A stretch of DNA of 64,000 nt from contig OY747702.1 of the NCBI GenBank assembly GCA_963556495.2, positions 940,001 to 1,004,000 of the forward strand, in the 5' to 3' direction. The position numbers and the translations under genes were made by a program. This stretch comes from Valencia hispanica (taxonomy: Eukaryota > Chordata > Actinopteri > Cyprinodontiformes > Valenciidae). This document shows, one piece after another, positions 1 through 64,000 of this stretch (positions within the stretch are counted from its first letter, which is position 1; each line of letters begins with the position of its first letter). Below the pieces are notes generated by a model, which was not told the DNA's origin, searched no databases, and was given only the letters and a program-made list of their open reading frames with translations.

Positions 1-585
1 TATTTCTGTGCATTTTAATCACTTTTATTGTTTTACTTCTGAGTGTGAGTTTTATTATCATTATTCTTTTCTTAGTGGTTTAGTTGTGTGTTACTAGTTT
101 GGTGAGTTTGTTGATTAAAGTATGTTAACTGAAAGTGAATTATTTTTGTAATAAACTCTTGTATTTTGGAAAACCGTTATTATTTCACCTACATGTGTAG
201 TAACTCAGGTACGCCAAGAACTTATTCCTTCATCTATTGTTTAATTACCTCCGCCTTATCAGGCATGTAAGCATAAACATAAACTGAGACTGAACAATTT
301 GGCTATTGATATTCCTGGAATCCTGGTGGTGCTGCCAAACTTGGTAATTTTTACATAAAATTATTAATCTTATTAATAATTGCCCTAAGCAATTATTCAT
401 AATTATTCATAGCCAAAGCCTACCTATCTGTGGCACAACATGCGGATGTCATTGAAAACTTTGACGAGGGCAGTCTCATTGCTGTGGTGAGCAGGGAAAC
501 TAGACTGAAAAACATCAATGCAGTTGGTCATTGTTATGAAGCTATTTAACTGTTAAAACAGTTTTTTTCAATAATTTTACTGATG
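1..585. other. AT-rich stretch without a recognised gene
   Basis: No reading frame or repeat end was recognised here. The sequence is AT-rich and holds only short direct repeats (for example around 365-405, where an aattattcat unit recurs). It lies directly before a LINE fragment. Confidence 0.5.
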
Positions 586-587
586 AA

Positions 588-838
588 TGGAAGATTAGAG
601 ATTGGCCTGTAGTTCTGCATTAACATGTTGTCAAGATTGTTCTTCTATAGCAATGGTTTAATAACTGCCGTTTTTAAAGCCTGGGGGAAGACACCTGACA
701 GGAGGGATGAGTTCACTATTTGAATCAGATCAGACACAAGGACAGGGAAAACTTTCTTAAGTAAAGCTGTGAGTAGGATATCAAGACAGCAAGAGTAGGA
801 GCTTAATTGGTTAATGATTTCTTCTAGGTTTTTTTGGT
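588..838 (-). mobile_element. L2-type LINE reverse transcriptase fragment
   Basis: Read on the minus strand, this stretch matches the start of the reverse transcriptase in the fuller L2 LINE at 38,890-39,125. The shared features are a run of leucine and cysteine codons, the '[17 protein letters not shown]' block and the 'QNYRPISNL' block. It is a short internal piece with neither end of the element. It ends where the Ty3/gypsy reverse transcriptase begins, so one element probably inserted into, or was joined to, the other. Confidence 0.75.
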
Positions 839-845
839 TGCCTTC

Positions 846-1150
846 TTTTCCAAATTAGATGCGTCATCTGGATTTTACCAAATTGAACTTGATGAGGAGA
901 GTGCAAAATTGTGCACATTTAACACCCCTTTTGGAAGACATTGCTTTATTTGCATGCCTTTTGGGATCGCTTCAGCACCTGAAGTTTTCCACAAGACTAT
1001 AACAGATGTTTGATGGAATGGAGGGAGTAGGAGTTTTCCTGGAAGATGTGGTGATATGGGGAGCTACACAGAATGAACATGATGAAAGACTGGCATAGGT
1101 GATGCTAAAAGCTCAACTAAACTAAAGCTGAATAGACAAAAATGTCAGTT
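846..1150 (+). pseudogene. Gypsy reverse transcriptase, N-terminal part (broken)
   Basis: The translation begins with the RT block 'KLDASSGFYQIELDEESA' and continues through 'TPFGRHCFICMPFGI', both typical of gypsy RT. An in-frame stop follows near 1,012. After it, the catalytic motif region reads 'GVFLEDVVIWG', where an active enzyme would have an aspartate pair (xDD). One catalytic aspartate has therefore become glutamate, and another stop lies near 1,097. The piece cannot encode an active polymerase. It leads into the next open stretch at 1,155. Confidence 0.8.
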
Positions 1151-1154
1151 TGGA

Positions 1155-1556
1155 GTGAGTAAAGTAACATACCTGGGAGACAAGCTGTCTGCAGCCGGCA
1201 TTCAATCAGATCCTGAAAAGGTTAGAGCGATCACAGACATGCCACTACCAAATTATAAAAATGATTTACAGAGAGCGTTAGGCTTAGTCAACTATGTTGG
1301 AAGGACCAAATCAGCTAGGACCAAAGCACTGCATAGCTTGCTAGAAAACAAAACAGATTGGAAATGGAACCATGAGCACAACATAGAGTGGGAAATGCTG
1401 AATTGCAGCCTTGTAAAAAAAACAGTGCTCAAATTCTATGACCCAGTACGACCTGTGAAAGTATCTACAGATGTTTCTAAACAAGGTTTAGGAGCAGGTC
1501 TGCTACAGCAGCATGATGAAGGATGGTTTCCAGTGGCTAATGCGTCCAAACCATGA
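1155..1556 (+). pseudogene. Gypsy reverse transcriptase thumb and start of RNase H
   Basis: The 133-residue stretch starts at the RT thumb ('VTYLGDKLSAAGIQSDPEK', residues 4-22). It passes through the connection region, which matches gypsy 'LQRALGLVNYVGRF' blocks (here 'LQRALGLVNYVGR', residues 38-50), and enters RNase H at 'VKVSTDVSKQGLGAGLLQQ' (residues 101-119), where an RNase H catalytic aspartate is retained. A frameshift of one base at about 1,553 separates it from the remainder of RNase H. The first Met is only the first in-frame ATG after upstream damage. Confidence 0.85.
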
Positions 1557-2464
1557 CAGCAGCGGAAAGGAACTATGTGCAAATAGAAAAAGAGACATTA
1601 GGAGCAGTTTTTGAGTGTAAAAAGTTCCACGGATATATTTATGGAAGAGATGTGGTGTTGGAGACTGATCATAAACCTCTTATCTCTATTTCAACAAAGT
1701 CTTTGGGAGAAGCACTACCAAGGATTCAACGCCTGATGCTTCGTCTGCAAAAGTACAGTCTCAAGTTTGAGTTCACACCGGGTAGGCATCTCATTATGGC
1801 TGATGCACTCAGCAGAGCATCTTTAAGTTGTTCTGGCCAAAGTAATACTGAGCAGGATGTGCAAATACATGTTGATGTTATGCAAAAGTACCTGCCTGTT
1901 TCCACAGAAAGATGGACAAAGATAGAGAAAGCTACATCGGACGACGGAGAGCTGGGGAAAGTAATGAAAACAATTTGTTTGTCAGGTGACCAGCAGCTTA
2001 TCCATCCATACCAGAACTTCAGAGAGAAACTGTTTATAATCAGCAGAGTCCTATTGAAAGGTAAAAGGATTGTTATACCAGTTTCGATGAGTGCAGAAAT
2101 GCTACAAATCATACATGAAGGACATCTTGGTATCAAAAAGTGCAAACGAAGAGCCGGAGCTATAATGTACTGGCCAAACATGAAGAAAGACATCGACAGC
2201 TACATACAACGCTGTGAGTTGTGTCAACAACACAGATACCAACAACTAAAGGAGCCCATCATAAAGCATGACAAACCAGACAAGCCTTGGAAAAAAGTGG
2301 GAACTGACCCGTTTCATCTAGCAGGAAAGGACTACCTTGTGATGGATTATCTCTCAAACTACGCAGAAGTTGCTCATTTGACAGATACTACTGCAAAGCA
2401 GGTAATTAAACACTGCAAAGCAATTTTTCTCAAGACATGGTATTCCAGTAACAGTGGTGAGTGA
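1553..2464 (+). pseudogene. Gypsy RNase H and integrase zinc domain/core start
   Basis: The 303 residues hold the second half of RNase H, including 'AERNYVQIEKETLGAVF' with its catalytic Glu and 'LETDHKPL' with its catalytic Asp. A linker follows, ending in 'MADALSRA'. The integrase HHCC zinc-binding domain comes next: 'HEGHLGIKKCKRR' supplies the histidines and 'CELCQQHR' the cysteines. The start of the integrase core, 'VGTDPFHLAGKDYLVM', contains the first catalytic Asp. The frame breaks just before the second catalytic Asp. This is an inactive remnant of an integrase that would insert element cDNA. Confidence 0.88.
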
Positions 2465-2958
2465 TAATGGACCGCAGTTCAGCAGCCAGGACTACAAGGA
2501 TTCTGCTGATAAATCTGGATATACCGATGTAACCTCAAGCCCATTGTATCGTCAATCTAACGGTTTAGCAGAAAAGGGGGTGCAGATTGTCAAGAGACTC
2601 TTTAAAAAAGCAGCAGAAGAAAAAAGTGACCCTTACTTGGCCCTGCTTAATTACAGAGCTGGAGTGTGGAAAATCTCCAGCTGAACTTCTGATGCACAGA
2701 GAACTAAGAACACGTCTACCTTCAGCATCACACCTGCGGAAGAAAGGAAAAGACACAGCACAAACAAGACCATGTTTAGCATACAAGTCAGCAAAATCAC
2801 TATGTCCACTTGCTGAAGAGGATGTAGTTCGAGTAAGATGTGATGGAAAATGGGGGCCGGTTGCTAAGGTGATCAAGGAAACGACACCAAGGTCATATGA
2901 GGTCATCACAGAGTCAGCCCAGGACGACGCAGTGGACAGTGCAAAGAAGCTGCCCTAA
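2454..2958 (+). pseudogene. Gypsy integrase core end and C-terminal tail
   Basis: Two overlapping frames (2,454-2,684 and 2,587-2,958) continue the integrase. The first carries 'VSDNGPQFSS' with the second catalytic Asp and 'NGLAEKGVQIVK' with the catalytic Glu. The second carries the C-terminal tail with 'LLMHRELRTRLP' and a basic, proline-poor end. A shift near 2,660-2,680 divides them. The order and spacing fit a gypsy integrase of ordinary length, so the breaks look like simple decay rather than rearrangement. Confidence 0.82.
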
Positions 2959-3085
2959 ACCCCGATGTTCCCCTCGTCAACCAGAAAAGACCAGCCAGAG
3001 GTCTGAACTGGAACACTCCATCTACATCTCTGATCTTTATACAGCCGATCCAGGAAAACTGCCTGTTTATTTTAATAAAGCTTAA

Positions 3086-3985
3086 AAAATGGTCCAGGAA
3101 GAGGGCATTCAGGTTAATCCTGCATGAACTACAAATAACTACACAATAATTTATCCTAATGTCAATTTTTGTTATTTCTTTTTCAATAGTCATTTTAAAT
3201 AGTTCAAAGTAAGCTTTATGTTCATATCTTTAAAAAACTTGAATAATAATGTAACTGTTAATAAAATGACTTGATATCTACTATATGTTTTAATAAAAAA
3301 AAATTCGTAACAACTTTCGAACATCTAAATAACCAGTATGACAAAAACATAAACTGACAAACAGAAAACAGTCTTTCCATCCCGGTCCCTCCTCTCCTCA
3401 GCCCCCATTGCTTCATGTCCTAAACAAGAAATGAAAAATCAGTTAACAAAAACAGCAACACAAAATGTTTTAGGAAAATCTATATTATTAACACGATCAG
3501 TAATAAATTATGTATTGATGCACTGCTGCACATGTACATACAGTACTTTTTTATAAAAATAAAAAGATCTCATTTGTTTTTGGCCAACAAAGGGTGACAT
3601 CCCCCTCCAGATCCACCAGAATTGTCCTCATAAAGATAATTAGAAAATAAGTGAAGATGAGAAACATGGTAACTGTGTTAATTCATTAATAAACACAAGA
3701 GATCACATACTGAGATCACACTGGTAAAGAGGTAACAATTTCTCCTAAAAGGAGTCTTTTTATTTTGCTTTATTTGCAAAAAGTGAAATTAGCTGTTTTT
3801 AACAGGGGAAATACACAGAGAACCATTAGACCAACATACAAGCTCGTTTACAAGTGTTGATTAACAAAATAATATTAAAATACATGTCTTTACCAACAAC
3901 AAAAGCCAAACAACACAACCACTTTAAGTTTTTTTGTACCGCCAGATTTTAATGTACTCATATTTAAAACTGTACTCCCCTTATG
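3086..3985. other. Noncoding AT-rich interval
   Basis: No coding frame, terminal repeat or known repeat end was recognised in this interval. It may contain the decayed 3' LTR of the preceding gypsy element, but I found no partner copy to show this. Confidence 0.4.
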
Positions 3986-3989
3986 CTTC

Positions 3990-4250
3990 GTCTGCCACTT
4001 CGTCCGCCATTGTTGCTGGAACTAAAATCTCCCATTCAGCCTGCAATGTATTTTGGGATATGGAGTGTGCTGAAGGATACACCAGACCCATTTTTCAAAT
4101 CAGGGAAAAGAAGTATGGATTTGTGGGCCGCATTTTAAGGAGTCTTCGAATTTGGACAGGCTTCGTCGCGGCGCTGTGATGTAACTGTCCTTAAAATCCA
4201 GTCTTCAAAGGACGCAGTCCCTGAATTTGGACACAGCCTTAGCAAACTAT
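3990..4250. mobile_element. Possible nonautonomous DNA transposon fragment
   Basis: The stretch contains sequence recalled as a frequent fish MITE-like repeat: a 'gtgtccaaattcagggact' block at the right edge (minus strand), followed by text about a rise in 'tccaaattcgaagactcctt'. Two inward-facing copies of an 'aatttggac' word occur near 4,150 and 4,225. Terminal repeats and a target duplication could not be fixed, and no protein is encoded. The assignment rests on recollection of the family. Confidence 0.3.
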
Positions 4251-4366
4251 AGTGTCTTCTTTTACCGCATCCAAAACTCCCGATTAGTAACCTATTCAAT
4301 TCAATTCAATTTAGAAATACTTTATTGATCCCAGAGGGAAATTAAGTGTTGGTATAGCTCATATAA

Positions 4367-4558
4367 TTAATTCTTTAAGGAGTTGTTGTAGATGATGATG
4401 GCTGTGGGCAGGAAGGATTTCCTGTAGCGGTCTGTATTGCAGCGAAACTGAAGAAGCCTCCGACTGAAGACGCTCTGTTGTTGTATGACTCTCTCATCAA
4501 GAGGATGCTCAGGGTTGTCCATAATTTTTTTGATTTTATGAAGAATCCTTCTTTGCAT
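4367..4558 (-). pseudogene. Rex1-like LINE reverse transcriptase C-terminus
   Basis: These 63 residues end in 'NTDRYRKSFLPTAIIIYN', the usual C-terminal signature of Rex1/CR1-like polymerases. The frame is separated from the upstream RT by a frameshift near 4,560-4,580. The stop is followed by the noncoding 3' end of the element. Confidence 0.8.
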
Positions 4559-4577
4559 TATGATTTGTCCAGATATT

Positions 4578-5814
4578 TCACAGTTGTCCTAAGAACAGAA
4601 CCAGAACCTTCTTTATCAGGTTCTTTAGCCTTTTTAAATCCCTGTCTCTGATGCTGCTGCCCCAACAAATGACGGCTGAAGAGTTTACACTCTCCACAAC
4701 AGACTTGTAGAAGATCTGCAGTATCTTGCTGCAAACCTTGAAGGACCTAAGCTTCCTCAAGAAGTACAGTCTGCTCTGTCCCTTCTTGTAGATGGCTTCA
4801 CTGTTGCGCCTCCAGTCCAGTCTGTTGTCAAGGTGAACTCCAAGGTATTTATATTCCTCAACCACCTCCACTTCTTCTCCCATGATGGAAACAGTGTTTG
4901 ACTTATCCCTGTTTCTTCTGAAATCTACAATCATCTCCTTTGTTTTGTTCACATTCAAGGTGAGACGATTGTTTCCACACCATGTCACAAAGCGGTCCAC
5001 CAGCTCTCTGTATTCAGCTTCCTGTCCATCTCTGATACACCCGACAATTGCAGAGTCATCTGAGTATTTCTGCAGATGACAGGTCTCTGATTTGTACTGG
5101 AAGTCTGAGGTGTACAGAGTGAAAAGGAATGGTGAGAGTACGGTCCCTTGTGGTGCTCCTGTGCTGCTGACCACCTGGTTTGACACACAATTCTTCAGTC
5201 TCACAAATTGTGGTCTGTTGGTCAGGTAGTCATTGATCCAGGTGATTGTTGAGGGGTCCACCTGTGTCTTCAGGAGTTTCTGACAAAGCAAATCAGGCTG
5301 AATTGTGTTAAATGCACTAGATACATCAAAGAACATGATCCTCACAGTGCTCCCTGCTTTGTCCAGATGACAGTGGGTTGGTTGAAGCAGGTGGATGATG
5401 GCATCTTCAACTCCAACTCCACAGCGATAAGCAAACTGCAGTGGGTCCTGATATGTTCTTGTTTGCTTACTCAGGGGCGCAAACAGGAGTCTCTCCAGGA
5501 CCTTCATGATGTGGGATGTCAGGGCAACGGGTCTATAGTCATTGATGACTGATGGGTGAGTTCTTTTGGGTACTGGAACAACGCAGGATGTCTTCCACAA
5601 CACTGGAACCTTCTCCTGAGTTAGGTTAAGGTTGAAGAATCCCACAGAGCTGCTCTGCACAGGCCTTCAGGTCTCTGGGGCTGACACCATCTGGACCTGC
5701 AGCCTTGTTCCGGTTCAGTTTCTCCAGCTGCCTCTTCACCTGACTTTTGGAGACAGACAAGTGGGAGGGGGAGGCAAAGGGGGTAGCAGCATTTCCTGAC
5801 TTGATTGAAGTCAA
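4578..5814 (-). pseudogene. Rex1-like LINE reverse transcriptase
   Basis: The main frame (4,578-5,660, 360 residues) holds the RT palm and thumb: 'YRPVALTSHIMKVLER', 'IMFFDVSSAFNTIQP' with a catalytic Asp, 'GAPQGTVLSPFLFTLYTS', 'YSDDSAIVGC' with the catalytic Asp pair, and 'EYKYLGVHLDNRLDW'. A separate frame at 5,626-5,814 gives the earlier 'RNKAAGPDGVSPR' block, so a frameshift lies near 5,640. The enzyme would copy LINE RNA into the genome by target-primed synthesis. The endonuclease is absent, so the copy is dead. The catalytic residues visible here are intact. Confidence 0.87.
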
Positions 5815-6085
5815 ACCTGGTTGAAGTCACACCCTCTGTTGGTTGTCTTGGGCCAATTCATTTGCATGAGGCATTGTAATCTGTATGTGAGCCGCCCATG
5901 GCCCCAGGCCTGGTAGTATGACTGTTTTTGTTAGCTGGTCTGAACCTGATGGAAAGTAAAAGGAAATACCAAACCAAATGACTTAGCTGAGTATGAAAAT
6001 ACAACATAAAGAAAAAGTTAAACACCAGCATTACTTTGTTTAAAAAATAGGTGGCGCTTTTTTAGGGACATGGCAACCTTTATTT

Positions 6086-6229
<144 letters not shown>

Positions 6230-6544
6230 GCGGACCAATGGCTCCTCACAGCAGCAATTGAACACTCATATGGAGAAGCCTAATTTGCACCACCATGGTC
6301 ATTTACACACACACAGGTGTGGGGATTCAGGTGTTTACAGGTACATTCTTGGGCTGATGTTATCATTACTAAATCTTGTAACAACCAGTACCATGGGCTT
6401 TTCAGTGATGCTGATATTGTATTCATATATCTATTTGTGGGTTGTGGTTTATGTAGTTCTCAGTTTGCATTGTTTAATTTGTTTTGTCGTTTTTTTTCCC
6501 CTCTCCATGCCGTCCTGCTGGTGTGGAGGGAGACTGTGATGTTT

Positions 6545-6850
6545 TCTTGTGTTTTCTTTCTTCCCCTTCCTTTGTTGTATCTTCAGCTTACCCTCTCCCT
6601 CTTAAACTTTTCTCCCTACCTCTCTTCATCTACTTTCATTCTTCCCCTTTATTTTCCGTCTCTGTATCCCTGGCGCATCAAAAAAACCAACAAACCCACA
6701 GTAATTTCTATTAAAGATTTCTTACACATATATATCAAGCGGAGTACTGTAGCAAAAGCTGTAATGCTCCACTTGTAATAGTAAATCTGTTGAGCTTCTA
6801 CTTGGTACTGAGACACCAATTCTGAGCTCCACACTGCCATACAGGACGCG
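6545..6850 (+). mobile_element. L1-like LINE 3' end (first copy)
   Basis: This stretch matches the reverse complement of 28,118-28,400 over its whole length. Shared text includes 'gtatcttcagcttaccctc', 'tatatatcaagcggagtact' and 'caccaattctgagc'. The second copy ends in a run of A on its own strand, which is how L1-type retroposons end. It encodes nothing; upstream sequence from about 6,320 may belong to the same element. Confidence 0.6.
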
Positions 6851-9720
6851 TGAAAAAACAAAAAAGACAAGCAACCCTAGTGCTGGTTGATTACACCTTC
6901 TTAAAGACAGTTATTAGTTAGGCTTTCAGTCTTATTAACCAGGAACATTCTAGCTGCACTTGTTTTGTGTTTTTTTTGCTCACAGAATGATGAAAGTAAA
7001 AACAGAAAAGTTGCTGAAAACACTGTCAACAATTACTTAAAAGTAGGAGTTCTCAAACTGCTGTAACCTAAATTACAGTTAAGATTCCCATTTGTTTGCA
7101 TTACAGAGCAAGCCACGGAACAGGTCTATGAAATCTGCTCCACAGTGTGCGCTGAATGCTTTGTCAATATCAGATGCCATGAGCCCTGGGCCTGGGATCA
7201 TGGCAGGCATCACAGCTATCTCTGGCACAGCTACGATTATTGAACGGTTTACCCTGAGAGGAAGGGCTGGTGGCTGCATGCGTGTTTGATGCCCTCCATC
7301 TTTCGCTGTCATTGTGGCTGTTCCTCTGTGTCTAATCTTGCCAGGGCACCAGCTCCACACAGAATGGCATCTCCTAGGGCATACAGCACTTCTTTTCAGA
7401 ACTTCCCCCCTTCCCCTTCTCTCCCACACAAATGCCCATCTAGTTAGGGCTCCTGAGGCCACGCTGCAGTTGATGAAGCAAAGTTCACATTGCTGGAATG
7501 ATTGCAGTGACAGCTGTGTTTTTCTGGTTGTCTGCAAAGACTGTCTGCAGAGTCAAAATAAATCTCTCGAAGGGAATAAAACCAGAATACATTAAAATAA
7601 AGCATTTCAATTTAAGTTTATGCTATTCAGTGTATAGTTATGGTAAACATAAAATCTGCCATGTCAGCTCTAAACGAATGGGCTTTTAGCTTTGACAATA
7701 CGATAAAGTTTCCCAGTTGAGTTTCACAAACAATTTATCAGTAGTTCCACTATCTATTTGATTGGAATTGAGCGCAGTCAACAGCAGAGGAGACAAAACC
7801 GTTTAGCGTTACAACCCGTATACGGAACGTTGCAAACAAAACCTGGATTTTAACACCCACAAAGGTCTAATTAATGTCCTCCGGTAAAATAGGTTTTCCA
7901 CAAGTCTTACGTCCACAATCTAACATAAAATGCAGCTATCAACCCTTTGTAACCTTATAAAATAGCGTTTACACTACAGATCTAAAGATCTGTTTACACC
8001 CAAGCAGAACAACTAAATCCAACAAATGCAGCAAAAACAGTGAAATAAACAATAAAACAATCTTTAAATTATTTATCATAAGCTAATTTACCTCTGCCAA
8101 GACATAACCTTATTTGAACAATTTTCAAGAAGATGGGATGAGAGAATCCATGGTCTGCGGTCTCAGCATTAATTTCAGGAAAAACCGCTGACAGCATTTG
8201 CAGCACACATACCTACATTTGTCGAAATTCTGGTGTTGTTAGCTACAAGGTTAAAAATTAAATTCCCTTATTCTTATTCTTTTCTGCAAAATATGACGTT
8301 ATTTGCCAGTGAAAATGTTTTGTCTTACTTTATCAAAACAGTTATCTAAATAGGTACAGATTATGGAATATCTGAAATGTAACCATGAAACTGAAACTTG
8401 CAATGTTTCATGAACAGTGTGACAGTATCCACAGAGCATAGAAAAGATTCTAGAAGTAAAATATTGACTAAAAATAAAAAATAAAAATGCTCCATGCAAA
8501 AAGTAATCAAAATATTCTCAGATGTTGATATCAGATAAACATCTTTATTTAAATAACTTTATTTTAGTATTTATGTGAGACACTGAGATGGGCGGTGCTC
8601 ATTAAGTTCAACTCCAAGCTGCCGCTACTGCAAAACAACACAACCGTCACCAACTAATTCCTGGAAGGAACATTTTGAACACATATTAATACTGTCAGAT
8701 GTCAAGCCTGCTTATACTTTATTGATACGATGGGAGAACGGCACCAACGAGCGCAGCTAAGCGGTATCCTCCAGATCAGTAACATATGTCAGTGGTTTCC
8801 AAGCTATTTCTGCTGGGCCCTTCTTTGGTTTATAAGAACATGTTCAGGCCCCCCCTCCCCTCCTTAGTGTAATTATTACTTATACTATAATAATATTATT
8901 AATTTATCATTATTTTATTTTTATTTGTTTTACTGTGTAGTATTATATAACATTGCTTTCAATACATTTTAATGCCTCTCTGTGCACAATTGATTTAAAA
9001 TATAAAGAACTCTGAGAGGGAAAAAAACAGTTGTAAAGGTTGTTTTGCAAAACTAAGGTCTTCAATCATCAACTTTTCAGTACCAGGTGTGAGCCTGCTG
9101 TGATGTCACTTTATCGGCCAGGTGGAGGTGTGTGCTTGTTGCATGACTGAATTTGGTTCATGGAACAACGCGTTCAGAAATACACCACTATATGAAAGTT
9201 TCATAAAAAACTTGCTGCAGTAAAATGTGTGGTCAAGATCACTGCCCTCTTCCTTTAACAAGATGAGACTCTCATCTGGCAGTTTAAAGTCCCTTGACAG
9301 CACATTTCCACTTAATAGTTATCAGGACTCACTGTGAAACCGAACGACTGTCGGTCGTTCTAGTACATTCTCTAGTACAGTACCACAGAAATCTGGGCCA
9401 GGCTGTGTTTAATGTAGTTGACTGTGCCTAGTGACATTACTAGTGGGAGACCTCTGTGAGAACTGTCAGGAAGCATCATCCAACCAGGGAAGTGGCTGCA
9501 TGTTTTCTTAAAATCATTGACAATAAAATCACAAGGGGCAGGTAAAACAATAGGAAGTATCTTTCCCAAAACTTTAACAGTAGGCTTTGATCCACTCTCG
9601 ACCTGCTTGCTCCACTTAAAGTCACATTTAGAACTTGCATCTCTGTCGAGAAATGAAAACCTTAAAAAAACAAAGAACCTTTAACTGCATCTTAAACATC
9701 AAATCCTCGATGGCAGAAAA
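6851..9720. other. Long interval without a recognised gene
   Basis: No protein family, RNA gene or terminal repeat could be assigned with confidence. A 152-residue open frame on the minus strand (7,079-7,537) matches nothing I know. At 8,790 a 'cagtggtttccaagc' word resembles one end of a hAT-like element, but no opposite end was found. The rest is AT-rich, with GC-richer text around 8,845-8,870. Confidence 0.4.
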
Positions 9721-9729
9721 CTTTATCCA

Positions 9730-10690
9730 GCTCAGGACAAAACTGAGGCTCAGAGAACTTTTACCAAAACTACAATCACTGTCTTTTAATCCTTCTTTGC
9801 AAGTGAAGAACTTGGGTGTTTTGGGCGAACTTATATCCCTCACATTAAAAACATCACTAAAATAGGTCTTTATCATCTAAAGACCTATCATCACCAGTTG
9901 AATTGATTACTGTGATGCCTTGATTTTAAGGTTCTTTTAATGGTTTTTAAGTGTCTTCATGGTCTTGGGCCTTCTTATTTTTCAGAACTGCTTTTACCAT
10001 ATGAACCTTCACGGTCTCTGCGCTCCTCTGACAGCCAGTCAGGACACACACTCACGGTGAGGTGTCTTTCCATTATTATGGCCCTTCTCTCTGGAACAGG
10101 CTGCCAGAGGACCTCAGGGCTGCAGAGAATGTTCATGTTTTTAAGAGCAGGCTTGAGACTCACCTTTTTAGCCTAGCTTTTAACTGAATATATTTTATTA
10201 AAGGCTGTTTAATTGCTCTGCGTGTTTCGCTTTATAAATAAAAGTGTTTTACTATTTAATCTTACCATATTTATTCACTGTTAATTTTTATATTTTAACC
10301 TGTTATTTTAATCTTCCTTCCAGTGTTTCCTCAATGGGAGCCCTCTGCCTCAGGAGCGGTAGTTGGCTGTAGATGGCTGTTTGCTCTCCAGGTAGCACTT
10401 GGGTAGAGGTGGGGGTCTAGGACTTGCCTCCTCTGGGCGCCCTGGGTCAGTGGCTTGGTTACTGCACTTGATGTGCTGCTGCCGGTGCAGATGGCTCCTT
10501 TGCTGGCATTTCCTAACCTGGCTCAGCCCCATGTCCTTTTTATTGCTGCTCTTAAGTCTGTGGGGGCGTGAAAGTTGGGTCTGGGGGAGGGTGGTATAAC
10601 TGTGATCATGCTTTTAATTATGTGGGGGAGGGCTAGGAATGTGGTCTTTGAGGGGTCATTTTAATTCTGTATATCACTTTGAGCTTTTTT
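9730..10690 (+). mobile_element. L2-type LINE fragment (RT C-terminus and 3' UTR)
   Basis: Broken frames give the end of a LINE polymerase: 'PSLQVKNLGV' (near 9,790), then 'VFKCLHGLGPSY' and 'EPSRSLRSSDS' (9,943-10,035), then 'RAGLRLTFLA' just before a stop at about 10,176. In fish LINEs these blocks are joined in one frame; here at least three shifts separate them. The following GC-rich text to about 10,690 ends in 'cactttgagctttttt', like the 'cactttgagct' end of many fish LINE 3' UTRs. The fragment is inactive. Confidence 0.7.
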
Positions 10691-12090
10691 TCAACAGGCT
10701 TGAGACAACACAGCCTGACAGAAAAAATAGTCATAATGCACATCAAATTAAACAGAAGACCACGCGCTACAAGGCTATCTAAACTATTTTTACCAACCAC
10801 AAACATAACTCAGATGCCACGTAAATAACTATTTGCGAACAAACTCGTAACATCATAGTTTTGTCAACCTAACATCATAGTTTTGTCAACCCAGCCGCCA
10901 CATTTCTGGCTCTACCGCAGCAATCCTTTGTCCTAAATTCACAAGCAGCCCCTCAAATGAAAGCATAGAAACAGCCGATTCCAAGGATACATCTGCCAAG
11001 ACGCTACACCAATGCACCACGGAGATATAAGCCAAAGTATAACACAACAGGAAATCGCTTTTCAGAATCGCAGTAGTAAAATTTGCCTTACCTTTGCCGT
11101 TTTGCTGTAAAGATGATTTCTTCGACAAATAAATGGTATTTTCTGATACTTCCATCTCTTATGCACCATTCAGAACTTTTCGGGCGTCTCTCTTACTATT
11201 TGTGGCTCCTATAAAGTGTTTTTGTCGTCTCTTAGCTGAGAATGCTGGCACTTCCAGGTACTCTGTTCTCGGCTCTCTGGTTGGCTGACTGTGTTGTCAA
11301 TCTTGTTTGGAAAGTTTTGGCGTTATTCTATAGGCTTCTACGAATCCAACAAGGTATCGCTCATCAAAATTGACCAATCCGCTGCGAGGGTAGGTCTTTG
11401 CGTAAAATAAAACTACCAGCCGGCAAGGCATGTGCACTACACAAGAGGGCGCACAGGATAAAAATATACATATATCCATTATTGAATTATTATCAGATTT
11501 TTTTCTCCAAAAACACCCAAAAGTGTTTATTTTAGGACTACTGAACACTATGTGACATTAAAATAAAAAAAATTAACTTTTACATGACAAAAATAGAAAT
11601 GGCACTTTGTCCAAACTGTGCCAAACTGGACACCTCGCTGACTTGCCTGTACTTAAACCTCTCTAGTTTTGTCCTGCTTCACATAATCAGTATCAACTTT
11701 TACAGAGATAATGTCCAAATGTTGTATTTACATTTTATTGAGTAACCACTGCCATTCAAGCAATATCCATAGTTTTTCAATATAAATCATGTTTGTTGTT
11801 TTAGGCGTGTTCTATCTTCAGTTTCTCCTAACCAGTAACAGATAACATGCATAATGATACATCTATCAATTCTACTCAATGTTACCTTTACAATGACACA
11901 AAAATGGTTCAAATTTACCGTTTGGTTGCTGAAATATACAAATTTTTAATGGGTAAGCATTTTTCAAGAAACAGGCTTCAAATTAAAGCCCTGGGTTCAA
12001 CAGGCAATGCTCCGGAGTAGGACGAGGGAAAGTTGATCAGGAAATTGTATATGTCAGGGGATGGGCGTCATTTTAGCTGGTGACACCGGG
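10691..12090. other. Interval without a recognised gene
   Basis: No coding region could be assigned. A 22-bp unit is repeated head to tail at 10,849-10,892. Part of the interval (about 11,310-11,410) looks distantly similar to 29,280-29,370 inside the piggyBac-like MITE, sharing 'attctatagg', an 'aaattg.ccaat' core and 'aggtct..gcgtaa'. A relic of the same MITE family may therefore be present. Confidence 0.4.
10849..10892 (+). repeat. 22-bp tandem duplication
   Basis: Two adjacent copies of a 22-bp unit beginning 'aacatcatagttttgtcaac' differ only at the last base. It is a simple local duplication outside any recognised gene. Confidence 0.95.
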
Positions 12091-12096
12091 TATATT

Positions 12097-13110
12097 TCCA
12101 TCCATCCATCCATTATCTCCGCTTATCTGGGGTCGGGTCGCGGGGGCAGCAGCCTAAGCAAAGAGACCCAGACTTCCCTCTCCCCAGCCACTTGTTCCAG
12201 CTCCTCGGGAGGAACCCCAAGGCGCTCCCAGGCCAGCCGAGAAACATAGTCCCTCCAGCGTGTCCTGGGCCTTCCCCTGGGCCTCCTCCCGGTGAGACGT
12301 GCCTGAAACACCTCACCAGGGAGGCGTCCAGGAGGCATCCTGACCAGATGCCCGAGCCACCTCAACTGACTCCTCTCGATGTGGGGCTCTACTCTGAGCC
12401 CCCTCCGGATGACTGAGCTTCTCACCCTATCTCTAAGGGAGAGCCCAGACCCTCTGCGGAGGAAACTCATTTCAGCCGCTTGTATCCGTGATCTCGTTCT
12501 TTCGGTCACCACCCAGAGTTCGTGACCATAGATGAGGGTAGGAACGTAGATCGACCGGTAAATCGAGAGCTTCGCCTTTTGGCTCAGCTCTCTCTTCACC
12601 CCGACAGACCAGTAGAGCGCCCGCATAACTGCAGATGCCCCACCAATCCGTCTATCGATCTCCCGCTCCATTTTCCCTCATTCGTGAACAAGACCCCCAG
12701 ATACTTAAATTCCTCCACTAGGGGAAGGACCCCATCCCCGACCCGGAGAAGGCACCCCACCCTTTTCCGGCTCAAGACCATGGCCTCGGATTTGGAGGTG
12801 CTGATTCTCATCCCAGCCGTTTCACACTCGGCTGCGAATCGCTCCAGCGAAAGCTGTAGATCACGTTCCGATGAAGCCAACAGGACCACGTCATCTGCAA
12901 AAAGCAGAGACCCGATCCTGAGGCCACCAAAACGGATCCCCTCAACGCATTGGCTGCGCCTAGAAATCCTGTCCATAAAAGTTAGGAACAGGATCGGTGA
13001 CAAAGGGCAACCTTGGCGGAGTCCAACTCTCACTGGAAACAAGCCCGACTTACTGCCGGCAATGCGAACCAAACTCTGGCACCGGTCGTACAGGGACCTA
13101 AAACCTTATA
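12097..13110 (-). mobile_element. Rex3-like (RTE) LINE, 5' truncated
   Basis: The minus strand encodes the second half of a LINE reverse transcriptase and ends in a short TGGA/GATG-type tail (tcca repeats at 12,097-12,112 on the plus strand), the tail described for fish Rex3. The element is GC-rich compared with its surroundings and has two overlapping frames with one shift. The 5' end is lost near 13,105. Confidence 0.8.
12123..13072 (-). pseudogene. Rex3-like reverse transcriptase (two frames)
   Basis: The upstream frame (12,596-13,072) has 'GLRQGCPLSPILFLTFMDRI', 'LLFADDVVLLASSERD' with the catalytic Asp pair, and 'EEFKYLGVLFTNEGK'. The downstream frame (12,123-12,671) has 'EREIDRRIGGASAVMRALYW', 'YGHELWVVTERTRSRIQAAE', 'LRWLGHLVRMPPGRLPGEVF' and 'GRPRTRWRDYVSRLAWERLG'. 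These are the characteristic final blocks of Rex3/RTE polymerases. A shift near 12,660 separates the frames. The N-terminal endonuclease is missing because of 5' truncation. Several open plus-strand frames opposite it are shadows. Confidence 0.85.
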
Positions 13111-13234
13111 CGAGTCACCCGCGGGTACCCGCCCTGTTGCAGGACTCTGAACTGTAAGTTAGTGTTGAAGTTTCTCCTCTCCACACAGAACTGCAAGGGT
13201 TGCAAAGGGAACGTGTTTTATTGTTGCACAGATG

Positions 13235-13760
13235 TGTTAGGATCCTGTTTTCTGCTTGTGTTCTGCTGTGTGTGTGTACTCTCCTACCTTCTCTGCAGGG
13301 GCGTGGCTGATTGGTACAGGTGCAGCTCGTTCAGGCTCATTATTCCCAGCTTCAAAAGAGGAACGGAGGCTACAAGCTGACGCCAGATTATTCTCGCTTC
13401 CAGCGTGGTAAAGACGGCCAACCTTTGCTCTAGAGAAGTTTATTTTCCAAGACCTCTGTGCGCTTATTCTTCCTGGTTTCCTCACATATCCTGATCCAGA
13501 CTTCCTTGTCCTCCGAAGTTGGTTTCCTTCTCTGATCTCCGTTCTATCGGCGATACCTCCTGGAAACAACTTACCTTAACTCTGGATTCCCTCCTGGTCA
13601 GCCTCTGCTTCGTTACCTCCGCTGGTCTGCCTATTCTCCATCTGCCTGTTCGTCTGCCCGCTCCACCTGCAAACACACACAGCCTTGTACAACATCAGCA
13701 TCCACCTACCTCCGGTACTGGATCCTGCTTACCTTCCCCAAAGATCTGACGTCACAGTCA
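13235..13760 (+). repeat. 5' LTR of the gypsy element
   Basis: 526 bp, beginning TGTTAG and ending CAGTCA. It matches 17,859-18,366 from the TG-rich stretch to the terminal 'gatctgacgtcacagtc'. The next bases start the leader 'ttttgtgagtaaccattt'. No tRNA-type TGG primer site follows, which suits the self-priming reported for sushi/Tf1-like elements; that is inference. Confidence 0.88.
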
Positions 13761-13955
13761 TTTTGTGAGTAACCATTTACATTCTGCCTCACTCACCTGT
13801 CTACATCATCTAACCTCCACTCTCTGCTGCAGTTCCTCCGCCTGCCATTGTGGACCCATTTCCTGGCGTTCTTCCAGAGACTTTCACATTCACTATTTGT
13901 AAAATAATTTTTTCTTATCATATGGCTGCCTTTTGAGTCATAAGACCCTGCAAAC

Positions 13956-14801
13956 ATGACAGAACAATCTGGCCACCATGACTCAGCAGCACAATTTCAG
14001 AATGCTGTTTCTCAGCAAGGCACGCTTCTGGGCCGACACGAAACTATTATCCAGGACCTAACACGACAATTATCAATTCAGACCTCAACAATCAGCTGTT
14101 TAAACCAGCAGATTTTTGATATAACAACCAAACTAAGTCATTCTCCAGATAAATCGTCCTCCTCTACTTCCTGCTTCCGGGATGTCGCGTCACCACCCCC
14201 AGGACCATTCTCTGGTGATCTAGAAAAGACAAAAGGTTTCCTCCTACAGTGTAAATTAGCTTTCTCTCGCTCTCCCCGAACATTTTCTTTAGACTCTCAT
14301 AAGATCAGTTACATAATTGGACTCCTCCGGGGTAAGGCCCTCAGATGGGCAGAAGCCTTTTTTAACGAGTCCTCTGTAGAAGACACAACTCTAGAAGAAT
14401 TTCTGGAATTATTTAATTTAACTTTTTCTCCGGACAGAAACAAGGAGGAGTCGGTCCGTAAACTCTGGACAATTAAACAAGGTACTCGCCCGGTAGCTGA
14501 ATTTGCCATTGATTTCAGAATCCTAGCAGAAGAGTCAGGGTGGAACGATCCAGCCTTCAGAGGAGCATTTTATCAAGCATTAAATGAAAGAATCAAAGAT
14601 GATCTCGCCACAAGAAATGACCCTGACACTCTCGATGAACTGATTGCCTTAGCCATAAAAATTGACAGACAATCCCGAGAGAGAATTAAGACAAAAACTC
14701 ATTCTTCCACCCACCTAGAACCCAGACCAGATGTCACTATCCCAAGGCAGCTTGCCACCCCGAGGGAAGGATCCCTGAAGAAGAAATTTCCCTGCCAGTG
14801 A
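13956..14801 (+). CDS. Gypsy gag protein (truncated at the 3' side)
   Basis: The 281-residue frame starts at an ATG preceded by 'gcaaac'. It contains an N-terminal heptad-rich region (about residues 15-60, probable coiled coil), then 'PPPGPFSGDLEKTKGFLLQC' (about residues 78-97), which begins the gypsy capsid-like fold. The rest of the fold includes 'YIIGLLRGKALRWAEAFF', 'FTFSPDRN'-like text (here 'LTFSPDRNKEESV') and 'LDELIALAIKIDRQSRER'. Sushi-like gag proteins usually continue into a CCHC zinc knuckle. Here the frame stops before one, and protease follows in another frame. It would form the particle that encloses element RNA. Confidence 0.85.
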   Translation: MTEQSGHHDSAAQFQNAVSQQGTLLGRHETIIQDLTRQLSIQTSTISCLNQQIFDITTKLSHSPDKSSSSTSCFRDVASPPPGPFSGDLEKTKGFLLQCKLAFSRSPRTFSLDSHKISYIIGLLRGKALRWAEAFFNESSVEDTTLEEFLELFNLTFSPDRNKEESVRKLWTIKQGTRPVAEFAIDFRILAEESGWNDPAFRGAFYQALNERIKDDLATRNDPDTLDELIALAIKIDRQSRERIKTKTHSSTHLEPRPDVTIPRQLATPREGSLKKKFPCQ

Positions 14802-14836
14802 AGGAAGGGGTCCTGGCGGGGCCTCAACAGTTAAAT

Positions 14837-15190
14837 AGACTATCCGTTTCTGCAACATTCTTCGTGAAAGAAAAGAAAATCCCCTCCAATTGCTCTGCTC
14901 TTATTGATTCCGGCTCTGAACAAAATCTTATTCACCGTGATCTGTTAAAAACAACTGGAAATTCCCATCTTTGAACTCAGTCATCCCATTTCTGATTACC
15001 GCCTTAGATGGCAGTTCCATGACGCCCATAACCCATCAGACACAACCCGTATCATTTATCGTTTCAGGCAACCACCATGAGGAGATCCAGTTTTTTATTT
15101 ACCCTAACAGCCAAAACCCCATCGTTCTTGGGTACCCCTGGCTCGTCACACACAACCCACAAATAAATTGGACTCATCGTAGGATCGACT
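14837..15190 (+). pseudogene. Gypsy aspartic protease (broken)
   Basis: The frame shows 'CSALIDSGSEQNLIHRDLL', the active-site block of gypsy proteases (Asp-Ser-Gly instead of Asp-Thr-Gly). A stop at about 14,972 interrupts it. Downstream, 'IFLYPNSQNPIVLGYPWL'-like text (15,090-15,145) gives the C-terminal 'VLGxPWL' block. The protease would cut the gag-pol product. The shift at the gag boundary and the internal stop make it inactive. Confidence 0.75.
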
Positions 15191-15191
15191 C

Positions 15192-17786
15192 ATGGAGCTC
15201 ATATTGTTTAAATCCTGTCTAAAGTCTGCTGTTCCGGCTAAATCTGAACCCAAACCCACTCCTGAATTCACCCCTGACTTGACTAATGTCCCAAAAGAGT
15301 ACCACGATTTAAGTCAGGTTTTCAGCAAAGATCTGGCTCTCTCCCTACCACCTCATCGCCCGTACGATTGTGCCATTGACCTTCTGCCTGGTGCTCCACT
15401 CCCTTCCGGTCGTCTATACAATCTTTCCAACAAGGAAAGAGAGGCAATGAAGAACTATGTAGAAGACTCGCTGGATTCCGGCATCATTCGACCCCCGTCT
15501 TCCCCTATCGGTGCTGGATTTTTCTTCATGGGAAAGAAGGATGGCTGACTTCGTCCCTGCATTGATTACAGAGGTCTAAACCAGATCACCATAAAAAACA
15601 AATATTCTCTCCCATTGCTCTCCTCCGCCTTGGAACCCGTCAATCAAGCCTCCATTTTCTCTAAACTGGAACTCAGGAACACCTACCATCTTGTCCGCAT
15701 CCGTGAAGGAGATGAATGGAAGACTGCCTTTAAGACACCCATTGGACACTTTGAATATTTGGTCATGCATTTTGGATTATCCAACGCACCTGCCGTTTTC
15801 CAGAATCTAATCAATGATGTCCTACGTGATTTTCTAAACAAGTTTGTTTTCGTTTATCTCGATGACATCCTCATCTTCTCTCGTTCCCTCCAAGAACACA
15901 AGATCCATGTCCGGCAGGTCCTTCAAAGACTTTTAGAAAATCGACTCTACGTTAAGGCAGAGAAGTGTGAGTTCCACGTCTCTTCCATAACTTTTCTTGG
16001 TTTCATCCTGGGAGACGGGCAGCTGAAGGCAGATCCAGCAAAGGTTAAGACCATCAAGGACTGGCCAGCTCCTGACACCCGGAAACAACTCCAACGCTTC
16101 CTGGGTTTTGCAAACTTCTACCGTCGGTTCATCAACAATTACAGCAAACTCGCAGAACCCCTAAACGTTCTCACTTCTTCCCAGAAGACTTTTAAATGGA
16201 CCCCTGAGGCTAATCTTGCCTTCCAGCATCTAAATGAATCCTTCATCCAGGCTCCTACCCTCACTCAACCTGACACCACCCAACAATTCATCCTGGAGGT
16301 CGATGCTTCGGACACCGCTGTTGGTGCTATTCTCTCCCAAAGGTCTCCTTCAGATCACAAGATTCATCCGTGTGCTTTCTTTTCCAAAAGATTCTCCCCA
16401 GCAGAGTGGAACTACGACCTCAGTGACCGAGAGCTTCTATCCATAAAATTGGCCCTGGAGGAGTGGCGCCACTGGCTGGAGGGTACGGAGATTGCCGTCA
16501 TCGTCTGGACTGATCACAAAAACCTGTCAGACCTTCAAACAGCCAAAAGACTCAACCCCAGACAGTTCTGCCGGTCCCTCTTCTTCTCCCGCTTCAACCT
16601 CTACATCTCATATCGTCCTGGCTCCAAGAACAAGAAACCGGATGCTCTCTCCAGAATTCACCAAACTGATGAGACACTCCCTGAAGAAACCACAATACTT
16701 CCACCTTCCTGTTTTATCGACGCCCTCACCTGGGACATTGAAAAATCAATCCAAAACGCCCTCCAGAATGAACCCGACCCAGGTGGGGGACCTCCCGGTC
16801 GTCTGTATGTGCCATCAGCAATCCAAGCACGGACCATCCACTGGGCCCATGCTTCCAAGTACTCCTGTCATCCCGGTACCAGTCGCACCATTGCCCTTCT
16901 ACGCAGATATTTCTGGTGGCCATCCCTTAACAAGGACGTAGCCGAGTATATTTCTTCCTGTCACAGCTGCAACCAAAATAAATCATCCCATCAACCTCTT
17001 GCTGGTCTTCTGCAACCACTCTCCACACCTTCTCAACCCTGGTCTCACATCGCTCTGGATTTCATCACCGGCCTCCCACCTTCTAAAGGTAAAACCGTCA
17101 TTTTATCCGTCATTGACCGTTTTTCTAAAGCCTGCCATCTCATTGCTCTCCCTAAGCTTCCCTCATCCACAGAGACTGTCCGTCAACTCATTCTTCACGT
17201 CTTCAAGCTCCATGGTATCCCCACTGAAATAGTCTCTGATCGTTGTCCTCAGTTCATTTCAGCCGTCTGGAAACAGTTCTGTTCCGTCCTGGGGACCACC
17301 CCCAAACTCACCTCTGGTTATCATCCTCAGTCAAACGGTCAGTGTGAAAGATTAAATCAGGAAATTGAAAACACTCTTTGTTGTCTTTGCAGTTTAAACC
17401 CACTCACCTGGTCCATCCATCTCCCCTGGGTTGAGTACTCCCACAATTCACACGTCTCTTCTGCTACCGGATTCTCTCCCTTCAAAATATCACTCGGCTA
17501 CCAACCTTCTCTACTCCCAGACTCTTTCCCTGACCCAGTGGTGCCATCAGTCCGTCCTCGCATCCGTGCCATCAGACGTATCTGGAATCAAGCTCACGCC
17601 GCCCTTCAACGCACTGCAGCACAGAATAAACGTTACCCAGATAAGAAGAGGCGACCAGCACCCCATTATTCATCTGGTCAACAGGTCTGGCTCTCATCTA
17701 AAGACTTTCCCCTCAGATCTCAACCAAGAAAACTTGCCCCTTGGTCCATTCCCCATCAAGAAAGTCATCAGCCCAACTACAGTTAA
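15192..17786 (+). pseudogene. Gypsy RT-RNase H-integrase with one internal stop
   Basis: One frame runs through this range apart from a TGA at 15,546, inside RT just after 'FFMGKKDG'. In the second part (15,615-17,786, 723 residues) the RT catalytic motif YLDD is at residues 81-84. RNase H follows ('[16 protein letters not shown]', '[10 protein letters not shown]'), then the integrase zinc domain (HHCC, with 'CHSCNQNK') and the DDE core: 'LDFITGLP', 'VSDRCPQF' and 'CERLNQEIE'. The second block normally reads DRGPQF, so a Gly-to-Cys change lies beside the catalytic Asp. A frameshift near 17,720 moves the last part into another frame. Apart from the stop it is nearly complete. Confidence 0.9.
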
Positions 17787-17858
17787 ACTCAAGATCCCAT
17801 CTCATCTCCGTGTTCATCCGGCATTCCATGTGTCCCAGATCAAACCTGTCTCCTCCAG
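17720..17858 (+). pseudogene. Gypsy pol C-terminal tail, joined to the LTR
   Basis: In a shifted frame the stretch reads 'LKIPSHLRVHPAFHVSQIKP', the block that precedes the chromodomain in sushi-like elements. The reading then enters the TG-rich part of the second LTR directly. The chromodomain, the 3' UTR and the first bases of the LTR are therefore missing. The join occurs at 'ttctgtgtgtg', which both LTRs share approximately, so slippage or recombination at the TG repeat is likely. Confidence 0.75.
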
Positions 17859-18366
17859 TTCTGTGTGTGTGTGTGCGTGTGTGCGCTCTCCTACCTTCCC
17901 TGCAGGGACGTGGCTGATAGGTACAGGTGCAGCTCGTTCAGGCTCATTTTTCCCAGCTTCAAAAGAGGAATGGAGGCTGCAAGCTGACGCCAGATTCTTC
18001 TCGCTTCCAGCGTGGTAAAGGCGGCCAACCTTTGCTCTAGAGAAGTTTATCTTCCAAGACCTCTGTGCGCTTATTCTTCCTGGTTTCCTCACAGATCCTG
18101 ATCCAGACTTCCTTGTCCTCCGAAGTTGGTTTCCTTCTCTGATCTCTGTTCCATCGGCGATACCTTCTGGAAACAACTTACCTTAACTCTGGATTCCCTC
18201 CTGGTCAGCTTCTTCTTTGTTACCTCCGCTGGTCTGCCTATTCTCCATCCGCCTGTCCGTCTGCCCGCTCCACCTGCAAACACACACAGCCTTGTACAAC
18301 ATCAGCCTCCACCTACCTCCGGTACTGGATCCTGCTTACCTTCCCCAAAGATCTGACGTCACAGTC
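17859..18366 (+). repeat. Second LTR of the gypsy element (5' end missing)
   Basis: It aligns with 13,260-13,759 with scattered substitutions and a longer TG repeat. It ends 'cacagtc' and the ERV-A LTR starts at the next base. The original next bases (attttgtgag) are found at 23,972. Confidence 0.88.
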
Positions 18367-18817
18367 TGTTGTGGTAGAATGATGAATGTCCAAAATGTTT
18401 ATCGAAAATGCTATGTGAAGGAATTTGTGTGTTTATTCAGAGAAGGTCACTCTGACATGATAAATTATAAACCTGGCTAGCAGAACATGTTCTCTCAGAG
18501 AGCGTGTTATCGAAAGGATGCAGCTGGATTACAGACAGCACTGGCGCCAATATGACGCACGAACCAGGTATAAAATCTGGGTGTTAATAATAGAAGGGGA
18601 GTCTAGTCTGGGGCTTGCTGGAGAGTCTTGCTGGGGTATTTGAAGACGACAGAACTGTATGTCATCAATGCTTTGTCCTGCTCAGAGAAGGTATGTAAAC
18701 TAATAAACCGGCAGAGGCTGTATTCCAGAACTGAAGTTGTGTTGGCTTTGTTTGATTGTTTAACTGGACTCAATATTTTTCCATGTTAACCTGGTCCAAC
18801 ATTCAAAATAATCAACA
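18367..18817 (+). repeat. 5' LTR of ERV-A
   Basis: The LTR starts TGTTGTGG and probably ends in CAACA just before a TGG primer-site start at 18,822. It contains CCAAT (18,546-18,550), TATAAA (18,569-18,574) and AATAAA (18,702-18,707), the expected order of promoter and polyadenylation signals. The 3' limit is set by the nearby TGG and is uncertain by some 15 bases because no second LTR survives. Confidence 0.7.
18569..18574 (+). promoter_or_regulatory. TATA box in the ERV-A LTR
   Basis: TATAAA lies 19 bases after a CCAAT element and about 130 bases before AATAAA, the normal arrangement of U3 and R in a retroviral LTR. Confidence 0.6.
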
Positions 18818-20000
18818 TTTCTGGCGAGTCAGGACGTCATCGACATTTTCACTCTGACGGCAAGGCCGGCCAAATCTACCGTTTAAGGTAAAGAAAATAA
18901 TATGAATATTCCCGTTGGAGTGTGATGAAGATGTTTCCTGTGAGATGTCAAAAAGTTCCTATGTTTTTATTCATGTCTGGAATACATACTTTAAGCCCAA
19001 ATTTGTGTGCACGCAAAGAGCAGCTGGCAATTATTCAATAATTAATTTTAAGTTCAGCCCTAAGCAGAATCAAGACATAATTGGACAAAAACCAGCTGTT
19101 AAAAAGTTTGATACTGTTGAAAATAGTAAAAACAGAGAATTAAAGGAACAGTAGCCTATTTGTTTAAGTAAAAACAAATTGTGATTCCCCGACGCTTGTC
19201 GGTAGGTTTTTCAATTCCGGTTCAAAGCTCCCTTGGCTTGAAGACACTGAAATCTTGGATCCCTGATATTGTCATCAGAAGCAGGTCCCCGGCTTAAAAA
19301 CAAGAGATCTGGAGGATACCAGCTTTTTGCCGAAGACGGAACCTGGCAGCTTGCCAGAATGTCTTAGAATACCCAGCCCAGTCGCTGGATGACAGTACTT
19401 GGTTTTAAAGAAGAAAGCCAGAGGAAGTGTATACGTGGAATCATGGTCCAGAGGATTCACCGACTTTTAAGTCACTGAGAATCTTGAAGAGTGCACTCAC
19501 TAGTCTATAAAAATCTAAAAGTGGCCACAGAAAAATAACTGCAGTATTATAATTATGAGCATTAAATAATCTGGAAAACAATTGATAATATACAAAATAA
19601 AAACAGACTAAAAAGGAGTTAAAGCGAAATATTTATTGTGAATCTAGAAAAAGACTTGACACAAAAGACTGACGAATTCTGTATGAGGGGTGATTAATGT
19701 TTGCTCTGTGAAGACATAACATAATAATGCTGCATGTACTTTCATGTGATTCTGCTTGTTGAATGCTGTTCCTCAAAAACAGACTGAAAGACAGGACTTT
19801 TGACATGTGTGACTGTATCCTCAGCTGTGAGAATGAGAGTGTGTGTTAAGCTTAGCTTTTGTGAACATTTTAAAGTGCTCTGATGTTTCACTGTGCTGGT
19901 AAAAAGTTTTAAAAAGCTTGATTTCTGTGAAAATTGTAAAGTGCTGGGGATCTTATCTGCAGATAAACTTTTTCTAATCTCTTTTCTTTCTCACTGCACA
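18818..20000 (+). other. ERV-A leader and deleted gag region
   Basis: After the presumed primer-binding site ('tggcgagtcaggacgtca' at 18,822) the sequence has no gag-like frame. A 79-residue open frame at 18,915-19,154 shows no capsid or zinc-knuckle signature. At about 20,000-20,060 the frame turns into the end of a retroviral protease ('IPILVSNQ...'). gag and the protease DTG site have therefore been lost or are too degraded to see. Confidence 0.55.
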
Positions 20001-20069
20001 TTGGAAGCATTCCAAAAGGTGAAATCAAAATTCCAATTCTAGTTTCAAATCAGAAAACCAATAAACCTT

Positions 20070-20672
20070 TTGGGAAGGGATGCATTATGTCAATTAAATG
20101 CGAAAATTTGGTGTTCACCACAAGGAATTTCTATTGACAGCTCAGGTGTAGACTTCCAAATGCATGCCAACACCGAGCAGGCCAAAGTTTATTGGCTTGG
20201 TGACATCTGTAAGTCAATAACAGAAGTTTTTGAAAAGTGGGAAAAATGTATTAAAGCACAAATTCCAAATTCAGCCAAACCATTTAGCGTTCCTCATTGC
20301 ACAATGCTCTTTGATCCATCATGCTGCAAAAACTTTGAAGAGGAATGGGACAAGGCAACAAAACACTCAGAGATTGAACTTATAACAGACTACATAGTGA
20401 TAGGAAAACAAGGTGCAGCTATAAATGTGAAGACAAACCCATTCATTGAGAAATGGTACAATGTACCAGAATCTGCACCACACATAACTCTGTTGGTTAA
20501 TGAAGGCTTTGAATCCAAATCTTTGGGGCCAATGATGTTAACAGCAAACCAGGCTCCATGGCAAAAAACAGATATTCCTCTAATCTTTACGACGCAAGAT
20601 TCAGCTATGATCAGAATTCTTTGCAAAACTTCTACACTTGCTAAACCACAAGTATGTGTGTGTCGATCCTAA
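20070..20672 (+). pseudogene. ERV-A protease C-terminus plus 2H-phosphoesterase-like domain
   Basis: Residues 2-9 ('GRDALCQL') are the end of a retroviral protease, where LLGRD-type text is usual. The rest (about residues 60-180) is not protease or RT. It contains 'PHCTM' (His 76, Thr 78) and 'PHITL' (His 138, Thr 140), two His-x-Thr motifs 62 residues apart, preceded by 'YIVIGKQGAAINV'. ERV-B has the same arrangement at the same place. Paired HxT/S motifs mark 2H phosphoesterases, which cleave 2',3'-cyclic or 2',5'-linked phosphodiesters. The function is inferred from motif and spacing only. RT follows in a different frame, overlapping at 20,654-20,672. Confidence 0.6.
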
Positions 20673-21669
20673 AGAAACAGGAAAAACAACAGTTTGGAGA
20701 ATCCAAAACCCGTCAGGACACGTTGAAAAAGGACATGTTAGACCATGTCCCAGAACAGCTTTGGTCAAAACAAGACACAGATGTAGGTCTGGTACAATCA
20801 GCCAGTCCAGTTGAAATACACCTAAAACAGAATGTCAGACTACCTAATCGTCCCCAATACCCAATGAAACCAGAAGCAGAACAAGGAGTGAGTGCAACAA
20901 TTTATGGCCTACAAAAAGCAGGAGTCTTGAAAGAAACAAATTGTGTTTGTGATACGCCTATCTTTCCAGTCTTAAAAGCAGATAAGTCCAAGTATCGTTT
21001 GGTGCATGACTTAAGAACTACCAATGACATAATCGAAGATTGGCCTGCAGAAGTCCCAAATCCGCATACATTACTCACAAATTTACCTCCTGATGCCAAA
21101 TTTTTCACCGTCATAGATCTGTGTTCTGCATTTTTTTGTATTCCTTTGGCAGAAGCCTCCCAATACCTTTTTGCTTTTAGGTACAGAGGAAAACAATACA
21201 CATGCACAAGACTCCCACAGCGATATAAACACAGCCCTCACGTGTTTAACCAAATTCTTAAACAGGATCTTGAAGGGATTGACATCGAGGATACATTAAT
21301 ACAGTATGTTGATGACATACTAATTTGCTCAAACCATTGAAAGTTGCCACCAAGACTCAGTTAAAGTTCTTACCAGACTAGCTGAAGGAGGCCATAAGGC
21401 CTCTCAAGCAAAACTCCAATACTGTCAGTACCTGGGGAGAGTGGTCTCCCATGGTTCTGTCTCCATTTCCAGAACATGTGGAAGGAGTCAGCAAAGCTCC
21501 TCAGCCAAAAACAGTTGGTCAAATGATGATATTTTTAGGAATGACTGGTTTCAGCTCTGAATGGATTGACAAGTACGCTGAAAAAACGGCACCACTTAGA
21601 GCAATAATGAAAGATGCAGGTGTTAATTCACTGAAATCACAGCTAAAATGTACGCCTCAGCAGTTCTAA
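20654..21669 (+). pseudogene. ERV-A reverse transcriptase
   Basis: The first frame (20,654-21,340) opens with 'VPEQLWSKQDTDVGL', closely like the ERV-B sequence 'VPDTLWSKSPTDVGL'. It continues with 'RLVHDLRTTND', 'FFTVIDLCSAFF' with a catalytic Asp, and 'IQYVDDILICSN' with the YVDD motif. 'LPQRYKHSPHVFNQ' stands where retroviral RTs have LPQGFxxSP, so Gly-Phe has changed to Arg-Tyr. Shifts near 21,337 and 21,450 lead to the thumb and connection region (21,451-21,669: 'VGQMMIFLGMTGF'). The LINE insertion follows. Related to class I (gamma/epsilon-like) polymerases. Confidence 0.85.
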
Positions 21670-21673
21670 TGCA

Positions 21674-22801
21674 AGGCAAGGCAATTTTATTTGTATAGCA
21701 CACTTTCAACAGCAGGGTAATTCAAGGTGCTTTACATGATTTGGTGATTTAAAAAAACAAAACAAAAACATAAAAGAAACACACATTACACATGATACAC
21801 AATAAAGCAAGAGAAAAATAAAAAAAGCAAGAGAGCATGAACACATTTCATACATATGACATCAAGCATTTACTCAAAGGCAATTCTAAACAGATGGGTT
21901 TTTAATCTCGATTTAAAGCAGTTCAGAGTTTCACCAGCTCTACACTCGTCAGGAAGTCTGTTCCAGATAAGGGGAGCATAAAAAGTGAAAGCTGCTTCTC
22001 CATGTTTAGTTCTGAGTCTAGGGATGTTTAGTAGGCTAGAGTTGGAGGACCTGAGTGGTCTTGGTGGTTGGTACCATGACAACAGGTCTTCAACATATTT
22101 TGGTGCTAAGCCATGTAATGATTTATAAACTAGTAAAATTATTTTAAAGTCTATTCTCTGAGCTACAGGGAGCCAGTGTAAGGACTGTAGAACTGGGGTG
22201 ATGTGCTCTACTTTCCTGGTTCTAGTGAGGACGGGAGCGGCAGCGTTCTGGATCAGCTGCAGCTGTCTGATTGACTTTTTAGGCAGGCCTGTGAAGATGC
22301 TGTTGCAGTAATCAATCCGACTAAAGATTAACGCATGGATGAGTTTTTCTAGGTCGTGTTGCAAAATCAGTCCTTTAATCCTAGAGATGTTCTTCAGGTG
22401 ATAGAACGCTGACCTTGTTATTGCCTTTATGTGACCCTGGAGGTTCAGGTCTGAGTCCATTACTACACCTAGGTTTCGAACCTGATCAGTAGTTTCTAGC
22501 TGTATTAATTGAAGCTGTGTGCTGACTCTTGATCGTTCCTCCTTGGGTCCAAAAATAATCACTTCAGTTTTGTTTCTATTCAGCTGGAGAAAGTAATGGC
22601 ACATCCATCCATTTATTTGGTCAATGCATTGATTTAGGGTTTGAATGGATTCAGAGTCACCTGGTGACATTGTAATGTAGAGCTGAGTGTCATCTGCGTA
22701 GTTATGGTAAATAATGTTATTGGTTGCTATAATCTTGCCTAGTGGGAGCATGTAGATATTAAATAAGAGGGGCCCCAGGATGGAGCCCTGGGGCCCATCC
22801 A
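21674..22801 (-). mobile_element. L2-type LINE copy nested in ERV-A
   Basis: A 5'-truncated copy of the same family as the LINE at 35.9-40.6 kb, with nearly identical protein. The 3' end carries 'gcaaggcaaggcaatttta' (plus strand), matching the TTGCC tail of the other copy. The duplication TAATGCA flanks it (21,667-21,673 and 22,802-22,808). Removing it rejoins ERV-A RNase H in one frame across the insertion, which confirms the borders. Confidence 0.93.
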
Positions 22802-22802
22802 T
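21870..22802 (-). CDS. L2 LINE reverse transcriptase, C-terminal two thirds
   Basis: 310 residues run from '[20 protein letters not shown]', through '[14 protein letters not shown]' with the catalytic Asp pair and '[18 protein letters not shown]', to the '[20 protein letters not shown]' and '[16 protein letters not shown]' end. The frame is intact to the natural stop, unlike the copy at 39.9 kb, which has a shift. The apparent start Met comes from the flanking ERV sequence at the junction, so it is not a real start. Endonuclease and earlier RT blocks are absent through truncation. It cannot act alone. Confidence 0.9.
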
Positions 22803-23979
22803 AATGCAGGAATCATGCAGCGGTCGACAAAAACAGCCAATTGCCTACTATAGTCTAAAACTTGACAACGTAGTCCAAGGTTGGCCTCCGTGCTATCAAG
22901 GCCTAGCTGCAGTGCACTATGCCTATGAAAAGGCCTCAGTGATTACAATGGGGTATCCAGTCATCATTTATACCCATCACAAAATCACGGAACTCATTAA
23001 CCAAGGAAGATTTGTGGTACATCAATCAAGATGTTTGCAATACATGCCACTATTGACGTACCCAGATGTAACAATAAAAAGATGCTTAACGAGCAATCCG
23101 GCAAATGTTGTTCCGTTTGAGTTTGAAGGAGAACCTCATGAGTGAATAACTGAATCAATGAAATACACTAGATTAAGACCAGATTTGGAATCTACACCTT
23201 TTGAGAATCCCGACGTAACATACTTTGTAGATGGATCTTGTTTCAAAGACTACTTATGAAACCACACAGGCTATGCAGTGGTTGGGAAAATAAACAGTGA
23301 GTTCAAAATAGTCAAAGCAGAACAATGTGAGCAACCCTGCTCAGCCCAATTGGCCAAGCTGACAGCACTGACAGAGGCTTGCAAGCTAGCTGAAGGAAAG
23401 ATAGCAAACATTTACTCCGATTATGCCTATGCTCATTGCGTGTGCCACCTTTTCGGCAATGTGTGGAAACAAAGAGGATTCAAAAAGTTGGACGGAAGTC
23501 CTATCCAACACTGTAGACAAATAAATGAGCTAATTTCAGCAATTATGCTACCATCAAAACTTGCAGTGATTAAATGTCCAGCTCACCGCAAGGGCAACAC
23601 AGAGGTAATAAAAGGCAACAATGCGGCAGACGAGGCAGCAAAACTAGCTTCTAAATGTGAAGTTGCTATTCTAAGTCCAGTTATTTCCGTGGAAAATACT
23701 GTTACACCTGAAGACATCATTCGGATACAAGAAAATGCCACTCCCAGTGAACAACACATGTGGCATCAGAGAGTAGCATCAAAAGACAAAAATGGTTTGT
23801 GGAGGTCACATGAAGGTTTGATTGTGGCACCAGTTTCACTACTGACAATTTTGATATCAGACTGTCATGGCATAGACCATTGTGGTAGAGCCGAAGTTAT
23901 AAGAAAACTAAACCGCCAAGGTTACTGGTCACCATACTTGAAAGCTATGGTTGACGAAATACAGAAAGTCATTTTGTGA
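22802..23979 (+). pseudogene. ERV-A RNase H and integrase zinc-binding domain
   Basis: The first frame (to 23,145) has '[20 protein letters not shown]' and 'VIIYTHHKITELINQGR', the retroviral connection domain before RNase H. After a stop, RNase H starts near 23,216 ('YFVDGSCFKDY', first catalytic Asp) and goes on in the frame 23,278-23,979 with 'TALTEACKLAEGK' and 'IYSDYAYAHCVCHLFG', where retroviral RNase H has TDSxYA. Integrase follows, with the zinc domain histidines in 'ISDCHGIDHCGRAEVIRKL'. The frame then breaks into the gypsy leader at 23,968 before the two zinc-binding cysteines and the DDE core. Confidence 0.85.
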
Positions 23980-24205
23980 GTAACCATTTACATTCTCCCT
24001 CACCCACTCACCTGTCTACATCATCTAACCTCCACTCTCTGCTGCAGTTCCTCCGCCTGCCATCGTGGACCCATTTCCTGGCGTTCTTCCGGAGACTTTC
24101 ACATTCACTATTTTTAAAATAAATATTTCTTATCATATCCAAAATTATGGTCTTGTGTTCTGATTTTGCTGCTGCCTTTTGAGTCATAAGACCCTGCAAA
24201 CATGA
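23968..24205 (+). repeat. Second copy of the gypsy leader
   Basis: From 'agtcattttgtgagtaacc' to 'accctgcaaacatgac' this repeats 13,757-13,961, the gypsy leader up to the gag start. It has about 40 extra bases ('aaaattatggtcttgtgttc' and neighbours), which are probably ancestral and deleted from the first copy. Together with the LTR ending at 18,366 it forms one LTR-leader unit split by ERV-A. Confidence 0.88.
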
Positions 24206-24253
24206 CAAGATGAATCTTTATAGACTATATGAATAACTAATAATTGTCCCCAG

Positions 24254-26106
24254 CAGGGGTGGACTGGGACAAAAATTCAGCCCTGGCATTTTTTGTCCAG
24301 ACCAGCCCACTACATTATCAGCCGACACTACATAAAAGTCCACAAATCTCGCATCATCTCCTCTTACGCATACTACAGTACAAATGAGTCATATTTCTTT
24401 AACAAATAAAGCACATGTGGCTTGACACATTAGTTCATGTTAAGGCAAGACACTACAGGCAAAAACATAGATTTTTCGTGACCTGGTCAATTTTGAGTTT
24501 TGTGGATATTTAACATCCTTAACATGTTGGCTTTCAGAATAAAACAAACTACCACTCTGAAAAACCTCTAAAATCTACTATTTTTTATCATTTTAGTGCG
24601 GGTGCGACAGCAGATTTGGCATTCTATTTTCTGTCTCACTGTTTCCGGTTACCTTTTAACACGAAGCAGTCTAAACAAAAAGCCCCCCAAAAAGAAAAAG
24701 TAAAAAAAATAAAATAAATAAAGTCCAAAAATGGTATGCCTGTTTCAATTAATGACCAAACACAAACACGAAACGAGGGATTCAAGGGTAATTTGCAATT
24801 CACATTGCATTGAATTATCTAATGCAAATCTTTAATTGCGTTTTCCTCAAAATTAGTTTTTTCCAACATTCAAAACGCATAATCTTGAAATCAGTTATAC
24901 CTATAGTATATACACCAAACTTTCCACCATTGTTCTATGCTATGAGCTGAAAAAAAAATTGCAGAGCGATTTGTCAAATACATCGTTCTAAAAAATATAA
25001 ATGTGCTATTTTTTGTAAAAAAAAAACTGGGTTAAAATGAGTTTTTTGGAGCTACTGACACTGTTTTTTGATTTATGAAGTAATGAAATGAAACAAACCT
25101 GTTTCCCTCTATAAAAAGTTTTTGATAACATATATGATTAGAAAATTAAAGAAAAATTCAATCGGTCTCTCACCAATTTTGAGATGATACGTTTACAAAT
25201 ATATGCAATTTAGCACAATTTTAACCAGATTACACCTCATTTGCATATCTAAACAAAATTTATATCAAAACTTCTAATACAAAAATTGTTTGTTTTAATA
25301 CTAGGATTAAGTTTCTCAAGTTTCACGAAGGCATCTTGAAGCTAACTCTTTTCCCTATTCACCTGTAGCGTCTCCCCTTAATGTTTACTGTTGCTATGGC
25401 TTAGCCAAATCATCAAGTATACAGTACAATTTGGCATATTTAACAAAATCAACCACAACTACTAACAGTCAGCCCTTCAACTCTGGGCTAATATGTTGTC
25501 ACAAGTATTCAGTTATTCAGGTCACATTGCGGTCAATGTAATACCGTTTTATACTTTATTTTGGGCATGTCTCAAAATGTAGCCGAGCCAACCCCATGCT
25601 AACGTTACTTACCATGGATGTCTCTTCACCTGCTCGTCTCCTGGCGCAGCAGCACCTGCTGCTGTTGGGTTGGTGAGCCCAGCACCAAATATGTCTGTTA
25701 ACCTTAAACATTTAGCAGCTTCTGCCTCCAGAGATTTCAGCTTTTTCAGCCGTACTTTTTCAGCACCACCGTTGCTTTTCTTACCCTTCTCCATTTTCAG
25801 CTCAGCAGCATCCGATCCGGCCCATTTCATGAGGTCCCGCCCACCTTGGTTTGTGTTGTGACTGACAGCACTGTCATGGCTCTCATAGGCTGTCAGCCCA
25901 TGATTGATTGACGATGACATAGACCAATAATATGTGTCGATGCTGGCAACAAACTGCTAGCCCTCTGTAGCCAATTGGCCGGCCCAATTGGAGGGAATTT
26001 AGAGAGAGGGAAAAAAACAACAACAAAAAAAAGGCCGACCGGCCCACTTTGGGTCAATGGCCCACCGGGATGATGCCCGGTATGCCAGATGGCCAGTCCA
26101 CCCCTG
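24254..26106. mobile_element. hAT-like DNA transposon with 8-bp flanks
   Basis: The ends are inverted repeats beginning 'caggggtggactgg' (24,254) and its complement ending at 26,106. The flanks are GTCCCCAG and ATCCCCAG, an 8-bp duplication with one mismatch, as expected for hAT. The interior is mostly AT-rich noncoding sequence with a short minus-strand frame near the right end. It is nonautonomous. Confidence 0.82.
25609..25920 (-). CDS. Short frame inside the hAT-like element, possible transposase N-terminus
   Basis: 103 residues with a lysine-rich middle ('KMEKGKKSNGGAEKVRLKKL') followed by 'EAEAAKCLRLTDIF'. Starts like this are known from hAT-type proteins of the zinc-finger MYM-like group, where a basic N-terminus precedes the zinc finger; this is from memory. 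No BED finger or catalytic domain follows. The frame reads outward-in from the right terminal repeat, where a transposase first exon would be. It may be a leftover first exon of the parent transposon. Confidence 0.35.
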   Translation of the reverse strand: MSSSINHGLTAYESHDSAVSHNTNQGGRDLMKWAGSDAAELKMEKGKKSNGGAEKVRLKKLKSLEAEAAKCLRLTDIFGAGLTNPTAAGAAAPGDEQVKRHPW

Positions 26107-26114
26107 ATCCCCAG

Positions 26115-27832
26115 CCTTTAAACCACATTTAAGTTTATGGTTATTGTCCCCAGCAGCTTTAAAAACAAACTGACGCCGTTGTGAGAGTATCTCAGGTCCA
26201 GTAAACGGTCCGCACTGACAGCTTCTGAAGTTTAAAAAAATATCCCAGGGGTATGGTAAGGGTCGGATAAGTTTAATCTTTTTATCTTATAATATTTAAT
26301 TTTCCCTCCGATGGAGTAAAATCACAGCCAGCGACGTTCATTTTGGTGAGGTTCATGCCTGCCAACATGGCGCCTTCGCTCTGAGAGTCACGTGACGTCC
26401 GGAGCTCTATATGAGCTCAGTTGAGCATTTGCAGAAGTTTTGTGGAACAAAAGCAAAGGCAAGATATGCTTCATCATATTTCTTGGCTTGAAAGAAGTTG
26501 ATTTGGAAGCTTATTTGGTGACGTTTTATCTTCTGATTTGAGTTTATGTGGGAGCCTCTTCATGTCAGTTATATTAGCTTTTAAATTGTATCCATTCACC
26601 CCCCCCCTCCCCCTCCCTGCAATGGAAGTGTGTAACCAGTTAACACAAAAACACATTCTGTAACACATTTTATTTTTTACAAATTTTATTCAGTCAATAT
26701 TGTTTTGTGTAGTGATCATTTTAAATAGCCACTGCCAATAAACATGTTACATATGTGTTTCTTGCCATGTAAAAACAGTGCAACAATGGCAGCTGCCTGC
26801 TATCATTTGTTTAATTTTCAGATAAACAACTACTTTCTTTGACGCTTTATTATTTGTAATGCCTTGTGATATGGTGGAGTACTGGTAGCCAGTCACACTG
26901 CAAGGTGAGACTCCAGCTTTACACAGAGGAAAGCAGAGAGTGTGTTAGGGTGGGTGGAATGAAAGAGTGACGAATCCAGTTCTAAAATATTCACTAAAAA
27001 TATATGCTTTGTCCAAAACTTATCAAAATATTCTCAGATGACCAAATGTACACCTGGAACAAGCTTGACTTTTAACAAGTTAGTTGACTAAACGTGTTAG
27101 AGAGAAAATAAAAATCTATTTCCTCACAATGTAATGCCCCATAGGAGAGTTCATCCAAAACTAAAACAATCCTATAAAACTACCAGGTCGCCCTAACATT
27201 CTTTAATAGTGTGTTTCCCTATATGCAGGGTTTTGACATGCTGTTATACTAAAAAAATAATTGAATAAAAATGTTTTAATACATTATGGTCATCAGTCTC
27301 AAAGTTTAATAGCTGCAACACACACAAAAAGACCCAGTTCTTTATTCAAAGCATAACTACTTATATGATGAAGCGGTGTGGTGAAAAAAGTTTGGAAAGT
27401 CAAATGTTTGTGTTAGCTACACATACTTTGTTGAAACACAATCCTCTGAAAAAAGGATGGACTTCAATATAGAGCAAAACCTGGAGCGGATGAATTGTTC
27501 AAAATCATGTAGGGAATTTATGCCTACATGTGAGCTCATTAGGATAAACATGCGATTTGCTATGATTTTTTGAAAGCTATGAGGTCAAATTGAGCCTTTA
27601 TCAAACTTTTATGAATAAGTTTCACCCACTTCCGTCAACCATAACCATATTACAGATGCAATGTAATGGCTATGTCCTGGATGTATATACAAAGTTTTGT
27701 TAAACTTCAATCAGCTATTTTTGCAAAACAATCTTCTGAAGTTTAAAGCGCCATCTAGTAAGACTTTAGCAGACTTTGATAAAGCTTGGTAAATACCCTA
27801 AATATCATACTTTTAGTTTGTGGTAAAAACGA
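26115..27832. other. Interval without a recognised gene
   Basis: Mostly AT-rich. The only notable patch is the promoter-like stretch at 26,360-26,415 described separately. A C-rich run lies at 26,599-26,612. No exon was recognised after the promoter-like patch. Confidence 0.4.
26360..26415 (+). promoter_or_regulatory. Promoter-like cluster (YY1-, E-box- and CRE-type words)
   Basis: Within 55 bases lie 'gccaacatggcgcc' (YY1-type AACATGGCG), 'gtcacgtgac' (palindromic E-box, USF/MITF type) overlapping 'tgacgtcc' (CRE-like), and 'ctatatgagc'. In vertebrates such words cluster at housekeeping promoters. No downstream exon was recognised, so this could be a relic or the promoter of a noncoding RNA. 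Confidence 0.35.
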
Positions 27833-27847
27833 AATGTTGAATTTTTT

Positions 27848-28029
27848 GGTGACTAGTGGCCTTTCTTCACCAGGGGATAGCATTCAGAAGGGGAGAGAGG
27901 AGTGGGGAAAGACCTGCAACAAGGATCTATGAGGATAGGAATTGGAATGGAACTCGGGACAGCCGTGACGATTACTGAGGGCTCCATACATGGGGTGCCC
28001 GCACTAACCACTACGCCACGCAATGCCCC
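27848..28029 (-). mobile_element. tRNA-derived SINE with target duplication
   Basis: Read on the minus strand, the head 'ggggcattgcgtggcgtagt' contains an A-box-like TGGCGTAGTGG. About 55 bases on, 'gagttccattcc' is a B-box-like word. The 3' part reads 'ctggtgaagaaaggccacta'. The 15-bp direct repeats 'aatgttgaatttttt' flank it at 27,833-27,847 and 28,030-28,044. The tRNA-like part cannot fold as a normal tRNA, so it is a SINE, not a tRNA gene. Confidence 0.85.
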
Positions 28030-28088
28030 AATGTTGAATTTTTTTATGATTTCAGAATTGTGGTCAAAACAATAAGGGTTACATTACT

Positions 28089-28690
28089 TTTTTTTTTTTT
28101 ACATGTGTTCTGTCTGCCAGTGTGGCGCTCAGAATTGGTGTCTGAGTACCAAGTAGAACCCTGACAGATTTACTACCACAAGTGGAGCATTACAGCTTTT
28201 GCTATAGTACTCCGCTTGATATATATGTGTAAGAAATCTTTGACAAATTGCTGTGGGATATTTTTTTCCCCAATGTGGCAGGGACATGGAGACGGAAAAT
28301 AAAAGGAGAGAAAGAAAGTAGATGAAGAGAGGTAGGAAAAAAGGTTAAGAGTCAGAGGGTAAGCTGAAGATACGAGAGGAAGGGGAACAAAGAAAATACA
28401 AGATTTAGTAGAGGGTGATGGAGTGGGTGGACAGAGGTGTCCGGAGATGGGGAGGGAAGGACTGGGGGACAAAATGCCCTCCCAGGGAGCCAGCTCCCCC
28501 ACTGACTCCAATGGGCACCGCCGATCACCAAGATCCACCAAGGGAGGGAGGCCCTGGCATGTCCACCCCGGGGCCCATGCCTGCAGCACCACCAAACCCC
28601 ACAGAGCCCAAGGCAGTCCCCCCGGCCCCATCCCAGAAAAGAGATCTATACCCACCCAAAAATCTGGTCTACTATTAAAGTACAAAATAC
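28089..28690 (-). mobile_element. L1-like LINE 3' end with poly(A)
   Basis: On the minus strand the unit ends in a run of A (t-run 28,089-28,100 on plus). It shares about 280 bases with 6,545-6,838 in inverse orientation. The upstream part (28,430-28,660) is GC-rich 3' UTR-like sequence; open frames there on both strands (up to 170 residues) have no protein signature. Assignment to L1-type is by the poly(A) end and by L1 fragments elsewhere in the window. Confidence 0.6.
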
Positions 28691-30191
28691 ATTAGACACC
28701 AAGGTTGAATTCTTAAGATAATTATAACTCTATTTGAACATGTATTTAACCTGTTCCACCCAACAGCCCCCGCCGCCCACGTCACTGTGGGGGAAGGGCG
28801 GAGAGAATGTCCGAATTTAGTTGACCTTTGGTCACTGATTGCTAAGCATGTCCTATTATTATAAACCTCAGAATATTAGCTAAAGACTCATATAAATCTT
28901 TTTTCTGACCTCCAAACCCAGAAAAAATAACAAGCACTTAAAAGAACAGTTGTGCTATTTTGCGATTTTTACATGAACACATTCAACCAAACCTGTCGGT
29001 CACCCTGCCGAACAGAACCGATCAAATTTTGCCTTCCCTGAAAGTCAGCTGCTGTCAGTTGCTGAAAAGAATAATCCACCGTGATATGACTGTATTTCCA
29101 GAATAATTAAAATACCCAGTGTGTATTTAGAAAAGAAAAAGTGAAAAAAACATAATCCTTTGTCAACATATTTTACATTTGATTCAAGGAGGCTCAACCT
29201 TGTCTGTCATGCGCATTTTGAACTTTCCCCATGTAAACTTTTGCTTTGTCCAATCTGCTTCAAAGTTCTGATGTCAGCGTGATTCTATAGGATCTTACGA
29301 TTCTAACCATATGTCAGTCATCCAAATTGGCCAATAGAAAGTGAAGTTACAGGTCTGCGTAATTCTAAAAGATTTATCAGTCTTTAGCTGAGATTCTGAG
29401 GTTTATAATGATAGGACATGCTTAGCAATCAGTGACCACAGGTCAACTAAATTCACACATTCTCCCTGCCCTCCCCCCACAGTGACCCAGCGGTGGGCCT
29501 GTTAGAGGTGTGCATCTCTACCTGCCTCACGATTCGATCCGATTCCGATTATCTGCCCAACGATTTGATTTGATTCTGCAATGCATCACGATTCTTCACA
29601 CTCAATTTTTCATCACTTAATACAAGCAGTCAGATATTGTTTTGAATTCCTTTTTATTTATTTCAATATTCCTGAAAAACAAAACATAAATCTTTCCACT
29701 GTAGTGAATGACAATTTCTAAAGTGTGCTGCCTTAAATTACTTAAATAATATAAAAAAATAAGGTTTTCAGTAGAGCAGCTATAAGACAGGACTTTGCAA
29801 TCACACACTGACTGTGCAAAATAGTAAACAAATACTGTGATAAGTGATTCTTTCACATGTAGTATACCAAATCAAAACAAATAACAAATAGCATAGACCT
29901 AGCCTACCTATTTAAGAGTGCAAATATTCAAATCTCAAAATAAAACAATTCCTTGTTCTACATTCAAAGTGCACTGGATAAAATAGTTGAGCAGCTTGAA
30001 GACAAGGAAACTTGAGAACCTGAGAATCATGTGTGGAAATCACATCATACAGCTGCAACATAGATTTAAACATAAATCTTAATAAACAAAGTTGTAAACC
30101 CAAAGTAAATTGCATAGGCCTAGTCTACACCTACAATCAGTTTCAGAGGAAATGTACCTTTTGACCTAACCGTACAATAACTGCTCACTTT

Positions 30192-30690
30192 TCAGCATTT
30201 TGGAATTTCAAGGTTCTTGTGCAAGAACACTAGGTGATCGACATGTTCTGGTTTGAGAGTGCTTCTTTTTGCAGTGACAACATCTCCTGCAGTGGAGAAA
30301 ACTCTCTCTGCAGACACACTTGTCGCTGGGATACATAAATACCTCTTTGACAGCCTGGACAGGAGAGGAAAGGTAAACTCATGACCATGCCACCAGTTCA
30401 AGGGATCTTCTGTGAGAGGTAGAGATGGAGATTTGCAGTAGTTGTCCACTTCATCCTCAGCCCTGGCATGGGTGGTTTTGTTTTGCATTGCAGCCACATT
30501 GTCAGTGAATGTATGTCCAAGCAAACTCACAAGCAGTGATGATGAGGCCCTCCTTTTGGCAGCAGGTGGGCAGGAGGCAACATTGTCCTTCCTGTGCATG
30601 TTGTCCTCCACACACAGTATCTCTTCTTCCTGGATTCCTGAACTCCTTGTTCCAGCAGGCATTTCATCTGCTTCTGTTTCCTCGTTTTCC
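30192..30690 (-). pseudogene. hAT transposase C-terminal dimerisation domain
   Basis: The last segment has the hATC signature: 'DPLNWWHGHEFTFPLLSRLS', 'YLCIPATSVSAERVFSTAGD' and 'KPEHVDHLVFLHKNL'. It ends naturally at 30,192. It is separated from the catalytic part by about 400 noncoding bases. The minus-strand text 'cactaacag' before it suits a splice acceptor, and a second possible AG about ten bases on keeps the reading phase better. This domain holds the dimer and one catalytic Glu in the family. Confidence 0.88.
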
Positions 30691-30702
30691 CTGTTAGTGA
30701 CA

Positions 30703-30746
30703 AGCAAAAAACAGCACTTAGCACTGCTAAGTGCTGTTTTTTTGCT
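30703..30746. repeat. Perfect 16-bp hairpin in the intron
   Basis: 'aaaaaacagcacttag' (30,706-30,721) pairs exactly with 30,727-30,742 around a five-base loop, and the pairing extends with AGC/GCT. Confidence 0.95.
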
Positions 30747-30778
30747 AAGTTAGCAGTTCTTAAAACATTTAGGCTTGT

Positions 30779-30893
30779 CCCCAGCTCCACTACTTCCTAA
30801 ACTTAAACCAACTCCATGGATTAATCAGTTTGTCCAATAATGTAGTAAAACAGGAAAGGTGCTTGTTTAAGTTCAGGAAGTAGTGGAGCTGGG
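30779..30893. repeat. Inverted repeat of about 30 bp, possible mini-MITE
   Basis: The arm at 30,779-30,809 ('ccccagctccactacttcct' start) is the complement of 30,865-30,893 with one mismatch. The 55 bases between are unrelated. The size is compatible with a very short MITE or with a foldback formed inside the intron. Confidence 0.85.
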
Positions 30894-31088
30894 CATAATG
30901 CCCATGCAAGATTTCTCATAGACAAATACAATAAAACATCGTTACAACATAACAATTTTTCTGTCTTATAAAACTTTCACTTAACATTACAATTAAGACA
31001 ATTTAATATTTGTTTCACTTTAAAAATTTTACATGGCAAGTTTATTTTTATATAAATCAAATCAAAATATATGGTGAAATTAAATTAC

Positions 31089-32066
31089 CTCCAATGCTGC
31101 AGCCTCCGTCACGACACCTCTGTAGATCTCATATCTCTCATCTGCTGTGAGGAAAGGCAGTCCCTTAAAACGAGGATCCAGGGCAGATGATGTATAAAGC
31201 AACTTCTTCTCTTTCTCAGAGTTGTATCTCTTTAGGAGATCTGTTTTGATTACATTCTTGATCTCACGGATCACTGATGGGTCACCAGTGGTGTCTGACA
31301 TGTTCTGAAGGAGCTGTGTATACAGTGGTGCAATCAAACAAACTGTTGGATTGCTCTCCTCAGACATCAACGTAGTGGCATCTTTCATTGGTCTTAATGG
31401 CTTCACTGCATGTGCTGTGTTCTCCAGTTCTGTTTTGTTGAGAGTGTAATGTTCAGCATCATCTTTTGCGACCTGAGGACTCAGCAGGGAAGCATGGATT
31501 GCAGATTGCTGTTCCAAGTACCTCTCCATCATGTCATGTGCACTATTCCACCTTGTTGCCACATCAGTTTTCAGTTTATGGTTTGGCAGGCCTATAACTT
31601 TCTGGTTTACTTGCAACTGGTGGTTTGCAATAGTGCTGCGATGAAAAAATGTTGACACACGTCGGATTCTGCCCACAAGTCTGGAAACCGTCTGCAGTTT
31701 AAGTGCCCGCTGTGCAGCAAGATTCAGTGTATGCGCGAAGCATTTTACATGAGGGAACTTCCCAACTTCAGCTGCACGTATCATGTTAGACGCGTTATCT
31801 GTCACCAGCACGACATCTTTGTCTGTTAGATGCCATTCATCCACAGCTTCAGACAGTAACTCCGCCAGATTAGCACCCGTGTGACTCTCATAAACAGCTC
31901 TTGTCTGCAGCACATGTGATAAAATCTGCCAGTCGTTGCTTATATAATGTGCTGTTATTGTTATGTAGGACTCTGTTGCAGTTGAAGTCCACGAATCACA
32001 TGTAATGGCTACACGGATAGCTTTACTCATTGATTCCATTACCTGTGCTTTGGTTTCATCGTACAA
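31089..32066 (-). pseudogene. hAT transposase catalytic region
   Basis: This frame has 'AITCDSWTSTATESYITITA' (first catalytic Asp region), 'VLVTDNASNMIRA' (second Asp), 'HTLNLAAQRAL' and 'DVATRWNSAHDMMERYLEQQ'. All are diagnostic of Ac-type hAT proteins related to ZBED1. It ends at a probable splice donor: coding text up to 31,089 is followed by GTAATT on the minus strand. The only break from the BED exon is one frameshift near 32,113, so the copy lost activity recently or was otherwise close to functional. Confidence 0.9.
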
Positions 32067-32523
32067 TGCAGGAACAGCAGTTTCTGTGAAGTGTCTTCTC
32101 GTCAGGGTTATACCGTGGCTCGAGTGTCTTCAGGAGGTAGCGAAATCCGGCATTTTCGACCACAGAATAGGGCCGTAGATCCTTAGCAATGAAGCATGCA
32201 ACAGAACGGGTGATCTTTTTCCCTCTCTCCGAAGCAGACGGCAAAGTTGTCAGCGCTTGTTCTATTGTTGGCTGGGATGTGCTCGCTGTTTTCGTGGCTG
32301 TTGCTGCCGAAGTCCTCACAGGGTGGAAACGTTCGAAATGTTTCGTCATATTGGTTGTATTCCCAAAGTACTTTATTTTCGTGTGGCACACTTTACACAC
32401 AGCATGCGTCTTCTCAAGCTTCCCATCAAGCTCATAAAAGCCAAAATTAGCCCAGACGTCTGATTTAAATGTAATGGGTGCATCTTTGATTACCCGTGTG
32501 GTTCGCGCTTCCCAGTCCGCCAT
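32056..32523 (-). pseudogene. hAT transposase N-terminus with BED zinc finger
   Basis: 155 residues starting 'MADWEART'. The BED finger is at about residues 20-68: 'SDVWANFGFYE', 'CKVCHTKIKYFGNTTNMTKH' and 'FERFHP', giving the C-x2-C and H-x4-H ligands. It binds transposon ends in hAT enzymes. After 'FRYLLKTLEPRY' (near 32,113) a single-base shift moves the reading out of frame. The catalytic part continues at 32,066 and below. The ATG lies about 220 bases inside the terminal repeat, as expected for a first coding exon. Confidence 0.88.
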
Positions 32524-32938
32524 TTCTGTTGTGGTATTGAATCTAGCAACGCAGTGCGCATGTCATTGCAACTCTGCCCCCGGAAGTAGTTGAAAAACTT
32601 GAAAAACTTAATTGTCCAAGCGCGGCCAGAAAATTTATATTAACAAAGAGGGGGGGGAGCGATTGTCACGTTGCTGCATCGATGCAGAATCGTGCACGGC
32701 CGAATCGTGATGCATCTTAGAATCGATCATTTTTCCCACCTCTAGGGCCTGTGGGGTGGAACAGGTTAACACAATAGATTAACCTCGACAATCCCATCTA
32801 TTTTAATGCGTACAATCTACAACTACTGACGATCTTAGAAAAATTTATAAATGGAACCAAATCAACAAATAACACTGACAGAATTAGAGAGGACAGTCAC
32901 CAGGGTATCACTTCAAAGATGCCATTATCACCTCTGGA

Positions 32939-32998
32939 TGTGTGTGTGTGTGTGTGTGTATGTGTGTGTCGGTGTGTGCGTGCGTGTGTGTGTGTGTG
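32939..32998 (+). repeat. (TG)n microsatellite
   Basis: An imperfect TG/GTGC repeat of about 60 bases. Confidence 0.95.
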
Positions 32999-32999
32999 G

Positions 33000-33970
33000 A
33001 GGGGACTATTGTAAAGTATTTGCCCTTATTGGTCCAGTGCTCCACTCTTTGAAGCAATGAAAACACAGGCTGGAAAGCATGGGCTTCAATGGCCAGACTC
33101 ACCCCACAGTGGAAATGATGCGGAAACAAAAGGACAATTAGCACTAGTTTTAGCAGACGATGGACATCACACGACCTGGTCTAGAGTGGGCAGCCAGCCC
33201 AGACAGGTGGTGTTACGGTTACAATCAGCTGACGTTAACAGAATAAAAGGAAAAGAAAGAAAGAAGAGATATAGCAACGTTTCTAGCGACAACCAGTTTA
33301 CAACACAGAGCACACAACACTCTAGGCCAGCGTGCGGCGACGCTAATTGCCGATGAGTAAAAAGTGGTTTACGAGTTCACAAACTTATTTCAACGAACAG
33401 AAAGACTGGATCTAATCCGTCGAACCCGGAATGAAAGTGTTCAAATGGTGGATGAAGCAGCCGTGCACAGCGGATGTCAGAGATGGACGCGTCCAAATGC
33501 AGGCAATGGCCGGAATCGGGCCTGTCTTCAGAGAGCTATCTCGGTATAGCTCAGATCCCAGCAGACTCCCTAGATACACAAACGGGAAGCCGGTTTGCTT
33601 GGCAAGTAATACTTCAAAGTTTTCAAGGAAGTTCTTTCCTGATCCAGCAGGTCGGCACAAAAGAGGGAAAGTTGCTAGCAATTCAACTGTGCGTCTCCAT
33701 TCAGCTCAGCGATGAGCAGAGGAAAGACAATGATTTCACGTTGCGTGCCCCTTTATCAAATCTGTGATGTCATCACTGGCCACAGACTAATGAGAATGAT
33801 TTGATGGCTCAAAGTATGCTGGAAGATGCAGTCCATTCAGTTTGTGGAAAATGAATCCTAACACTACATTCAGTCATTTACCCATTAACTCACAAATTCA
33901 CATGCTGATGGTGGCAAACTACTACATTGTAGCCACAGATGCCCTGGGGCACACTGGCAGAGCCAAGACT
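33000..33970. other. Interval without a recognised gene
   Basis: Several open frames of 60-97 residues overlap on both strands, but none shows a protein family signature or a coding bias I can see. No terminal repeats were found. Confidence 0.4.
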
Positions 33971-33974
33971 GATT

Positions 33975-34140
33975 TTCTGTACTATGTTGTTGAATCTTTA
34001 ATATTGTTAGTCTACCTGATTACTGCTACTAGTGGTTCAATAAAAATAGCAAACAGGGAGGAAGAGTGGACATCCCTGCCTGGGTTATTGCTTCTATGTG
34101 GCACATCTTCAATCAACAGCTGATGGATGAAATGTCCATT
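33975..34140 (-). mobile_element. L1-like LINE RT fragment
   Basis: On the minus strand the text 'SSLFAIFIEPL' (within 34,012-34,060) matches the RT block that in L1/Tx1 elements follows the RQGCPLS motif. The preceding residues are damaged versions of that motif. It is a short decayed internal piece, with no ends visible. Confidence 0.55.
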
Positions 34141-34589
34141 AGCCATTCTTATGTGTTGTAGTTCGAACCAATCACAGTGCAGAATTCTGATGATTGACCC
34201 ATTGAATTGCCAATGGAATGCAAAGGCAGATATCTCACATGACAGGGCGGGCTTTATCGCTACTATTGTAAATGGCAAGCTTAAAATGGCTTTATCCAAC
34301 ACACAGACATGAGATGGTTACGCACAGTTATGCATGTGTCAAAACATACTTTGTTGTCAAAATAGACCACAGATGAGAGAGTGGAGCTTTGTTTTAGAAG
34401 AGGCAGTAATGATTCTGGCCTTTATTTAGAAAAATATTTACAAAATACTCTTTTTTTTGGTTTATTGCTGTCAAATGTGGTGTGGATAAAGATAATAATT
34501 CAAGCCTTAGACGGACAGTGTGTTTTAGGTCACATTATTTTAAAGCCAATTTTAGAGCATGTATTGTTAGAAAATAAATAGGTAGATAA

Positions 34590-35914
34590 TGTACTTGTGT
34601 CTGTTCTGGTTTTGTTAGATCTCAGTGCTGCTTTTGACACAGTTGATCACAATATTCTCTTGGAAAGGCTTGAACATGTTGCAGGGATCAAAGGAACAGC
34701 ACTAGGCTGGTTAAAATCATATTTGTCTGATAGATTCCAGTTTGTTCATCTAAATGATAAATCTTCTTCATTCTCAAGGGTTACTTGTGGAGTTCCACAG
34801 GGTTCTGTGCTTGGACCAATTCTTTTCACCATATATATGCTCCCAATTGGTAGAATCATTAGACAGCATGGGATAAATTTCCACAGCTATGCCGATGATA
34901 CACAACTATATTTATCCATAAATCCTGATGAACCCAGTCAGTTAGGTAGATTACAGGCATGTCTGGAAGACATAAACATGGATGACCCTGAACTTTTTGC
35001 TTTTAAATTCTGACAAGACAGAAGTTGCTGTCTTTGGACCAAAAGTTGTAAAAAATAAACTGATTAGTCAATCACTTCATCTGGATGGCATTAAATTGGC
35101 CCCCAGTAATAACGTAAAGAACCTCAGCGTTATTTTTGACAAAGACTTGACATTTAAATCCCATATTAAAAAGGTTTCTAGGATTTCTTTCTTTCATCTC
35201 CGGAATATTGCTAAAATGAGAAACATCCTGTCCAGGAGTGATGCTGAGAAACTAGTCCATGCATTTGTTACCTCAAGGCTGGACTACTGTAATTCTTTAC
35301 TATCAGGAAGTCCACAAAATTCCATTAAGAGCCTTCAGTTGATCCAAAATGCGGCAGCAAGAGTTCTGATGAATATTAAAAAGAGAGATCACATTTCTCC
35401 TGTTTTAGCTTCCCTTCATAGGCTCCCTGTTATATCCAGAATAGAATTTAAGATCCTTCTTCTTACATACAAAGCCCTTAATAATCAAGCTCCATCATAC
35501 ATCAGAGATCTAATTGTTCCATATGTTCCAAACAGAGCACTTCGCTCTCAGACTGCAGGTTTACTTGTAGTCCTAGGATTTCTAAAAGTAGAATGGGAGG
35601 CAGATCTTTTAGTTATCAGGCTCCTCTCCTGTGGAACCAGCTCCCAGCTTTAGTCCGTGAGGCAGACACTCTGTTTACTTTTAAGGCCAGGCTTAAAACT
35701 TTCCTTTTTGATAAAGCTTATAGTTACAGTGGCTAAGGTCATCCTGAGCTATCTCTGTAGTTATGCTGCTATAGGCTTAGACTGCTGGAGGACAGACTTA
35801 CCAATTTTCTTCACTCTGCTACTTCCTTTTCTCCTATGACTCTCCAGTTGTATTACAGTACATTCTGTTATTTAGACTGTTAACTTTGTTTTCTTTCAGT
35901 GTTTTTCTCTCCAT
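34590..35914 (+). mobile_element. L2-type LINE, 5' truncated, cut by a second L2
   Basis: It encodes the RT in two frames, then the start of the 3' UTR. The same 3' UTR appears in inverse orientation at 49.9-50.3 kb. The match stops at 'ctctccatagaag' (about 35,914), where the 5' UTR of the next, fuller LINE begins. The remaining 3' part of this element was not found after that LINE. Confidence 0.88.
34597..35653 (+). pseudogene. L2 LINE reverse transcriptase (one frameshift)
   Basis: The first frame (34,597-35,013) holds '[20 protein letters not shown]' with a catalytic Asp, '[20 protein letters not shown]' and '[13 protein letters not shown]' with the catalytic pair. A shift near 34,985 leads to the second frame (34,982-35,653) with 'LLNSDKTEVAVFGPK', 'VTSRLDYCNSLLSGSP' and 'PSYIRDLIVPYVPNRALRSQ'. 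The C-terminus is damaged near 35,570-35,650. The first part of RT and the endonuclease are missing. Confidence 0.88.
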
Positions 35915-36113
35915 AGAAGCTACACCTACGTCTGCTGAAGGAGGAGCAGCTGCTCTCTGTCTCTCTCCAGATCCGTTCACTTTATTTTCTTTTCTGTTTG
36001 CTTTTCTTGTTTTCTTTCTTAACCTTTTCTTAGTTACTTTATTTTCCCAGCCCCTGGAGTTACTGTATTGGACCAGATCTCTTCTTGGATTACTTTTCTA
36101 TGGACTTATCAAC

Positions 36114-37421
36114 ATGGCTTTTTGCTCAGCTGAGGATTTTGAAAAACTGCTCCACAGAATTGAGGGCATTGAAACGAAGCTACGTCGTCTGGAAATTAAT
36201 TTTGATCTCCACGCTGATTATGGACAAAATGAAACAACTTTACCTTTGAATACAAACAGCCCGGTGTTATGTCGGTCTAACCATGTCACAGAGACTCCCT
36301 ACAGGCGTCTGAGCGGCAGAACTCCGCACTACAATGAAAACTGGCCAGGTTTAAAACGCATGAAATCAAACCCAGCCCGTTCTCCGAGGAAGAAAAAACA
36401 AAAGAAACTCAGACACAGAGAAACCTCTGAACCCAGAACTGCAGCTTCTGCTAAAAGTAAAGAAAAGAGGTTTCAGCCAAAAACAACAGATATTTCTCCA
36501 CCTGGAATCCTGCTGAAAAACAGATTTGCAGCCTTGAGTTCCCCGAAAGATGACGCAGCCCCCAGGACCAGTCAAAGCCACCAGGAGAAACCCAGCCGCA
36601 TCAAACGGACACATAACAAAGTAAGAGCCCCTCCAGCAAAGACTGTTATCATACAAGACGGATCAATTAATGGAATTGAGGCTTTTTGTAGAAAGAATAC
36701 AAAAGTTTATAGCTGCTACAAAAATACAGTGAGAGAAATATCAGAAAAAATCCCTAAAATCTTGGACCAACATCCTGCTTTGGAAAAGCTTGTCATTCAC
36801 GCTGGATCAGCAGATATCGCGATGAGACAATCAGAGATTCTGAAGAGAGACTTTTCTGATCTCCTACAGAGACTTGATGGACTTAACGTAAACATCCTCA
36901 TCAGCGGACCAGTCCCTGAAGGGAATGATGAAAGATTTAGCAGACTCCGCATGCTCCATAAATGGTTGAAGAAACAATCAGCTGAGAAGTCGTTCACATT
37001 TATTAATAATTTCAAAGTATTTGGAAGTGCGAATCATCTGTTCAAAGAAGGGATGCGCTATTTGAACAAGGCCGGAGTAAGGCTCCTAGCAGCAAACATT
37101 TTTTCTTATCAAAATCAGAAAGCAAAACACTTGCTACCAAAAGCTGACCTTGAGGCGCCCATGGATATCAGAGAACAAAAACAGCAAGTCTGGATGACAC
37201 CACAGGACCGAACAGATAAACAACCATCAGAGATTAAGTCTTCATCTTCCTGTGACTCAGCCACATCAAATGAGTCTCCATTCAGAAACTTTACAGACAG
37301 ACTGAATGAGCAAATCAAATTTGGGACACTATTAATACCTAAACTTAGACTACACCAAACGCCTGGGACTAGTGTCAATAAGCCTGGGAGCTTCCCCCCA
37401 CTGATTATTACAGATATTTGA
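36114..37421 (+). CDS. L2 LINE ORF1 protein with esterase-like domain
   Basis: 435 residues from the ATG in 'aacatggct', chosen because the upstream open frame is hydrophobic 5' UTR sequence. A short heptad region (about residues 5-40, 'DFEKLLHRIEGIETKLRRLE') is a probable coiled coil. A basic, proline-rich stretch (80-190) may bind RNA. Residues 210-330 resemble the SGNH-esterase domain found in ORF1 of CR1/L2 elements: 'KLVIHAGSADIAMRQSEILK', 'NILISGPVPEGNDERFSRL' and 'LNKAGVRLLAANIF'. The family usually has H-x-G-x-ND near the first block and a D-G-x-H near the last. Here these read HAGSADI and EGMRYLN, so key residues appear altered. Confidence 0.75.
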   Translation: MAFCSAEDFEKLLHRIEGIETKLRRLEINFDLHADYGQNETTLPLNTNSPVLCRSNHVTETPYRRLSGRTPHYNENWPGLKRMKSNPARSPRKKKQKKLRHRETSEPRTAASAKSKEKRFQPKTTDISPPGILLKNRFAALSSPKDDAAPRTSQSHQEKPSRIKRTHNKVRAPPAKTVIIQDGSINGIEAFCRKNTKVYSCYKNTVREISEKIPKILDQHPALEKLVIHAGSADIAMRQSEILKRDFSDLLQRLDGLNVNILISGPVPEGNDERFSRLRMLHKWLKKQSAEKSFTFINNFKVFGSANHLFKEGMRYLNKAGVRLLAANIFSYQNQKAKHLLPKADLEAPMDIREQKQQVWMTPQDRTDKQPSEIKSSSSCDSATSNESPFRNFTDRLNEQIKFGTLLIPKLRLHQTPGTSVNKPGSFPPLIITDI

Positions 37422-37424
37422 TAT

Positions 37425-38562
37425 TTGAGGGAACCGGGCAATAAATCCACCCCTACCGTCTCCCAGAATTCACCCGGCACCCCTGAGGCTATATCAGTGA
37501 TTATCAGCAGCAGGAAACATAAACCCTTAACCACACGCTCTCATATTAAACAAAATCTCAAATTGATAACCTGTCAGAAGGTTCAGCTGCCCATCATCAC
37601 AATACTTAAGTTAGCTTTATTAAACATTAGATCTCTATCTGGGAAGTCTTTTCTTATCAATGACTTCATCACTGAACATAATTTACACACCCTTTTTTTA
37701 ATCAGAAACTTGGCTAGATGAAAATAACGAAACAACTTCATTAATAGAATCCAGTCCTCCAAATTATAATTTCTTAAGCGAGAACAGAAAACACAAACGA
37801 GGCGGAGGTGTAGCCACCATTTTTCACAACTCAATGAACTTTAAAAAGGTGACTCTGGGCACGTTTGATTCTTTTGAATACCTAGCCACCCAGATAAATG
37901 AGCCTAACAAAGCGTTATTTCTAAGTTTATATAAACCACCAAAACTTAACTCTAACTTCTTTAATGATTTCAATGACCTTCTTTCTGTAAAATGTATCGA
38001 CTATGACCAACTAATCATCGTGGGGGACTTTAACATCCATACCGACAACCCCCAAGATAGACAAGCAAAAACGTTAGATGATACTCTCCACAACTTCGGA
38101 CTGATCCAGCATGTCAAACAACCAACACACAATAAAGGACACACTCTGGACTTAATTATCAGCAAAGGTTTAAATATTTCTGACATCTCTGTAATTAATA
38201 TTGCATTATCTGACCATTTCTGTATTTTCTTTGAAAGTACCATCTCTGCTAAATTATCCAGCCACAGTAAGACCACTATAAAAAAGCGTTTTCTAGGGTA
38301 CAGTTCAGTAGAAACCTTTAAACGTATTTATCCATCCACCACATCCCCCTCATCTCCCAACTCAAACTCAGTAAATAAGTTGGTAGATAATTTCCTTGCG
38401 AAAATCCCAGACATCATGGATTCCATTGCTCCAACTAAAGTGAAAGTAGTCTCAGGTAGAAAAAAGTCTCAGTGGACAAGTAATCCACTGGTACGTAGTG
38501 AAAAAAGAGTGTTGACGAGCCGAGAGAAAATGACGGAAAACTCGACTCCAGGTTCACTGTGA
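37425..38562 (+). pseudogene. L2 LINE ORF2 endonuclease (frame-broken)
   Basis: The first frame (to 37,721) starts the apurinic-type endonuclease: 'LALLNIRSLSGKSFLINDFI'. A shift near 37,715 leads to the frame 37,834-38,562 with 'RGGGVATIF' just before it, then 'YKPPKLNSNFFNDFNDLL', 'LIIVGDFNIHTDNPQD' and 'ALSDHFCIFF'. GDFNIH and SDH carry catalytic residues of the nuclease that nicks target DNA. A further break near 38,530 precedes the RT region. Confidence 0.85.
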
Positions 38563-38599
38563 GATCTACAAAGAGAGACTGAATAGATATCAGCTAACT

Positions 38600-39962
38600 A
38601 TAAAAGATGCTAGGGAATCGTTCTTTTCTGAAATCATCAACAGAAACATTAATAATGCACGGACTCTATTTGCAACAGTGGAAAGACTAACTAATCCTTT
38701 AGTGACAGTAGCCCCTGAACTAAACTCTACCAGGGCCTGCAATGAATTTGCCAGCTTTTTCACTGAAAAGATTCTAACAATTAGACGGTCAATCTGTACC
38801 TCAATATCGAACCCACAACCAGTGCCATCCCCAATCAACAACAATGTAGAGAAAATGTCTGAATTCCACGAATTAAACCAGAACAGCCTTGGAAAAAATC
38901 ATTATCCAATTAAGCTCCTCCTCCTGCTGTCTTGATATTCTACCCACAGCTTTTCTAAAGAAGGTTCTTCCTGTTATTGGTTCTGATCTTGTTCAAATAG
39001 TGAACTCATCACTGATATCAGGTGTCTTCCCTCAGGCTTTAAAAACAGCAGTTATTAAACCACTGCTAAAGAAGAAAAATCTGGACAACACGTTAATGCA
39101 GAACTACAGGCCAATCTCTAATCTCCCATTCATCAGTAAGATTATTGAAAAAGCTGTGTTTAAGCAGTTAAATGGCTTCAAAACAATGACAAACCATTTT
39201 GATGCTTTTCAGTCTGGTTTCCGTGCTCACCACAGCACCGAGACTGTCCTCGTCAAAGTATTTAATGACATCCGCATAAATACAGACTGTGGAAGAACCA
39301 CAGTGCTGGTTCTGTTGGACCTCAGTGCAGCATTTGACACTGTTGATCATGATATTTTATTGGAACAACTAGAGAGCTGGGTCGGACTCTCTGGTACAGT
39401 ACTTGGCTGGTTCGAGTCTTACCTAAAGAACAGGGACTTCTATGTTTCAATAGGAAACTTTTCATCAGAACGAACAGAAATCACATGTGGGGTGCCCCAG
39501 GGCTCCATCCTGGGGCCCCTCTTGTTTAATATCTACATGCTCCCACTAGGCAAGATTATAGCAACCAATAACATTAGCTACCATAACTACGCAGATGACA
39601 CTCAGCTCTACATTACAATGGCACCAGGTGACTCTGAACCCATTCAAACCCTAAATCAATGCATTGACCAAATAAATGGATGGATGTGCCATAACTTTCT
39701 CCAGCTGAATAGAAACAAAACTGAAGTGATTATTTTTGGACCCAAGGAGGAACGATCAAGAGTCAGCACACAGCTTAAATTAATACAGCTAGAAACTACT
39801 GATCAGGTTCGTAACCTAGGTGTAGTAATGGACTCAGACCTGAACCTCCAGGGTCACATAAAGGCAATAACAAGGTCAGCGTTCTATCACCTGAAGAACA
39901 TCTCTAGGATTAAAGGACTGATTTTGCAACACGACCTAGAAAAACTCATCCATGCGGATTGA
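38600..39962 (+). pseudogene. L2 LINE ORF2 reverse transcriptase, main part
   Basis: The linker frame 38,678-38,935 ('TRACNEFASFFTEKILTIRR') passes through a shift near 38,900 into 38,889-39,962. That frame has '[20 protein letters not shown]', '[20 protein letters not shown]', '[20 protein letters not shown]', '[20 protein letters not shown]' and '[13 protein letters not shown]'. All RT catalytic residues are present. The frame ends by a shift at 39,955, just before '[13 protein letters not shown]'. Sequence identity with the nested copy at 21.9-22.8 kb is very high. Confidence 0.9.
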
Positions 39963-40404
39963 TTACTGCAACAGCATCTTCACAGGTCTGCCTAAAAAGT
40001 CAATCAGACAGCTGCAGCTGATCCAGAACGCTGCCGCTCGCGTGCTCACTAGAACCAGGAAAGTAGAGCACATCACCCCAGTTCTAAAGTCCTTACACTG
40101 GCTCCCTGTAGCTCAGAGAATAGACTTTAAAATACTTTTACTAGTTTATAAATCATTACATGGCTTAGCACCAAAATATGTTGAAGACCTGTTGTCATGG
40201 TACCAACCACCAAGACCACTCAGGTCCTCCAACTCTAGCCTACTAAACATCCCTAGACTCAGAACTAAACATGGAGAAGCAGCTTTCACTTTTTATGCTC
40301 CCCTTATCTGGAACAGACTTCCTGACGAGTGTAGAGCTGGTGAAACTCTGAACTGCTTTAAATCGAGATTAAAAACCCATCTGTTTAGAATTGCCTTTGA
40401 GTAA
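39952..40404 (+). pseudogene. L2 LINE ORF2 C-terminus
   Basis: 150 residues continuing from the broken RT: '[20 protein letters not shown]', '[18 protein letters not shown]' and the terminal '[16 protein letters not shown]'. In the nested copy this part is in one frame with RT, so only a small deletion at about 39,955 separates them here. Confidence 0.9.
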
Positions 40405-40611
40405 ATGCTTGATGTCATATGTATGAAATGTGTTCATGCTCTCTTGCTTTTTTTTTTTTCTCTTGCTTTATTGTGTATCATGTGTAATGTGTGTTTATTT
40501 TATGTGTTTCTTTTAAATCACCAAATCATGTAAAGCACCTTGAATTACCCTGCTGTTGAAAGTGTGCTATAGAAATAAAATTGCCTTGCCTTGCCTTGCC
40601 TTGCCTTGGTA

Positions 40612-41740
40612 AATTAAAGGGATTCTGACTGCCACAGAGGAGCATAAAATATCATTATATGCAGATGTTTTGCTGTATCTGACTGATCCTGTATCACCAA
40701 TACTAAACTTGAACGAAATGATTGCTGTTTATGGCTATTTATCTGGCTATAAAACAAATGTTGATAAAACGGAGGCAATGGTTGTCAATAACAATATCCT
40801 ACTGGAGGTAAAACAACAAAGCAGTTTTAGGTGGTCTAGAGAAGGCATCAAATATCTAGGCATCAGTATCCCTCTTTCATTAAAGGATTTGTTTCCTGTC
40901 AACTATGGCAAAACTGGATATAATTAAGAAAGACCTGGAGCGGTGATCAGCGTTGCCCCTCACCTTCCTCGGTCGCATCACAATAATTTGCATGAATCTT
41001 CTACCAAGATTATTGAATTTGTTCCAGATGCAACCAATTGGAATACCAAAATACACATTCACTGATTTGGATAAAATAATATCAAAATTCATATGGCAGA
41101 GCAAGCGCGCTTGCATAAAATACAAATCACTACAGAGAAGCAAGGGAGATGAGGGGGCTTAATCTTCTAGTTTTAAAATATTATTTCTGGGCAGCACGGT
41201 TAAAGCCTTTAATTTCTTGGATCCTAGGGGATTCTCAGACAAGGTGGCTTAGTAATGAACAAACAATGTGCTCTGAACCATTAAATGTATTTTCATTTTT
41301 AGCTATCCCAATAAAGGAACTACCGTTGTGGACTAGAACCACGGTTAACATTTGGAACAAGGTACGAGTTGTATTTAAGTTGCCAAGAGGTTTATCAGTT
41401 TTAACAAGCATCGGATATATTAAATCCTTCGCTCCCAATTCTTTAGACAAAAGTTTTTCTAAATAGGCTGAACAGAGGCTTATGTTTCTACATCAGCTAA
41501 TCAACATGAACAACATTATGTCATGTGAAGAGTTACATAGGCATTTCCAGAAAAGTGTATTCTTTAGATACTTACAATTGCCCTCTTGGATGAGGTGTAT
41601 AAGGCTATAAACCAGATTTTTCAGGAGGTCATACCAAAGGATGCAACAGTTGCATTACTCTGTATTATGCCAGCTGGTGTGCAAGGATGTGCTAAATCAC
41701 ATCTTTTAAATCATATCTTAAAAATGGTCTAGGAAAAATT
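40612..41740 (+). mobile_element. L1/Tx1-like LINE fragment
   Basis: The frames at 40,640-40,927, 40,953-41,162 and 41,149-41,466 give L1-type RT text. It begins with 'LYADVLLYLTDPVSPILNL', in which the usual YADD has lost an Asp, followed by 'LSGYKTNVDKTEAM' and 'GIKYLGISIPLSL'. Next come 'PLTFLGRITIICMNLLPRLL' and 'KFIWQSKRACIKYKSLQR', then 'LNLLVLKYYFWAARLKPLI'. The last part, 'RYLQLPSWM', lies near 41,570. Several shifts and stops break the frame. Both ends are missing. Confidence 0.82.
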
Positions 41741-41940
41741 AACTAAGCTAAAATACTAAAAGTTTCTAAACATGTACCCCAAAACACAGGCTAAGGGAAG
41801 CCTTAAATAAAATACAGGGGCAAAACAAACAAACTTAAAGTGCTGTCTCTTTAACTTAATGCCAGGTGTTATCAAAAATAAACTACTCAAAGATAACACA
41901 CAAAAACCAACACAAGTACAGCACTAAACAAAAGTTCTAA

Positions 41941-42058
41941 CAAAACTAAGCAGAAGAGAAACACACAAAGTAGAAGAGAAACAAACAAAGAAGAGAAACA
42001 AACAAAGCAGAAGAGAAACAAAGCAGAAGAGAAACAAACAAAGCAGAAACAAAAAGTA
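41941..42058 (+). repeat. Degenerate minisatellite
   Basis: A unit close to 'aagcagaagagaaacaaac' is repeated about six times with deletions. It precedes the hAT element at 42,183. Confidence 0.85.
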
Positions 42059-42686
42059 GTGATGTTAGGATGTGTGCCGAGGCTACGAAGCGTGTGTCGA
42101 GCAGTGGAGAAGGTGTTTCCACAAAGCGCGTATCAAGGCCTGCTTCATTTAGGGGAGGAGCCAGAAACGATTACGTCTGAAGTAGGGATGAGCGAGTCAA
42201 GCATTATCTGTATCTGTTAACCATATGAATTTTCTGTATCCGTATCTGTACTCGGACTGGGCGGGACCTATCCCGGAAGTGGGCGGGGTTTAACCAGGAA
42301 GTGGGTTGAGTTGTCTTGAAATGGGCGGTGCTTTAACCGGTATATTATTTTAAACATGCAATTGATATGGGTTCATCAGAATTTTTTATATTTATTGCTG
42401 ATTAGAAAACTATTTACATGACAGCATCAGCATTGAGCTTCAGATCAATGGTTTTGATCACAATAACAGACAAACTATATACAGACCAAGTTTTGCAACA
42501 ATGAATACAACACATGCGGTTGCAATTATGAAGTAAAATGTAATGAACAAGAGTTTTCATCTCACCATTACTTTCTTTTTTAAACTTTTAACTTTTTTAT
42601 GATCAATGTGATTTAAAAGAAAATGTTTTGGTTCTTTTTTATTTTCACACCAGGTATGTGTGTCTGTGTGTGAGTGTGTTTGTGTG

Positions 42687-42996
42687 TGTAGCTTCATTTG
42701 TAATATTATTTATACCTTTATTTATTTATTTTTTTAAATAAAGCAAGAAAGTGTCACTCAGTGCGTGAAGTAACAAAAACTGGTTAGAACCAGCTGACGG
42801 TAAAAAAAAAAAAAAAAACTCAGATGACCGACAGAGAGAGAATGTGTAGCCAATTCATTTGTAATATGGTTTTATACCAATACTTCATTTTTTTAAATGA
42901 AGTACAGTGTCAGACACTGAGTGCGTGAAGTAAAGAAAAAAAAACTGTTTAGAGCCAGCTGACAGTTTAAAAAAGAAAGAAAGAATCTCCGACAGG
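42687..42996 (+). repeat. Diverged direct repeat of about 150 bp inside the hAT element
   Basis: Two copies run in tandem (about 42,687-42,835 and 42,847-42,996). Both contain 'ttcatttgtaat', then 'cagtgcgtgaagta' or 'gagtgcgtgaagta', then 'agccagctgac' or 'aaccagctgac', and end in a poly(A) run and 'gacaggga'/'gacagaga' text. Confidence 0.75.
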
Positions 42997-43346
42997 GAGA
43001 GACGCGAGTCGCATTTTACCAAGCACCACCACGTCTGAACAAACCCCACGTTTACCAAAACTCTACTGGTTAATAGGTAAGTAGGCTAATACAGTAAAAA
43101 CCAAACCTGAACAAATGAGAGAGTGAGAGAGGGCGCTGTTCACTTCTCTTCTTTTCTCTTCTCAGTGTTGTGTCTGTGTGTGTGTGTGAGTGAGTGTGTA
43201 GTAGAGCGGCGCTGTGACCAGAACTCAGACACAGTCAGCTACGCAATGATAATTTTTATTCAATCCGAGCACAGATATTGACTCGTATTACTCGTATGAT
43301 ACTCGTACTCGGCAAAAGTGCTTTATCCGTACCGGATACTCATTTC

Positions 43347-43605
43347 CAGTGTTGCCAACTGTCTTCGACAGAAAGTAGCTGAAATTGCCTACATGCGCAG
43401 ATCATTCCCTTTCTGAGGGTCGGGAAGGAGCAAGCTGGGTCTCTAAAATGCAGGAAATATCGGCGACAAAGTTTCACAGAAAGTAGCTAAGGGTGGTCAG
43501 AAATGTCACTGAATTTTTCGCTACGCGCTTTTTGGAATAAAAGTCATTAAGGGGGTCTGAAAAGTCGTTAGAAATAGCGACAAAGTCGCTAAGTTGGCAA
43601 CACTG
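43347..43605. mobile_element. 259-bp hAT-type MITE nested in the larger element
   Basis: The ends are exact inverted repeats 'cagtgttgccaact' and 'agttggcaacactg'. CTCATTTC and CTCGTTTC flank it, an 8-bp duplication with one mismatch. The inside contains repeated 'aaagtagct' and 'aaagtcgct' words. Confidence 0.93.
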
Positions 43606-43895
43606 CTCGTTTCAGCCGAGTATCCGCCTCAACTCTAGTCTGAAGCACCGCTGCCCGGCTGTACCACATGACTGCTTCGGGAAGTGGTTCAGAGTTTGCT
43701 GAGAGGTTCGACAAAACATATAAATCCCCTCAGGCTCCATTCAAAATGTGGGTTTGTGTAGGAGAGTTGCAGTCAGTTTGGAGTTTGGATAGGAGAGTTT
43801 GGTTAGCGTTAATATAGTTTTGAGATAGTTTTGAGAGTAAAGAGACAGATAGTTTGAAGATTTAGGAGAGTGAGGAGAGAAAGATAAGATTTAGG

Positions 43896-44725
43896 TAGGG
43901 TGACCAACTGTCCTGTTTTTATAGATTGATGAAAATGTCCGGATTTTCATTGTTTTTAAGTGGACTAATAAGCATACTTAAAGTGACTGGTGCGATGCAT
44001 GCAATACGACACATTTCCTCTTATCTATTGTTCTCACTGAAAACGATAGATGCTTTCGTCGATGGTTCTGAACCGTTTCATAGACGTAAGACAGCGGGCT
44101 TTGATGCACTGCACCACTTTGCCCTTGGCCGTGCTACGCGCACGGCATTGCGACTGTTTACAAGATATTAAAGCGCAAGTGTAGCTTTACAGACAAACAG
44201 AGCTGGCATAGCTGGCATATGTGTTTCTGTGTGTGACTAAGTGGCAAAGATCTAGTAGGTCTGCATGGAAACGAAATCTATAATAATAATTCATTTATAA
44301 ACTGACTGAGGAGGATGAAGATAAAATAAAAAAAATGGAGCAGGCATTATTGTGTTTTTGAGACTGCTGCTTTTTGATGTTATTATTACATTGAAAAGAA
44401 AATAATAGCCTACCTGTTTTCTCAGAATGTTATTTCAGATTTTTGTTACATTTTTGTCCAGTAAAGCAAACTATTACTGTTTCTGGTACATTTTCTAATT
44501 TGGAAGAGTAATTACTTCTATTATTAAATAATTTCTAGAGATTTTAAAGTCATTTTTGCACTTGTGAAAGCCTATCTTAAGTTTGTTATTAAACTGTTCA
44601 TTCTAACCACATGGAGAATGCATGCTTTAAATATGTTAAAATCAAAAGTCTGGTCACAGTCATGACAGTGCTTCAGGACTGTGCCAAGTGTCCTCTTTTT
44701 TAGAAATCAAAATATGGTCACCCTA
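43896..44725. mobile_element. DNA transposon with TAGGGTGACC ends
   Basis: Inverted termini 'tagggtgacca' and 'tggtcaccccta'-like (plus 'ggtcaccctaa') enclose 830 bp. ATTTAGG is repeated on both sides (43,889-43,895 and 44,726-44,732). The 81-residue frame at 43,926-44,171 shows no transposase motif. hAT-type by termini and duplication length, with the eighth base of the duplication unclear. Confidence 0.8.
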
Positions 44726-44734
44726 ATTTAGGAG

Positions 44735-45296
44735 AGTGAGGAGAGAGAGATAAATGAGAGGATAGAGCCACCTAGGAAGAGAAAGATTTCCCTGTTTGGG
44801 AGCCAAATATTAGCATGCAGGAAACCCCCCCTGGAGTATTGGGAAAAGCAAAAATTGTAGTACCCCATTTTATATAGTCTAGCACTTGTGTTTTTGTGTA
44901 CGCTGGCATCTTCTTTGCCTTGTGAAAGAGTGTTTTCGAAGGCTGGTGAGGTGGTGTCAAGAAAATGGAATCGCTTAAAACCTTAAACTGTTGAGAAACT
45001 GCTATTTTTGAATAAAAATGTTTTTCCCCTGTTTTGTACATCATTGCCCAAGTTACACAATCATTTTTCAGTGCCCTCTTCCTAGTTCCACAAGCATTTT
45101 CACTTTCTTCTGCCTGCCTGGGGGAACGAGGACCCGGAGGCCTGGAGGAATGATGACCCGGAGGTCTGGCACACACAAAGGACCTGGAGGTCGGCGCCAA
45201 TGAAGTATGCAGAGGTCTGGGTGTCAAGTCAAAATTAGATCTCACAGGATAGGAACCATCTACACCCAACTGGTTGCACAGGTACAATAAAAGTGA
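44735..45296. other. Interval between DNA transposons
   Basis: A purine-rich word 'gagagtgaggagagagagat' near its left edge repeats text at 43,866-43,887, on the other side of the inserted transposon. A 171-residue minus-strand frame (44,772-45,287) shows no recognised domain. No gene is assigned. Confidence 0.35.
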
Positions 45297-45304
45297 TGCA
45301 CCAC

Positions 45305-46171
45305 TAGTGATGTGCGAGTTATGAACGAATCGTTCAATACTCGAGAATCACTTTACTGACTCGTGAATCATGATTCACAATCCCAAGTAACTCATTTACT
45401 GACTCATTCCTGTTACTAATAGTAAACTAATTTCATTAGTAGAAATATATGTAGCTTACAATTAAATTTGCTGAAAAAACAACAGCCAGTTTCTTAACCA
45501 AAACATTTATGCTCTGGACTAGAATAAAAAGCCCTGAGTACAAAGCTCAAATCAAGAGATTAGGTCATTAGTTCACAGTAGCATCGCTCTGCTAACATGC
45601 TAACAGCATATTTAAGTTACTCACCCCCTCCCTTCCTGAGAGCTAGCCGGAGCTAGCTAGCGCAATGTCCGGTGCTGAACAAATCACTCAGAAGCCGGCC
45701 TCATTCAGGATTGATGACTCACTCACCCTCTCCCATCCGGCTCTCAGCTCAAACTCAATGCCAATCTGTAAGGGACAAATTTATTTTTGAAGTGGACTAG
45801 TAATTTTGAACAGATTAATCTGTTAATTGAATTTTTAAATGTATATTTTGGATTTTAATTTTGTTGATTCACATTTCATTTTATGTTTGTCAGACATTTC
45901 ATTTGATATTCTATTGAAAAAAAATCTCCCTTTAAAAATCTTTTTTTTGCTCTTTTTTGCTCTATAAAATAGTTTTCTTTTTCAATCACCCATCTTAGCA
46001 GTAGGATTTTCATGAAAAGAGAAACAAATTGAGTTTGAGTGAAATTGTACATTTTTTGCACTCTCTGGGCAACTGACTCAGTGACTCAAATGACTCAAAA
46101 AATCTGATTCATTTTGGTGAGTGACTCATTCAAACTCGATTCAGTAAAAATAATCGAATTTACCATCACTA
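45305..46171. mobile_element. hAT-type nonautonomous transposon
   Basis: The ends are 'tagtgatg' and 'catcacta', with TGCACCAC and TACACCAC as flanks (8 bp, one mismatch). Inside each end are 'gaatcgttc' and 'actcattcaaactcgattca' type words in inverse orientation. It encodes no transposase. Confidence 0.85.
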
Positions 46172-47110
46172 TACACCACTCTGAGTGGCAGCATAAACAG
46201 AGAACATGGTGATTTGAGTCAATCACTATGAGTAAGTCTGTGCAGGACTAAAATGAAAACATCTACAAACACCAGAGAGTTAGCCGGTAAGATAGAATTA
46301 TTTTATATTGCTGGTTGTGTGTGGACTTTGCTGCTGTTGGAGATGGGAAAATGTTGACCAGATTGTTTGACTAGGCGTGGCCTGAACAATTGAGAGGCTG
46401 TTAGATTTGATTTGTTTGCTTTGGTTTAACCTTACATTCTTTGTGGTTATTGGCAAATTTGTGAGATGATTTCACTGTTCAGTAATTGAATTGATATTAA
46501 CAAAATGATTGATTGTGGTGGTTGCAATACTGCATTTTGTAAAGAATCTGCTTCAAAGATATATGTATTTATTTCTGGTTTATGTGGTAATTCAAAGAGG
46601 GTAAATGAATTGATGATGTTTGGAGAGAGATCTATGTATATTGAGATTTAATTTTGTATTTTTCTAACAAATATTTATTCATTATATGAAATACTTAAAA
46701 GCTAATTTAAAACTGTTTGCTTGTTTGAAGGTTTTTCACCTGACCTGACATGCTGAAAAATAAACAGTGGAATCCAGTTTTCAAACTCTGGGTGGATGTT
46801 GGTCCCTCTCAAGTGGGGAAGCACAAAAAAGTGCAGAACTTGACACTGTGGGATCCCCTGGACATCCTCAGCGAAGATAGGAGATAGAGGGGTGTCAATT
46901 TGGACACCCTCTGTTCTTGTTTCTGTTTTTTTGTACAGCATCTTTATTGTTCACCAAAGTTTATATTTTGTCATTTAAGGGGGGGGTGTTACATCCACCT
47001 GTTTGTACAGGGGCCTTGAGTTGTATTGTTTGTATCTCAAGCCTTGCTCCTCCAGGGGCCGTTTCACAAAGCAGGTTCAGGAAAAAACTTTAGGTTGGGA
47101 AGCAACGTGC
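46172..47110. other. Interval with an LTR-like boundary
   Basis: At 46,979-46,993 'aaggggggggtgttaca' looks like a polypurine tract followed by an LTR start on the plus strand. No partner LTR was found, and nothing else in the interval was recognised. Confidence 0.3.
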
Positions 47111-47118
47111 TTCTGCAT

Positions 47119-48529
47119 TCAACTGTCCTTCACTCTTTGTTTGTCCTCTTCTGTCCGTACTAACAGCAGGAGCTCAGAGAACGCTGGTGGGGCTGTCTTG
47201 CGTTGCTCCAGCTGCAACCTGTCGATCAGGGTATTGTCCCAACAACTTCTCACAAACTGCTTCAGCAGATGCTTGTCAGTTTCTGCTGCCAGGATTCCTC
47301 CTCTCTTCACCACCACGTTCAGCTTACATTGCAGCCGCTGGAGATAGTCAGAGGATCGTTCACCGGGGTTCTGGAAGACAGTCAGGAACTGGGCGAACAA
47401 CTCCTCTCCGTCCTGCACCGTGCCAAATGCTGCGTCCATCACTCTCAGCAGGACGGGCTGGCAGAGTGCGTGGGTCCATCCCCTTAATCAGGTCAGCTGC
47501 AGGTGTCAGCAAACTCTCCACAATTCTTCTGCTGATATAGAAAGGAGAGAAATTGGGATCAGTTAACAGCAGGTCAATTTGTGCTCTCAAAGTTTCATAA
47601 TCCACCTCAGATCCTGGTCGAGGAATGTGGCCAGAAAATGAGCGAATTTGAGATGGACTCTGAAAAGAGAGATCGTTGCTACGAACCACATGTTCTACTA
47701 CAACTCTCTGGATTTCTGGAGGGTTTAGGCCACTGCCAGACACAGGAATCCTTGGTATGGCTCCAGTCTCTGCCATTTTGGGCTGTCGTCTGGGCTTGGT
47801 TTGCGGCTGATCTTCATTTGTTGGACGGGAGGTGGATGGAGAAGGTGCGGTTGCACCTACCGACATCCTTAACTTAGAAGTAGTTACTGCCACTGCTCCT
47901 AAAATCTTCTCATCCTCCTCCCTGGTCTCAGGTTCAAATTCTTCACTTGTTGGACGGGAGGTGGATGGAGAAGGTGCGGTTGCACCTACCGACATCCTTA
48001 ACTTAGAAGTAGTTACTGCCACTGCTCCTAAAATCTTCTCATCCTCCTCCCTGGTCTCAGGTTCAAATTCAGATCCAAGTGATTCACAGCTGGCTAGATG
48101 ATGGCTTATTTGTTCCATCACCGTCTTGAGGACGGCCTCCCAACTCATGGTACTGCGGTCGGCCATGTCCTTCAATGCAGCCAGGAAGTCAGGGGTCAAC
48201 TTACTAGCTCCTGCCACTTCACCTGGTTCCTCAGCCAGAGCACTGATGTGAAACACACGTTCAGGATCTAGACGGGAAACGTGTGTATATGGTAAAAGTG
48301 GTTTCATGATTGAAAAAACACTCAACTCCTCAAACTCTACTATCAGGTTTTTGAAATGAGTACTTGCTGTATCAGTCATGGTCAGAATGTTCCTCAGTGT
48401 ACCATACTTCCACAGATGGTCAATGATTTCTTCATCTGCACTAGAGTTGGTCACACCTGCGACCATAACAGAACAGGCTGGGTTAATTCCTGACTGTTTT
48501 GCAAAATCCATAACTGATTTTTCAGACAT
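47119..48529 (-). pseudogene. PNMA-like gag protein with one frameshift
   Basis: The N-terminal frame (47,360-48,529) begins 'MSEKSVMDFAKQSG'. It has 'SVMVAGVTNSSADEEIIDHL' (residues 20-39), like the RNA-recognition-type start of PNMA proteins. A duplicated 43-residue stretch follows (about 152-240), then 'SFSGHIPRPGSEVDYETLRA' and 'ISRRIVESLLTPAADLIKG', the capsid N-lobe. A shift near 47,450 leads to 47,119-47,442, the C-lobe: 'LFAQFLTVFQNPGERSSDYL', 'RLQCKLNVVVKRGGI' and 'LLKQFVRSCWDNTLIDRLQL'. These match the PNMA/ZCCHC12-type gag derived from Ty3/gypsy. No zinc knuckle, protease or polymerase follows. It could be a gag-only retroelement relic or a decayed co-opted copy. Confidence 0.8.
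47820..48070 (-). repeat. 129-bp in-frame tandem duplication in the PNMA-like gag
   Basis: The text from 'ttggacgggaggtggatgg' (47,821) recurs 129 bases later (47,950), nearly without change for the whole unit. It adds 43 residues of acidic then Ser/Pro/Thr-rich sequence ('EFEPETREEDEKILGAVAVT' start). Confidence 0.97.
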
Positions 48530-48571
48530 GTTTTTTTTTCATTCAATCACAGAGGGTTTTTATGCTTTTCT

Positions 48572-48588
48572 TTGGCACCTGGCTAGCT
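48572..48588 (-). promoter_or_regulatory. Possible primer-binding site before the PNMA-like gag
   Basis: On the minus strand the text 'tggcgagctagccaggt' follows 'gcgttacatt', as a primer-binding site would follow an LTR ending in CA. No second LTR was found to confirm it. If true, the gag belongs to a retrotransposon and its LTR would lie at higher coordinates. Confidence 0.3.
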
Positions 48589-48599
48589 CGCCAAATGTA

Positions 48600-49585
48600 A
48601 CGCTTGGTAAAGGGTAGGTGCTGGTCTGACTACAGCCAACAGGTGGTAATTTTAGGCTTCGGAAGTAGGCCCAACTACAGAGCCAAAGTTTCTCATGTGA
48701 ATGCAAGAAAAACAACAGGTATTTCACAACAATAAGGTGTATTGAGTACTCACAAAAAATACACACAATTAGCAAAACGTATTTACAAAACCTATTGGAA
48801 GGAAAACACAAATGTATACATAAAAGAAGGTTCCCCTTAACGGGTTCTCACTCCCAACTCAGTTCTGGTTTATTTCAGAAAAAGATGCTTAGGTGAAGCC
48901 ATCTTTCCATCATCAGTGCTAATCGTCAGTTCCTTGGTTCTATTGGGTAGCTCGCCGTCCACACAGGGAAGAACTGAGGAGATTCAACGGAAGAGGAGAT
49001 CCGAAGGGTGGAGAACTTAAAGATGAAGGGGGGCAAAACAGATCCAGAAAAAGATATCGCCCTATAAAAAAACCTGACCTAAAATAAAGTCAGACCAAAA
49101 CCAAAATTTGTCAAATATAATTAAGAGGGTTAACTCTTAGTATTTAAATAAAAAGAAAAACAATTCATGTTACAATAAAAACATGATTTTATCTAACCAA
49201 TCCAAAAACTGCTTTTTGTCCAATTCTCAATTAGTTAGGCCTATAATTCAATTATCCAATTTATCTAATTATCAAAGGTTCCAATGTGCACAATCCAAAG
49301 TATCAATTCAAAATTATTCACATAAAGTGAATATTCAAATCAAAATACCGAAGGTGTAACAAAACCAGATACATTACACTACATACTAATTTATTTTTTG
49401 CAGACAAACATTCCAACCATGCTGCAAGGCAGCTCACTTAGTGAGGAAAATTAAAAAGAAAGGAAACTCACCAAGAGTTGAAGGTTTCTTACACATACAC
49501 AGATTGCAGGACAGCCAGAGCTGAGGTGAGGACAGCGAGGGCAGATTCCGGTCGTCAGTCTACCTCCCTGCTTCCTTCTTTTCCA
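48600..49585. other. Interval without a recognised gene
   Basis: AT-rich. It could include a minus-strand LTR of the PNMA-like element, starting at 48,594, but the far end could not be placed. No coding region was recognised. Confidence 0.35.
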
Positions 49586-49587
49586 CA

Positions 49588-50685
49588 ATTCAATTCAGTT
49601 TATTTATATAGCGCCAATTCACAACAGATGTCATCTCAAGGCACTTAACAAGAAGTCATTTCAATAGATTTATTCAAACATTCCAGTCAGTTAAAAAGTT
49701 TCCTATTTAAGGAATCCCAGCAGATTGCGTCAGTCATTGGCGTGAGGTTGGGCCCCGTTGATGCAGACTTTCCAACCACAGCAATCCTTCAGCAATCCCT
49801 CATACTGAGCCAGCATGTAGCGACGGCGGAGAGGAAAAACTCCCCTTTAACAGGAAGAAACCTCCAACAGAACCAGGCTCAGTAGGAGCGGCCATCTGCC
49901 ACGACCGTCTGGGGGTTTGAGAAGACAGAGCAGAAACACAGAAGGAACAGAAGATCTGAAATAAGAGAACTTTCTATGTTACAGAAAGTAAAAAGTTAAT
50001 AACAGGACACAGTGGATGTTCAGTTACTGGGAGCATCATCCCAGTCGATGCCCCCCGTCCAACAGGGCATTGCAGCCAAGCAGGATACCAGACCAGGTAT
50101 ATCTTCTATGGAGAGAAAAACACTGAGAGAAAACAAAGTTAACAGTCGAAATAACAGAATGTACTGTAATACACCTGGAGAGTCGTAGGAGAAAAGGAAG
50201 TATCAGAGTGAAGAAAATTGGTAAGTCTGTCCTCCAGCAGTCTAAGCCTATAGCAGCATAACTACAGAGATAGCTCAGGATGACCTAAGCCACTCTAACT
50301 ATAAGCTTTATCAAAAAGGAAAGTTTTAAGCCTGGCCTTAAAAGTAAACAGAGTGTCTGCCTCACGGACTAAAGCTGGGAGCTGGTTCCACAGGAGAGGA
50401 GCCTGATAACTAAAACATCTGCCTCCCATTCTACTTTTAGAAATCCTAGGAACTACAAGTAAACCTGCAGTCTGAGAGCGAAGTGCTCTGTTGGGAACAT
50501 ATGGAACAATTAGATCTCTGATGTATGATGGAGCTTGATTATTAAGGGCTTTATATGTAAGAAGAAGGATCTTAAATTCTATTCTGGATTTAACAGGGAG
50601 CCAATGAAGGGAAGCTAAAACAGGAGAAATGTGATCTCTCTTTTTAATATTCATCAGAACTCTTGCTGCCGCATTTTGGCTCAAC
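49588..50685 (-). mobile_element. L2-type LINE, 5' truncated
   Basis: The plus-strand text 'tttatttatatagcgccaat' at its left end is a well-known fish L2 3' tail in reverse. The 3' UTR matches 35,700-35,914, and the protein matches the LINE at 34.6 kb, so these two belong to one subfamily. Confidence 0.88.
50295..50685 (-). CDS. L2 LINE reverse transcriptase C-terminus
   Basis: The minus-strand frame (open to 50,780) holds 'NAAARVLMNIKKRDHISPVL', 'LHWLPVKSRIEFKILLLTYK', 'SYIRDLIVPYVPNRALRSQT' and ends 'FTFKARLKTFLFDKAYS'. The LINE-derived part is intact to its stop; about 35 residues before it come from flanking sequence. The catalytic palm is absent. This copy shows what the damaged C-terminus at 35.6 kb looked like before its frame break. 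Confidence 0.88.
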
Positions 50686-50689
50686 AAGT

Positions 50690-52005
50690 GGTTTTTCCAA
50701 ATCCAACATAAAAGGACATGAGCCGACTCACAACAATTTAAGTGCAGCAGTAGCTTTGATAAACACCAGCTGTTGTCCACTCAGGTCTTAGCCTTGCTGG
50801 TAGAACTGGAGTAAGTTCAGAGTTGCAGCAGGTGCTAATTAGAGGTGGCAGGCACCTTTTAAAGGGGTGTGTCCGTGAAATCAGGTGAAGCTACTTCATT
50901 GGTTCTGGTTCACCCAGGCTACAAAAACAACTGGCTAAACAGTGTCCAACAGCAGTAATTCAGTATGCTTATTCATTTAGGAAAAGAGCAATTAAATTTC
51001 AACATTTTGTGTTCTTATTACGTTTTATTATTTATTACTATTTTAAAGAGTGTTTTTGCAGCATCAGAGGATCATACTTCTGAGCCTCTCTTGTAAGGTC
51101 TAAGAGAAAATGTTAGAATTTGAATTCCCTTCACCATAGCCCCCAATAAGCCAAAATATATACATATAAGCATCCCCCAAACTCAGGTACGCACAGGTAA
51201 CCTCCCAAGCCACTTGTCCATGCCTTTTTGGGCCGAACCTTGAACAGACTCCTCTCCTGTGGACAAAGTGGTCAGTCCATCCTGAAAAAAAAGCAAAAAA
51301 GAATGAGAACCAGCCTGATTTGGTTTCTGGTCCAGTTTAAAAACTGATAATTGAATTGGTTGTCATAAGCAAAATTCACGGGACCACTGTATTGTTGTAA
51401 TTGATGGCCCCTAAAAAGCATTTCAGGCATATTAGTATTTACTTAAAACAGTGAGACGTATTCCCTTTAATTTCAAAGTCAGGTGCCTTATATTAAGACC
51501 CACTTATATAACTTTCTGAGTATACTCACCAGAGTGTGACAAAACCATCAGATTTCTAGAATCAAACCTTCTCTCCTGACCTCTTGCCCTCTTATCCTGG
51601 AAGGAGACACAGAACACTTCACTGCTTGAGATCAATTCAGTAATTTTCCAATTGAAATTTCTAATAAGGCCTACTAACTGCTCTGACGCTTGAATGTTCC
51701 CCAGATAAGATTAGTATTTACCTTTTTCCCATTTATTTAAGACTTAAGTAGCCTAGGGACCAGTCATCTTTATTTTAATGTTACCCAGCAGAAACCTAAA
51801 GTTTTATTTTTTTAGTTGTGTTCAAATTATAAACAATTTTGTTTTACTTTTACTGCTCACAGCACGGTCTTGTTATTTTTTAGTCTCGCCATTTGTGATG
51901 TCAATAAGAGCGCGTTTACATTAGCGCCTTGCAAACTGATTAAAAATGTGTCCTTCACAGCTGTGGCAAAATCTAAGCAGTGTTACTGTAAAAGGTCTTA
52001 TTTAC
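50690..52005. other. Interval without a recognised gene
   Basis: No protein family, RNA or repeat end was recognised. A 107-residue frame at 51,816-52,139 runs into a LINE tail and has no signature of its own. Confidence 0.4.
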
Positions 52006-52011
52006 TTTATA

Positions 52012-52140
52012 ATAATAATGGGTTGCATTTATATAGCGCTTTTCAAGACTCTCAAAGTGCTTTACAACTCCATTATTCATTCACTCTCACACACTGGTGG
52101 AAGCTAGCTATGATTATAGCCACAGCTGTCCTGGGGTAGA
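52012..52140 (-). mobile_element. LINE 3' tail fragment
   Basis: The plus-strand words 'gcatttatatagcgcttttc' and 'ctcaaagtgctttacaa' are the reverse of a common fish LINE end. No coding part remains. Confidence 0.6.
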
Positions 52141-52799
52141 CTGAATCAGAATCAGAATCAGAATCAGCTTTAATGGCCAAGTATGACACATACAAGGAAT
52201 TTGACTCCGGCAACTTTTCTCTCCAGTACAGAACTTAAATAAGTGAAATAAAGAAATAAATACAAATAAATAATAAAGGATAATATATACACCAAACCGG
52301 GGTTATTTTACAGTGACTATGTACAGCAGTGCAGAGTTATAGTTTATTGTTATGTGAATGGACTCACACTCTGTGACTACACAGAGTTCATCAGAGCGAC
52401 AGCCTGGGGGAAAAAACTGTTCTTGTGTCGGGTGGTTTTGGCGTACAACGCTCTGTAACGCCGGCCTGACGGGAGGGGCCTAAACAGATTGTGGCCAGGG
52501 TGTGAGGGGTCTGTGGTGATTATTCTGGCCCGCTTCTTGACCCTGGACTGGTACAGGTCCTGAATGGAGGGAAGATCAGTACCTATGATCCTCTCTGAGG
52601 ACCTGACTGTTCTCTGCAGTCTGTCCTTGTCTTTTCTGGTGGCGGATCCGAACCAGACAGAGATGGATGAGGTCAGGACAGACTGGACTATTGCTGTGTA
52701 GAAGATGGTCAGCAGTTCCTGAGGCAGGTTGAACTTTCTGAGCTCACGCTCATTCTTTCTTAGGATGTAATAGCCTATACATTCACATTTTACATACAT
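52141..52799 (-). mobile_element. CR1/Rex1-related LINE fragment
   Basis: The 3' end has repeated 'aatcag' units and 'agctttaatggccaagtatg' (plus strand), a tail frequent in fish LINEs. The coding end lies upstream on the minus strand. It stops at the AT-rich array at about 52,800. Confidence 0.75.
52377..52790 (-). CDS. LINE reverse transcriptase C-terminus
   Basis: About 137 residues with '[20 protein letters not shown]', '[20 protein letters not shown]', '[20 protein letters not shown]' and the end '[16 protein letters not shown]'. These are the last blocks of a CR1/Rex1-type polymerase, following the thumb. The frame is intact to its stop. The catalytic half was lost by 5' truncation or at the neighbouring AT array. 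Confidence 0.8.
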
Positions 52800-52801
52800 C
52801 T

Positions 52802-52890
<89 letters not shown>

Positions 52891-52909
52891 CATACATCTA
52901 CACACATAT

Positions 52910-52953
<44 letters not shown>

Positions 52954-52972
52954 CATACATCTACACACATAT

Positions 52973-53025
<53 letters not shown>

Positions 53026-53080
53026 TACATACATCTACACACATATACAATATATATATATATATATATACACAATAGAT
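52788..53080. repeat. (AT)n arrays separated by a conserved 27-bp spacer
   Basis: AT runs alternate with four copies of a spacer like 'tttacatacatctacacaca' (at about 52,788, 52,888, 52,951 and 53,022). A related word occurs at 63,851 before another AT run. Confidence 0.93.
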
Positions 53081-53142
53081 ATATATAGATATCTCAACAC
53101 GAATACATTTTCATTTTAGCATCTAATATATTTTTTATATGC

Positions 53143-53340
53143 TTAGCCTACATAAATGTACATTAATTGTTTAACCCACTCATTAACGCAATCAGCAATC
53201 TTCCTCCACGATTGTTCTCTTGCTTTGGCAGCAGATACAGTGTTACTGCGTGCTTGAAAAATATTTCGAAATTCTTCATATTTCTGGAGAATAATCTCTT
53301 GCTCCTCCATTGAAAAGTATATAGCTCTCACTCTATCCAT
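53143..53340 (-). CDS. Myb/SANT-like exon of a Harbinger-type transposon
   Basis: Residues 8-55 ('FSMEEQEIILQKYEEFRNIF', 'AKAREQSWRKIADCVNEW') match the start of the Myb/SANT-like DNA-binding proteins that accompany Harbinger transposases in fish. In that family the exon ends near 'KIADxVN'. Here the text 'aatgagtgggt' at that point looks like a splice donor, and the residues after it are intron translation. The ATG follows a GC-rich stretch at 53,341-53,395, probably the element's promoter. No nuclease partner is present nearby, so this is likely a fragment. Confidence 0.6.
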   Translation of the reverse strand: MDRVRAIYFSMEEQEIILQKYEEFRNIFQARSNTVSAAKAREQSWRKIADCVNEWVKQLMYIYVG

Positions 53341-53344
53341 ATCG

Positions 53345-53937
53345 AACGCGATTGGTTGTTCAGTGTTGTCGTCACTCTTTTATGTGCACGCGCGTGTGGA
53401 TTAATCATAGTTTAAGGATCAAAGCCTGAGTTGACAGAGAAAGTTGATAAGCTGCGTCATGGTACCAATAAAGCCTGATTGCATCGGTTTGGTTTTGTCG
53501 ACTCAAAACCAATCCTGTAACCCCGAGTTTGTTCAGCTACCTTCATGGTACAGGCCTCAGGTGTCACAGAGATAAAATACAGCTACATCAGTCAGCAAGC
53601 ATTTCTTAATTGCATTTGAGCTGTGTGTGTTTTTTTGTCCTGTCTGAATTTCGCTGGGTCATCTGCAGGCTGGCAGGCAGGAGTCCCAGAAGGCATTTAA
53701 GTATTTAATACAAACATGTCTGGCCAGAACATGGAGGGGACAGAGTAACTCGTGCATCACCCTGTCCAACCTTTCTAACTAACCGCTTAAATAGTATTCA
53801 GCAATCACTGTTTATCTCTGTAGATGTCTTCTCCAACCTTCACGCCCCGCCTCTGGACAGCTGCTCCATGCGAGTCTGATAGCAACGCATAAAGCAGCAC
53901 ATCCGAAAGCCAGACTGTTATCTAACTGCCCCGGCGT
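53345..53937. other. Flank of ERV-B without a recognised gene
   Basis: The first 200 bases are probably the remaining end of the Harbinger-type element ('gcgtcatggtaccaataaag', 'ttcatggtacaggcctc'). The rest is unassigned. The last five bases plus the next (ATGTC) are the ERV-B target site. Confidence 0.4.
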
Positions 53938-53942
53938 ATGTC

Positions 53943-54330
53943 TGTTAGGGAAAATAATAATGGTGTATTATTATTTTCTTAGGGTGTTTTTATCACATAG
54001 TTCTAATGTACTTTTTAAATGTCATTTTGGTTTCAGTCACATGCTCTTGTGCATGACATCCTGTTCTTTTAATATGTTAATGAAGTGTGACTAAATAAAG
54101 AGAGCCTGCAGAGGGGAGACCCTTTGAGACCAGTGATGAGATCAGTGAGGGAGACGAGTGACGAGGAGCTGATAACAGACAGACGGTTGGCTCATTCCTT
54201 ATAGTATTTTCCTGGTCTCCCTCTGCAGAACTGATTATCCACATCTACCTCTGCAGAGCTTATTGACTCCATATTATCTCCGACTTTTGTGTGTGACTCG
54301 TTTTAGGTAAACCACAATATTTACCTAACA
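53943..54330 (+). repeat. ERV-B 5' LTR
   Basis: 388 bp. It differs from the 3' LTR only by C at 'gacatcctg' versus T. The ends are the inverted repeat TGTTAGG/CCTAACA. AATAAA lies at 54,094-54,099. Confidence 0.97.
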
Positions 54331-54333
54331 TCT

Positions 54334-54351
54334 TGGTGCCGAGACTCGACG
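54334..54351 (+). promoter_or_regulatory. ERV-B primer-binding site, tRNA-His type
   Basis: 'tggtgccgagactcgacg' begins three bases after the LTR. From memory, the complement of the tRNA-His 3' end reads TGGTGCCGTGACTCGGA, so about 14 of the first 15 bases agree. tRNA-His is the primer I recall for fish epsilonretroviruses. Confidence 0.65.
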
Positions 54352-54660
54352 TACGGAGCACTCCCGCCGGTGGTTTCCGTCGAAGGGCTGTTTTTGACAT
54401 CCAGATCGCTGAATTGCTGCACTGGCCGGCTGCATAACTTCCACGAGGACCCCCTGCGCGTGCTCCCGTGCGATCGATTCGGTTTGAATCACTCGCATTG
54501 GGGCGGAGATTGTGAGTACGTCTTTTTTGTGCACCTTTACATTTAACAAAACAAATTCTAAGATAGTCAGGGTATATTCTGCTGTTTGGGCCTAAAGAAC
54601 GCTTTAGCCTCTCTGATAAAATATCAGGTGTTGATCCGTAACTGTTTAGTGACAAAAGAA

Positions 54661-54909
54661 GGGTGTAACGGACCTGGTTTGCGAACCGGTCCACCTTGAA
54701 AAAGGGGTGTAACGGGACAGGTCTGCGAACCTGACCACCTTCAAAAATAAAATTTGAACAAAAAAAAAAAAAAAAGGGTGTAACGGACCTCGTTTGCGAA
54801 CCGGTCCACCTTGAAAAAAGGGTGTAACGGTACAGGTCTGCGAACCTGACCACCTTGAAAAATATACGGTTGTAACGGGTTAGGTTTGCGAACCAATCCA
54901 CCTCGCTGG
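54661..54909 (+). repeat. Five tandem stem-loop repeats in the ERV-B leader
   Basis: Units start near 54,661, 54,704, 54,775, 54,819 and 54,866. Each has 'gtaacgg', an inverted repeat around TGCG, and 'ccacctt' or 'ccacctc'. Types alternate: units 1, 3 and 5 centre on 'gtttgcgaacc', units 2 and 4 on 'caggtctgcgaacctg'. In unit 1, GGACC pairs with GGTCC; in unit 5 these positions read GGGTT and AATCC, which still pair. Confidence 0.85.
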
Positions 54910-55456
54910 GAAATAAAGCACGCCAGTGTATGGAAGTAAAAACACCAACAGCAGAATCAAAACGAAATACCGCACCCTAAGTGGGTATAAGAAAGATTAG
55001 ACACAGGACATAATCTTTATGTATGCCAGTCCAACCTGAAACCTAACGGTGTTAACGTACGGTTTGAACGGGCACTACAAGAGACGTTCTGTGTGGATTT
55101 ATAGGTTACACAACACATCCTTAGATTAGGAAAGCCATAAAACGGCTCAATCTAGTTGCACAAGAGAGACACTTAGAGTAAAAACTATACGATCCACTTT
55201 TAGCAGAAATTGATTACAATTAAAAATCTCAAATAAATGACCAAACAAAAAAAAAATTACTTTAATTAATTAAAGAATAAATCACTAACTTCAACTCATC
55301 AACAGACTAATTTCATAGTTCTTGCTTTTTCATTCACCTTAACCTTAATATTAATTACTGTTGTTATTCTCATAGAACTATTTGGTATTCTAACAACAGA
55401 CTTTACCAGACCAATTTTATAGAACCCATTAAGGGTTATATAAAAACAACGCAAAG

Positions 55457-56965
55457 ATGGGAAACGATGTTTCCACCGACAAATTAGAAGGCGATTCAAA
55501 ATATATGTATAAAAAGAACCCCGAAAATCTTCAGTTTCTAACAAAATGGCGCAAAAAGTATAAAGTAGATGGGAAGCTTAAAGGAAGCCAATGGAGAGAA
55601 CTTGTATGTGTTCTTGAAGCAAAAACACTTATCGCTAAAGGTAAAAAGAAAAAACTTAAACAGACACAGTTAAAAATAGCACGTGTGTGGGCTGATGAAA
55701 CAGAGAAAAGGAAGCAAAATATAAAAAACAGAATAGAGAGCAAAGGTGCTAAAGATGAGGCTCTTCTTATGAAAAAGCTAGGTGACGAGCTCACACTGTG
55801 CCCTCCTCCTTATTCACCTCCACCTACAGCCCAGACAGACCCCCCCGGGGCTGTTGGAGGAGAACCTTATGCACCTCCACCAACACCCCCATCAGACCAG
55901 CCGGGGGCTTTAGGGGAAGGTCTATATCCTCCTGTTCTAAGAGATCAATTTGCAATTGAAGAAAAAACAAATGGTACCCCAATAAAACAAAGACTTAGAA
56001 TTACAAAGAAGTCAGGTCCAAAAAAATCTGAGGATAAATCTTATGAGAGTGAACCAGAGGACTCAATAAATATCAACCCTATGATTCAAGTACCATCTGC
56101 CGATGGTACTCCGAGATATGTTTTTAGACCATGGTCACTTAAATACGTTAAAGAGGTTGTAGAACAAATCACTAGCCATAAGGAGGATCCAGAAAAATGG
56201 ACAGAGGATATGGTTGATGTGGTCAAATCCTACCGGTTAAACGGTCATGAATTAGGAGAGGCTATGGCTGCATCGCTGGGGAAAGACTGGCACCATGTAG
56301 CTGGAAATTACACAGGAAGAGATGCTGCCGGAGTTGTGTTACAATTTCAGAATGATTTCCAGGGGGCACTAAAGCAACAATTCGATGCAGTAGCGGATAA
56401 AGTTCGTGCACAGTTTAAAAAGAAACCAGATTATGGGCATATGGCCTCCATAAAACAGAAGCCTGGGGAAACTGTAGATGATTTTAAATACAGATACCAA
56501 AAGGAACATGATACCCACAGTGGCCTAACTAAAGAGAATGGTGATGAAACTCCATATATGCGGCATTTGTGTAATGGTCTGCTACATAGTTTCCACCCCA
56601 CTATCACTAATTGGATTAAAAATCACCTTCTGACATGGGAAACTTGTGACCTTACTACCCTTATGGCCAATGCACGTTTTGCAGAAGGTGTCATGGAAAG
56701 AAAGGGGAAGAAACCAAAACCTCCAGACTCCGACACACAGGTATTTCACACTCAGGTTGAAGACGATGAGGGGGAAGTTTTTTATCAAAGTGATAACCAC
56801 AACAAAGGAAGGGGGTTTAGACCACAAAGGAATACACATCATAAGACATCACAGGGGTCATGGAGACATCAAGGTGGTCACACTGCCCCCACGTGTTGGA
56901 TCTGCGGGAAAGTAGGCCACATTTCACATCAATGTAGCAGAGGCCGAGGAGGGGGCATAGGGTGA
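55457..56965 (+). CDS. gag: ERV-B gag polyprotein
   Basis: 502 residues. It starts 'MGND', a probable myristoylation site for membrane targeting. Residues 1-110 are basic and matrix-like. PPPY at residues 116-119 is a late-budding motif within a Pro-rich stretch (to about 160). The capsid region follows, about residues 215-430 ('YVFRPWSLKYVKEVVEQIT', 'PGETVDDFKYRYQKEHDTH'). One CCHC zinc knuckle ends the protein: C480, C483, H488 and C493, in 'CWICGKVGHISHQC'. It would build the virus core and bind genomic RNA. The frame is intact from the ATG to a TGA at 56,963. The same frame continues past this stop toward protease. Confidence 0.92.
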   Translation: MGNDVSTDKLEGDSKYMYKKNPENLQFLTKWRKKYKVDGKLKGSQWRELVCVLEAKTLIAKGKKKKLKQTQLKIARVWADETEKRKQNIKNRIESKGAKDEALLMKKLGDELTLCPPPYSPPPTAQTDPPGAVGGEPYAPPPTPPSDQPGALGEGLYPPVLRDQFAIEEKTNGTPIKQRLRITKKSGPKKSEDKSYESEPEDSININPMIQVPSADGTPRYVFRPWSLKYVKEVVEQITSHKEDPEKWTEDMVDVVKSYRLNGHELGEAMAASLGKDWHHVAGNYTGRDAAGVVLQFQNDFQGALKQQFDAVADKVRAQFKKKPDYGHMASIKQKPGETVDDFKYRYQKEHDTHSGLTKENGDETPYMRHLCNGLLHSFHPTITNWIKNHLLTWETCDLTTLMANARFAEGVMERKGKKPKPPDSDTQVFHTQVEDDEGEVFYQSDNHNKGRGFRPQRNTHHKTSQGSWRHQGGHTAPTCWICGKVGHISHQCSRGRGGGIG

Positions 56966-57022
56966 GATCAGATCCATACACAGGGTTCAACTGCCCCAGA
57001 TCACTCGCGGTTTACACAGCAA

Positions 57023-57029
57023 TGACTAG
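57023..57029 (+). promoter_or_regulatory. Readthrough-type stop context TGA-CTA-G
   Basis: The gag frame, followed past the TGA at 56,963, meets a second TGA at 57,023 followed by CTAG. TGA-CTA-G is a known leaky stop context in vertebrate and viral genes. Protease continues in the same frame after it, so readthrough is the natural way to express pro here. Confidence 0.5.
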
Positions 57030-57886
57030 ATACTTTTACCGCCTCTAATGAGGTGGTGGACTGCTGTGGCGCCTGGGAATTACTTAATGTTCTGAAAGAG
57101 AAGCCTTACATAACACTTAAAGTTAATGAACAAACAGTAGAGCTCCTTTGTGATACTGGAGCTTGCAGAACAGTGATCTCTTCTGGCGTTAATCTGCCAG
57201 AATCTAAAGAAAGCATTTTGGTAAAATCAGCAGATGGTGCCACTACTCGCTCATTTTTATCTAAACCAGTGTTAATAACAGATCTAAAAACTAGGTTAAG
57301 TTCTAAAAACTTAATAGTCATTTCACCACAATGTCCACTCAATTTGTTAGGCAGAGACTTAATGTCAGCCCTAAAAATCTCAATTATCCCAGTGGGAGAC
57401 GGCATGAGAGCTGTGAGAACAGGAAATTATGACATTTACCTAAATACAATTCATAGACCACAGGGGCTCGGTCTGTACTACTCTTTACGAGTTGAACCTA
57501 AAGAAAACCTTAAAGATACAACAACAATGATGGACACAGTTTTGCAGGTAGTTCCTGAACCCGACAAACAAATCATGCCTACATCACAGTTACATGTGAC
57601 TATGGCTCTGAGGCCTGAACCTGATCCCAAGTTCCAAGACTATTTTATGCAACTCTCACCTGCTGTAGTGTTCACCTCATACATCATTACTGATGGAAAA
57701 TCTGATTCAGCTGCCTCAGTAACACTGTCTACCAGCTCTAAACCATTCTTTGATTTGCCTACAGATCCGCATATATCCCTGACAAAAAGCAGTACATCAC
57801 GTTGGAAAGATTTGGGATATATGGTGCGAAAAGCAAATAATACCACAGATTTTAAAACTTTTTTAAAACGAAAATTAAGAAGATAG
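57026..57886 (+). CDS. pro: ERV-B protease and 2H-phosphoesterase-like domain
   Basis: Positions below count from the GTG codon at 57,053. The protease active site 'LLCDTGACRTVI' has DTG at residues 34-36, and 'NLLGRDLM' at 97-104 is the usual late protease block. After residue 160 a domain follows that is neither protease nor RT. It has 'LHVTMAL' (His 181, Thr 183), then 'YIITDGKSDSAASVTLST', then 'PHISLTKS' (His 240, Ser 242). Two HxT/S motifs 59 residues apart match the 2H phosphoesterase signature, also present in ERV-A. A late 'WKDLGYMVRKA' block is shared with ERV-A. The frame ends at 57,884; RT is in another frame with almost no overlap, so an indel is likely. Confidence 0.75.
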   Translation, partial: LDTFTASNEVVDCCGAWELLNVLKEKPYITLKVNEQTVELLCDTGACRTVISSGVNLPESKESILVKSADGATTRSFLSKPVLITDLKTRLSSKNLIVISPQCPLNLLGRDLMSALKISIIPVGDGMRAVRTGNYDIYLNTIHRPQGLGLYYSLRVEPKENLKDTTTMMDTVLQVVPEPDKQIMPTSQLHVTMALRPEPDPKFQDYFMQLSPAVVFTSYIITDGKSDSAASVTLSTSSKPFFDLPTDPHISLTKSSTSRWKDLGYMVRKANNTTDFKTFLKRKLRR

Positions 57887-57974
57887 TTGGCAATACAGTG
57901 AATCCACAGGTTTATATAGACTGCCCCTTATCATGCCACTCCACTGCACCACCAAAATTGCAACATTAGAATGA

Positions 57975-59675
57975 CCAGAAGCAGAAACCATCTTATTGAC
58001 TGAAGAGGAAGAAAAACAACTCAAAGAAGTCCCTGACACATTATGGTCTAAAAGCCCCACTGATGTGGGCCTACTCTCATCCATTGTTCCCGTTCAAATA
58101 ACTGCTAAATCCCATTTTAGACCCAGAGTAAGACAATATCCCCTCTCTGTGGAAGCAGAGTTAGGAATTCAACCAGTAATTGAGGAATTACTAACAACAG
58201 GTGTCATAAGAAAATGTCCTGATTCACCATGTAACACCCCAATCTGGCCAGTTAAAAAGGCTGATGGGAAAAGCTGGCGTATGGTTCAAGATTTGAGAAT
58301 GTTGAATTCAGCTGTCCAGACCAGAGCGCCAAATGTACCGGACCCACATACTCTTTTAAACTCTTTGAGTCCCACTAGGAAGTTTTTCACAGTAGTGGAC
58401 CTCAGCAACGCCTTTTTTAGCATTCCAGTGCACCCAGATTCACAATTTTGGTTTGCTTTCACTTATAAACATGTAAAATACACATACAGCAGATTGCCAC
58501 AGGGGTTTGCAGACAGTCCTACAATTTTTACAGAAGCAATTACCAACTGCCTGGCCAGTTTTGAATGTTCTAAAAATACACAAATTCTTGTTTACGTAGA
58601 TGATGTCCTGGTTGCATCAGATGACTATGAAAGCTGCTTACATGACTCTCTCTCCTTACTGCACCACCTGCATTCCACTGGAAATAAAGTCAGTAAAAAC
58701 AAAATCAAGTGGGTAAAATCATCGGTTCAATACTTAGGACACACTTTGTCAGGAGAAGGCAGACAAGTCCAACCTGGAAGGAGAGAGGACATTTTAAACA
58801 CTCCTAAGCCCATGACAAAGAAACAAATGATGCAATTCCTGGGACTAGCTAATTATTGCAGGCAATATATATCTCATTATGCAGAAAAAACACAACCTCT
58901 TCTTGAGATGATCCATGGCCAGCAGATGGAGATGAAGGATACTTTAACTTGGTCAACTAAAACAGAACGAACTTTTACCACAATAAAACAGGACATCCAT
59001 TCTAGCACTGTTTTAGTACTACCAGATTACTCCAAAATATTCACTCAAACGGTGGACTGCAAAAATGGTTTTATGACTTCAGTTTTGCTGCATAAACATG
59101 GAGATAAACAACGTCCTGTTGCATTTTATTCTAAAAAACTAGACCAAGTTGCACAGGCCTTACCCAACTGTGTGCAAGCTATCGCTGCTGCAGCACTGGC
59201 TGTCGAAGCCTCAGCTGATGTAGTGCTATTCCACCCTCTCACGTTGTTGGTCCCCCACGCAGTAGATGTTTTACTTCTACAAGGCAGATTAGGATTATTA
59301 TCACCAGCGAGACATCTTAGTTACACTGCAATACTGATCTCACAACCTTATATTACCATACAGCGTTGCAACACTTTAAATCCAGCGACGCTTCTACCTA
59401 CTGCAGATGACGGAGAACCACATAACTGTGTACAAGCTACAGAAAGATTACAACTACCTAGGCCTGATCTTAAAGATGTCCCACTACAAACAGGACTGGA
59501 ATGGTTTGTAGATGGATCAAGCTCTAAAACTAAAACAGGCTCTACTGAAACAGGCTATTCAATTGTACAACTTCCTGATGTGATTATAGAAGCCAAATCA
59601 TTACCACAACATTTTTCCGCTCAAGCCGCAGAAATAGTAGCTTTGACAACAGCATGTCAACTTGCAGAAGGCTAG
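57975..59675 (+). CDS. pol: ERV-B reverse transcriptase and start of RNase H
   Basis: The frame opens after a TGA at 57,972. RT begins with 'VPDTLWSKSPTDVGLLSS' and has 'WRMVQDLRMLN', 'FFTVVDLSNAFFSIPV' with a catalytic Asp, 'RLPQGFADSPTIF' and YVDD at about residues 200-203 (counting from 57,996). The thumb and connection carry 'MMQFLGLANYCRQYISHYAE' and 'RPVAFYSKKLDQVAQ'. RNase H starts at 'LEWFVDGSSSKTKTGS' with its first Asp and 'AAEIVALTTACQLAEG' with the Glu. A TAG at 59,673 then stops the frame; the same frame goes on after it. All visible RT catalytic residues are intact. Confidence 0.9.
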   Translation, partial: PEAETILLTEEEEKQLKEVPDTLWSKSPTDVGLLSSIVPVQITAKSHFRPRVRQYPLSVEAELGIQPVIEELLTTGVIRKCPDSPCNTPIWPVKKADGKSWRMVQDLRMLNSAVQTRAPNVPDPHTLLNSLSPTRKFFTVVDLSNAFFSIPVHPDSQFWFAFTYKHVKYTYSRLPQGFADSPTIFTEAITNCLASFECSKNTQILVYVDDVLVASDDYESCLHDSLSLLHHLHSTGNKVSKNKIKWVKSSVQYLGHTLSGEGRQVQPGRREDILNTPKPMTKKQMMQFLGLANYCRQYISHYAEKTQPLLEMIHGQQMEMKDTLTWSTKTERTFTTIKQDIHSSTVLVLPDYSKIFTQTVDCKNGFMTSVLLHKHGDKQRPVAFYSKKLDQVAQALPNCVQAIAAAALAVEASADVVLFHPLTLLVPHAVDVLLLQGRLGLLSPARHLSYTAILISQPYITIQRCNTLNPATLLPTADDGEPHNCVQATERLQLPRPDLKDVPLQTGLEWFVDGSSSKTKTGSTETGYSIVQLPDVIIEAKSLPQHFSAQAAEIVALTTACQLAEG

Positions 59676-60464
59676 GTGGTAACCATTCACACAGATAGCC
59701 AATATGCATTTTCTACCGTGCACTGTTTTGCTAAACAATGGGAAAGGAGAGGAATGGTCACCTCTACAGGAAAACCTATAACCCACTCTCAATTACTGAT
59801 AAAAGTATTAGACGCAGTTATGTTACCAAAAGCTATTGCAATTTGTAAATGTCAAGCACACACCACAGGAAAAGACACAGTTTCCTGTGGCAACAGATTC
59901 GCAGAAGAAATAGCAAAAGCAGCTGCACAAGGCAGTTTTGGTTCCTCTAATGCTTATACACAGACCACAGAACAAGAACTTATAGATCAGACTGTTTTGA
60001 AAGACATGCAAACAATCCACATGGATTTCATTGAACTAACACAGAGCGGCTCATACAAATATTGCTTAGTAATAATTGACGCTTTCTCCAAATGGCCAGA
60101 AATAATTCCCACTGCAAAGAATGATGCTCTAACAGTGGCAAAAGCACTATGTAAAACTATCATTGCAAACCATGGTATTCCACAAGTAATATATTCAGAT
60201 AATGAACCACATTTTGTGAATGAGGTTATTCAAAATATGGCAAAACATTTAGACATCCAACTAAAAAATCATTGTGCCTATCACCCCCAAAGTGCAGGTT
60301 TAGTAGAAAGACATAATGGGACCATCAAAAGCAGACTCAGGAAATGCATGGCAGAAACTAGAAGACCATGGCCTGAGTGTTTGGACCTAGTAAAACTTTA
60401 CATGAGAATCATGCCAACAAACCAAGGTTTAACACTTTTTGAAATCATTTATGGCAGACCTTAG
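59676..60464 (+). CDS. pol: ERV-B end of RNase H and integrase core, zinc domain missing
   Basis: In frame with RT after the TAG. RNase H ends with 'IHTDSQYAFSTVHCFAKQW' (third Asp) and 'GNRFAEEIAKAAA' (last Asp replaced by Arg-Phe-Ala context). Integrase then begins abruptly: 'QTVLKDMQ' is followed at once by 'TIHMDFIELTQSG', the start of the catalytic core. The HHCC zinc domain, about 100 residues that ERV-A still partly has, is missing in frame. The core keeps its three acidic residues in 'MDFIEL', 'YSDNEPHF' (usually SDNGPxF) and 'VERHNGTIK'. A TAG at 60,462 ends the frame. Confidence 0.88.
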   Translation: MVTIHTDSQYAFSTVHCFAKQWERRGMVTSTGKPITHSQLLIKVLDAVMLPKAIAICKCQAHTTGKDTVSCGNRFAEEIAKAAAQGSFGSSNAYTQTTEQELIDQTVLKDMQTIHMDFIELTQSGSYKYCLVIIDAFSKWPEIIPTAKNDALTVAKALCKTIIANHGIPQVIYSDNEPHFVNEVIQNMAKHLDIQLKNHCAYHPQSAGLVERHNGTIKSRLRKCMAETRRPWPECLDLVKLYMRIMPTNQGLTLFEIIYGRP

Positions 60465-60791
60465 AGGTTACCTCTAGTTGCGCCTGATTTGCAAAAAGCA
60501 GACGAAGAACTCACATTAGCTGATTACATGAGGAACATTATCCTAGCCAAAGAAGTGCAAAACGCACACAATCTGCCTATCTCTCCTTCTGTTTTGCAGG
60601 ATCCTGAAAAGCCAATCAAACCTGGAGACTGGGTTTTCACAAAGGTGATTAAAAGGAAGAATTGGACGAGTCCCCGCTGGGAAGGACCTTTTGAAGTCCT
60701 GCTGACTACGCCCACGGCTGTGAAAATCGCTGAGAGACCCTCGTGGATACACATCTCACACTGCAAATTGCAAAGGCAATTAGGGGACTAG
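60465..60791 (+). CDS. pol: ERV-B integrase C-terminal domain
   Basis: Still in the pol frame after the second TAG. It has 'KPGDWVFTKVIKRKNWTSPR', 'WEGPFEVLLTTPTAVKIAE' and 'WIHISHCK', the SH3-like DNA-binding end of gammaretrovirus-type integrases. The natural stop is at 60,789. Its strong likeness to the gammaretroviral tail places ERV-B in class I. Confidence 0.9.
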   Translation, partial: RLPLVAPDLQKADEELTLADYMRNIILAKEVQNAHNLPISPSVLQDPEKPIKPGDWVFTKVIKRKNWTSPRWEGPFEVLLTTPTAVKIAERPSWIHISHCKLQRQLGD

Positions 60792-60924
60792 ACACGGGAC
60801 AGTGAGGAAGTCTGGGCTACAAAGGACAGAGTGACCAATAGGGCCTCTGATCTCAAACCCAGCAGAACAGCATCCCTGTCCCCTTAGTGGTCAAACCTCT
60901 GTTTTGGAGGGCTAGTCCTCTTAT

Positions 60925-62088
60925 TTGCCTCTAGCTAACATGAAACTAGTTTGGCTCCCCTCCTGTCTGGCAGTTTGCCTGCCTCTATTCCACTGCTTTT
61001 TCCTCACACCTGATGACGCCCAGACATCAAAGGAAAGAAGAGCTAAAATTCTAACCCACCATGCGTTCAAGAACACCTGGTACCAAATAGCTAATTTGAC
61101 TGCAAAACGTTTAGGTTTCAATACCAGCTGTTATGTCTGTTCATGGATCCCACACCATTCTGAAGAAGTCTCATCGATGACTGCTGTCCCAACCACCTTA
61201 AATAATACCAAATGTCTGCTATACAAATTAACTATAACAACTGTTGGAACAGACTGTTCCACCTTACCTCACTGCTGCACTACTGAGAACAACAGGACAT
61301 GGTCCCAGCCTGGTGACTTTTCCAAGAAAACGAATGCTTCAGTTGCCAAAGGAATCAACTTACTACGCCTTACTGGAAAAGACACTTTCTGTTTTTCAGT
61401 CCCTTGTAACAACAAACATGCATTTTTAGGAAATTCCATCTGTGAGGACACGCTACCCTTGTCAGGGACCCAGACGAAAAAGATGCGTATAAATCACTGG
61501 ATGACGATTGGAAACACATCTGTGCCAAGATACATAACCCTCAACACCACTCGACTTCAAGACAAGATAAGTGGTTTCAAAACCACTGTCAAAAGAGGAA
61601 CCCACCTCCTAGAGGTTCCCTCCCAATTTAGCATGGGAACGCCTGACGGATACATCTGGAAGTGTGGTCACACTTTCTATCTCTACCTACCTAAGGATTG
61701 GTGTGGCACATGCAGTTTGGCTCGACTGCAACCCTCCTCATACATCATAACAGAAAACGGAGCACCTTCTAAACCTACAGAGCTGAATAAACGGGAATTC
61801 AACCCTCCACAAGTGTTCAACCCGTTCTCTGACAATGGTGGACGAAAACCTCTCTACAGTGATGCAAAAGGAATCTTCCACACCATGTTCCCACCTGTTG
61901 GAGTTGCAAGTCTGACAAAACGGATGAACGAGGTTTGGTGGACTATGGAAAACATCACAGACATCCTTGCTGAAATGTCCAACCTGCTGGCCAACGATCC
62001 TGAAAAACTGGCGATGAAGACCATGCTGATGCAACATCGGGTAGCTCTGGACACTCCTTTGTTTCTGAAGGTGGACTTTGTACTGTAA
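60925..62088 (+). pseudogene. env: ERV-B envelope, surface part and start of transmembrane subunit
   Basis: 387 residues. The N-terminus has a hydrophobic signal-like stretch (about residues 7-27, 'LVWLPSCLAVCLPLFHCFF'). The surface region is rich in Asn-x-Thr/Ser glycosylation sites and cysteines, with a CxxC pair in 'DWCGTCSLAR' (about residue 255). No clear RxxR furin site precedes the transmembrane part; the nearest basic text is 'NKRE'. The transmembrane ectodomain follows with heptad-like text and 'LMQHRVALD', the place of the conserved immunosuppressive-type region in class I envelopes. A frameshift between about 62,040 and 62,075 ends this frame early. The protein would mediate entry and is broken here. 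Confidence 0.85.
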
Positions 62089-62432
62089 TTGGTGAACATT
62101 GTTGTACGTACATTCCTAGTACACATGATAATTGGACTCTCATTCATGAGCGGGTGCAGGGATTAACTGACTTTTTAAAATCACAAGAAAGCAGTAATGG
62201 ACAATGGAACCTCATGGGCTGGCTGACAACTGGCAGGTGGTATCAGGTTCTTTTAAAAATAGCTATGCCATTCATTGTAATTTTGATACTTTTCTGCATT
62301 TTTGTTAGTTGTGTTCTCCCATGTATAAAACAAATGATGAATAAGATGATAACTAATACAATGGTCCAATACTCTCTTCTTAATCAGAGGCTTGAAGATG
62401 AAGACAGAAATAAAGAAGAAGATGAAGTGTAA
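62079..62432 (+). pseudogene. env: ERV-B envelope transmembrane subunit, C-terminal part
   Basis: In the shifted frame a Cys-x6-Cys-Cys motif lies at 62,079-62,105, which in gamma-type envelopes binds the surface subunit through a disulfide. One membrane span follows ('IAMPFIVILILFCIFVSCVL', near 62,260-62,320), then a short acidic and basic cytoplasmic tail of about 35 residues ending 'EEDEV'. The CX6CC form supports a gamma-type rather than beta-type envelope. Confidence 0.85.
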
Positions 62433-62721
62433 TTAACATGTGTAAAAACCTTTTATGATTCCATTAATCTAAACTACTGTTCAGGTAGCGATTAATTGGA
62501 TGATGTCTAGGTGAAGCTCGCATAAATACCTTTTGAAATTGCAACTTACTTTTGCAATTTCTTTGTTATATGTCTTATTACCTTTTTTGAATTTGGGATG
62601 CTACTTATTTTGCAACCTTTTGTTGTCTGGTTTTTATGATTCTTATATTTTTATATTATTAGAGTTGTTACCTATTTTACAACTTTTTGTTGTTCGTGAT
62701 CACATTTAAAAACCACATTTC
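62433..62721 (+). other. ERV-B 3' untranslated region
   Basis: 290 bases between the env stop and the polypurine tract with no open frame of note. It contains 'aacctttgaat'-free AT-rich text with two similar words, 'ttgcaaccttttgttgt' and 'tacaactttttgttgtt', about 50 bases apart. Confidence 0.5.
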
Positions 62722-62731
62722 AGGGGGGAAA
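62722..62731 (+). promoter_or_regulatory. ERV-B polypurine tract
   Basis: 'aggggggaaa' lies immediately before the 3' LTR. It would prime plus-strand synthesis. Confidence 0.85.
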
Positions 62732-63119
62732 TGTTAGGGAAAATAATAATGGTGTATTATTATTTTCTTAGGGTGTTTTTATCACATAGTTCTAATGTAC
62801 TTTTTAAATGTCATTTTGGTTTCAGTCACATGCTCTTGTGCATGACATTCTGTTCTTTTAATATGTTAATGAAGTGTGACTAAATAAAGAGAGCCTGCAG
62901 AGGGGAGACCCTTTGAGACCAGTGATGAGATCAGTGAGGGAGACGAGTGACGAGGAGCTGATAACAGACAGACGGTTGGCTCATTCCTTATAGTATTTTC
63001 CTGGTCTCCCTCTGCAGAACTGATTATCCACATCTACCTCTGCAGAGCTTATTGACTCCATATTATCTCCGACTTTTGTGTGTGACTCGTTTTAGGTAAA
63101 CCACAATATTTACCTAACA
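62732..63119 (+). repeat. ERV-B 3' LTR
   Basis: 388 bp, matching the 5' LTR except for one C/T difference. AATAAA lies at 62,883-62,888. The ATGTC target duplication follows. Confidence 0.97.
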
Positions 63120-63124
63120 ATGTC

Positions 63125-63864
63125 TCTCTGGTTACCTGACACATCTTTTGTCATAAACATTAAGTTGGAGCAATAACCTTGACATTTTACCCTAAATGCA
63201 TTCACTAAACAGAGAACATACACTTAATACCTAATTGCATAACAGTTTTCCACCACAGAACCCTTACCCTGATGCAGATCCTGGCTCATATTGTCTTCGC
63301 CCATGGTGCTTACATCATATTTAAAATATCACAAATTAGGTTTAAAATTGAAATAAAGCAACTACAAGGGGCATGTATAGTAGATTTGTGCATAAATTAT
63401 ACATTAGCAAAGTTTATAAGATCACAAACAGTCATATTTTATCAATTTATAAAATGTCCCATGAGCCTTTGCTGTTGCACCGGACTGCATCAAACTACCT
63501 CCAAGTTTCACCACGCTAGCTGCTAGCTTAAGCAGCTATTAACAACATGGAGCGGGATTGTTAGTGGCAATAGACCAAAGACATTTTAAAAAATACACTT
63601 ATTTTCTGCATATGCAGTCATTAATATAGCCAACAACACTGGGGAGAAGTGGGGGGATCTAATCTTTTTTTCACTTGTTGCCATGGTGAATCATCTTATC
63701 TGCGTCTCATTGATGAGGGCCTTTTCAAGGAACTTTTATTGTCATACCATCTCACGTTACATGTGATGGTATGAAATTAGGACTCAGGTCCGGAATTATA
63801 AGATGTTTAAATTAAATTCGTAAAAAAATAAAATAAAATAATAAATATATCATCTACACACATA

Positions 63865-63952
<88 letters not shown>

Positions 63953-64000
63953 TGTCGGCTTTCTACCATAATATGCTCTGCAACTCACTTTCTACTCAGA
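63125..64000. other. Right flank of ERV-B without a recognised gene
   Basis: An 84-residue open frame at 63,272-63,526 has no recognised domain. Apart from the AT repeat near the end, nothing was identified. Confidence 0.4.
63868..63951. repeat. (AT)n microsatellite
   Basis: About 40 AT units. The preceding word 'catctacacacatatac' is the spacer seen in the array at 52.8-53.1 kb. Confidence 0.97.

Follow-up and report, generated by a model that had tools for sequence, protein, structure and literature searches.

A probable 2H phosphoesterase domain, best explained as CNPase/RICH-type, between protease and reverse transcriptase in endogenous retroviruses of a teleost

The window, a 64,000-nucleotide stretch of contig OY747702.1 from Valencia hispanica (assembly GCA_963556495.2, positions 940,001 to 1,004,000), contains two endogenous retroviruses, ERV-A and ERV-B; coordinates below are those of the window, and features lie on the plus strand unless stated otherwise. 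ERV-B is a recent insertion: its 5′ LTR (53943..54330; 388 bp, TG...CA) and its 3′ LTR (62732..63119) differ by one mismatch in 388, and ATGTC, which directly follows the 3′ LTR, is present on both outer sides as a 5-bp target-site duplication. Its gag ORF (55433..56965) has a CCHC zinc knuckle near its end (PF00098, E 0.00059, residues 487-502; 20.2 bits, slightly below the family cut-off of 20.8). The next ORF, in the gag frame, is 286 residues long (57026..57886) and joins the protease (PR; PF00077 RVP, E 1.8e-12, residues 24-120) to the module that is the subject of this work. A different frame then encodes the reverse transcriptase (RT) and the start of RNase H (57975..59675; PF00078, E 3.4e-28; PF17919; PF17917), followed after an in-frame stop by the remaining RNase H and the integrase core (59676..60464; PF00075, E 9.8e-11; PF00665, E 7.6e-18), and after another by an MLV-type C-terminal part of the integrase (60465..60791; PF18697 MLVIN_C, E 1.4e-15). 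A 390-residue ORF (60916..62088) is placed at env by its position only and matches no Pfam family at E 1. With pol split by two in-frame stops (59675 and 60464) and RT in a frame other than that of PR, this copy of ERV-B is broken despite its youth.

Further features of ERV-B lie around gag. Gag and PR share a frame, yet two stops intervene (56963-56965 and 57023-57025), and PR would therefore need read-through of both or another expression route. In the leader between the 5′ LTR and gag, a 44-base unit with an inverted repeat around TTTGCGAA/TCTGCGAA (GTGTAACGG...GAACC...CCACCTT) is repeated in tandem about five times (54653-54903); the region 54640-54880 has a folding energy of -70.3 kcal/mol (z -2.5), and the repeats may serve as a signal for packaging or dimerization. 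Directly after the 5′ LTR, TGGTGCCGAGACTCGA (54331-54360) could be the primer-binding site; its closest counterpart is presumably the tRNA-Phe 3′ end, from which it differs by mismatches.

The module lies downstream of the protease motif LLGRD (57344-57358), in the same frame. It starts with GLGLYYSLRV at about 57464, and its portion in the PR frame (57464..57883; E 2.7e-21, 72.4 bits against a profile built without the window) comprises the first strand (YYSLRV), the first lobe, both histidine motifs and a helix after the second motif. The coordinates bear out what the earlier note had reported in the protease frame: LHVTMAL (motif 1, 57590..57610) and PHISLTKS (motif 2, 57767..57790), with their histidines 59 residues apart and a hairpin-like stretch between them. 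Each motif follows the 2H pattern, a His-x-Thr/Ser with a hydrophobic residue next to it (LHVTM, PHISL). Behind them, WKDLGYMVRK (57803..57832) is the counterpart of helix alpha7 of CNPase, with a glycine 15 residues after the second histidine (His2+15). The interval first given for the module, 57530..57860, holds both motifs but is too narrow: the module begins upstream of it and probably ends past it, with the last strands in a different frame. These likely last strands are in the RT frame (57879..57971), where SESTGLYRLPLIMPLHC (SESTGLYRLPL...), from 57897 to 57971, resembles SPSTGFFKQPFAFCT (SPSTGFFKQPF) of a stickleback relative; the assignment was made by eye because the profile score of this piece is only 4.9 bits (E 1.3). 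The last 2H strands of ERV-B thus probably continue in the RT frame, with the frame change inside the domain, and the 2H domain of this copy is broken in its second lobe and probably does not work. A single polypeptide, as first described, therefore holds for PR and the module and not for RT, since the stop at 57886 closes the PR ORF, and RT occupies the other frame, open from 57975 on.

We scanned all 1561 stop-to-stop segments of the window of at least 25 residues with the same profile, made of 18 relative pieces with the window left out. There were two strong matches, the ERV-B PR ORF (E 2.7e-21) and positions 20043-20669 of ERV-A (E 5.4e-37), and the next segment scored E 0.1. The ERV-B spacer reached 74.2 bits; when its residues were shuffled 2000 times, the top score was 7.6 bits (the program scored 1515 of the 2001 sequences, the real spacer included), and a hydrophobic HxT/S pair 40-110 residues apart appeared in one of 2000 shuffles. 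ERV-A, found at 20043-21670 and 22822-23652, belongs to a lineage other than that of ERV-B. It is an older fragment with breaks, and its 2H domain (20184..20666; 123.6 bits) is better preserved than that of ERV-B, with LLGRD in its protease (20067-20081) and the motifs HCTMLF (20295-20312) and PHITLL (20478-20495). A protein of Oryzias melastigma is 59% identical to ERV-A over 201 residues of PR-2H and 67% over its first RT piece.

General databases returned little for either module. In the Pfam and PHROG profile scan the ERV-B module had no match at E 10; by sequence against the PDB it had three rows, all phage 'Gene 5 protein' and not meaningful (best E 0.23). A protein search with residues 130-286 of the PR-2H ORF gave none of 65 candidates at E 0.01, and viral contig scans with PR-2H, RT or alignment A4 gave no match. 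The ERV-A module had no Pfam match and, in the PDB, only an oxetanocin-like protein (E 0.18).

Relatives were obtained with the RT piece, which matched 163 proteins at E 1e-5 or better. Of the 120 listed proteins, those with a named source come mainly from teleosts and otherwise from a few turtles, one shark and one bichir. With the spacer of a Dicentrarchus labrax protein as query, seven proteins were found, itself included. Alignment A2 combines 21 relative pieces with the window module, and in it the pieces are only 14-38% identical to the ERV-B module; alignment A3 retains 18 of the 21 and the window, leaving out the short P0049, P0096 and P0043. Both landmarks, the protease GRD and the RT QYPL, are present in 27 of 126 proteins (the ERV-A piece included). 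Fourteen of these have the order PR-2H-RT, with 251-279 residues from GRD to QYPL and the domain present, and the other 13 have 69-97 residues and no domain. The domain scores of the 14 are partly circular because 13 of them, all but P0122, contributed to the profile, while the gap in GRD-QYPL length between the two groups is not circular.

The short group is itself mixed. Eight of its 13 members are fish proteins known only from uniref, which may be gene models with the 2H stretch spliced out, and P0069 and P0120 are turtle annotations; the contig-derived P0058, P0060 and P0088 are the best candidates for a true absence of the domain. An RT tree of 88 rows (26 with 2H, 13 short and 49 labelled unknown; the ERV-A RT piece was left out) requires at least five changes between 2H and short among the labelled rows. 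We derive no history of gain and loss from it because eight of the 13 short proteins are possibly spliced models and because the score cut-off placed P0049, a carrier of motif 2, among the unknown rows. The starts of the proteins suggest that RT is an ORF separate from PR-2H in some relatives of ERV-B: among 37 picked pol proteins, 16 start 14-26 residues before the RT D-V/I-G motif, 14 of them at 23-26. P0049 is the counter-case, one protein running from motif 2 through RT.

Conservation was measured over 33 matched rows and 176 columns, with both window modules included. The histidine and threonine of motif 1 are each present in 22 of the 22 rows that cover it and are the two least variable of the 176 columns. 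Motif 2 has its histidine in 25 and a serine or threonine in 24 (17 Ser, 7 Thr) of the 28 rows that cover it; as single letters, these columns rank 10th and 23rd. It is altered in six of the 28 rows (P0029, P0064, P0066, P0093, P0102 and P0124), where the histidine is lost in three, the Ser/Thr in four, and both in one. The glycine at His2+15 is found in 28 of 30 rows and a first-strand tyrosine in 18 of 19. As far as an alignment can tell, this pattern is one that selection on an enzyme would give. Pfam recognizes little of it: one of the 19 A3 members had a weak match to a 2H-type family (tRNA_lig_CPD, E 0.0062), and the other 2H-type families had no match among the 19.

The structure model of one relative, P0034, matches the 2H fold. 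The model of ERV-B's own module, cut short in its ORF, has a pLDDT of 50 and no fold match; because it is poor, we infer the fold of ERV-B from relatives at 14-38% identity. On this evidence the ERV-B module is very probably a 2H phosphoesterase domain, and the fold alignment over residues 21-178 of the relative's model implies that both motif histidines would lie in one cleft. The first assignment to a 2H-type domain is thereby upheld by the relative's fold match and the invariant HxT of motif 1, and the outcomes named beforehand as counting against it, an unrelated fold or unconserved motifs, are not what the relatives have: their fold is 2H, motif 1 is invariant, and motif 2 is lost in few rows.

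Among the solved 2H proteins listed, the nearest folds are CNPase and RICH, both closer than LigT; AKAP7 is absent among the 50 fold rows listed, which does not exclude families outside them. By sequence, CNPase has no significant match to the family, human CNPase being the sole PDB match of the A3 profile at E 0.28, with motif 2 at -3.6 bits. A CNPase-type region follows motif 2. In CNPase, residues 230-233 and 309-312 form the cleft motifs. The N-terminal end of helix alpha7 (319-321) is in contact with both the ligand and the nucleophilic water, the stretch Val321-Gly324 reacts to ligand binding, and the G324A substitution, at His309+15, alters both binding and catalysis (PMC3290555). In the relative's model a helix runs from His2+11, and the family's glycine at His2+15 sits at the position of G324. 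The first-strand tyrosine may be the counterpart of CNPase Tyr168, in a register uncertain to the residue. LigT, which had been named with AKAP7 as a model, gives way to CNPase and RICH, whose folds are closer and whose type of region after motif 2 is present. Our best explanation as a whole, and one we consider somewhat favoured by the evidence, is that the module belongs to the CNPase/RICH kind and is part of the pol of teleost epsilonretrovirus-like ERVs.

Compared to the catalytic domains of CNPase and goldfish RICH, the retroviral domain has the same fold, both motifs, the helix after motif 2 and the glycine at His2+15. It differs in that it is only 12-15% identical to them, is shorter (157 residues align with human CNPase, and the solved chains have 204-222), has mostly HxS rather than HxT in motif 2, and lies within a retroviral polyprotein. 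LigT of E. coli has the 2H fold in common with it. The AKAP7-like phosphodiesterases (PDEs) of nidoviruses and rotaviruses (PMC10835031) are likewise viral members of the 2H superfamily, and the listed nidovirus fold matches are weaker, with HKU5 ORF4b at E 7.5e-4 and torovirus polyproteins at E 0.16 or above. In the viral structure library BFVD, the three best matches of the relative's model are Q2VF30_1 and proteins of two fish retroviruses, WEHV1 and walleye dermal sarcoma virus (WDSV), with E between 5.5e-11 and 4.2e-7. WEHV1 Q9WHI8 matches at E 6.4e-8 and WDSV A4GTG3 at E 4.2e-7 (TM 0.66 and 0.64 by query length), a likeness of the relative's modelled fold and of superfamily. Both entries are named 'Envelope polyprotein' in BFVD yet match a pol domain, and the name looks misplaced.

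The earlier note named no retrovirus described with such a domain, but 2H domains in fish retroviruses, WDSV included, are already in print (Mazumder 2002, as cited in PMC9503650). The review's report and the WDSV and WEHV1 fold matches make the kind of domain a known one. WDSV and WEHV1 are viruses, whereas both copies in the window are endogenous: the young one has a frame change within the domain, and the other is an older fragment. New here are the two ERV copies themselves, the assignment to the CNPase type, and the domain's presence in ERV proteins of many teleosts. In the portions of the literature consulted we found no CNPase assignment of retroviral 2H domains, which Mazumder 2002 may contain, and the word stem 'retrovir' is absent from the main text of PMC11410667 and PMC10835031 even though fish retroviral 2H domains had been published. 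The comparison with dUTPase is also to be dropped. The dUTPase gene precedes PR in betaretroviruses and sits between RNase H and integrase in lentiviruses, and neither place is the PR-RT slot.

We now turn to what an intact domain might do. It would be made together with PR and would probably enter the virion with the Pol products, either released or still linked to PR or RT. In this reading, its two HxT/S motifs would each be on a strand and would together line the floor of a single cleft; as in the rest of the family, catalysis would be metal-free, with one histidine activating water and the other protonating the leaving group, and a 2′,3′-cyclic phosphate would be opened by chemistry like that of CNPase (PMC4643303). 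The shared fold alone reveals no substrate. The healing of RNA ends and the removal of 2′,3′-cyclic nucleotides would fit the modelled fold best, and the processing of cyclic RNA ends has been suggested for a subset of RNA-viral 2H domains (PMC9503650). We give about even chances to the proposal that the domain trims or heals cyclic-phosphate RNA ends, or clears cyclic nucleotides, during entry and reverse transcription.

The same fold could instead act on 2′,3′-cGAMP or a related cyclic dinucleotide, with the Pol-delivered enzyme destroying the cGAS alarm upon viral cDNA. There is viral precedent, since both phage Acb1 and the LigT-like PDEs of avian poxviruses cleave cGAMP (PMC11410667); Acb1 proteins are among the viral fold matches, and the domain is coded beside RT. 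Against this, the Acb1 matches (E 6e-4 and up, TM 0.35-0.42 by query length) are weaker than the fish retroviral ones, and the nearest fold is CNPase, whose alpha7 blocks large molecules on one side of the cleft (PMC3290555), an argument qualified by the ability of the CNPase cleft to accommodate NADP+ and possibly oligonucleotides (PMC4643303). We judge this substrate rather unlikely. It is less probable still that the domain serves PR or RT as a structural or nucleic-acid-binding extension, its catalysis lost or secondary: the alteration of motif 2 in six of 28 rows speaks for it, but motif 1 keeps its His and Thr in 22 of 22 rows, motif 2 keeps its His in 25 of 28, and three of the six altered rows (P0029, P0064 and P0102) are pieces short of motif 1.

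The function first proposed, degradation of 2′,5′-oligoadenylates to block RNase L, is unsupported and highly improbable. The nearest listed folds are CNPase and RICH, the best coronavirus match (HKU5 ORF4b, E 7.5e-4) is weaker than the three best rows, whose E-values span 5.5e-11 to 4.2e-7, and we know of no OAS-RNase L pair in teleosts, because of which 2-5A is a poor substrate candidate and least likely in these hosts. The precedent in its favour is that nidovirus and rotavirus PDEs antagonise OAS-RNase L (PMC10835031, PMC11410667). Finally, a chance HxT/S pair in an unstructured PR-RT linker, with which the poor folding of ERV-B's own module would agree, is ruled out by the profile E-values and the shuffles, is contradicted by the conservation and the relative's fold match as well, and has a negligible probability.

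Viruses have repeatedly turned 2H enzymes against nucleotide alarm signals, and teleost hosts possess cGAS-STING. Returning to a domain of CNPase/RICH kind, a bolder and rather unlikely reading is that fish retroviruses captured a host enzyme of this type, in an event separate from the capture of AKAP7-type enzymes by coronaviruses and rotaviruses, and that they deliver it with the reverse transcription machinery against a cyclic nucleotide or cyclic-phosphate RNA signal directed at incoming RNA or new cDNA. The kind of domain is already in print; the family assignment of this little-studied, conserved viral enzyme domain is now sharper. The testable question is what a Pol-linked cyclic phosphodiesterase does for a retrovirus whose host has cGAS-STING and, to our knowledge, no RNase L, and relatives with an unbroken domain, the modelled one of Dicentrarchus labrax among them, exist for testing it.

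Other retroelement sequences accompany ERV-A. Direct repeats of at least 80 bases were not found in 14000-34000, the region around it. A 745-residue ORF (15549-17786) encodes RT, RNase H, an H2C2 zinc finger and integrase, and looks to be of Ty3/gypsy type. A 324-residue ORF on the minus strand (21870-22844), with an RT match (PF00078, E 3.4e-12), lies between the ERV-A pieces, which are on the opposite strand.
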